34,749 nucleotides of DNA from Spirochaetia bacterium (GTDB lineage: Bacteria > Spirochaetota > Spirochaetia > DAHUYW01): contig JASHNV010000132.1 of NCBI GenBank assembly GCA_030041455.1, forward strand, positions 1 through 34,749, read 5' to 3'. Position 1 is the first letter of the stretch; every line of letters starts with the position of its first letter. Shown here piece after piece: positions 1 through 34,749 of this stretch. The translations under genes and the position numbers were made by a program. The notes beneath the pieces were generated by a model. It saw only the letters and a program-made list of their open reading frames with translations. It was not told the DNA's origin and searched no databases.

Positions 1-187
1 CGGTGAGATTCCCACGATGGTACACACCCGCCTTGATGACGAGCACATCGAGATCGCTATTCGCGGTCAACTCCCCGCGCGCGGCCGAGCCGAAAAGCAC
101 GATTCGGTCAGGGCGAGCGGCCTGAACAATCCGGCGCACAAGATCGTCGAGGAGGGTCGTCTCCGCTGCTTTTGCGGCGTCGGTCAT
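1..187 (-). CDS. Nucleotidyltransferase-domain protein (MNT type), C-terminus beyond window
   Basis: Minimal nucleotidyltransferase, reading leftward and cut by the window edge after about 62 residues. The start ATG at 187 overlaps the TGA of the DUF3883 fragment upstream (ATGA). Residues about 33-50 contain the family signature GSAARGELTANSDLDVLVI: the GS motif that holds the nucleotide phosphates, followed by the metal-binding DxD. Such proteins usually pair with a HEPN-domain protein as a toxin-antitoxin pair (the MNT partner can AMPylate the HEPN toxin) and often sit near helicase or defence genes. The partner, if any, lies left of position 1. The visible part has no lesion; whether the gene is complete cannot be seen. 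Confidence 0.85.
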   Translation of the reverse strand, partial: MTDAAKAAETTLLDDLVRRIVQAARPDRIVLFGSAARGELTANSDLDVLVIKAGVYHRGNLT

Positions 188-558
188 AACGCGCCTCTAG
201 GAGCAGGTTCTCCTGCCTGATAATCGGGTTCGCTCTCGTGGACCTGCATGGGTTTGGTCATTGCATCGACTGACAGATAGTAGTGTGCCACCTTCGTTAC
301 CTCATACCAATCGAACTTGGCAGGATCGCGGACCAGCTCCTGAAGCGTAGGGAACGAATCACAGGTTGTCACGATGTAGAGCCAGTAGCAGTCTCAGCGG
401 TCTTCCGCCACCCTTCGCTCATTCGGTGTGAGCACGATCGTGCCGGCAGCTGCGCCGATGCCCTTCACTTCAATGAGGCGGAGCTCTCTAGAGCGGAGGT
501 GAAGGCTCGTGACATCGTAGCCTAGGTTCTCCGCCGAAACCTCGTACGCTTTTCTTCC
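184..558 (-). pseudogene. DUF3883 C-terminal fragment with in-frame stop
   Basis: Read leftward from 558, one frame gives AYEVSAENLGYDV, then RLIEVKGIGAAAG and IVLTPNERRVAEDR, a TGA at 394-396, and in the same frame DCYWLYIVTTCDSFPTL and YYLSVDA. This is the DUF3883 pattern (EVKG, LTPNE, YWLYVV), a nuclease-like C-terminal domain of large helicase or ATPase proteins, many of them in restriction or defence loci. Upstream of 558 the frame closes at a TAA (561-559) and similarity ends, so the helicase part is absent. The in-frame stop plus the missing N-terminus mark it as a decayed remnant. Its end overlaps the start of the nucleotidyltransferase, suggesting the two were once one operon. Confidence 0.75.
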
Positions 559-567
559 TTAGGATTC

Positions 568-802
568 TACACCTCGTACTGCGCTGTCGCCTTGACCTTC
601 CGCAGCTTCGCGTTCTCCGCCGCCAGCTCGCCCACCGTCGGCTCCCCGGGATCCCCGGCTATCCGCTGCCCCTTCGCCGCGCTCACCCAGTTCGCGATGC
701 TCCCCGTCGGGATCGACAACGTCGTCCCACCTCCCGATGACTGAGCCCTTGCTCCAACACCATCTTCACCACCTCGGCGCTGTACGTTCTCGTCTCTCTC
801 AT
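568..802 (-). pseudogene. IS3-family transposase OrfA remnant, frameshifted
   Basis: From an ATG at 802 the frame reads RETRTYSAE, VKMVLEQGLSHREVGRR, then needs a one-base shift near 720 to continue as LSIPTGSIANWVSAAKGQRI and GEPTVGELAAENAKLRKVK, ending at a stop at 568. This is the usual OrfA plan of IS3-type elements: an N-terminal helix-turn-helix and a C-terminal leucine-zipper-like helix. Relative to intact relatives a few residues are also missing after RTYSAE. No OrfB (DDE transposase) follows to the left; the DUF3883 fragment begins instead. No terminal inverted repeats were recognised. A dead, truncated insertion-sequence fragment. Confidence 0.72.
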
Positions 803-859
803 CGTTTCCCCTTCCGCCTCGTACTTCATCCGTCCGTACCTACCGAACTCAGTATACTC

Positions 860-1004
860 CACACGCGGGCGACGGATCTCTACAAGGCAGAGATGCCTCT
901 TTCTTACGTATGTCGCTGAGTCTCTCGGACACGTCAGCGTGAACGTCACCGCTATTTATGCGTCCGCCGATGTCGGGATGTTACGCGACGCCATGGACAA
1001 GACG
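860..1004 (+). pseudogene. Tyrosine recombinase (phage-integrase family) C-terminal remnant
   Basis: From 860 the frame reads HTRATDLYKAEMPLSYV, then after a one-base shift near 911 continues as AESLGHVSVNVTAIYASADV and MLRDAMDK. This matches the end of tyrosine recombinases: the box II HxxR region, the LGH motif and the catalytic tyrosine in the xIYxxAD segment. Only about 48 residues survive and the N-terminal and catalytic-core parts are absent. It sits back to back with the IS3 OrfA remnant and is not expressed as a working enzyme. Confidence 0.68.
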
Positions 1005-1156
1005 GATCCCGAGTCGGTCAGTGAGATCCCCGCTGGAAGAGGGAGGAAAGCCTCAAGCGCCTCCGCGGCCTTGAGAGCTGCTTCTCCGTTCCGTCCGTCG
1101 CCGCTTCCTTCGCGCGGAACGGGTCCCCGCACGCGCGTTCAGGAAGAGCACAGGTC

Positions 1157-1756
1157 TCACGGGCGGCGCATCACGCAAATCCAGGCCGGCATCGAGCCGG
1201 ACTCGCCCGGCGTAAAGACGGACTTTTCGAGCTCCAGGATCTCGAAGCGGTCCTCAAGCGCGCGGCGGAGCTCAGGCTCCTTCCAGCGGGGCGGTCCGAC
1301 GAAGCCCCTCTTGCCGCCCGGCGCCGCGACGAGGCTGTACCAGAGCCCGCCGGGCGCGAGGATCCGCGCTATTCCCGCAAGGACACGCTCCCGCTCCGCA
1401 CGACCGGTGAAGAGGTGGAACCAGCCGCGGTCGATCGCGAGGTCGAAACATCCGTCGGGAAGCTTCGACTTCGGGAAATCCTCGGGGAAGCTCCCGACGA
1501 GCCACGTGCACGAGGCGCCCTGCTCGCGGGCCTTCTCGGCCGCGATCCGGAGCGCCGCGGGCGCCGAGTCGATGCCCGTGCACGCGAAGCCGCGCCGCGA
1601 GAGCATGACGAGACTTCCGCCCGCGCCGCAGCCGAGATCGACCACCCTGCACGGGCCGACTCGGTGCCGATCGAGGACGCCCGGGAGATGGCCGTCGAAC
1701 GGCCCGGGGTCCCACGGCACGTTGTTCGTCTCGTACGCGATATTCCAAAAGCTCAT
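1157..1756 (-). CDS. Class I SAM-dependent methyltransferase
   Basis: Complete 199-residue protein with the Rossmann methyltransferase fold. Motif I is VVDLGCGAGGS (residues about 38-48), which binds S-adenosylmethionine; an acidic residue ends strand 2 (TGIDSAP) and motif IV is DLAIDRGWFHLF. The N-terminal NNVPWDPGP resembles the substrate-side segment of the thiopurine/TehB-like methyltransferases, and the length fits that group. The substrate cannot be told from sequence. It stands alone on the minus strand between the mobile-element remnants and a gene-poor stretch. ATG at 1756 is the first start compatible with the domain. Confidence 0.85.
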   Translation of the reverse strand: MSFWNIAYETNNVPWDPGPFDGHLPGVLDRHRVGPCRVVDLGCGAGGSLVMLSRRGFACTGIDSAPAALRIAAEKAREQGASCTWLVGSFPEDFPKSKLPDGCFDLAIDRGWFHLFTGRAERERVLAGIARILAPGGLWYSLVAAPGGKRGFVGPPRWKEPELRRALEDRFEILELEKSVFTPGESGSMPAWICVMRRP

Positions 1757-2333
1757 CCGTTCAAGCGCTCCTCGCGCTGAAGGCCTTTCCCCCGAGACAC
1801 GTCCCTTCGGTGTGCCGAAGCCGTCGCGGGATAGAGGCGCGGCTCAAACGCCCTCCCGACAGTGTAGCGCATGGCGACGCGTCGCGCAGTCTGGCTTCCG
1901 CGACAGTCCTCATGCCACGCGGGTCGATAGGCGGAAGGAGGAGGCGTTCGGTCCGCAGCGGGCCCGAGTACGGACGACGGTCCAGTTCACCGTGAGGATC
2001 TTCGGTCGCCGTCCGCGGAATGCGGAGCTCAGGCTTCGCTTTCTATTCGGTCCGCTCCGGATGACCGGCTCCCGATCGAGAGGATTTCGAGCTTTTTCTC
2101 CGCGATCGACGCGAGGGAGTACCCTTCGCAAACAGGCGGCGTCCCACGAGTCGTTCGGATACTGCGCTCCTGGGGACATGAGGGAGCGTGAGCCCGAGGC
2201 GGTCGCCGTCTGCGGCGTACGCAACGCGGCCTCCCTTCCTCTAGACGATGCCGCACGGTCGCATTCGCGAAATTTCGGCCTCAAGCGGCATCCGCCGTCC
2301 GCTCGTCACGGCGATCGTCCGTGCTCTCCATAT
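1757..2333. other. Gene-poor stretch, nothing recognised
   Basis: About 580 bases between the methyltransferase and the higBA promoter. Several open frames exist on both strands, as expected at this GC content, but none translates to a recognisable domain, has a convincing ribosome binding site or excludes the alternative frames. It may hold decayed genes. Confidence 0.5.
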
Positions 2334-2372
2334 ATCTGCTTGACAGATGTATCTGCAGGGTAGATACGTATC
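2334..2372 (+). promoter_or_regulatory. higBA promoter with palindromic operator candidates
   Basis: A perfect -35 box TTGACA at 2340-2345 is followed by weaker -10 candidates (TAGATA at 2361-2366, GATACG at 2363-2368). Three symmetric elements overlap it: ATCTG/CAGAT (2334-2338 with 2344-2348), CAGAT-GT-ATCTG (2344-2355) and the perfect palindrome GATACGTATC (2363-2372). The broken higB starts 5 bases later. HigA antitoxins typically repress their own operon by binding palindromes over the promoter, so these are the likely HigA sites. Inferred from position and symmetry only. Confidence 0.55.
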
Positions 2373-2376
2373 GGGG

Positions 2377-2608
2377 GTGATACGGTCATTCAAAGACCGG
2401 GAGACCGAGAGGATATGTGCCCAGTTGATATCGAAAAGGCTTCCTCCGGACATTCAGTCGCGAGCGCTCACGAAGCTTCTGCTCTTAGATTCGGCTGAAA
2501 GGAAGTAGATCCGGGGAGCTATCAATTCGCATCAACCGACAGTGGCCTCTATGCTTCCGCTTCCGAGACGGAAATGCGACCGACGTTGGTATTGAGGATT
2601 ATCACTGA
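2377..2608 (+). pseudogene. higB: HigB-type (RelE-superfamily) toxin, inactivated
   Basis: A GTG at 2377 opens a frame reading IRSFKDRETERI and KRLPPDIQSRALTKLLLLD, the normal N-terminal half of HigB/RelE-like mRNA endonucleases, but it hits TAG at 2506-2508 after 43 codons. From about 2516, in another frame, the C-terminal half follows: LSIRINRQWPLCFRFRD, then GNATDVGIEDYH and TGA at 2606-2608. The roughly 20 residues that normally join the halves (the segment ending in GQYSIRIND) are missing, so a small deletion at about 2505-2514 removed them and shifted the frame. The toxin cannot be made in full length. higA follows after 13 bases. Confidence 0.8.
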
Positions 2609-2621
2609 GAGAGGATCTGAA

Positions 2622-2942
2622 ATGAAAGTTGACAAAAAGAATCGTGATGAGCGAATACCTACGCCCACCGTTGGCGGTATCCTGACCGAGGAGTTTCTCG
2701 AGCCGTTCGGCATGACCCCCTATCGTCTTGCCAAGGAGCTCCATGTTGCCGCGAGCTCAATCCTTGATATTATTCACGATAGGCGCCGGTTAACGGTGGA
2801 CATGGCGCTTCGCTTTTCTCGCTGTTTCGGAACGAGCGAGCGATTTTGGCTGAATTTACAGAACGAGATCGACATACGTAATCGTCGTCATGAGCTTTCC
2901 CTTGATCTGAAGAGCATTCAACCGATTCACCATTCCGCATGA
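2622..2942 (+). CDS. higA: HigA-type antitoxin, XRE-family DNA-binding protein
   Basis: 106 residues, intact. After a short basic N-terminus the family segment GGILTEEFLEPFGMTPYRLA (about residues 18-37) leads into a helix-turn-helix (LAKELHVAASSILDIIHDRR) and the conserved SERFWLNLQNEIDI segment. This is the VapI/HigA antidote subfamily of XRE proteins: it binds the HigB toxin and represses the operon. The ATG at 2622 is preceded by GAGAGAGGA at 2606-2614; an upstream in-frame ATG at 2574 would lie inside the toxin gene and is unlikely. Codon use is less GC-biased than the neighbours, suggesting acquisition. With higB broken, this is an orphan antitoxin that may remain as a repressor. Confidence 0.88.
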   Translation: MKVDKKNRDERIPTPTVGGILTEEFLEPFGMTPYRLAKELHVAASSILDIIHDRRRLTVDMALRFSRCFGTSERFWLNLQNEIDIRNRRHELSLDLKSIQPIHHSA

Positions 2943-3235
2943 ACGCTCCGGAGCTGGACCGAGGGCGCCACGTCATGAAACGGAGGATAGGCGCGACGCA
3001 CGGAGAGCACGTTCCACGCTTCAGCGCACGGAGGGAGCCTATCGGAAACGTTTCTCGAAAATTTGATCTTGAAAAGGCGAGGGAGCGGTTTGACGGACCG
3101 CCACGGAGGATCCCAGACGTTTATGTCGGGTCGATCGTGCCGGCTGCAATGACCACGCTAGAAATATCACCTGAGGCGACTGCAAAAACCCCGAGCGAAT
3201 TGGCGATATACGCACGGCGGCGAGGGAATGGTTGA
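2939..3235 (+). CDS. Possible small hypothetical protein downstream of higA
   Basis: An open frame of 98 residues whose ATG overlaps the higA stop (ATGA at 2939-2942), an arrangement typical of translational coupling. The product is basic, with a segment reading RKFDLEKARERFDGPPRRI, and matches no family I recognise. No transmembrane segment or signal peptide is visible. Random open frames this long are common here, so the only positive evidence is the overlap with higA. Confidence 0.2.
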   Translation: MNAPELDRGRHVMKRRIGATHGEHVPRFSARREPIGNVSRKFDLEKARERFDGPPRRIPDVYVGSIVPAAMTTLEISPEATAKTPSELAIYARRRGNG

Positions 3236-3530
3236 GGAAACGGCTCCGCAGAGTATCTTTGATCGCGCCCTCCTTCACCGACACAGCGCTCCATCGAGGA
3301 GATGGCCACGTCGTGCCTTGCCGGGGGCCCGGTCCTTGCTTGGCCTTGACGTTTCCTCACTCGCCCGACGTGTGCTTTTCTCGATCGGCTACCCTGCAAC
3401 GGGCCCGAGCGGTCCGTACGCGGCGCGCTCCGATTTGCGGGATCAGGCGATCACGTCCATAGTTCCGGTCGGTCCCCGATCGTCTCCCGTCGCATCGTCG
3501 AAGGCGACACGACGGTCGGGAGGGGACGGC
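3236..3530. other. Intergenic stretch, no gene recognised
   Basis: No frame on either strand gives a recognisable protein. The right part contains the hairpin annotated at 3484-3522 beyond the end of the response regulator gene. Confidence 0.5.
3484..3522 (-). terminator. Hairpin downstream of the response regulator, possible terminator
   Basis: CTCCC (3484-3488) and GGGAG (3518-3522) can pair, enclosing GTCGC (3489-3493) with GCGAC (3504-3508). It lies 8 bases beyond the stop of the minus-strand regulator. There is no clear T-tract, so it may act as a 3'-end stabiliser rather than an intrinsic terminator. Confidence 0.3.
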
Positions 3531-4874
3531 TCAGTCGGCAGTCGTCCGCGAGGCGGCGATGCCGTAGTACTCGATCTTGTTGTAGAGGGTCTTGCGGCTG
3601 ATCTTCAGGATCTCCGCCGCTTCCTTCTTGTTGTAGCCGACCTTCTGGAGCGTCCTGATGATGACGCTCCGCTCGGACTCCTCGATCGGCCCCTGGACGG
3701 CCTCGGCGCGGCGGACCCCGTTGCAGCCCGGCGGGAGGTCCTCGATGCGGATCGTGTCCCCCGCGCAGACGGCGGTCGCGTAGTTGATCGCGTTCCGTAG
3801 CCCGCGGACGTTGTCGGGCCACGGGTTGCTCGAGAGGAGCTCCCGCGCGCCGGGGCTGACGGACTTCGGCGCGACGCCCTGGGCCTGGCTGAACATCGTC
3901 ACGAAGTGGTCTATGAGGAGGGGGATGTCCTCCTTCCTCTCCCGAAGGGGCGGGACGCTGAGCATCGCCGAGTTCAGGCGGTAGTAGAGATCCTCGCGGA
4001 AAAGCCCCTTCGCGACGAGCTCGGGGATCCTCCTCGACGTGGAGGCGATTACGCGCGTATCGACCCAGACCGTCTCTCCTCCGCCGATCCTCCGGACCTC
4101 GCTCCCCTTGAGCGCGCGCAGGACCCTCGCCTGGGCGCTCAAGGGCATGGAGCCGATCTCTTCGATGAGGAGCGTGCCGCCGTCGGCCTGCACGAACAGG
4201 CCGGCGGAGCGAGCGTCGACGCCGGTGAAGAGGCCCTTGTCGCGTCCGAAGAGCCTCGCGTTGAGGTGATGCTCCTCAAGCCCGCCGGGGTCGAGCTTGA
4301 GCAGGCCGTAGGCGGCGCGTCTCGACGCGTCGTGGATGAACCGCGCGAGAAGCTCCTTGCCCGTGCCCCGCTCGCCCGCGATGAGGACCGGCTGATCGCC
4401 CGAGGCGATCTTCTCGGCCCGCGCGAGGAGCTCGATCATCTTCTTGCAGGCGGCGACGATCCTCGGCCGGAGCTCCCGGATGCGCCCGCTCGCCTTGGCG
4501 GCCGCCTCAGCGAGGACCGCGAGCTTCACCGAGTTCGCGACCACGCGGGACAGCCTCCCGAAGTCCGGGGGCTTCCCCGCGCAGTCGTACGCTCCGCGGG
4601 CGACGGCGCTCCTCTCTTCGCTCTCGCCTGCGGTCAGCACGACGACCGGCACCTCCGGGTGCCGGGCGGTGATGCTCTCGAGGGGGTCCTCCGCCGCCTC
4701 GCCCCGGAGCGCCGCATCGAGCACGACCGTCCTGATGCCGCGGCTCGACAGGCACTCGATCGCCCCCTTGCCGTCGGCCGCGCGGTGCGGGCTGTAGCCG
4801 GCCTGCTCGAAGGCGCCGGCGAGGCTCCCGCCGAGCATCTCGTCGGCGCAGACGATGAGGATCCTGTCCTTCAT
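3531..4874 (-). CDS. NtrC-family response regulator with atypical AAA+ motifs
   Basis: 447 residues in the order receiver (about 1-118), AAA+ domain (about 140-375), Fis-type helix-turn-helix (about 400-440, NKKEAAEILKISRKTLYNKI). The receiver keeps the phosphorylatable D53 (VVLDAAL), T81 and K101; the acidic pair appears as CADE (D11, E12). Walker A is GERGTGKE (167-174) and the arginine finger region FREDLYYRLN (292-301) is normal. Two departures stand out: the sigma-54 contact loop GAFTGA is GLFTGV (214-219), and Walker B reads LLIEE instead of hhhDE. The usual ELFG before the loop is RLFG. It probably activates, or once activated, sigma-54 promoters in response to a histidine kinase not present here. 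It follows hisJ by 34 bases on the same strand. Confidence 0.9.
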   Translation of the reverse strand: MKDRILIVCADEMLGGSLAGAFEQAGYSPHRAADGKGAIECLSSRGIRTVVLDAALRGEAAEDPLESITARHPEVPVVVLTAGESEERSAVARGAYDCAGKPPDFGRLSRVVANSVKLAVLAEAAAKASGRIRELRPRIVAACKKMIELLARAEKIASGDQPVLIAGERGTGKELLARFIHDASRRAAYGLLKLDPGGLEEHHLNARLFGRDKGLFTGVDARSAGLFVQADGGTLLIEEIGSMPLSAQARVLRALKGSEVRRIGGGETVWVDTRVIASTSRRIPELVAKGLFREDLYYRLNSAMLSVPPLRERKEDIPLLIDHFVTMFSQAQGVAPKSVSPGARELLSSNPWPDNVRGLRNAINYATAVCAGDTIRIEDLPPGCNGVRRAEAVQGPIEESERSVIIRTLQKVGYNKKEAAEILKISRKTLYNKIEYYGIAASRTTAD

Positions 4875-4908
4875 CGGCCGCCGGCTCCGACGGTCGCGGT
4901 GCGCTCCC

Positions 4909-5748
4909 TCACAGCTCCTCCGCCCGCCACGCGCCCCCGATCAGCATCGCCTGTTTTCGGTAGCCCGCCTCGCGGAGGAGCGCCCGCGCCTCGGCGAAGT
5001 AGAAGTCGAGCTTCTCCGGCCGGTGGGCGTCGGAGTTGATCTGCACGGGAATGTCGAGCCTCAGGCACTCGGGGAGGATCCACGGGCTCGGGTAGACCGA
5101 GTCGGTGCGGCCGCGCGCGAGGCCGCCGGTGTTGACCTCGAGGATCGCCCCCGAGGCGGCGACCGTCTCGATCGTCTCGCGGAGCTCGGCGCGGTACCAG
5201 TCCTCCTCTTCGGAGAAGTACCGGGATCCCGGATTGTTCTTCTTGATGACGTCGATGTGTCCGATCACGTCGGGAGTGCTGTGGCGGGCCATCTCCCGCA
5301 CCAGCTCGTAGTATTCCCGCACCATGCTCCGGACGTCGCCTCCGAAGCCCTCCGCGAGACAGCGGGCGAACTCCTCGGCCGACCCGTCGATCGCGACGTG
5401 CTCGCCGGTGGCCGGGATGTCGATGAAGTGCACGGACCCCACGCAGTAGTCGAGCCCGTAGGAGGCGACCTCGGGGGCGCGGGGGCCCCAGACGCCGCGG
5501 AGGTAGTCGACCTCGAGGGCAAGGTAGACCTCCGGGAGCGAGCCTTCCCCCTTGAGCCGGCCGATCTCCGAGCGGTACTCCGCGAAGCTCCGCTCGCTCA
5601 AGACCCAGTCGCACGGAAAGGGCAGGGGCGAGTGGCAGGAAAAGCCGATCGCCGCGAAGCCGAGCTCGCGGGCGCGGGTGACGTATTCGCGGGGCCGGCC
5701 GGCGCCGTCGTCGAGATCGCAATGCGTGTGATAGTTCGCCGTTCCCAT
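4909..5748 (-). CDS. hisJ: Histidinol-phosphatase, PHP family (HisJ/HisK type)
   Basis: 279 residues, the usual length of PHP-type histidinol-phosphatases, which dephosphorylate L-histidinol phosphate in histidine synthesis. Metal-ligand motifs are in place: HTH at 7-9, H39 (FSCHS), E79 (LALEVDY), H107 (GSVHFID), H164 (IGHIDVI) and DAH at 240-242. ATG at 5748 has GGGGAG about 6 bases upstream. No other his gene lies nearby; the next gene in the transcript is the NtrC-like regulator. A related phosphoesterase with another substrate is possible, but the GSVHFIDI and GHIDVIKK context is typical of HisJ. Confidence 0.85.
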   Translation of the reverse strand: MGTANYHTHCDLDDGAGRPREYVTRARELGFAAIGFSCHSPLPFPCDWVLSERSFAEYRSEIGRLKGEGSLPEVYLALEVDYLRGVWGPRAPEVASYGLDYCVGSVHFIDIPATGEHVAIDGSAEEFARCLAEGFGGDVRSMVREYYELVREMARHSTPDVIGHIDVIKKNNPGSRYFSEEEDWYRAELRETIETVAASGAILEVNTGGLARGRTDSVYPSPWILPECLRLDIPVQINSDAHRPEKLDFYFAEARALLREAGYRKQAMLIGGAWRAEEL

Positions 5749-5765
5749 GCGCGCTCCCCGGGCGT

Positions 5766-5790
5766 CCGATGGCGGCGAAAGCCGCCTCGG
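5766..5790 (-). other. Hairpin at the 5' end of the hisJ transcript
   Basis: On the plus strand CCGA-T-GGCGGC-GAAA-GCCGCC-TCGG folds into a 10-bp stem with one bulged base and a 4-base loop. On the minus strand it would begin almost exactly at the transcription start predicted from the TATAAT box at 5801-5796, placing a stable hairpin at the extreme 5' end of the hisJ mRNA. Confidence 0.5.
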
Positions 5791-5795
5791 GTGTT

Positions 5796-5824
5796 ATTAT
5801 AGAGGGGAACACTCCGCGCGTCAC
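5796..5824 (-). promoter_or_regulatory. Predicted hisJ promoter
   Basis: Reading leftward: -35 GTGACG (5824-5819, four of six to TTGACA), 17-base spacer, perfect -10 TATAAT (5801-5796). The predicted start is near 5789, about 40 bases before the hisJ ATG. Confidence 0.6.
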
Positions 5825-5853
5825 CGCCAGGGGCGCACGGGAAACCGCCGCAC

Positions 5854-5882
5854 TTGATACGGCATGGCGGGCGCGGTATAAA
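5854..5882 (+). promoter_or_regulatory. Predicted argJ promoter giving a leaderless mRNA
   Basis: TTGATA (5854-5859), 17-base spacer, TATAAA (5877-5882). The argJ ATG lies 6 bases after the -10 box, so the expected transcription start coincides with the start codon. Confidence 0.6.
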
Positions 5883-5888
5883 GGACCG

Positions 5889-7169
5889 ATGGAATCGTAC
5901 ACGTCGCCCGAAGACTACGGCGCCACGCTCACGGCGCGCGCCGCGCTTCCGGAAGGCTTTCGCGCCGGCACGGCGACCTTGAGCTTCGTCGCCGCCGAGC
6001 GGGCCTCGCGCGGCGCCTACGCGATGAACCTGTCGCTCCTCGTCCTCGACGAGCCGACCCCGTCGTTCGCGGGCGTCTTTACGCGAAATGCCTTCCCCGG
6101 CTATCCGGTGATCGTCGGGCGGAAGCGCTTGACGATGCCCTTCAGCCGCGGCGTGATCGTCAACAACAAAGTGGCGAACGTCTGCGCGCCGGACGGCGAA
6201 AAGGACGTCGAGCGCCTCCTCGCCCGTCTCGCGGAAGCGGCAGGCGGCGACGCCGACGACTACTTTTCCTGCTCGACCGGCATCATCGGGTGGAAGCTTC
6301 CGGTCCGCGAGATGGAGGAGAGCATCCCCGCGCTCGTGTCTTCGGCTCGAAGCGACTCCCTGCTCGGCGTCGCGAGCGCGATCATGACGACCGACCGCTA
6401 TCCAAAGGTGCGCTCGGCCGCGCTCGGCGAGGGGCGCATCGTCGCGGTGGCGAAGGGCGCCGGCATGATCGAGCCGAACATGGCGACCATGCTCGCGTTC
6501 GTCGCGACCGACCTCGAGATCAAGCGGCAGGAGCTCCAGGAGACCCTCTCCAAGGTGGCCGGCAGGACCTTCAACCGTATCTCGATCGACGGGGATCAGA
6601 GCACGAGCGACACCGTGCTCGCCTTCAGCTCGCGAAAGCGCCGCGCGGTCTCGCCGCGGCAATTCGAGGAGGGGCTCGCGACCGTGTGCGCGGCGCTCGC
6701 GGAGGATCTCGTGCGAAACGGCGAGGGCACGAGCCACGTCATCCGGGTCGCGGTCGGCGGCGCGCCGAGCGACGCCATCGCGGTCGATCTCGGCAAGGCG
6801 ATCCTCAACTCGCCCCTCGTGAAGACCGCGGTCTTCGGCAACGACCCGAACGTCGGGAGGATCGTCTCCGCCATCGGCGACTACCTCGGTAACCGCGGCG
6901 AGGCTTTCAACCCCGCGAAGGTCCGCGTTCGCCTCGGCGACGAGGTCATCTTCTCCGAGGGACGGTTCCATCTCGACGCCTCGACCGAGGAGCGCCTCGC
7001 GCGGTTGCTCAAGGAGGCGCAGCTCAATCCGAAGATCAAGGGCTATCCGGAGCACGACCGCACGGTGGACATCGTCGTCGATCTCGGCGCGGGGAGCGGT
7101 CAGGGCCGCGTGATCGGAAGCGACCTGTCCGACGATTACGTCCGGGAGAACGCCGACTACCGGACGTAG
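5889..7169 (+). CDS. argJ: Bifunctional glutamate N-acetyltransferase / amino-acid N-acetyltransferase
   Basis: 426 residues, normal for ArgJ, which moves the acetyl group from N-acetylornithine to glutamate in the cyclic arginine pathway; the bifunctional form also uses acetyl-CoA. The autocleavage motif GMIEPNMATMLAFVATD is present, with T200 the expected nucleophile and cleavage between A199 and T200. Other family segments visible are FTRNAFPGYPV, GVIVNNKVANVC, CSTGIIGWKL and the C-terminal YVRENADYRT. The frame stays open to 5769, but the ArgJ-like sequence begins after the ATG at 5889 and a promoter overlaps the upstream part, so 5889 is chosen. AAAGGA just before the ATG might act as a ribosome binding site if a longer transcript exists. 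No other arginine gene is adjacent. Confidence 0.93.
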   Translation: MESYTSPEDYGATLTARAALPEGFRAGTATLSFVAAERASRGAYAMNLSLLVLDEPTPSFAGVFTRNAFPGYPVIVGRKRLTMPFSRGVIVNNKVANVCAPDGEKDVERLLARLAEAAGGDADDYFSCSTGIIGWKLPVREMEESIPALVSSARSDSLLGVASAIMTTDRYPKVRSAALGEGRIVAVAKGAGMIEPNMATMLAFVATDLEIKRQELQETLSKVAGRTFNRISIDGDQSTSDTVLAFSSRKRRAVSPRQFEEGLATVCAALAEDLVRNGEGTSHVIRVAVGGAPSDAIAVDLGKAILNSPLVKTAVFGNDPNVGRIVSAIGDYLGNRGEAFNPAKVRVRLGDEVIFSEGRFHLDASTEERLARLLKEAQLNPKIKGYPEHDRTVDIVVDLGAGSGQGRVIGSDLSDDYVRENADYRT

Positions 7170-7226
7170 GGCGGGCGCTTTTCGGCCTCCCGGCCCCCTC
7201 ATGGTGAGGAAGAGAAAAGGAAGAAA

Positions 7227-8207
7227 ATGGACGCTGAGCAATCGGAGGAGCGGATCGAGCGGGCGCGCAGGGACATCGAGGAGGCGCGCTCGGAGATCGG
7301 CAGGCGCGTCGTCGGACAGAGCGCCATGGTGGACGGGCTCCTCATGGCGCTCCTCGCGGGCGGCCACGCGCTCATCGAGGGCGTGCCGGGACTCGCGAAG
7401 ACGCTCGCGGTCAAGACGCTCGCGGAGGTGCTGGACGCGCAGTTCAAGCGCATTCAGTTCACGCCGGACCTGCTTCCCGCCGATCTCATCGGCACGATGA
7501 TCTACCGCCAGCAGACCGGGGAGTTCGTCGCGAGGAAGGGCCCGATCTTCGCCAATATCGTGCTTGCCGACGAGATCAACCGCGCTCCGGCGAAGGTCCA
7601 GTCGGCGCTGCTCGAGGCGATGCAGGAGCGGCAGGTCACGATCGGCGAGACGACCTTCCCGCTCGAGGCGCCGTTCTTCGTGCTCGCGACGCAGAATCCG
7701 ATCGAGCACGAGGGCACCTACCAGCTTCCGGAGGCGCAGCTCGATCGCTTCCTCATGAAAATCCTCGTCACCTACCCGGACAGGGAGGGCGAGCTCGCAG
7801 TCCTCAGGCGCATGGGCGTCGAACGGGAGATCCCGGTCCGGCGACTCCTCACGCCCGGGCACCTCGCGGAGCTCCAGGCGGTCGTTTCCGGGGTCAAGGT
7901 CGACGAGCGGATCGAGGAGTACATCGTCGGCATCGTCGCGGCCTCGCGCGAGCGCAACCGCTCCGAACACTCCTTCGCGCGCTACGTCGAGTACGGCGCC
8001 TCGACGAGGGCGTCGATCTATCTCTACCGCTGCGCGAAGGTGCGCGCGCTCTTCGACGGCCGCGGCTACGTTCTTCCCGACGACGTGAAGGACGTGGCGC
8101 CGAGCGTTCTTCGCCACCGGGTCATCCTCTCCTACGAGGCGGAGTCGGAGGAGCTGAGCGCCGACGAGGTCATCCGGCGCATCCTCCAGACCGTGCCGGT
8201 CCCCTGA
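7227..8207 (+). CDS. moxR: MoxR-family AAA+ ATPase (Bat operon)
   Basis: 326 residues, standard MoxR length. Walker A is EGVPGLAKT (about 52-60), Walker B is VLADEINRAP, sensor 1 lies in FVLATQNPIEHEGTYQLPEA and the C-terminal lid domain follows. MoxR ATPases act as chaperone-like factors for VWA and DUF58 proteins encoded beside them. The ATG at 7227 follows AAGGAAG. It starts 57 bases after argJ and is followed 2 bases after its stop by the DUF58 gene, so it heads the bat operon. A GGCC-TCCC-GGCC hairpin lies in the gap before it. Confidence 0.93.
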   Translation: MDAEQSEERIERARRDIEEARSEIGRRVVGQSAMVDGLLMALLAGGHALIEGVPGLAKTLAVKTLAEVLDAQFKRIQFTPDLLPADLIGTMIYRQQTGEFVARKGPIFANIVLADEINRAPAKVQSALLEAMQERQVTIGETTFPLEAPFFVLATQNPIEHEGTYQLPEAQLDRFLMKILVTYPDREGELAVLRRMGVEREIPVRRLLTPGHLAELQAVVSGVKVDERIEEYIVGIVAASRERNRSEHSFARYVEYGASTRASIYLYRCAKVRALFDGRGYVLPDDVKDVAPSVLRHRVILSYEAESEELSADEVIRRILQTVPVP

Positions 8208-8209
8208 GC

Positions 8210-9082
8210 ATGGAGCCGCGCAGGTTTTTTCGCAGCGTAAAGAACCTCCACCTTGTCTCCTCGAAGCTCGTCGAAGGCATCCTGTCGGGGAACTACCGTT
8301 CGGTTTTCCACGGCACCGGGATCGAGTTCGACGAGGTCAGGGAGTACGTCGAGGGCGACGACGCCCGGCTGATCGACTGGAACGTGAGCTCGAGGCTCGG
8401 GAGCCTGCACACGAAGGTCTTCCGCGAGGAGCGCGAGCTCATTCTTTTCCTCGTCGTCGACGTCTCCGCCTCGCTCCGGTGGGGCTCGTCGGCGAGCAAG
8501 CGCGAGCTCGCCTCCCTCGTCGGAGGGCTTTTGTGCGTCGCGGCGGTCCAGAACAACGACCGCGTCGGAGCGCTCTTCTTCACCGACCGGATCGAGCGGT
8601 GGGTGCCGCCGCGAAAGGGCAAGAAGCACGCCGCGCGGCTCGTCCACGATCTCCTCACGCTCCGCCCGCGCGGACGCGGATCGGACCTGCCGAAGGCGAT
8701 CCGCGCCGTGCTCGAGTCCATGAAACGGCGGGGGATCTGCGTCGTGATCTCCGACTTCAAAACGCCGGTGGTCTGGAAGGAGCTCCTGCTCCTCGCCCGC
8801 AAGCACGACGTCATCGCGGCGATGCTCTCCGATCCCCTCGACGCCGAGTTTCCCTCAAGCGGGCTCGTCGAGATCGAGGACGTCGAGAGCGGCGCCGTGG
8901 TCGTCGGAATGGGGAGCTCGAAGGGCTTTCGCGACGCCTACCGCTCCTACGGGACCGCGAACCGCCTGATGTGGGAAGAGGGCTTCGCCCGACGCGGCAT
9001 CGATCTCCTGAGGATCGACACCGGCGACGACCCGGCGCTCGCGCTGATCGAGTTCTTCGACAAACGGCGGAGCGGCAGATGA
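8210..9082 (+). CDS. DUF58-domain protein, MoxR partner
   Basis: 290 residues, soluble, with no transmembrane segment. It carries the DUF58 signature EGDDARLIDWNVSSRLG (about residues 46-62) and a VWA-like metal-site motif DVSAS (in LVVDVSASLRWG). DUF58 genes almost always follow moxR; the product is thought to be a cytoplasmic or membrane-peripheral client or adaptor of MoxR. Its stop overlaps the next start by ATGA at 9079-9082. Confidence 0.9.
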   Translation: MEPRRFFRSVKNLHLVSSKLVEGILSGNYRSVFHGTGIEFDEVREYVEGDDARLIDWNVSSRLGSLHTKVFREERELILFLVVDVSASLRWGSSASKRELASLVGGLLCVAAVQNNDRVGALFFTDRIERWVPPRKGKKHAARLVHDLLTLRPRGRGSDLPKAIRAVLESMKRRGICVVISDFKTPVVWKELLLLARKHDVIAAMLSDPLDAEFPSSGLVEIEDVESGAVVVGMGSSKGFRDAYRSYGTANRLMWEEGFARRGIDLLRIDTGDDPALALIEFFDKRRSGR

Positions 9083-10035
9083 GGAGGGCGCCGTTCGTTC
9101 TGCTCGCCGTGCTCCTTCCGGCCGAGGCTCTCTTCGCGGCGCCGGCAGGCTACGTCGTGATCCGGAGCCTCGTGCTTCCGCCGACCTTCTACGTCGGCGA
9201 CCGCGTCGAGCTTCGCGTGACGATCCAGCCGGCAAGGGGGGTCGACGTGCACGCTCCCGACTCGCTCCCCCTGGACCGCTGGGTCCACATCGATGAGGTG
9301 GACGTGAGGAAGGGCCCCGACGGCACCGAGGTCAGCATCTTTCTCGAGGTCTACGCCCCCGGCAGGCGCGCTCTCCCGCCGATTCGGCTCGGCGGCATCA
9401 CGCTCGGCGCGCTCTCGGTGGAGGCGACCTCTCTCGCCTCGGGCGGCCGACCGGGCCTGAGCGAGCCGAAAGGGCAGCTTTTCCTTCCCGGAACGGGGCT
9501 CGCGCTCGCGCTCCTCATCGGCGTCGTCTTCGGCGTTCCCCCGCTCCTGTACCTTTCCGTCCGCGCGGGCCGCGGCCTCTCCCGCCGCTTCCGCGAGCGG
9601 CGGGAGTTCGAGCGCCCCTGGAGGCGCTTCGGCGCCGTGCTCGAGCGGCTCGCCCGCTCGGAAGGCTACCGGGATCCGCGCGGCTTCTACATCCTGCTCT
9701 GCGACGAGCTTAGGCTCTATCTCACCGCGCGGGTCCATCGCGACTTCCTCACCGCGACGGCGCGCGAGCTCGGACCGCTTCTCCTGGGCGCCCTCGCGCC
9801 GGGAGCGGGCGGCCCCGTCGAGCGCCTGCCCGAGGTGGTGACGTTCGCCGAGAAGGTCAAGTTCGCGGGCCTGGAGGCGGGCGGGGATTCCCTCGCGCGC
9901 GATCTCGAGGCCGTCGAGACGGCCGTCGGGGCCATCGAGGCGCGAAAGCGCGCCGAGCGCGAGGCCGCGCGGCTCTCGAGGACGGCCGCGCGCCGTCCTT
10001 CCCGCCCCGCCGAGGCGCGCGATGCTCAGCTTTGA
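9079..10035 (+). CDS. Membrane protein of the bat operon, BatD-like N-domain plus DUF4381-like C-domain
   Basis: 318 residues. An N-terminal signal or anchor (FVLLAVLLPAEALFA) is followed by a periplasmic beta-rich region resembling the BatD/oxygen-tolerance Ig-like domain (YVGDRVELRVTIQPARGVDV), one transmembrane helix near 140-160 (GLALALLIGVVFGVPPLLYL) and a basic cytoplasmic part in which LARSEGYRDPRGFYILLCDE resembles DUF4381-type helical domains of other MoxR/Bat operons. The C-terminus is rich in R, A and E. It overlaps batA by 14 bases. The topology is clear; the precise family is an inference. Confidence 0.7.
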   Translation: MRRAPFVLLAVLLPAEALFAAPAGYVVIRSLVLPPTFYVGDRVELRVTIQPARGVDVHAPDSLPLDRWVHIDEVDVRKGPDGTEVSIFLEVYAPGRRALPPIRLGGITLGALSVEATSLASGGRPGLSEPKGQLFLPGTGLALALLIGVVFGVPPLLYLSVRAGRGLSRRFRERREFERPWRRFGAVLERLARSEGYRDPRGFYILLCDELRLYLTARVHRDFLTATARELGPLLLGALAPGAGGPVERLPEVVTFAEKVKFAGLEAGGDSLARDLEAVETAVGAIEARKRAEREAARLSRTAARRPSRPAEARDAQL

Positions 10036-11026
10036 GAGCCCCGGCTTCCTCCCGCTCCTCCTCCTCCTTCCCGTGGCGATTCATTTCCGCCACTTCCGAA
10101 GGGGGCGCGGAGGCCGGATTCCCTTCTCGTTCTCGGTGTGGCAGGGCGCGAGCTTCTCGCCCGCCTCCGGCCCGCTCCGGCTGCTTCTCGCCGTCTCGAG
10201 CTTCTGCTTCTGGATCGGAGTCGCCCTCCTCGTCGTCGCGCTCGCGGGGCCGGTCAACACCACCCGCGAGCGGATCTATCTCTCTCGCGGCGTCGACATC
10301 ATGTTCGTCCTCGACGAGTCGCCGAGCATGTTCGCGCGGGATTTCGATCAGACGACACGCTACGCCGCGGCGAAGAGCGTGATCGAGGACTTCGTGAAGC
10401 GCAGGGAGAACGACCCGGTCGGGCTCGTGAGCTTCGCGAAGGACGCGCTGCTTCGGGTTCCGCCCACCCTCGACTACGGCGCCTTCTACCGGGCGCTCGC
10501 CTCGCTCGTGCCGGGAACCCTCGGAAACGGAACGGCGATCGGCGTGGGCATCGCCGTCGCGGTCTACCAGCTGAGGTCGAGCAGCGCGAAGGAGAAGGTC
10601 ATCGTTCTCCTCACCGACGGCGAGAACAACGCGGGGGAGATCCAGCCCGAGGAGGCGGCGCGAATCGCCGCGCGCTTCGGCATCCGCATCTACGCGATCG
10701 GGATCGGCTCGAGCGGCGAGTCGCAGATCAATTACACCGACCCCGAGACCGGCAAGCGGTACCTGGGCGTCGTGCGCGACGCCTACGACAAGCGCCTCCT
10801 CGAGAGCATCGCCGACGCCACCGACGGAAGGTACTTCAGCGCCCGCAGCGCGCAGTCCTTCCAGAGCATCCTCGGAGCCATCGACTCGATGGAGACCGTC
10901 GAGAAGCGGGTCACCGTCCGCCGGAGCTCCGCGCCGATCCACCGGAGCTTCATCCTGGTCGGGCTCGCCTTCGTGCTCTGCGACTTCCTCGTGCGGAAGG
11001 TCCTTCTGCGGGAGGTGCTCGCGTGA
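10022..11026 (+). CDS. batA: BatA-like von Willebrand factor A membrane protein
   Basis: 334 residues. An N-terminal hydrophobic segment (FLPLLLLLPVAIHF) and a transmembrane helix near 60-78 precede a VWA domain with an intact MIDAS: DESPS at 98-102 (DxSxS), the threonine region around GNGTAIG and TDGENN. A final hydrophobic segment (SFILVGLAFVLCDFLV) anchors the C-terminus. Bat proteins were first linked to aerotolerance in Bacteroides; in spirochaetes they form a conserved operon of unsettled role. The ATG lies inside the preceding gene and the stop overlaps the batB start (GTGA), implying coupled translation. Confidence 0.88.
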   Translation: MLSFESPGFLPLLLLLPVAIHFRHFRRGRGGRIPFSFSVWQGASFSPASGPLRLLLAVSSFCFWIGVALLVVALAGPVNTTRERIYLSRGVDIMFVLDESPSMFARDFDQTTRYAAAKSVIEDFVKRRENDPVGLVSFAKDALLRVPPTLDYGAFYRALASLVPGTLGNGTAIGVGIAVAVYQLRSSSAKEKVIVLLTDGENNAGEIQPEEAARIAARFGIRIYAIGIGSSGESQINYTDPETGKRYLGVVRDAYDKRLLESIADATDGRYFSARSAQSFQSILGAIDSMETVEKRVTVRRSSAPIHRSFILVGLAFVLCDFLVRKVLLREVLA

Positions 11027-12012
11027 GCGGCTCGGCGCAGGCGCTGTGGTGCCTTCTCCTCGCCGTCCCGATCGCGCTCGTGATGTGGCGGCGCTATCGC
11101 GCGGGGAGACGGACGCTCGCGCTCCTCGGCGGCCGCTGGCGCGAGGGCCGCTTCCTCAACACCTTCCTCGTGAAGTGGTTTTTCTCGGCGCTCGCCTTCC
11201 TCCTCTTCTTCGTCCTCTCGGTTCTCGCGCTCGCCGATCTCTCCTGGGGGCGCTACCCGGTGAGCGAGCGCTACCTCGGCACCGACGTGGCGATCGCGCT
11301 CGACGTCTCGCGGAGCATGCTCGCCGAGGACGTCTTTCCCTCGCGCCTCCAGAGGGCCGAGAGCGTCGCGAAGGGGCTTCTCGACCGCGCGCGGCAGGAC
11401 CGCTTCTGCGTCGCGATCTTCAAGGGCGCAGGCGTTCCCGTCATCCCGCTCACGGAGGACACCCAGGAGATCTCCGCGTTCCTCGACGCCGCAGGCCCCG
11501 GGCTCATCTCGGTCCCCGGAACCGACATCGAGAAGGGGCTCGACGCCGCGATCGACTCCCTCGAGGCGGTGAAGGACGCGAACCGGAAGATCATCCTCCT
11601 GTTCACCGACGGCGGCTCCCTCTCGGGGACGCCCGAGACGGCGGCCCGGCGCGCGATGGGCCTCTCGATCCAGATCTACCCCATCGCCTCGGGGACCGAG
11701 AGCGGCGGGCCGATCCCGCTCGGCGCCGGGAGGTACGTAACCGACCGTTCAGGCGAGCGCGTCATCACCCGGCTCGAGGAGCCGGTGCTCGACCGGATCG
11801 CCGCGATGAGCGGCGGCGAGGTCTACTCGCTCGACGATCCGCTCCTCCTCACGAAGCTGACCGAGCTCGCCGACCGCTCGCGGGGGAGCGGCATCGGCGG
11901 CGCTTTCCGCTTCGAGGCGAGGGACCAGTACGGCGGCCTTCTCCTCGCGGCGCTCGTGTGCCTCGCGATCTTCATCGGGATACGAGGGGTGCGGTGGAAG
12001 GACACGCCGTGA
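11023..12012 (+). CDS. batB: BatB-like von Willebrand factor A membrane protein
   Basis: 329 residues from a GTG at 11023 that overlaps the batA stop. Two N-terminal hydrophobic segments (about 8-22 and 53-72) lead to a VWA domain with MIDAS DVSRS (94-98), a threonine in VPGTDIEKGL and FTDGGS. A C-terminal transmembrane helix (GGLLLAALVCLAIFIGI) follows. It is shorter and more compact than batA but has the same plan, and the adjacent pair is the usual arrangement. The gene ends in a GTGA overlap with the TPR lipoprotein gene. Confidence 0.87.
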   Translation: MSGSAQALWCLLLAVPIALVMWRRYRAGRRTLALLGGRWREGRFLNTFLVKWFFSALAFLLFFVLSVLALADLSWGRYPVSERYLGTDVAIALDVSRSMLAEDVFPSRLQRAESVAKGLLDRARQDRFCVAIFKGAGVPVIPLTEDTQEISAFLDAAGPGLISVPGTDIEKGLDAAIDSLEAVKDANRKIILLFTDGGSLSGTPETAARRAMGLSIQIYPIASGTESGGPIPLGAGRYVTDRSGERVITRLEEPVLDRIAAMSGGEVYSLDDPLLLTKLTELADRSRGSGIGGAFRFEARDQYGGLLLAALVCLAIFIGIRGVRWKDTP

Positions 12013-12599
12013 AGACGGCACGCGCGCTCTGCGCGCTCGCGCTCGCCGCGGCGCTCCTGTGCTCGTGCTCGAAGGCGGCGGCCTACTACCGCGTCGCGGC
12101 CGGAAACTACGCCTACGAGCGCGGAGACTACCAGGAGGCGAACATCGACTACCTCGAGGCGGAGCACGACCGGCCCGACGCCGGCTACATTGCCTACGAT
12201 ATCGGAAACGTCTATCATTCCCTCGGTGAGGGCGAGGCGGCGGGCGCGCAGTGGGCGGCGGCGGCGAGCTCGTCCGACTCCGGGCTCAGGGCGAGCGCGC
12301 TTTTCAACGAAGGGATCTTCGCCTTCGAGCTCGGACGGTATCGCGACGCCTACGAGGATTTCAGGCGGGTGGTCGAGACCGTCCCCGGCGACATCGACGC
12401 GAAGCGAAATCTCGAGCTTTCCTACGAGAAGATGAGCGCGCGGCCGGCGCCGGGGGGACCGGGCGCGCCGATCCCCGTCGCCTCCTCGCGAGGGGATCGC
12501 AAGGCGGACCGGGAGCTTCAGTTCGTCCGCGACAAGGAGGACCAGCGGTGGAAGGCAGCGGCGAGCGCCCCGTCCCCGCCCGCCGCGGAGGACTGGTGA
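12009..12599 (+). CDS. TPR-repeat lipoprotein of the bat operon
   Basis: 196 residues from a GTG overlapping the batB stop. The N-terminus has a signal peptide ending in ALLCSCS, a plausible lipobox with C19 or C21 lipidated. Residues about 25-145 hold three TPR-like helix pairs (YAYERGDYQEANIDYLEAEH, AYDIGNVYHSLGEGEAAGAQ, FNEGIFAFELGRYRDAYEDF). The tail is charged and low-complexity, with an interrupted RDKEDQRW segment. TPR proteins such as BatC/BatE are regular members of bat operons and probably scaffold the VWA proteins on the periplasmic side. GTGA overlap with batD. Confidence 0.8.
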   Translation: MKTARALCALALAAALLCSCSKAAAYYRVAAGNYAYERGDYQEANIDYLEAEHDRPDAGYIAYDIGNVYHSLGEGEAAGAQWAAAASSSDSGLRASALFNEGIFAFELGRYRDAYEDFRRVVETVPGDIDAKRNLELSYEKMSARPAPGGPGAPIPVASSRGDRKADRELQFVRDKEDQRWKAAASAPSPPAAEDW

Positions 12600-14725
12600 G
12601 AGCGACTCCGTTCCCGGCGCGCCTCGAGATTGTCGTCGCTCTGTTTCTCGGCTCCCCGCTCCTCGCCCACTGCCAGGCGCTTGCGGTGGAGGCGCGGCCG
12701 AACCCGGCTCCGGTCGGAAGCTCCGTGACGCTTGCCGTCACCTTCGATTGCGCCGACGTCTCCTCGGTGAGCGCCGAGCTCCCGCCGCTTCCCGAGTCGA
12801 TCGAGCTCGAGGAGGGTCCCGACATCCGGCCCTACGTCGACCTCCGGGATCCGTCGAGAGCCGAGGCGCGCGTTGCCTACACCGTCAGTCCGACCGAGCC
12901 CGGCCGCTTCGCGATGCCCGGGATCACGATCCGCTCGGGAGCGCACAGCGCGCGGACCGTGCCGTTTATCCTCTCGGTCGGATACCCGACGCGCGGCGCG
13001 ATCACGATCCCGCTCGTCGCGCGCTGGAAGGTGCCGCGGGGTCCTCTCTTCGCGGGCGAGACCTTTCCCGCGGTCCTCGAGGTCGTGAGCGAGCCGAGCG
13101 CCATCCCGATCGACGGGATTCGCCTCGTGCCGCCGTCCGGTCTCTTCGTCGCCGCCTCCGGAGTCGCCTCGACCAGCTTCCTCGCCGTGGGCAAGAGCAG
13201 GCTCTACACGGTCCCGGCCGGCGTTTTCGAGGTGACGCCGGCCGCTTCCGGCCCCCTCACGCTCCCCGCGGCGAGCGTCCTTTCGCGGAGGCGGACCGGG
13301 CGGGCTGAGCCCAGGACCGTCACGATCCTCGCCGATCCCTCAGGCATCGAGTCAAGCGGCGCCGTCGGAGCGTACGCCTTCCGGTCCTGGGCCGAGATCG
13401 CGGAGGGGGCGGACGGGAGCGAGGTTACCGTCCACGAGCGGGTCGACGGCACCGGGAACCTCTCGTTCCTGCGCTTCCAGGATCCCGTCGCATCGGGCCT
13501 CTCGAGCCTCGGCTCCGACGAGCTTTCAAGCTACCGGGCGAGCCTCGACGGCTATACCGGATTTCGGGAGAAGCGCTATCGCTACCTCCTCGCCTCCGCG
13601 TCCGGCGCGCGGGTGAGCGTCGCGCCGTTCTCGTGGCTCGATCCCGCGACCGGCCGGGTCGGCACCGAAGCGGGCGGCGTCGTGACGTGGGGCGCGAACG
13701 GCGAGATCCAGGTCCGGGGCGCGATCGGCCTGGTCTCCGTCCCGCATGGAGCCGAGGGAGGATCCCGTCCCCCGGTCTCCGCGACGGGAGGAGGGGAGAG
13801 CGGGGGACGGAGCCCGACGCGCTCCGTCCCCTTCGCGATGGAGCCGTGGCGCTCGGTGAGCGGCTTCTCCTACCACGCGTACTATCTCCATCCGCTCGCC
13901 TACCTCTCGCTCCTCCCGGGCCCCCTCGTCTTCCTCCTCCTGCTCCTCTCCCCGGGGCGGAGGAGGAAGGCGAGCCTCGTCGCGCTCCTCCTCGCGCTCT
14001 GGCCCCTCCTCGGCGCCTCGAGCCCGGACTCGAAACGGATCGAGCCGCTCGTGCGGGAGGCGCTCGCGGACTACGATGCCGGACGCTACGACCTCTCCTC
14101 GAGCCTCCTCGCGCGAGCGCTCGCCGTCGAGCCTGAGAACGCGCCGCTCGCCTACGATCGGGCCCTCGCGGCCTACCGCGGGAAGCGCTACGGCGAGGCG
14201 GTGTGGGCGGCGCGCGCGGCGGTCTTTTACGCCCCTCTCGACGGGCGCTATCGGAGCTTTCTCGAGTGGATGACCGGACGGATGAAGCTCGTCGAGCAGG
14301 TGCCCACGGTCTCGCGCGTCCATCCCGATCTTTTCTTCCTCGCCCTCGCCCTCTTCGTCAACCTCTCGGGGCTCGCCGCCGCGCTCGTCATGCTGCGGCG
14401 GAACGGCGCGCACGTGATCCTGCTCGTCCTTTCCCTCGCGCTCGCGGCCGGTTCTTCGATCGGGCTCCTCGCCGCGGCGGTGGAGCGGGACGCGCGAACG
14501 GGAGTCGTCGCCCGGGACGACACCGAGATGAGGAAGATTCCCGTCGACGCGGCGACGCGCTGGCTCACGCTCCCCGGGGGGATGGCAGTCGGCATCGTCG
14601 GCGAATCGGGCGGCTACTGCCTCGTCGAGACCGGCTACGGGATCGAGGGATGGGTGCGGACGGAGGATCTCCTGCTCGCCGGAGGCGCCGAAAAGAGTGG
14701 AATAATCGGGGGAAATCCTCCATAA
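12596..14725 (+). CDS. batD: BatD-like protein fused to TPR and SH3-like domains
   Basis: 709 residues from a GTG overlapping the previous stop. After a signal peptide (to about residue 28) comes a long periplasmic part with repeated Ig-like beta domains of the BatD/oxygen-tolerance type (ALAVEARPNPAPVGSSVTLA; WKVPRGPLFAGETFPAVLEV). A transmembrane helix lies near 435-450, TPR-like helices at about 480-565 (DYDAGRYDLSSSLLARALAV), two further transmembrane helices at about 578-628, and a C-terminal bacterial SH3-like domain at about 635-698 (GVVARDDTEMRKIPVDAATR; GYGIEGWVRTEDLLL). SH3 domains of this kind often bind cell-wall peptides. The stop shares one base with the start of the M23 peptidase gene. 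Confidence 0.85.
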   Translation: MRATPFPARLEIVVALFLGSPLLAHCQALAVEARPNPAPVGSSVTLAVTFDCADVSSVSAELPPLPESIELEEGPDIRPYVDLRDPSRAEARVAYTVSPTEPGRFAMPGITIRSGAHSARTVPFILSVGYPTRGAITIPLVARWKVPRGPLFAGETFPAVLEVVSEPSAIPIDGIRLVPPSGLFVAASGVASTSFLAVGKSRLYTVPAGVFEVTPAASGPLTLPAASVLSRRRTGRAEPRTVTILADPSGIESSGAVGAYAFRSWAEIAEGADGSEVTVHERVDGTGNLSFLRFQDPVASGLSSLGSDELSSYRASLDGYTGFREKRYRYLLASASGARVSVAPFSWLDPATGRVGTEAGGVVTWGANGEIQVRGAIGLVSVPHGAEGGSRPPVSATGGGESGGRSPTRSVPFAMEPWRSVSGFSYHAYYLHPLAYLSLLPGPLVFLLLLLSPGRRRKASLVALLLALWPLLGASSPDSKRIEPLVREALADYDAGRYDLSSSLLARALAVEPENAPLAYDRALAAYRGKRYGEAVWAARAAVFYAPLDGRYRSFLEWMTGRMKLVEQVPTVSRVHPDLFFLALALFVNLSGLAAALVMLRRNGAHVILLVLSLALAAGSSIGLLAAAVERDARTGVVARDDTEMRKIPVDAATRWLTLPGGMAVGIVGESGGYCLVETGYGIEGWVRTEDLLLAGGAEKSGIIGGNPP

Positions 14726-16089
14726 TGCTTGAAATTCAGGCAAACAGGCAGGTGCTCGACAACATGATCGGAAAACGCGGTTTTGACGGGCTCAAGAAGC
14801 GGGCGATCGTCCTCGCGAAGCGGCTCGCTCAGGTCAACGAATGGGTCGTCGCCGGCCTCGTGCTGGTCTTCATCGGCCTCCTCCTCATCCCGAGCTTCTC
14901 GCTCGCGGTCAAGCGCGAGCCGCTCGGGGTCTCCTCCGGCAAGGGGGGCGTGAAGGACTCCTTCGCGCCGGGGACCGTGCGAAAGACCGTCACGGTCTCC
15001 GTGGGCGACACGCTGATCGGGATCCTTTCCCGGGTCGGCGTCCAGGGCCAGGCCGCCGACAGCCTCGTCTCCTCGCTCGCGAAGAGCTTCGGCCCCGACG
15101 ATCTCCAGCCTGGGCAGAAGATCAATCTGTTCATGCGCTCCGACGTCCCGGACGGGATCGCGCAGCTTGCGGCGCTTCGCATCGACGTCGATCCCGCCGA
15201 GGACGTGGTGGCGTCCCTGACCGACGACGGAAGCTACGACGTGAAGGTGGTCGCCGAGAAGCTCACCGCGCGGCCGGTGCTCGTGCGCGGCACGATCACC
15301 TCGACCCTCTACGACTCGGCAAGCGGCGCGGGGCTTCCCCCGTCGGTCCTCATGGAGATGGTCGAGGCCTTCTCCTTCGACGTCGATTTCGAGAGCGAGG
15401 TCCAGGCGGGCACGAGCTACGAGGTCCTCTACGACCGGAACTACGACCGGTCCGGGAAATACGCAGGCGACGGTCCGATCCTGTTTGCCGCCCTCGACCT
15501 TCCGGGATCGGAGCTGAAGATCTATCACTACACGATGCGGGACGGAACGAGCGACTACTTCGACCCGGAGGGCCGCAGCGTCCGCAAGACCCTCATGCGG
15601 ACGCCCGTCGAGGACGCCTGGCTCACCTCGGGCTACGGCTACCGCAACGATCCGTTCACCGGCCTGCGGATGTTCCACCCCGGCCTCGACCTCGCCGTGC
15701 CGTTCGGCACGCCGATCATGGCCGCGGGGGACGGCGTGGTGCTCCTTGCCGCCTATAACGACGCCTACGGCAACTTCGTGAAGCTCCGCCACCGCAACGG
15801 CTACACGACGCTCTACGCCCACATGAGAGCCTTCGCCCGGGGTATCGAGCCGGGGGCTCGCGTCGTGCAGGGCCAGGTCATCGGCTACGTGGGGCTCACC
15901 GGCATGACCACCGGCCCGCACGTCCACTACGAGGTCGAGTACAACGGCCAATACGTGAACCCGCAGACGGTCTCGACGCCTCCTGGGCCGACCCTCACGG
16001 GCGCGGAGCTCGACCGCTTCGAGGCGGCGAAGGCTCGCGTCGACCGGATCTACGACCTCCTGAGCGCCGAGGGATCGAAGGCGTCGTAG
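14725..16089 (+). CDS. M23-family (MepM-like) cell-wall endopeptidase
   Basis: 454 residues. One transmembrane helix near 40-62 (WVVAGLVLVFIGLLLIPSFS), then an OapA/LysM-like region (VTVSVGDTLIGILSRVGVQG; GPDDLQPGQKINLF), a linker domain, and the LytM/M23 zinc peptidase domain. All metal and catalytic residues are present: H318 and D322 (FHPGLDL), H366 (LYAHM), and H399/H401 (GPHVHYEV). M23 enzymes cut peptidoglycan crosslinks. The ATG at 14725 shares its A with the TAA of batD, so it belongs to the same operon; a downstream ATG at 14764 is an alternative. Its place at the end of the bat operon ties the operon to the cell wall. Confidence 0.9.
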   Translation: MLEIQANRQVLDNMIGKRGFDGLKKRAIVLAKRLAQVNEWVVAGLVLVFIGLLLIPSFSLAVKREPLGVSSGKGGVKDSFAPGTVRKTVTVSVGDTLIGILSRVGVQGQAADSLVSSLAKSFGPDDLQPGQKINLFMRSDVPDGIAQLAALRIDVDPAEDVVASLTDDGSYDVKVVAEKLTARPVLVRGTITSTLYDSASGAGLPPSVLMEMVEAFSFDVDFESEVQAGTSYEVLYDRNYDRSGKYAGDGPILFAALDLPGSELKIYHYTMRDGTSDYFDPEGRSVRKTLMRTPVEDAWLTSGYGYRNDPFTGLRMFHPGLDLAVPFGTPIMAAGDGVVLLAAYNDAYGNFVKLRHRNGYTTLYAHMRAFARGIEPGARVVQGQVIGYVGLTGMTTGPHVHYEVEYNGQYVNPQTVSTPPGPTLTGAELDRFEAAKARVDRIYDLLSAEGSKAS

Positions 16090-16117
16090 GGGACTCCTCG
16101 CGCGGAAACGGAGGGCT

Positions 16118-16873
16118 TTACGGGAGTTGCTCGGGCTCTTGCACGACGACGATGTCGACGCGCCGGTTGTAGGCGCGCCCCTCGGGGGTGAGGTTCGACA
16201 CGAGGGGCCGGGTTTGCCCGAAGGAGGTCGCCGAGAGGCGCTCGGAGGCGACGCCGTAGGCCTCGAGCACGGTGAGGACGTTGATCGCCCGGGCGCCTGC
16301 GAGATCCCAGTTCGTGGGGTACTTCACTCCGTCGGTCGGCGTGTCGTCGGTGTGGCCCTCGACCCGGATCGAGTTCGGCAGGCCGCGCAGGTAGTCCGCC
16401 ACCTTCTGGAGGACCGGGATGTAGCTCTCGCTGATCTGGGCCGAGCCCGGCGGGAAATCGAGGTCCGACGGCAGGCTGATCGTGACGCCCTCCTCGTTCG
16501 AGACCACCCGCACCTTGTTTTGGTGGATGAGCTCGTTCAGGCGCGAGACCGCCGTCGTGAAGACGAGCGATTGGTTCTTCAGGCGCGTCGTCTGCGCCGG
16601 CTGCTGCGGCACGTCGTTCGACTGCTCCGCGGTGCCGATGTTGGACTTGTCGAAGAGGAGCCCGAAGTCGCCGCCGCTGAAAACGCTCGAGAAGGCGGTC
16701 GCCATCGCCTTGTACTTGCTGATGTTCAGGGAGCTCATGGCGTAGAGGATGATGAAGAAGAGCATGAGGAGCGTGATCATGTCGGAGTAGGTGAGGAGCC
16801 ACCGGTCGAGGTTCTCCTTGCCCTCGGGCTCCTGGCGGCGCTTTCCCGGCGGGCGGCGGGCTACCTTCGCCAT
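16118..16873 (-). CDS. motB: Flagellar motor stator protein MotB
   Basis: 251 residues. A basic cytoplasmic N-terminus precedes one transmembrane helix with the ion-carrying aspartate D31 (LTYSDMITLLMLFFIILYAM), then a plug/linker region and the C-terminal OmpA-like peptidoglycan-binding domain (about 130-245: IRVEGHTDDTP, NWDLAGARAINV, NRRVDIVV). MotB anchors the stator to the cell wall and forms ion channels with MotA, which lies just upstream with a 7-base gap. It converges on the M23 peptidase gene, 28 bases apart, with no obvious terminator between them. Confidence 0.95.
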   Translation of the reverse strand: MAKVARRPPGKRRQEPEGKENLDRWLLTYSDMITLLMLFFIILYAMSSLNISKYKAMATAFSSVFSGGDFGLLFDKSNIGTAEQSNDVPQQPAQTTRLKNQSLVFTTAVSRLNELIHQNKVRVVSNEEGVTISLPSDLDFPPGSAQISESYIPVLQKVADYLRGLPNSIRVEGHTDDTPTDGVKYPTNWDLAGARAINVLTVLEAYGVASERLSATSFGQTRPLVSNLTPEGRAYNRRVDIVVVQEPEQLP

Positions 16874-16880
16874 GCGCGCC

Positions 16881-17681
16881 TCACTCCTGCGCCGAAGCGG
16901 CGGAAGCGCCGCCCTCCGTGCCGATGAAGTTCTCCAGGCGCTTTCGGACGAGGCCGGGGTTCTCGCCGAGCTGGATCGCGAGGACGCCCGCGAGAATCAT
17001 CTCCATCTCGAGCTTCTCCCGCTTCAGCTTGTATTTGAGCTTGTTGCTGATCGGAAGCCAGATGAGGTTCGCGAAGGAGATGCCGTAGAGCGTCGCGATG
17101 AAGGCCGTCGCGATCGCGTGACCGAGCTCCTTCGGGGGCTCGTTCAGGTTCGCGAGGACGAGAACGAGGCCCATGACCGTTCCGATGATCCCCATGGTGG
17201 GCGAGAAGCCGCCGGCCGCCTCGAAGATGCTCGCCTCGTCCTTCTTCTTCTGCTCGTAGAGGTAGATGTCGTTCTCGAGAATGGTAGAGATCGTCTCCGA
17301 CTCGGTGCCGTCGACGACGAGCTGCATGCCCTTCTTCAGGAAATCGTTGTCGGCCTCCTCGACGATCTCCTCGAGGCTCAAGATCCCGTCGCGGCGCGCC
17401 TTCTCGGCGTACTCGCAGAGAAGCTCGAGCATCTCCTGCGACGGCCCGGAGGAGGCGGTCATGGCCTCCCGCACGAGGGAGAAGATCCGCAGGACGTCGC
17501 GAATGTTGTAGGAGACGACGAGCGCCCCCATCGTGCCGCCGAGGATGATGATGAGCGCGCTCAAGCCGAACAGCGACGCGACGTTGCCCTGTTCGATGAT
17601 GAACCCGATCAACAGGCCGCCGTAGCCGATTCCGAGCCCCATCAGAACCGAGATGTCGGTCCCTCTCCTACCCATCGCCAT
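16881..17681 (-). CDS. motA: Flagellar motor stator protein MotA
   Basis: 266 residues with four transmembrane helices (about 10-29, 34-56, 161-180, 189-211). The cytoplasmic loop has the charged motif ARRDGILSLEE (R96, R97, E104, E105) that meets FliG, and the conserved proline P161 starts helix 3 (SPTMGIIGTVMGLVL). ATG at 17681 has a GGGG-rich stretch upstream; ATG at 17675 is an alternative. It is followed by motB on the same strand. The upstream region contains FliA-type -10 boxes, fitting late flagellar-class expression. The sequence alone does not show whether the stator uses H+ or Na+. Confidence 0.95.
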   Translation of the reverse strand: MAMGRRGTDISVLMGLGIGYGGLLIGFIIEQGNVASLFGLSALIIILGGTMGALVVSYNIRDVLRIFSLVREAMTASSGPSQEMLELLCEYAEKARRDGILSLEEIVEEADNDFLKKGMQLVVDGTESETISTILENDIYLYEQKKKDEASIFEAAGGFSPTMGIIGTVMGLVLVLANLNEPPKELGHAIATAFIATLYGISFANLIWLPISNKLKYKLKREKLEMEMILAGVLAIQLGENPGLVRKRLENFIGTEGGASAASAQE

Positions 17682-17743
17682 CGATCAGTCACCCCACATC
17701 GCCGCCGTCTGTCCGCGCGTCGCGGCCGATCCCGCCGGTTTGA

Positions 17744-17751
17744 GTATCGGC
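17744..17751 (-). promoter_or_regulatory. FliA (sigma-28)-type -10 box upstream of motA
   Basis: Reading leftward, GCCGATAC at 17751-17744 matches seven of eight bases of the sigma-28 consensus GCCGATAA and lies about 60 bases before motA. The -35 region expected 11-15 bases upstream (TTGACCAT) is a poor match to TAAAGTTT. A stronger -10 match lies at 17880-17873. Confidence 0.4.
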
Positions 17752-17845
17752 GCATGACCGGGGATGGTCAAGTCCGTTCTCAAACCCGAAAGCGGCCGAA
17801 TCGAGCGGAATCCCCGCATACCGCGGCGGATTTCGCGCTCATTTA

Positions 17846-17876
17846 TTGACAAAACTCGCGGGAGTGGTAATATTAT
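17846..17876 (+). promoter_or_regulatory. Predicted V-ATPase operon promoter (sigma-70 type)
   Basis: Perfect -35 TTGACA at 17846-17851, then TAATAT at 17868-17873 (16-base spacer) or TATTAT at 17871-17876 (19-base spacer), in a locally AT-rich patch. It is the best match between motA and atpE and would give a leader of about 320 bases. Confidence 0.6.
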
Positions 17877-17880
17877 CGGC
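17873..17880 (-). promoter_or_regulatory. Perfect FliA-type -10 box overlapping the V-ATPase promoter
   Basis: On the minus strand GCCGATAA (17880-17873) equals the sigma-28 -10 consensus. It points at motA and overlaps the -10 region of the plus-strand promoter. The -35 position, 15 bases upstream, reads TGAT against TAAA (two of four). Confidence 0.4.
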
Positions 17881-17971
17881 GTAGTTGCCCGGAATATCAT
17901 ATATACAAAAGATTTTTTAGTGATTCTGGTGGTCGCAAGCTCCCGGACTGACACGGCTCTCGCTGGAAAGG

Positions 17972-17992
17972 CTCCCTGCCCCGGCGCAGGAG
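17972..17992 (+). other. Leader hairpin covering the SD of the small ORF
   Basis: CTCC(C)TGC (17972-17979) can pair with GCAGGAG (17986-17992), seven pairs with one bulged C and a loop of about 6 bases. The right arm contains most of AGGAGG, the only well-spaced ribosome binding site for the ATG at 18003. Confidence 0.35.
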
Positions 17993-18002
17993 GTTTGGAG
18001 GT

Positions 18003-18110
18003 ATGTCTCTCGGCTTGAGGGAAGGTTCGTATCGCGATAGGGCAATTCGCCAGAGGTCTTCACCGCGTCCCGCTCGGGACATCCGCTTCTGGAATCCCGC
18101 TTTACCGTGA
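18003..18110 (+). CDS. Candidate 35-residue leader peptide of the V-ATPase operon
   Basis: ATG at 18003 has AGGAGG 9 bases upstream and a second GGAGG immediately before it. The product begins MSLGLREGSYRDRAIRQRSS and ends ARDIRFWNPALP; it is short, arginine-rich, with no membrane segment and no family I know. It lies in the leader between the predicted promoter and atpE, 91 bases before the latter. A functional small protein, a regulatory leader ORF or chance are all possible; the strong SD is the main evidence. Confidence 0.3.
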   Translation: MSLGLREGSYRDRAIRQRSSPRPARDIRFWNPALP

Positions 18111-18201
18111 CAGCGCCGATCTTACCCAGGCTCGTCATCCCGATTCCCTATCCAACAGTTGAACGGAGTTGTCGTGAGAGGATTGGAGGAAGTACGAAAG
18201 A

Positions 18202-18816
18202 ATGAAGATACAGGAGCTCACCGAGAAGATCTATCAAGACGGCATTGAGAAGGCGAGGCAGGAGGAGCGAGTCCTGCTCGAAGGCGCGCGCAAGGAGGCG
18301 GCCGAGCTCGTCGAATCCGCGAAAAAGGAGGCGGACTCGATCGTCTCGGGCGCCCGCAGCGAAGCGTCGAGGGTGAAGGAAAAGCTCGACGCCGAGATCA
18401 AGATCGCCGCCGGCCAGGCGCTGAGCCTCCTCAAGCAGCAGATCGCCGATCTTCTCGTCGAGTCGGTGCTCGCGCCGAGCGTCCGGGAGGCGGTCGGGGA
18501 CCGCGCGTTCATCGAGTCCCTCATCCAGTCGGTGGTGGCGAAGTGGGGCGCCTCCCAGGCGAGGGTCGACCTCCTGCTCGTGCTCCCGGAGAGCCAGAAA
18601 GCGCAGCTTGAGGAGTTCTTCGCCTCCCGCGCGTCCGGCCTCCTCGCGAAGGGGCTCACCGTGAGGTTCGAGGCCCGCATGCAGGGAGGCTTCGCGATCG
18701 GCCCGTCGGACGGCTCGTTCAAGCTCTCGTTCACCGAGAAGGACTTCGTCCAATTTTTCAAGTCGTTCCTCAGGCAGAAGACCAAAGAGCTCCTTTTCCC
18801 GGGAACAACGGCGTGA
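18202..18816 (+). CDS. atpE: V-type ATPase subunit E
   Basis: 204 residues. The first 75 or so form a charged helix (KARQEERVLLEGARKEAAEL, AKKEADSIVSGARSEASRV) that makes the peripheral stalk coiled coil; the C-terminal globular part (about 100-200) binds the top of the catalytic head. The ATG at 18202 is preceded by GGAGGA. It is the first gene of the operon and ends in a GTGA overlap with the DUF2764 gene, as in spirochaete V-ATPase operons. Confidence 0.88.
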   Translation: MKIQELTEKIYQDGIEKARQEERVLLEGARKEAAELVESAKKEADSIVSGARSEASRVKEKLDAEIKIAAGQALSLLKQQIADLLVESVLAPSVREAVGDRAFIESLIQSVVAKWGASQARVDLLLVLPESQKAQLEEFFASRASGLLAKGLTVRFEARMQGGFAIGPSDGSFKLSFTEKDFVQFFKSFLRQKTKELLFPGTTA

Positions 18817-19673
18817 AGCGCAACTATTACTTCCTTGCCTCAAGCCTCGCGGAGCTCGCGCGAGGCAAGGCAAGGCCCGCCGACAAGGTGAGGGACATGG
18901 TGGAGTTCTTTTCGAGCCAGCTGCACGCCGACGACCTCGAGTCGCTGAAGACGCTGTTCCTGTTCAACGACATCAAGAACCTCGTGGCCTACCACCGCGA
19001 GGGCGACCCCTTCGTGTATCCTTCCTATTACAGCGCCGAAGAGCTCACCGCCGGCCGGGCCGACCCCGAGCGGCTCCTGCCCTTCATCCGCGACTACCTC
19101 TCCGGAACCCCCGCCGGCACGCCGAAGCATCCCGACTTTCTCGAGATCAACGACCTCGTGACGCTTTTCTACGAGCACCTCGGAGACATCCGGGACGGTT
19201 TCGTGCGGGAGTACTTCCTCCACGAGCTCAACCTCCGGAACGTCGCCGTCGCGCTCGAGCTCAGGGGCAACAACGTTCCCTTCACCGGAAAGCTCATCCC
19301 CCTAGGCGAGGCGTACGAGCAGATCGTGGCCGACGGCAGCGAGGATTTCGGACTTTCGGAAACGTTTCCGTTCATGAGGCGGCTCCTCCCGCCCTACCGC
19401 GAGGCGAATCTCACCCGCCGAGAGGAGACGATCGAGGACATCCGCTGGGACTGGCTCGACGAGCGGCTCGGCCCGGACTTCTTCTCGACGGACTTCGTGT
19501 TGAGCTTCGCGATCAAGCTCCTTTCCGTCGAGCGGTGGGAGGCCCTGAGTCCCGAGAAGGGCGAGGAGCTTTTCAGCGAGCTCCTTGATACCGTCAGGCG
19601 CAGCGTGCGATTTGCAATCGAATTCTCAAGCGGGGAGGAGAGTCCCCAGCCAGCGGAGAGTGACCTACGATGA
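18813..19673 (+). CDS. DUF2764 protein, V-ATPase operon member
   Basis: 286 residues from a GTG overlapping the atpE stop. The N-terminus (RNYYFLASSLAELARGK) and position between subunits E and A are typical of DUF2764, found in spirochaete and chlamydial V-ATPase operons. These operons lack a recognisable subunit C gene, and a C-like (central-stalk socket) role is a common suspicion; the mostly helical, acidic sequence is compatible but not proof. No transmembrane segment or catalytic motif is visible. The stop overlaps atpA by ATGA. Confidence 0.8.
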   Translation: MKRNYYFLASSLAELARGKARPADKVRDMVEFFSSQLHADDLESLKTLFLFNDIKNLVAYHREGDPFVYPSYYSAEELTAGRADPERLLPFIRDYLSGTPAGTPKHPDFLEINDLVTLFYEHLGDIRDGFVREYFLHELNLRNVAVALELRGNNVPFTGKLIPLGEAYEQIVADGSEDFGLSETFPFMRRLLPPYREANLTRREETIEDIRWDWLDERLGPDFFSTDFVLSFAIKLLSVERWEALSPEKGEELFSELLDTVRRSVRFAIEFSSGEESPQPAESDLR

Positions 19674-21451
19674 GTAACGGCAAAGTGTTGGGAATCGACA
19701 GCAATCTCCTGACGATCAAGGTGGACGGACCGGTGGCGCAGAACGAGATCTGCCACGTCACCCACGATCGCAGTCGCCTGCTCGGCGAGGTCATCAAGAT
19801 CGTCGGCGACCGGGCCTACGTGCAGATCTTCGAGAGCACCCGGGGCTTGAAGACCGGCCTCGACGTCGAGTTCAGCGGCAGGATGCTCGAGGTCGAGCTC
19901 GGCCCCGGCATTCTCTCGCGGATCTACGACGGGCTGCAGAACGATCTCGAGGCGAAGACCGGCCTCTTCCTCAAGCGCGGCGAGGACACCCCGGCGCTCG
20001 ACGACGCGAAGCGCTTCGAGTTCAAGCCTCTCGCGAAGAAGGGGGATCTCGTCGTCGCGGGAGACTGGCTCGGGGAGGTCCTCGAGAACTGGATCGAGCA
20101 CAAGATCATGGTGCCGTTCGCCTTCGAGGGAAGCTACACGGTGGAGTCGATCGTCGGGCCGGGAAGCCGCGGGATCCGCGACACGATCGCCACCCTGAAA
20201 GGGTCCGACGGGGAGATCGTCCCGGTGACCATGGTGCAGCGGTGGCCGACCAAGCGTCCGATCGTCTGCTATCGGGAGAAGCCCCGCCCCTTCCGCATCA
20301 TGGAGACCGGCGTGCGCATCATCGACACGTTCAATCCCCTCGCCGAAGGCGGGACCGGCTTCATCCCCGGGCCGTTCGGCGCGGGGAAAACCGTTCTTCA
20401 GCACACCCTCTCGAAGAACGCCGAGGCGGACCTCATCATCGTCGCGGCGTGCGGCGAGCGGGCGAACGAGGTGGTCGAGCTCTTCACCGAGTTCCCCGAG
20501 CTCATCGATCCGCGCACCGGACGCAAGCTCATGGAGCGGACCACGATCATCTGCAACACCTCGAACATGCCGGTGGCCGCCCGCGAGGCGTCGGTGTACA
20601 CCGCCGTCACGATCGGGGAGTACTACCGGCAGATGGGCCTGCGGGTCCTCATGCTCGCCGACTCCACCTCGCGCTGGGCGCAGGCGCTGCGCGAGATGTC
20701 GAACCGCCTCGAGGAGCTTCCGGGTCCCGACGCCTACCCCATGGACCTTCCGGCGGTGATCTCCGCGTTCTACTCGAGGGCGGGCGTCGTCTACCTGAAC
20801 AACGGCCGGACCGGCTCCGTGACGTTCATCGGAACGGTATCGCCCGCGGGAGGCAACTTGAAGGAGCCGGTCACCGAGTCGACGAAGAAGGCGGCGCGCT
20901 GCTTCTACGCGCTGTCGCAGTCGCGCGCCGACGCGAAGCGCTATCCGGCGGTGGATCCCCTCGAGAGCTACTCGAAGTACCTCGAGTATCCCGAGATCCG
21001 CGACTACATGAGCAGGCAGCTCGGCGCCGACTGGGTGGGCATGGTGCTCGACGCGAAGAACTGGAACCAGCGCGGCAAGGAAGCCTACGACCAGATCAAC
21101 ATCCTCGGAGACGACGGGGTGCCGATCGAGTACCACACGACCTACTGGAAATCCGAGACGATCGACTCGGTCCTCATGCAGCAGGACGCTTTCGACCCGA
21201 TCGACTCGACCTGTCCCTTCGATCGGCAGCAGTACATGCTCCACCTCGTCATGAAGGTCTGCGGAGGCGAGTACAAGTTCGAGAATCTCGAGCAGGTGAG
21301 CCTCTACTTCAAGCGCATCATCAACGCGCTGAAACAGATGAACTACAGCAAGTACAAGTCGGCGGAGTTCGCGCGCTACGAGCAGGAGCTCGACGGGATC
21401 ATCGGGGAACGCCGGGTCTCGGCGCCTGCCGAGACCGTCCAGGCGCAATGA
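19670..21451 (+). CDS. atpA: V-type ATPase catalytic subunit A
   Basis: 593 residues, normal for the catalytic subunit, including the bulge domain (about 110-190) absent from F-type beta. Walker A is GPFGAGKT (234-241), the catalytic glutamate lies in ACGERANEVVE (E263) and Walker B in LRVLMLADSTSRWAQALREM. Three copies alternate with subunit B to make the head that hydrolyses or makes ATP. The ATG at 19670 overlaps the DUF2764 stop. No departures from the family were noticed. Confidence 0.96.
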   Translation: MSNGKVLGIDSNLLTIKVDGPVAQNEICHVTHDRSRLLGEVIKIVGDRAYVQIFESTRGLKTGLDVEFSGRMLEVELGPGILSRIYDGLQNDLEAKTGLFLKRGEDTPALDDAKRFEFKPLAKKGDLVVAGDWLGEVLENWIEHKIMVPFAFEGSYTVESIVGPGSRGIRDTIATLKGSDGEIVPVTMVQRWPTKRPIVCYREKPRPFRIMETGVRIIDTFNPLAEGGTGFIPGPFGAGKTVLQHTLSKNAEADLIIVAACGERANEVVELFTEFPELIDPRTGRKLMERTTIICNTSNMPVAAREASVYTAVTIGEYYRQMGLRVLMLADSTSRWAQALREMSNRLEELPGPDAYPMDLPAVISAFYSRAGVVYLNNGRTGSVTFIGTVSPAGGNLKEPVTESTKKAARCFYALSQSRADAKRYPAVDPLESYSKYLEYPEIRDYMSRQLGADWVGMVLDAKNWNQRGKEAYDQINILGDDGVPIEYHTTYWKSETIDSVLMQQDAFDPIDSTCPFDRQQYMLHLVMKVCGGEYKFENLEQVSLYFKRIINALKQMNYSKYKSAEFARYEQELDGIIGERRVSAPAETVQAQ

Positions 21452-21465
21452 AGCGGGGAGCGGGC

Positions 21466-22788
21466 ATGGAGACACAGGCATTCCAGAAGATCTACACGAA
21501 AATCTCGAAGATCACGAAGGCGACGTGCACCCTGCACGCCGCCGACGTCGCGAACGAGGAGCTCGCCTTCGTCGCCGGGCGGCACGCGCAGGTGCTCAAG
21601 ATCCTCGGCGACGAGGTCACCCTGCAGATCTTCGAGGGCACCGAGGGGCTCGGCAACGACGCCGAGGTCGTCTTCACCGGCAAGGCTCCGGGGATCAGGC
21701 TGTCCGACCAGATGGCGGGCCGCTTCTTCAACGCCTACGGCGACCCGATCGACGGCGGCCCCGAAATCGAGGGCGAGGAGCAGGAGATCGGCGGGCCGTC
21801 GGTGAACCCCGTGCGCCGGATTCAGCCGTCTCGGCTCATCGCGACCGGCGTCGCCGGAATCGACCTCAACAACACCCTCGTCACCGGCCAGAAGATCCCC
21901 TTCTTCGCCGATCCCGACCAGCCCTACAACCAGATCATGGCCGACGTGGCGCTCCGCGCCGAGGCCGACAAGATCATCCTCGGCGGCATGGGCCTGTCGA
22001 ACGACGACTATCTCTACTACCGGGAGCTCTTCGACAACGCGGGAGCGCTCGACAAGATCATCAGCTTCGTGAACACCACCGACAACTCGCCGATCGAGCG
22101 GCTGCTGATCCCCGACATGGCGCTCTCGGCGGCGGAGTACTTCGCGGTCCGGCGCAACCAGAGCGTCCTCGTTCTCCTCACCGACATGACGCTCTACGCC
22201 GACGCGCTCGCGATCGTCGGAAACAAAATGGACCACATCCCGTCGAAGGATTCCATGCCCGGCTCGCTCTACTCCGACCTCGCGAAGATCTACGAGAAGG
22301 CCGTCCAGTTTCCCGACGGCGGCTCGATCACGATCATCGCGGTGACGACGCTCTCCGGGGGCGATATCACGCACGCCATCCCCGACAACACCGGCTACAT
22401 CACCGAGGGGCAGCTGTTCCTCCGCAAGGACAGCGACATCAACCGCGTCATCATCGACCCGTTCCGCTCCCTCTCGCGCCTGAAGCAGCTCATCATCGGG
22501 AAGAAGACCCGCGAGGACCACCCGCAGGTGATGAACGCGGCGATCCGCCTGTACGCCGACGCGGTGAACGCCAAGGCGAAGCGCGACAACGGTTTCGAGC
22601 TCACCGACTACGACAAGCGGGCGATCCGCTTCTCCTACGACTACTCGGAGCGGCTGCTCGCGATCGACGTCAACGTCCGCATCGACGAGATGCTCGACAC
22701 CGCCTGGGAGCTCTTCGCGAAGTATTTCCACAAGTCGGAGCTGACCATCAAGCAGTCGATTCTCGACGCCCACTGGAAGGGAGAATGA
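21466..22788 (+). CDS. atpB: V-type ATPase subunit B
   Basis: 440 residues from ATG 21466, which has GGGGAG 5 bases upstream; an ATG at 21448 overlapping the atpA stop would add six residues and remains possible. As expected for the non-catalytic subunit there is no Walker A; the equivalent region reads GQKIPFFADPDQPYNQI. Family segments include VLLTDMTLYADALAIV, PSKDSMPGSLYSDLAKIYE and the arginine-containing FRSLSRLKQL. It alternates with subunit A and contributes to the nucleotide sites. Confidence 0.94.
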   Translation: METQAFQKIYTKISKITKATCTLHAADVANEELAFVAGRHAQVLKILGDEVTLQIFEGTEGLGNDAEVVFTGKAPGIRLSDQMAGRFFNAYGDPIDGGPEIEGEEQEIGGPSVNPVRRIQPSRLIATGVAGIDLNNTLVTGQKIPFFADPDQPYNQIMADVALRAEADKIILGGMGLSNDDYLYYRELFDNAGALDKIISFVNTTDNSPIERLLIPDMALSAAEYFAVRRNQSVLVLLTDMTLYADALAIVGNKMDHIPSKDSMPGSLYSDLAKIYEKAVQFPDGGSITIIAVTTLSGGDITHAIPDNTGYITEGQLFLRKDSDINRVIIDPFRSLSRLKQLIIGKKTREDHPQVMNAAIRLYADAVNAKAKRDNGFELTDYDKRAIRFSYDYSERLLAIDVNVRIDEMLDTAWELFAKYFHKSELTIKQSILDAHWKGE

Positions 22789-22822
22789 ACGCGCGCGGCC
22801 GATCGCGCGTCGGGGAGATCGC

Positions 22823-23425
22823 ATGGAGCTGAAGTTCCAGTTCAACAAGGTCTCGATGCAGGCGCTCCAGAAGCAGCTCAACGTCCGCGTCGCGGCGCTC
22901 CCGATCCTCAAGAGCAAGGAGTCGGTCCTCCGCATGACCGAGAAAAAGCAGAAGGAGATCTACGCCGAGCTCGACGAGCGCCACCGGGAGCGGCTCCTGC
23001 AGCTGAACGCGGACATCAAGCTCTGGACCGAGTTCCCGAAGGAGCTCTACTCGATGAAGAGCGTCACGCTGCAGACCAAGAAGATCGCGGGCATCACCGT
23101 TCCGGACATCAAGCACATCGACTGGTCCATCCACGACTACTCCCACTTCGCCAATCCGAAATGGCTCACCTCCGGCATCGCGATTCTCCGCGACCTCACC
23201 CTCATGGTCGCCGAGATGGAGGTGGTCGCGAAGGGCATCCAAATCATCGAGCGGGCGCGAAGGAAGACGACCCAGAAGGTCAATCTCTACGAGAAGGTGC
23301 AGATTCCCGCCTATACCGAGGCGATCCGGAAGATCAAGCGCCACCTGGAAGACGAGGCGAACCTCGACAAGGCGGTCCAGAAGATCACCAAGCAGCGCGC
23401 CGAGGCGGAGGAGCAGCCGGCATGA
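22823..23425 (+). CDS. atpD: V-type ATPase subunit D
   Basis: 200 residues, almost entirely helical and charged, forming the antiparallel coiled coil of the central rotor shaft. The N-terminus (FQFNKVSMQALQKQLNVRVA) and C-terminus (TQKVNLYEKVQIPAYTEAIR) are typical of the family. It starts 34 bases after atpB; the gap contains an ACGCGCG/CGCGCGT inverted repeat (22789-22810) and GGGGAG before the ATG. The stop overlaps the subunit I start (ATGA). Confidence 0.92.
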   Translation: MELKFQFNKVSMQALQKQLNVRVAALPILKSKESVLRMTEKKQKEIYAELDERHRERLLQLNADIKLWTEFPKELYSMKSVTLQTKKIAGITVPDIKHIDWSIHDYSHFANPKWLTSGIAILRDLTLMVAEMEVVAKGIQIIERARRKTTQKVNLYEKVQIPAYTEAIRKIKRHLEDEANLDKAVQKITKQRAEAEEQPA

Positions 23426-25278
23426 TCGAGAAGATGGCGAAGCTCTCGCTGCTGTTCCACCACTCGAACAAGGACGCGTTCCTCGCCGAGCTCCAGCGCC
23501 TCGGCGTGTTCCACATCGAGAACTTCGGCGTCAACCAGACGGCGGAGATCACCGCGCTCGGCGCGCGCATCGGCAGGCTCGCGCAGACCGAGCGGTTCCT
23601 GCGAAGCGAGGCGCGCTCCCGCGCCGACGCGGAGGAGCTCCCCGAGACGGAGGACGAGCTCGTCGCGCTGGTCGGCGAGCTTCGCGAGTCGCTTGAGCGC
23701 TCCGAGGGCGAGCGGGAGCGGATCGCCGCCGAGCTCAAGCGCGCTCTCCGCTGGGGGAGCTTCGACCCCGCGAAGGTCGCCGAGCTCGAGTCCGCCGGAC
23801 TGGGCATGAGGCTCTACTCCTCCGCCCGGTCCTCGGTCGATCGCGTCAAGGCGAAGCTCGCGGCGGACGACTCCTACGCCTTCGAGGAGGTCCTCGAGGA
23901 GCTCGGCACCGTCTACTTCGTCGTCGTCTTCAGGCTCGAGGCCGGGATCCCGGACATCGACGCGGCCGAGCAGCGGCTGCCGTCGGCGAGCGTCGAGAGC
24001 CTTCGAGCCTCGGAGGCGGCGCGCGCCGCCGAGGCCGCGAAGCTTCGCGAGGCGGTCGGGCGCCTCGCGAAGCGCGCGGACTTCCTCGCCGAGCGGGTCC
24101 GCGTCCACCAGAACCGCCTCGCGGTCCTGCTCGCGGAGGCGAGCCTGACCGGGGAGGCCGACGGGCACGTCTTCGTCGTGAGCGGCTGGGTCCCGAAGCG
24201 GCAGCTTCCCGGAGTCGAGAAGTTCCTCGACGGGCAGGAGGTGCTCTACGTGGCGCGCTCGCCCGAGCGGGAGGAGAAGGTGCCCATCCTCCTGAAGAAC
24301 CGCCCCTACTCGAGGCTCTTCGAGCCGGTCATGCGCATCTTCAGCCTCCCCAACTACAAAGAGCTCGACACCACCCCCTTCCTCGCGCCCTTCTACACGA
24401 TCTTCTTCGGACTGTGCGTCGCCGACATGGCCTACGGGCTCATCCTCCTCGCGGCGCTCTTCGGGGCCCTGGTGGTCATCAAGCGGAAGAGCGCGCGGCC
24501 GCTCCTCTATCTCGGGCTCATGCTCGCGGCCTCGGTCACGCTCATGGGGCTCTTCCTGAACTCCTTCGGCGGAATCTCCGTGACGAGCCTCTTCGGCGAG
24601 CACTCGGCGCTCGCCGACATGGTGCTCTTCCGCGACATGAACGGCGCCATGTTCCTCGCGGTCGCGCTCGGCGTCATCCAGGTGACCTTCGGCCACGTCC
24701 TGAGGATCTTCAACGAGGTGAAGGAGCACGGCCCCTCAGGCGCCCTCGGGCCCACGGGGATCGCGCTCCTGTTCTTAGGCGGCATCGTGTTCCTGCTCGA
24801 GCTCCTCGGGCCGGGCTTCAAGATCGGGCTCTTTCCGGTCGGCTCCCTCGGCTCGGCGATTCCCCATCCCGGCGACGTCGCGCTCGCGCTCGCCGGCCTC
24901 GGGCTCGTGCTCGCGCTCTTCTTCGGCCACCCCCGGTCGAAAGTCTACGTGCGGCCGGGCCTCGGCCTGTGGGAGCTCTACGAGCTCGCGACCGGCACCA
25001 TCGGCGACGTTCTCTCCTACTTGAGGCTTTTCGCCCTCGGGCTCGCCGGCGGCCTCCTCGGCGAGGCCATGGTGAAGGTGGCGCTCCTCGTGAAGGGGAC
25101 CGCCTGGTGGGGCTATATCCTGATGATCATCGTTCTTCTGCTCGGAAGCGGCATCAATCTCGCGATCGGGCTTCTCTCGGCCTTCGTCCACTCGCTGCGC
25201 TTGACCTTCGTCGAGTTCTACAAAGCGATCGGATTCAAGGGCGGAGGCGCCGAGTACAGCCCGTTCAAGCTGAAGTAG
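23422..25278 (+). CDS. atpI: V-type ATPase subunit I (a subunit)
   Basis: 618 residues. The N-terminal cytoplasmic half (about 1-310) is rich in coiled coil (ELRESLERSEGERERIAAEL) and joins the peripheral stalks; the C-terminal half has about seven transmembrane helices carrying the ion half-channels. The essential arginine opposite the proteolipid ring is expected in SYLRLFALGLAGGL, and the family end TFVEFYKAIGFKGGGAEYSP is present. Start ATG overlaps the atpD stop. Length and layout are normal for bacterial V-type I subunits. Confidence 0.93.
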   Translation: MIEKMAKLSLLFHHSNKDAFLAELQRLGVFHIENFGVNQTAEITALGARIGRLAQTERFLRSEARSRADAEELPETEDELVALVGELRESLERSEGERERIAAELKRALRWGSFDPAKVAELESAGLGMRLYSSARSSVDRVKAKLAADDSYAFEEVLEELGTVYFVVVFRLEAGIPDIDAAEQRLPSASVESLRASEAARAAEAAKLREAVGRLAKRADFLAERVRVHQNRLAVLLAEASLTGEADGHVFVVSGWVPKRQLPGVEKFLDGQEVLYVARSPEREEKVPILLKNRPYSRLFEPVMRIFSLPNYKELDTTPFLAPFYTIFFGLCVADMAYGLILLAALFGALVVIKRKSARPLLYLGLMLAASVTLMGLFLNSFGGISVTSLFGEHSALADMVLFRDMNGAMFLAVALGVIQVTFGHVLRIFNEVKEHGPSGALGPTGIALLFLGGIVFLLELLGPGFKIGLFPVGSLGSAIPHPGDVALALAGLGLVLALFFGHPRSKVYVRPGLGLWELYELATGTIGDVLSYLRLFALGLAGGLLGEAMVKVALLVKGTAWWGYILMIIVLLLGSGINLAIGLLSAFVHSLRLTFVEFYKAIGFKGGGAEYSPFKLK

Positions 25279-25281
25279 GAC

Positions 25282-25312
25282 CGCTCCGCGTCCCGGCGCG
25301 GGACCGGGAGCG
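25282..25312 (+). other. Intercistronic hairpin before atpK
   Basis: CGCTCC (25282-25287) pairs with GGAGCG (25307-25312) and GTCCC (25290-25294) with GGGAC (25300-25304), separated by a 2x2 internal loop. It lies between atpI and atpK, followed by a pyrimidine tract and a strong double SD. It could stabilise or define a separate atpK transcript. Confidence 0.5.
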
Positions 25313-25350
25313 CTTCTTCTTCGCAGGAAATAAGGAGTCTGGAGGATTAC

Positions 25351-25806
25351 ATGGTTACTTTGTCAGTTATTCCGGCAACTCTCGGGCTAGGCGTCATGTT
25401 CGGGCTCTCGGGAATCGGCTCCGTGTACGGACTCGTCATCGCAGGCAACGCCGTCGTGGGCGCGATCCGCAAGAAGCCGGAGACCTTCGGCGTGACGCTC
25501 GTGCTCTCGGCGCTTCCTTCGACCCAGGGTCTCTACGGCTTCGTCGGGTACATCATCTTCTCGCCGTTCATGTCGTCCGGCATGGACCTCTACCGGGCGA
25601 TGCTCGTGCTTGTGGCCGGAATCGCGCTCGGGGCGGTCAACCTCGTCTCGGCGATCAAGATGGGCCAGATCTGCGCCTCCGGCATCACGTCGATCGGCCA
25701 GGGCTACCCGGTCTTCGGGAACACCCTCGTTCTCGCCGCCTTTCCCGAGTTCTACGCGATCCTCGCGCTCGTGTCGGTCATTCTCATGTCTCAGCTGATC
25801 CACTAG
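25351..25806 (+). CDS. atpK: V-type ATPase proteolipid subunit K (c ring)
   Basis: 151 residues forming two helical hairpins (four transmembrane helices), the duplicated c-subunit plan of bacterial V-ATPases. The first hairpin has L55, T58, Q59 in ALPSTQGLYGF; the second carries the ion-binding E133 in FPEFYAILAL. Against Enterococcus hirae NtpK as I recall it (L61, T64, Q65, Q110, E139), four of five Na+ ligands are conserved, while the Q110 position is M104. The ATG has AAGGAG and GGAGGA upstream, the strongest ribosome binding region in the operon, fitting a subunit needed in many copies. A gap of 72 bases with a hairpin precedes it. Confidence 0.93.
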   Translation: MVTLSVIPATLGLGVMFGLSGIGSVYGLVIAGNAVVGAIRKKPETFGVTLVLSALPSTQGLYGFVGYIIFSPFMSSGMDLYRAMLVLVAGIALGAVNLVSAIKMGQICASGITSIGQGYPVFGNTLVLAAFPEFYAILALVSVILMSQLIH

Positions 25807-25847
25807 CGCGGCCGAGGATTCGACCGCCCCGCCAAGGAGGCAAGGAG

Positions 25848-26315
25848 ATGGTGCTGTCGGAAGTCTATCGGGTGGAGAACATCGTGCCGAATCTCGCGAG
25901 CAAGACCAAGGACGAGCTCTTCGACGAGCTTGTCGATTTTCTCGCAGCTCGCCGCTACAAACTCGATCGCGACAAGGTCCTCGTCGCGCTGCGCACCCGC
26001 GAGCAGATGCTGAGCACCGCGGTCGCGCCGCACATCGCCCTGCCCCACGCGTCCCTCCGGGGCCAAAAGGAGACCATCGGGGTCTTCGGCATCTCGAAGG
26101 GCGGGATCGAGTACGGATCCCATGACGGGAATCTCGTTCACGTCGTCATGATGCTCGTCGACGACCGCCTCGAGACGAAGCTCCACCTCGGATTTCTCCG
26201 ACAGGCCGCCGAGCTCGTCGGCAGCCCCGATTTCTACGCGAAGATCATGGCCTGCTCGAGCGCAGGGGAGATCTTCAAGGTCATCGTCGAAGTCGAGAGG
26301 ATGCAGAGGGTCTGA
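25848..26315 (+). CDS. PTS EIIA-type (PtsN/fructose-mannitol family) protein
   Basis: 155 residues, a single EIIA domain of the fructose/mannitol/nitrogen class. The phosphorylatable histidine is H67 in PHIALPHASL, with H62 nearby as in the family. No transporter (EIIB/EIIC) gene is adjacent, so a regulatory EIIA-Ntr-like role is more likely than sugar uptake. The ATG at 25848 follows AAGGAGGCAAGGAG. It begins 41 bases after atpK on the same strand and may be cotranscribed with the V-ATPase. It converges with the propeller lipoprotein gene, 18 bases apart. Confidence 0.88.
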   Translation: MVLSEVYRVENIVPNLASKTKDELFDELVDFLAARRYKLDRDKVLVALRTREQMLSTAVAPHIALPHASLRGQKETIGVFGISKGGIEYGSHDGNLVHVVMMLVDDRLETKLHLGFLRQAAELVGSPDFYAKIMACSSAGEIFKVIVEVERMQRV

Positions 26316-26333
26316 CGCGCGCGGAAGAGCCTT

Positions 26334-27581
26334 CTAGTAAAGCTCCTCCAACACGTAGAAATAGCTTTGGTCGGTTCCGAAGACGATCCACTTCCCCGAG
26401 ATCACCGGCGCGCTCAAAAGCGAGCCGTCCAGATCGAGCTGCCAAAGCAGCCGCCCGTTTCGCGCCGAGAGGCAGACGAGCTTCGGCTTCGGCCCGTCGG
26501 CCGACGTCGGGTCGCCCCGAAGTCCCACGTAGACCCGGTCGCCGGCCACCGTCGGCGCCGAGGAGGTCGGGAGGTCGAAGTGGTGCTCCCAGGCCGGCGT
26601 GCCGTTCCTTCCGCGCAGCGCGCGCACGACCGTGTCGCCGCTCGCGTAGATGACGAGGTTCCTCCACACGGCGGGCGCCATGTAATCGAGGAGCTGCAGG
26701 TTCTCGGTGTAGAGATTGTCGGGGTCGAAGCCGTTCGTCTCGCCCCACTGCGACGTGTCCTCGTAGCGCCACTTCAGCGCTCCGGTCACGCGGTCGTAGG
26801 CGTAGTAGACGAGCTGCCAGGCGCCGCCTCCGGTGTCGGTGCTCGTCGCGAAGTAGACGTCGTTCCCCTTCAGCGCCGGAAAGGAATACCAGTACGCGTT
26901 CAGCTGTGCCGTGTCGAGGATCCACAGGTAGGCGCGGCTCTTGAGGTCGTAGGCTCCGAAGCTGTTCGGCTGGCTCAAGGGCCCCGGCGCAAAGTAGATC
27001 ACGTCCTTGTAGACCTGAAACGTGTCGTAGAACCAGACGGGATTCGGGATCTGGTAACGCAGGACCCCGTCCGGCGAGACCACGAAGGTATAGCCGCCGT
27101 CGCTCGTGAAGAGAATCGAGTCGCCGTAGCGCACGACCGACGAGCGGACGGGATTGCCGGCCGGGAAGGCCCATGCCTGCTTGCCCGTGCGCTGGTCGAC
27201 CGCGTACATGTTGCCGTCCTCGGAGCCGAAGTAGACGTTCCGGGCGTCGGCCGACGGCACCGAGTTGATCGGGCCGCCGGTCTTGTACACCCAGTTCATG
27301 TACCCGCTTTCGAGGTCGAGCGAGTAGAAGTTCCCGTCCGCGGAGCCGAAGAAAATGGTATTCCCGATGATGACCGGCGGGTTGAACGCGACGAGCGGCT
27401 TGCCGTTGTCCTGCAGCCTGAGCTTCCACTTGATACCGAGGGGCGGGTAGACGGCGCTCGACGTCGCGCCGCGCCCCTGGTCTCCGCGGAAGGTGACCCA
27501 GTCGCTAGAGCGGAAGCAGCCGATCGCCGAGAGCGAGAGGAGACCGGCGAGGGCGCCGAGGGCGAGGCGCCTCGTCACCAT
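26334..27581 (-). CDS. PQQ-type beta-propeller lipoprotein
   Basis: 415 residues. A signal peptide ends in a lipobox LSAIGC (C22), so the protein is a lipoprotein. The rest is a run of PQQ-like/BamB-like propeller blades recognisable by repeats such as NTIFFGSADGNFYSLDLESG, NVYFGSEDGNMYAVDQRTGK and DRVYVGLRG. No quinoprotein active-site residues are evident, so it is more likely a binding or scaffold propeller than a dehydrogenase. Its ATG overlaps the transglutaminase stop by 7 bases, making it the last gene of the second MoxR cassette. Confidence 0.85.
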   Translation of the reverse strand: MVTRRLALGALAGLLSLSAIGCFRSSDWVTFRGDQGRGATSSAVYPPLGIKWKLRLQDNGKPLVAFNPPVIIGNTIFFGSADGNFYSLDLESGYMNWVYKTGGPINSVPSADARNVYFGSEDGNMYAVDQRTGKQAWAFPAGNPVRSSVVRYGDSILFTSDGGYTFVVSPDGVLRYQIPNPVWFYDTFQVYKDVIYFAPGPLSQPNSFGAYDLKSRAYLWILDTAQLNAYWYSFPALKGNDVYFATSTDTGGGAWQLVYYAYDRVTGALKWRYEDTSQWGETNGFDPDNLYTENLQLLDYMAPAVWRNLVIYASGDTVVRALRGRNGTPAWEHHFDLPTSSAPTVAGDRVYVGLRGDPTSADGPKPKLVCLSARNGRLLWQLDLDGSLLSAPVISGKWIVFGTDQSYFYVLEELY

Positions 27582-29860
27582 CGGTAGTAGAGCCCCTTCA
27601 GGCTGAAGCCGCGCCGGAGCGCGCTCCCGACGCCGCTCCCGCGGCAGCTCCGGATCGCGAGCCGGTACTCCCGCCTGAGCTCGGCCCAGAGGAGCTTCCG
27701 CTCGCCGGGACCGAAGAGCTCGCGGTAGCGGATCTCCGTGTAGAGCGCCGCGAACCTCGCGAGCTCCGGATGGCCGGCGGCGTACTCTCCGGGCGTGTAA
27801 GCCGGGCTCTTGAGGTCGAACCCCTCGTTCACGAGCCTGAGGAGGAGCAGCTTATACAGGGCGTCGGGCGCCCGGTTGCTCCGGCCCCTCGCGGCGTTGA
27901 GCAGGAAGAGCTCTCGTCCGTAGCGATAGAGGTACATCACGACCATGGCAAGAAGCGCGACGATCCCGACCCCCTCAAGGAGCGCCCGCCACGGGAAGTT
28001 CGCGAGCGGCGAGCCCTCCGTCTGGCCGTTGAGAAGCGGGATGACGACGTCCCACGAGTCGGGGTCGCCCCCCGCGGCGGGCGGAATCGCGTAGGCGGTG
28101 GACTCGAAGTCCACCCACCCGTAGCCCGGCAGGTAGTACTGAACCCAGGAGTGGCGGTGGGCCGTGGTGACGAGGTAGAGCTCGTCCATCGGGAAGGCCT
28201 TGAGGAGGGGGATTTTTTCACGCAGCACCTCGAGGCCTCGCCGGTGCGCCGGGGTCTGGAGGCTCTTCGCCGCGAGATAGCCGGTCACCACGCGCGAGGG
28301 AATGCCCATGAGCCTTCCGAGGACCGCCGCGGTGTTCGAGAACTCCACGCAGTCGCCGTTTTTCGTGGCCGTGAGGAAATCGACGAGGTGGGCGACCGAG
28401 ACGTCGTTCGAGAAACCGACCTGGTATTGATAGGAGGAGAAGCTCCGCAGGATCGCCTGGATCCTCGCGAAATAGCCGAGCGCGCGCGGGACCGCGCGGG
28501 CGAGGTAGCCCTCGAAGACCCGCCGGTCGCCCGGGGACAGCGGGATGGCGAGGTACGGCGCGAGCTCGGCGCGCTCCTCCGGGCTCAAGCCGACGATCGA
28601 CGACCACTCGCTCGCCCCGCTCAGGCTCATCATCGACGTCGAGTCGTAGGAGTAGCTGAACGGGTAGTAGGCGCGCTTCAGGACCGTCGGCTCGACGGTG
28701 TAGGGGCGGTAGGCGAGGACGCGGTCGGGGATCGTCGAGAGGAAGAACAGGGGCTCAGGCGTCCGATCCGCGTCGGAGTCCGTATCGCCGTCGGTCCAGG
28801 TGTCGAGGAGCCGGCTGTGGACGAGATCGTTGAGGGGGTCTCCGGGCGTCCGCTCGAAACCCGCCTGGGGATCGAAGAGGCCGAAATAGCCGTCGGCCGC
28901 GTAGACCGGATCGATCGGACTCGCGACGACCATCACCGCGTACTGGCGGCTTTGGCCGCTTCCCGATGACGACTGGCCGTTCTGCCACAGATTGGACGGC
29001 ACCCCCTCGAGGAGAGGCTGCTTGCCCAGCTCGCCTCCGGTCTGCCCGTCGCCGTAGAGGTACTGGTCGCCCGCGCGCATGCCCGCCGCGTTCCGCCCCT
29101 CGGTCTGCTGGGCCGAGCGCAGGTTGCCCCCCGGGATGCCGTTCCCGCTCGCGTCGATCGGGAAGGGTCTCGGCGTGGCGCGGCGGTCGAGGTCGTTGAG
29201 CACGATGGAATGCGACACGAAGTTCGCGGGGACGAGGATCGCGACCGCGAGCGCGACGGGAGCGACGATGCAGGCGAAAAGCAGCAGCTCGCGTCTGCCC
29301 TTCGCCTGCGAGCGGAACGCGGCGAAGTAGAGCACGAGCGAGTGCAGGAGGAAGGCGCACACCGCGACGACGAGGAGAAGCTGCGTGATTCCCGCGCTCT
29401 TCTCCGCGATCGTCTCCGAGGCTCGGGTGAAGGAGAGCATCTTGAAGTACAGCACGGCGAGGAGGAACGGCTCGGGAAGCGCGAGCCAGCGTCCCCAAGG
29501 GCCGCCGTGGAACACCGCCGCCGTCACGAGGAAGCTCGCCGCGCCCACGCCGAGGTAGAGGAGGGAGTAGGGAGAGAACTCCGAGACGAACGCGATCGTC
29601 GCGGCGATCGGGAGCGCTCCCACGACGAGCCAGGCGCCCGGCGAGAGGCGCGGCGGCGCCGCGTAGAAGGCGATGAGCATCTCGGCGGGCAGGAGCGCGA
29701 ACCAGAGCCACCAGCCGAGCGCGTCGTACGGCACGACGATCGCGGGGTGCACCAGCGGGATCGAGAACACGAGCAGGTAGAGCGCGAGCCTCGTGTAGAA
29801 GAGCGCGTGCTTCAAGCGCCGTTCGTCCTTCGTCGCGCTTCCGACGATCGTTGTTTCCAT
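27575..29860 (-). CDS. TgpA-like membrane transglutaminase with DUF4129-like tail
   Basis: 761 residues from the ATG at 29860, which has GGAGAG 9 bases upstream; a TTG two codons earlier is an alternative. The N-terminus has about six transmembrane helices (within residues 20-215). A periplasmic region follows with the transglutaminase-like core: catalytic Cys in KNGDCVEFSNTAAVLGR (about 504), His in AHRHSWVQYYLPGYGWVDFE (about 570) and Asp in that last segment. A transmembrane helix near 630-650 and a cytoplasmic DUF4129-like tail (YTPGEYAAGHPELARFAALY) complete it. TgpA-type proteins regularly follow MoxR-DUF58 pairs; they are thought to act as periplasmic proteases or transglutaminases. 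Confidence 0.88.
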   Translation of the reverse strand: METTIVGSATKDERRLKHALFYTRLALYLLVFSIPLVHPAIVVPYDALGWWLWFALLPAEMLIAFYAAPPRLSPGAWLVVGALPIAATIAFVSEFSPYSLLYLGVGAASFLVTAAVFHGGPWGRWLALPEPFLLAVLYFKMLSFTRASETIAEKSAGITQLLLVVAVCAFLLHSLVLYFAAFRSQAKGRRELLLFACIVAPVALAVAILVPANFVSHSIVLNDLDRRATPRPFPIDASGNGIPGGNLRSAQQTEGRNAAGMRAGDQYLYGDGQTGGELGKQPLLEGVPSNLWQNGQSSSGSGQSRQYAVMVVASPIDPVYAADGYFGLFDPQAGFERTPGDPLNDLVHSRLLDTWTDGDTDSDADRTPEPLFFLSTIPDRVLAYRPYTVEPTVLKRAYYPFSYSYDSTSMMSLSGASEWSSIVGLSPEERAELAPYLAIPLSPGDRRVFEGYLARAVPRALGYFARIQAILRSFSSYQYQVGFSNDVSVAHLVDFLTATKNGDCVEFSNTAAVLGRLMGIPSRVVTGYLAAKSLQTPAHRRGLEVLREKIPLLKAFPMDELYLVTTAHRHSWVQYYLPGYGWVDFESTAYAIPPAAGGDPDSWDVVIPLLNGQTEGSPLANFPWRALLEGVGIVALLAMVVMYLYRYGRELFLLNAARGRSNRAPDALYKLLLLRLVNEGFDLKSPAYTPGEYAAGHPELARFAALYTEIRYRELFGPGERKLLWAELRREYRLAIRSCRGSGVGSALRRGFSLKGLYYRW

Positions 29861-29866
29861 GATCAA

Positions 29867-31159
29867 TTACTCTCCAAAATCGATGAGGCCGACGCGCAGG
29901 CTGTCCTGCGCGGCGACGCGCGCTCGAGTCGCCTCCAGGCCGGGCACGGAGGAGCGGGCCTCCCTCCGGAAGGCCCACGGGCCCGGCAGCGGCAGCTGGT
30001 CTCGGAACCGAAAGAGCGCCACCTTCCGCCGCCGGGCGCCCGCCGGCCAGTCGCCGGGAAGCGTCCGAAAGACGGTGATTTTCGCCTGCGGAAAGGCCTG
30101 GAGCATCGCGGGGAGCTCGCGGTCGAAGGGCGTGGTGAAAACGTAGATCTCGTCGGTCGGCGCCTGAGCGATCGGCGCCTCGCTCCGGTAGTGAATCTCG
30201 CTCAAGACCTGCGCGAAGGCGTCGATGTCCTCGACGCTCGACAAGCGGCTCGTGCCGCTTCCGGTCGCGACGAGGAACTGAAAGTCCGGATTGGACGCCT
30301 TCGCCTGCCTCAGAAAGGCGAGCAGCCACCCTTTCAGATAGCTCAGGTGCGCCACCGAATCGAGCGTCTCAGGCGCCTCCGCGCGATAGTTGCGGAGCTC
30401 GACCGTGATGATCTTCGTCCGCTCCTGGGCGACCGGCGCGATGCGGGTGATGAGCTGCGCGAGGCGGCTCGACGTCTTCCAGTTGATGTCCCGAAAGCGG
30501 TCGCCCGGCGCGTACTCGCGCATGTAGTACTTGTCCTCGTCGGAGTTGAGCTGACTCTGCTTTTCCTCGGAGCGCTCGGTCGCGTCGATCCGGACGCTCA
30601 CGCTCTCCGGATGGGGCCCCGGGCAGACCGCGAGACGCCGCGCGAACGGCTCCCCGGCCCGCGAGCGCGTGAGCCCGAAAATGTCGCCGATCGAGAGAAC
30701 GCCGTGGCACGCGAAGACGCCGCAGAGCGGAAAGGCGAGCCTCACGGGAAGCGCACCGCCGCTCGCGCGGCTTGCGACGGTCGTCTGGACAAGGTACAGC
30801 GAGGCGCCGTTTCCCACCTGCAAGCGGCCCGCGACGGTGAAGTGGAGGCGAAAGCCGAGGAGGGGCTTGATCTCGATCCCCGTGACGCGCTGCTCGGCGG
30901 GCTCGCGCCCCGCGACGAGCGGATTCGCGCTGTCCCACTGGATCGGGTACTTCTCGAGCTGCTGCGCCTGCATCCGCGAAAGCGCGGCGAGACTGCCGAG
31001 GATGAGAAGCGCAAAGGCGGCAAGCACGAGCTCGTAGGGGTCGCGCGAGAGGAGACTTCCCGCGAGGAGCGCGAGCGCGAGCGCGAGGAGCGCCGCGCCT
31101 GAGACCGAGAAGGGAAAGTAGCGGCCGATCGAACGGCCCGGTGTCCGGACGTTGCTCAT
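29867..31159 (-). CDS. DUF58-domain membrane protein, second MoxR cassette
   Basis: 430 residues. Two adjacent transmembrane helices (about 18-36 and 42-58) anchor the protein, unlike the soluble DUF58 protein at 8210. The DUF58 signature is REYAPGDRFRDINWKTSSRL (about 225-245). The first 200 residues form a beta-rich domain. The stop TAA is directly next to the alternative TTG start of the transglutaminase gene. ATG at 31159 has CGAGG upstream and lies 20 bases after the moxR-like gene. Anchored DUF58 proteins are the usual type in transglutaminase cassettes. Confidence 0.87.
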   Translation of the reverse strand: MSNVRTPGRSIGRYFPFSVSGAALLALALALLAGSLLSRDPYELVLAAFALLILGSLAALSRMQAQQLEKYPIQWDSANPLVAGREPAEQRVTGIEIKPLLGFRLHFTVAGRLQVGNGASLYLVQTTVASRASGGALPVRLAFPLCGVFACHGVLSIGDIFGLTRSRAGEPFARRLAVCPGPHPESVSVRIDATERSEEKQSQLNSDEDKYYMREYAPGDRFRDINWKTSSRLAQLITRIAPVAQERTKIITVELRNYRAEAPETLDSVAHLSYLKGWLLAFLRQAKASNPDFQFLVATGSGTSRLSSVEDIDAFAQVLSEIHYRSEAPIAQAPTDEIYVFTTPFDRELPAMLQAFPQAKITVFRTLPGDWPAGARRRKVALFRFRDQLPLPGPWAFRREARSSVPGLEATRARVAAQDSLRVGLIDFGE

Positions 31160-31179
31160 GGGGAGGCCTCGCGGGCGCT

Positions 31180-32235
31180 TCAGTTCTTGCGCTGGCGGGC
31201 GATGTCGACCGGGACGGTTTCGAGGATCGACTTGACCGTCTGAGCGCTCGAAAGAGACGGATCGCGCATGAGGAGGCGATGGGCGATCGCCGTCGGAAAG
31301 AGCTCCTTCACGAGGTCGATCGTGACGTAGGTCTTCCCCCTCACGAGCGACAGCGCCCGCGCGAGTCTCGAGACCTTGACGCCGGCGCGAGGGCTCGCTC
31401 CGACCGACACGTCGGGGTGGTTGCGCGTCTCGCGCACGCACGCGACGATGTAGTCGACGATTTCGTCGTGAATAGTGACGTGATCCACGAGGCCGCGCCA
31501 CTCCGCGAGCTCCCGGGAACCGATCACCGGCTTGAAGTTCGACCACGCGTCGTCGCGGCCGTGCTGCCTGATGATCGACGCCTCGTCGGCGCCGCTCGGG
31601 TAGCCCATGGAGAGCTCGATCATGAAGCGGTCGAGCTGGGGAGCGGGCAGGGGAAAGAGGTGCACGCCCTTCAGGTTCATCGTCGCGATGATGAAGAAGG
31701 GATCGGGGAGCCTGAAGGTTCTTCCCTCGATCGTCACGGCCTGCTCCTCCATCGCCTGCAGGAAGCTGCCCTGGGTCTTCGGCGTGAGCAGGTTGATCTC
31801 GTCGCAGAGAACGAAGTGGGCGAAGATCGGCCCCTTGTTGAAGATCATCTCCTGCGTCGCGCCGGTAAATCGGTTGTATCCGAGGATGTCCTGCGGGAGG
31901 AGGTCGACCGTGCACTGGATGCGGCTGAACGCCTCCAGCTTGACGCTGTCGCTGTAGAGGTCTCCGTCGTTCCATGAGATCGAGCCCGCGAGCGCGCGGG
32001 CGAGGGAGGTCTTCCCGACGCCGTGCGAGTCGGCGAGGATGACGTGGCCGCCCGCGATCTTGCTCGCGATGATGTACTCGAGCTTCCTCGGGTCGATGGA
32101 TATGACCGACTGGATGTTCTCGATGAGCCGGGCGACAGCCGCCGCGACCTTGGAGACCGCCGGGGCGAGGCCTTCCGCGCCGCTCTGCGCAAAGCCTACC
32201 CGCGCCTCGTCGCGCGACTGGAGCTTTTCTGCCAT
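31180..32235 (-). CDS. MoxR-family AAA+ ATPase, second cassette
   Basis: 351 residues. Walker A region reads ADSHGVGKTS, in which the first glycine of GxxxxGKT is D; Walker B is FVLCDEINLL, and the sensor region is FFIIATMNLKGVHLFPLPAP. It differs clearly from the first MoxR (position 7227), which has EGVPGLAKT and ATQNPIEHEG, so the two are different subfamilies rather than a recent duplication. No Shine-Dalgarno sequence precedes ATG 32235; a promoter 10 bases upstream suggests a leaderless mRNA. First gene of the minus-strand cassette with DUF58, transglutaminase and propeller lipoprotein. Confidence 0.9.
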   Translation of the reverse strand: MAEKLQSRDEARVGFAQSGAEGLAPAVSKVAAAVARLIENIQSVISIDPRKLEYIIASKIAGGHVILADSHGVGKTSLARALAGSISWNDGDLYSDSVKLEAFSRIQCTVDLLPQDILGYNRFTGATQEMIFNKGPIFAHFVLCDEINLLTPKTQGSFLQAMEEQAVTIEGRTFRLPDPFFIIATMNLKGVHLFPLPAPQLDRFMIELSMGYPSGADEASIIRQHGRDDAWSNFKPVIGSRELAEWRGLVDHVTIHDEIVDYIVACVRETRNHPDVSVGASPRAGVKVSRLARALSLVRGKTYVTIDLVKELFPTAIAHRLLMRDPSLSSAQTVKSILETVPVDIARQRKN

Positions 32236-32244
32236 AGCTTATAG

Positions 32245-32273
32245 AAGATAGAGAATGCGATTTGGAAAATCAA
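32245..32273 (-). promoter_or_regulatory. Predicted promoter of the second MoxR cassette, leaderless
   Basis: Reading leftward: -35 TTGATT (32273-32268), exactly 17 bases, -10 TATCTT (32250-32245), with TATAAG another possible box nearer the gene. The predicted start is about 3 bases before the ATG at 32235. Confidence 0.5.
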
Positions 32274-32815
32274 GCGCTCGGGGACCGGCTTTCAAGGGGG
32301 CGAGCCGCGGAAGGCTCGGAGCCCCGCCCGGGCGGTCTTCGGGAGAAGACCCCGCGCCGAAGCTCAGGATGCTCAGTTTGTCCGCGACCGGCTCATGAGC
32401 GCCTTCTCGTCGAAACACGACCGGCAAGCGAGCGCGACCGGCACGGAGGCCCGGGTCGACGAGAGAGCCTCGGCCGACCTCGCGCCTCGATCACGATGAC
32501 CTTGGTTCGCTCCTGGGTCCCTTCAGGCCCGCAACCGTCCGCTCGACCGTCTCGATTCTCAGGCGGCCTCGCCTTCGCGCATCCCGAGCTCATCCGGTTG
32601 CGGCTCCGGCCCATGACGATGCGCTCGTTCTTTCGCAAACCGAGAGGGCATCGCGCGGAGACGGGAAATCGCGAAGGGCCCGCCCCTCGCGCGAGAGGGG
32701 GCGGGGCTTCGGCAAGCCGTTCCCCCTCGGAGCGTCTCCGTGTCTGCGCGATTCCCGCCCGGGGCCGGGAGCTCGACGACGCGAAGGCTCAGGCGGCCGG
32801 CGCCGGGGAGACGCG
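32274..32815. other. Gene-poor stretch with a GC-rich hairpin
   Basis: No frame gives a recognisable protein. A strong imperfect hairpin (GCCCGCCCCTC at 32678-32688 with GAGGGGGCGGGGC at 32695-32707) lies about 110 bases beyond the tetR stop and could end its transcript, though no T-tract follows. Confidence 0.5.
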
Positions 32816-33427
32816 CTACGCGGAGCTCTTTCCGCCGGCGGGAGGGAAGAACCTCGGGGCGAGGAGTCCGGCGAGCCGGTCGCGGACCGGCCGTTCGCCG
32901 AGATCCGCGCCGATCAGCGCCGACGCCGCCTCCGGGGCAATGCCGACGAAGACGGCGAAGGCGAGCAGGAGCGCCGTTCCCAGGCCGGAATCCGACTCCC
33001 GCCCCGTTCGCCGGCAGAGCGCGCCGAACAGCGCCCGAAGAGAGGAGGCCGACTCGTCGCGCACCGTCGATCGCTCGACGAGGATGGCGTGGATGACGTT
33101 GGGGTAGCGGACGGCTCCCTCGAGCAGGTAGCGCGTGGCCGCTTCGAGGCCTTCGGCGGCGTCGCTCGTTCCCTCCCCGATCTTCTCCAGGTCCTCGGCG
33201 ACGTGGTTCCACGCGAGGCGGAGGGCCGCTTCGATGAGGCGCTTTTTTGAGCGGTAGTAGTAGTTCACCGCGGCGGCGTTCAGCCCAGCCTTCGCGGCGA
33301 TCCCCCGCACGGTCGCCCCGTCGAGCCCCGACTCCGCGATGCAGTCGAGCGCGGCCGCGAGAATGCGCTGTTCCGGCGGACGCCGCGGCGAGCCGCCGTC
33401 GCGGGCGAAGAGCATGTCGATATCCAT
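32816..33427 (-). CDS. TetR/AcrR-family transcriptional regulator
   Basis: 203 residues. The N-terminal helix-turn-helix is typical: ILAAALDCIAESGLDGATVR, IAAKAGLNAAAVNYYYRSKK (about 20-65). The C-terminal ligand-binding part resembles the AcrR/CerR-type domain (RYLLEGAVRYPNVIHAILVE). It is divergent from the SDR-like gene, with 138 bases between, and probably represses that gene through the inverted repeat at 33464-33500. ATG at 33427 or 33415 can serve as start. Confidence 0.9.
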   Translation of the reverse strand: MDIDMLFARDGGSPRRPPEQRILAAALDCIAESGLDGATVRGIAAKAGLNAAAVNYYYRSKKRLIEAALRLAWNHVAEDLEKIGEGTSDAAEGLEAATRYLLEGAVRYPNVIHAILVERSTVRDESASSLRALFGALCRRTGRESDSGLGTALLLAFAVFVGIAPEAASALIGADLGERPVRDRLAGLLAPRFFPPAGGKSSA

Positions 33428-33455
33428 CGCTCAGCGTACCGCCGCCCTTTGCCTC

Positions 33456-33500
33456 TTGACAACTGTATCAATCGAATGTATAAAACAAATGAATGATACA
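33456..33500 (+). promoter_or_regulatory. Promoter of the SDR-like gene with TetR operator candidate
   Basis: A near-perfect promoter, TTGACA (33456-33461), 17 bases, TATAAA (33479-33484). The half-sites TGTATCA (33464-33470) and TGATACA (33494-33500) form a perfect 7-bp inverted repeat that brackets the -10 box and the predicted start, as expected for a repressor site. The region is AT-rich against its surroundings. Confidence 0.65.
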
Positions 33501-33565
33501 AGCGTCCGGACACGGGAGGTCGACGCGAAGGCCGCCAGAGCCGGCGCGCACGGAGAGGCGACGCC

Positions 33566-34438
33566 ATGAAGGTCAGGGAGCTCGCGGGGAGGACGGCCGC
33601 GGGAAGCGTGCTCGTCACGGGAGTCTCGTCGGGAATCGGGAGGGCGATCGCGGTCCGGCTCGCGGAGGCCGGCCGCCTTGTGTTCGGAACGGTGCGCCGG
33701 CGTGAGGACGCGGACGCGTTGGCGGCGCTCGGGCTTCCGGGCCTGCGGCCTTTACGGCTCGATCTGGCGCGCTTGGAGCGGCTCCCCGAGGTCGTGCGCA
33801 CGGTCGACGCGGAGCTCGCCCGGGCCGGGGAGCCCGGGCTTTCCGCGCTGGTGAACAACGCGGGGGGCAGCCTCGTCGGTCCGGTCGAGCTCATGGATCT
33901 CGAAGCGTTCGCAACCGAGCTGCGGGTACGCCTCCTCGCCGCGCTCGCTCTCCTGCAGGCCTTCCTTCCCTCCCTCAGGCGGGCGGCGGGGCGCGTCCTG
34001 TGGATCGCGACGCCGGGCCTCCTTCCGACCCCCTACGCGACCGGCATTCACGCCTGCGACTTCGCCGTCAACTGCATCGCGCGGACGCTGGCGATCGAGA
34101 TCGGAGGCGGGGGGCCGAAGGTCGTTCTCATCCGCTGCGGCGCGATCCGCACGCGCTCGGGTATGGCCACCGCGGGGGATCTCGCGGCGAGCCTCGCGGG
34201 ACGCCCTCCCGAACGGCGCGCTCTCTACGAGGAGAAGCTCGCGCGCTGGGCGCGCTCGATGGCGGAGCTCGACGCGAAGCGCAGCGCCCCCGAGCGCGTG
34301 GCCGAGACCGTGGAGCGGGCGCTCGCCGCGGCGCGGCCGAGGAGCCGCTACCGCGTGGGCTATCTCTCGGGAGTTGCCGGCCTCATCGAGACGCTCCCGC
34401 AACCGCTCGTCGACCGGCTGCTCGCCGCCCGCGGGTAG
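33566..34438 (+). CDS. SDR-family protein lacking the catalytic YxxxK lysine
   Basis: 290 residues of short-chain dehydrogenase fold. The cofactor motif TGVSSGIG (18-25) and the structural NNAG are intact, so NAD(P) binding is likely. At the active site the usual YxxSKfAv segment reads YATGIHACDFAVNCIARTLA: by the best alignment the tyrosine position is I161 and the lysine is D165; if Y157 is taken as the tyrosine, the lysine is I161. In neither case is the lysine present, and the catalytic serine region is WIATPG. The protein may be inactive as a dehydrogenase or use another chemistry. GAGGCGACG precedes the ATG. It is divergent from, and probably controlled by, the TetR gene. Confidence 0.82.
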   Translation: MKVRELAGRTAAGSVLVTGVSSGIGRAIAVRLAEAGRLVFGTVRRREDADALAALGLPGLRPLRLDLARLERLPEVVRTVDAELARAGEPGLSALVNNAGGSLVGPVELMDLEAFATELRVRLLAALALLQAFLPSLRRAAGRVLWIATPGLLPTPYATGIHACDFAVNCIARTLAIEIGGGGPKVVLIRCGAIRTRSGMATAGDLAASLAGRPPERRALYEEKLARWARSMAELDAKRSAPERVAETVERALAAARPRSRYRVGYLSGVAGLIETLPQPLVDRLLAARG

Positions 34439-34453
34439 GCTGTCGGCCGAGCC

Positions 34454-34482
34454 CGGGAGGGCAGCGGAGCGCCGCCCTCCCG
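34454..34482. terminator. Hairpin between convergent genes, possible bidirectional terminator
   Basis: CGGGAGGGC (34454-34462) and GCCCTCCCG (34474-34482) form a perfect 9-bp stem with an 11-base loop between the SDR-like gene and the convergent oxidoreductase gene. No T-tract follows on either strand. Confidence 0.5.
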
Positions 34483-34524
34483 CCTGCCGCGGCCGGGCGG
34501 CTTCGTACCTCCGTCGCGCCCGCG

Positions 34525-34749
34525 CTACCGAACCCGGAGGAGGATGCGCCCTCTCCCGTGCCCCGTCGCCGAAAGGTCGTGCGCCGCCTTCGCTTCGGCG
34601 AGGCCGAAGATCCTGCCGACCTCGGAGCTGATCTTCGAGCCGGCGAGGAGCGCTCCGATCTCCGCCAGAAGCCCGGCGGGGCCCCGGCGGGAGCTGGACG
34701 CCGTCACGCCGAGGTGCTTGGCCTTTTCTTCGGAGACCTGTCCCGCGAC
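34525..34749 (-). CDS. Zinc/quinone-type (MDR) oxidoreductase, C-terminal part only
   Basis: The last 74 residues of a protein continuing beyond the right edge. The segment KISSEVGRIFGLAEAKAAHD followed by GHGRGRILLRVR is the usual C-terminus of medium-chain NADPH:quinone reductase-like and zinc alcohol dehydrogenase-like proteins (pattern: R-hFxLxxAxxAHxxxxxGxxxGKhVLxV). Cofactor and metal sites lie outside the window, so the subclass cannot be told. Confidence 0.8.
   Translation of the reverse strand, partial: VAGQVSEEKAKHLGVTASSSRRGPAGLLAEIGALLAGSKISSEVGRIFGLAEAKAAHDLSATGHGRGRILLRVR

Follow-up and report, generated by a model that had tools for sequence, protein, structure and literature searches.

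The window analysed here, a stretch of 34,749 nt from a Spirochaetia bacterium, is one whole contig of a 3.39 Mb genome. Near its right end lie four consecutive genes on the minus strand that encode a MoxR-family AAA+ ATPase, a DUF58-like protein, a transglutaminase and a propeller lipoprotein (Table 1). All four ORFs of the original prediction are present, and their spacing is as it had reported, with gaps of 20 bases (MoxR to DUF58-like) and 0–6 bases (DUF58-like to transglutaminase), followed by an overlap of 7 bases between the last two genes that is consistent with translational coupling. An alternative upstream TTG start, at 29866, is possible for the transglutaminase. The first three genes follow the order of TgpA trios (MoxR, DUF58, membrane transglutaminase, all on one strand).

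Table 1. Positions of the cassette genes and of neighbouring features in the window.
Feature	Position	Strand	Remarks
MoxR-family AAA+ ATPase (gene 1)	31180–32235	−	351 aa
DUF58-like membrane-anchored protein (gene 2)	29867–31159	−	430 aa, ATG at 31159
TgpA-like polytopic membrane transglutaminase (gene 3)	27575–29860	−	761 aa from ATG
PQQ-type propeller lipoprotein, eight-bladed (gene 4)	26334–27581	−	415 aa
Overlap of transglutaminase 3′ end and propeller start	27575–27581	−	7 bases, ATGGTGA, read from sequence
Bat-type set (first MoxR cassette of the window)	7227–12600		MoxR with bpMoxR match, DUF58 with DVSAS MIDAS-type motif, vWA protein, TPR proteins
V-type ATPase operon	18202–26315		ATP-synt_B-like, DUF2764, A, D, I and K subunits seen
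TetR-family regulator and divergent short-chain dehydrogenase	32816–34438	− / +	Upstream of the cassette

A scan of positions 26100–33600 gave no match to a sigma-70-type promoter, and no terminator-like site on the minus strand between the cassette genes. The sole minus-strand terminator-like site of this region falls within the coding sequence of the propeller; sites of this kind were no more frequent than in shuffled sequence. The original prediction had named a promoter or terminator between the last two genes as evidence against it, and neither was found there; the four genes are presumed to be co-transcribed. Downstream, the cassette converges tail-to-tail with a PtsN-like EIIA gene that ends the V-type ATPase operon. 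The EIIA and K genes also flank the propeller gene in a congeneric genome (L067). The regulator and dehydrogenase genes on the upstream side show no sign of conservation with the cassette.

Domains and predicted structures of the four proteins

The MoxR protein matches Pfam AAA_3 (128.7 bits) and AAA_lid_2, and its Walker A, Walker B (CDEIN), sensor 1 (TMN), LDRF and sensor 2 (SPR) motifs are invariant in 16 aligned relatives, giving the domains and the Walker, sensor and arginine motifs of an AAA+ ATPase. Its closest solved relative is 2r44. Hydropathy and positive-inside charges place it in the cytoplasm, together with the bulk of the DUF58-like protein.

The second protein had been described as an anchored DUF58 protein. 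The anchor is supported by two predicted N-terminal transmembrane helices, which are followed by a beta-sandwich and a vWA-like C-terminal part (AlphaFold model, pLDDT 88). The DUF58 label fits less well, as the sequence is degenerate, scoring 21.8 bits against the Pfam gathering cut-off of 23.4, and lacks a MIDAS. The motif REY.PGDR.RDINWK is conserved, and the position of the MIDAS aspartate is occupied by arginine in 68 of 70 sequences; a DxSxS motif in register was found in none of the 70. The absence of the DxSxS motif suggests that classical, metal-mediated peptide binding is probably not available to this protein. A fold search with the model returned no full-length relative that was convincing, and the vWA assignment is therefore argued from the Pfam match, the conserved motif and the succession of secondary-structure elements (strands and helices).

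The transglutaminase matches Pfam Transglut_core (58.9 bits). From hydropathy and positive-inside charges it is predicted to consist of N-terminal transmembrane helices, a periplasmic part (residues ~211–625) that holds the core, one further transmembrane helix (residues ~626–644) and a cytoplasmic tail with a weak match to DUF4129 (E 0.0077), which is the architecture of TgpA-like proteins. In a profile alignment with the TgpA structure 6g49, Cys504 and His570 correspond to two members of the catalytic triad, and both are invariant in 78 sequences. The third member had been given as aspartate in a Cys-His-Asp triad. The residue aligned with the triad acid is Glu586 (Glu in 77 of 78 sequences, Asp in one), whereas Asp584, conserved in 77 of 78, lies two residues away from that position, and the triad should be read as Cys-His-Glu. 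Glutamate at this site may alter or weaken catalysis. Among four paralogous TgpA-like transglutaminases of these or related genomes that were checked (L218, L219, L220 and L222), three also have Glu as the catalytic acid and only L220 carries the canonical DPT.

The product of the last gene matches Pfam PQQ_2 (107.6 bits), and its AlphaFold model (pLDDT 94.1, pTM 0.90) is an eight-bladed propeller, with blades counted from strand order, in which an N-terminal strand closes the ring. An insert between blades 5 and 6 (helix insert at residues 287–303) is specific to this family; it contains a helix (residues 287–294) and a near-invariant LD..AP motif and, judging from the model, is a candidate docking element. 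The protein has the features of a bacterial lipoprotein, its lipobox Cys22 being present in 72 of 73 aligned propellers, and hydropathy and charges place it in the periplasm. Within one genus the cysteine is lost in two genomes (G010 and G069) and kept in a third (G189), the loci concerned being L080, L224 and L225. A link between this loss and detachment of the propeller from the trio was considered and rejected, as G069 lacks the cysteine yet retains the linkage.

Conservation of the cassette in Spirochaetota

If the propeller is a regular member of the cassette, as originally predicted, then its homologues should accompany the trio in other genomes. Profiles of the propeller and of the transglutaminase were searched against 395 genomes of the class, and matched 68 and 72 of them, respectively. 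Every one of the 68 propeller genomes also has the transglutaminase, and each of the four genomes with only a transglutaminase match is interrupted there by a contig end. Propeller and transglutaminase are neighbours on the same strand in 63 of the 68, with 1–198 bases between the matched stretches. In four others they are found on different contigs, each at a contig end, which leaves 64 testable cases, and only in G010 is the propeller truly apart from the transglutaminase. Strong transglutaminase matches adjoin strong propeller matches in 60 relatives, and just one propeller match occurs in the genome to which the window belongs. Propeller homologues are, then, not found mostly away from the trio. 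In a draw of 393 genomes from the phylum, 30 have the propeller, including families outside the class.

The gene order of the cassette was examined at 80 named loci from Spirochaetota (Spirochaetales, Spirochaetia, Treponema sp. and Leptospirales; two records lack a phylum name). All four genes occur in order on one strand at 59 loci, and a further 19 are cut by contig ends but contain every gene that fits, leaving two exceptions (L168 and L188). The flanking genes are not shared in this way. A conserved fifth gene was sought and rejected, since neighbours are limited to particular clades and the best flanking family is present at no more than 13 of the 80 loci. The claim of a fixed fourth member is thus strongly supported: the four genes are maintained across Spirochaetota as a fixed unit, and this conservation rules out chance.

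The first exception, L168, has the transglutaminase and propeller genes without MoxR and DUF58, and the same genome carries a cassette-type MoxR-DUF58 pair on another contig, followed by a NeuB gene. This split genome is represented by L217 (10204–13731) and L226. The set is broken once in this genome, exactly in the middle, with both halves kept. This suggests that the cassette is built of two modules, with MoxR-DUF58 as cytoplasmic driver and transglutaminase-propeller as envelope effector, and it ties the propeller to the enzyme. At the second exception, L188, the propeller stands alone in a genome of 0.9 Mb that, if correctly matched by its size, is apparently 76% complete, so the trio may or may not be truly missing there. 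The further trios of MoxR, DUF58 and transglutaminase that were examined in these genomes have no propeller; the genes that follow them are unrelated (a TPR protein, a glycosyl hydrolase), and these trios match the cassette transglutaminase profile only weakly.

Trees of the four proteins, reconstructed from 61 loci, are congruent. Those of the transglutaminase and the propeller have 41 of 58 splits in common, more than any other pair, and the correlation between the DUF58 and propeller trees is weak (0.21) when the transglutaminase is controlled for. Congruence of this kind shows co-inheritance and is not proof of contact.

Related systems and possible functions

The trio itself is known. In Pseudomonas aeruginosa, the genes upstream of tgpA (PA2875 and PA2874) presumably encode MoxR and DUF58 proteins. 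The last gene of the trio PA2875-PA2874-PA2873 likewise encodes a membrane protein whose transglutaminase core is periplasmic; tgpA is essential and shares a transcript with the two genes before it, and the periplasmic part of TgpA has transglutaminase activity in vitro (PMC3507681). No propeller member has been described there, and the downstream gene PA2872 is transcribed separately. The catalytic acid also differs (Asp in TgpA, Glu in the cassette), and the similarity between the two enzymes is at the profile level only. A second relative is the PFNA cluster of Bifidobacterium (pkb2-fn3-aaa-atp-duf58-tgm), which shares the MoxR-DUF58-transglutaminase core and also has a fixed extracytoplasmic partner (PMC8430577). 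In that Gram-positive cluster the partner is an FN3 protein with a kinase, encoded upstream and not homologous to the propeller. PFNA is a case of another lineage that has supplemented this trio with an extracytoplasmic protein of its own. A literature search, which covered few subscription papers, did not turn up any description of MoxR together with both a transglutaminase and a PQQ propeller. The four-gene unit is apparently an undescribed, lineage-specific version of the TgpA trio in Spirochaetota, and its propeller is a strong candidate for a dedicated outer partner of the membrane enzyme system. The trio is widespread and poorly understood, and its transglutaminase is essential in P. aeruginosa. 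The linked propeller offers a concrete handle on it, both as a soluble, well-folded bait for the substrate of the enzyme and for testing whether cytoplasmic MoxR controls a periplasmic enzyme. For Spirochaetota the cassette also provides a marker system, which occurs in sediment, marine and termite-gut lineages and which most genomes of the class lack.

The favoured reading, to which we give about an even chance, is that the ATPase acts through the DUF58-like protein on the membrane enzyme, with the propeller as periplasmic partner. The MoxR ring would hydrolyse ATP in the cytoplasm, and the membrane-anchored DUF58 adaptor would relay this to the conformation, assembly or turnover of the transglutaminase. 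The periplasmic Cys-His-Glu domain may then cross-link, deamidate or cut an envelope substrate, and the propeller, tethered in the periplasm, would dock on the transglutaminase and position, recruit or gate that substrate. The simplest chain of contacts would be MoxR, DUF58, transglutaminase tail, transglutaminase core, propeller. This arrangement fits the predicted topology, the shared phylogeny and the split genome. The detached propeller of G010, the loss of the lipobox cysteine in G010 and G069 and the lone propeller of L188 count against it, as do the possible weakening of catalysis by the triad glutamate and the fact that vertical descent of an operon would by itself give linkage. A stronger version remains tentative. 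It sees a phylum-specific trans-envelope machine, in which MoxR hydrolyses ATP in the cytoplasm and a vWA-like adaptor without metal, together with a polytopic membrane protein, transmits this to a periplasmic Cys-His-Glu enzyme held by the propeller. If true, spirochaetes would possess an ATP-driven system for covalent modification or proteolysis in the periplasm.

The propeller could instead be the client, with MoxR and DUF58 acting as its maturation chaperone and the transglutaminase processing or cross-linking it. MxaF, with eight blades, belongs to the fold class of the cassette propeller, and MxaS is a DUF58 protein. As in the cassette, in the mox/mxa operon of methylotrophs a periplasmic propeller protein of PQQ type accompanies a MoxR ATPase (mxaR) and MxaS (PMC9728263, PMC3615186). 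That propeller, MxaF, is a PQQ methanol dehydrogenase and the operon has no transglutaminase, whereas the cassette propeller lacks the hallmarks of a PQQ enzyme, scoring 38.9 bits against a cut-off of 480 and having an adjacent Cys-Cys pair in none of 73 sequences; identity as a PQQ dehydrogenase was rejected. In the split cassette, moreover, it is the transglutaminase that the propeller has remained beside, rather than the MoxR-DUF58 pair, and the weak partial correlation of the DUF58 and propeller trees argues in the same direction. This makes a client role unlikely.

Simple inertia of the operon, with a functionally separate propeller that is only co-inherited with the trio, would account for the congruent trees, which are expected from vertical descent alone; descent of an operon also yields linkage, and it confounds the tree correlations. 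Against this, the four-gene order survives divergence of the propeller to ~38–45% identity and extends over more than one class while the flanks are scrambled, and no propeller genome of the survey has lost the transglutaminase. Inertia is therefore a rather improbable explanation.

A role for the propeller as a spirochaete BamB-like outer-membrane assembly factor, with the trio regulating or editing outer-membrane protein assembly, is decidedly doubtful. BamB (YfgL) is likewise an eight-bladed PQQ_2 propeller lipoprotein, and Foldseek searches with the model returned BamB, Cake8 and tetrathionate hydrolase as best matches, with BamB of P. aeruginosa at the top. However, identity as BamB was rejected by the curated model (TIGR03300, 92.1 bits against a cut-off of 285), sequence identity to BamB structures is 13–17%, and the propeller has an extra helical insert and a different gene context, with no Bam genes beside it. 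Most genomes of the class also lack it, even though none can do without outer-membrane assembly.

A conflict or defence system akin to the MoxR-vWA-beta-propeller ternary systems described in eLife in 2020 (PMC7159879) is very improbable: the ingredients are the same at the level of folds, and loss of the vWA aspartates is reported there too, but PADLOC gave no match, Pfam gave no bpMoxR match for the cassette MoxR whereas the Bat-type MoxR of the window has one, and the propeller is a separate periplasmic lipoprotein, unfused to vWA and with no effector swapping. Carriage on a plasmid was likewise dropped, no plasmid match being found.

The Bat operon, found in the window and in other spirochaetes, brings MoxR and DUF58 together in the same organism, as the cassette does, but with true vWA/MIDAS-type and TPR proteins and with neither a transglutaminase nor a propeller. 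It comes after an ArgJ gene and is of the ordinary spirochaete Bat type.
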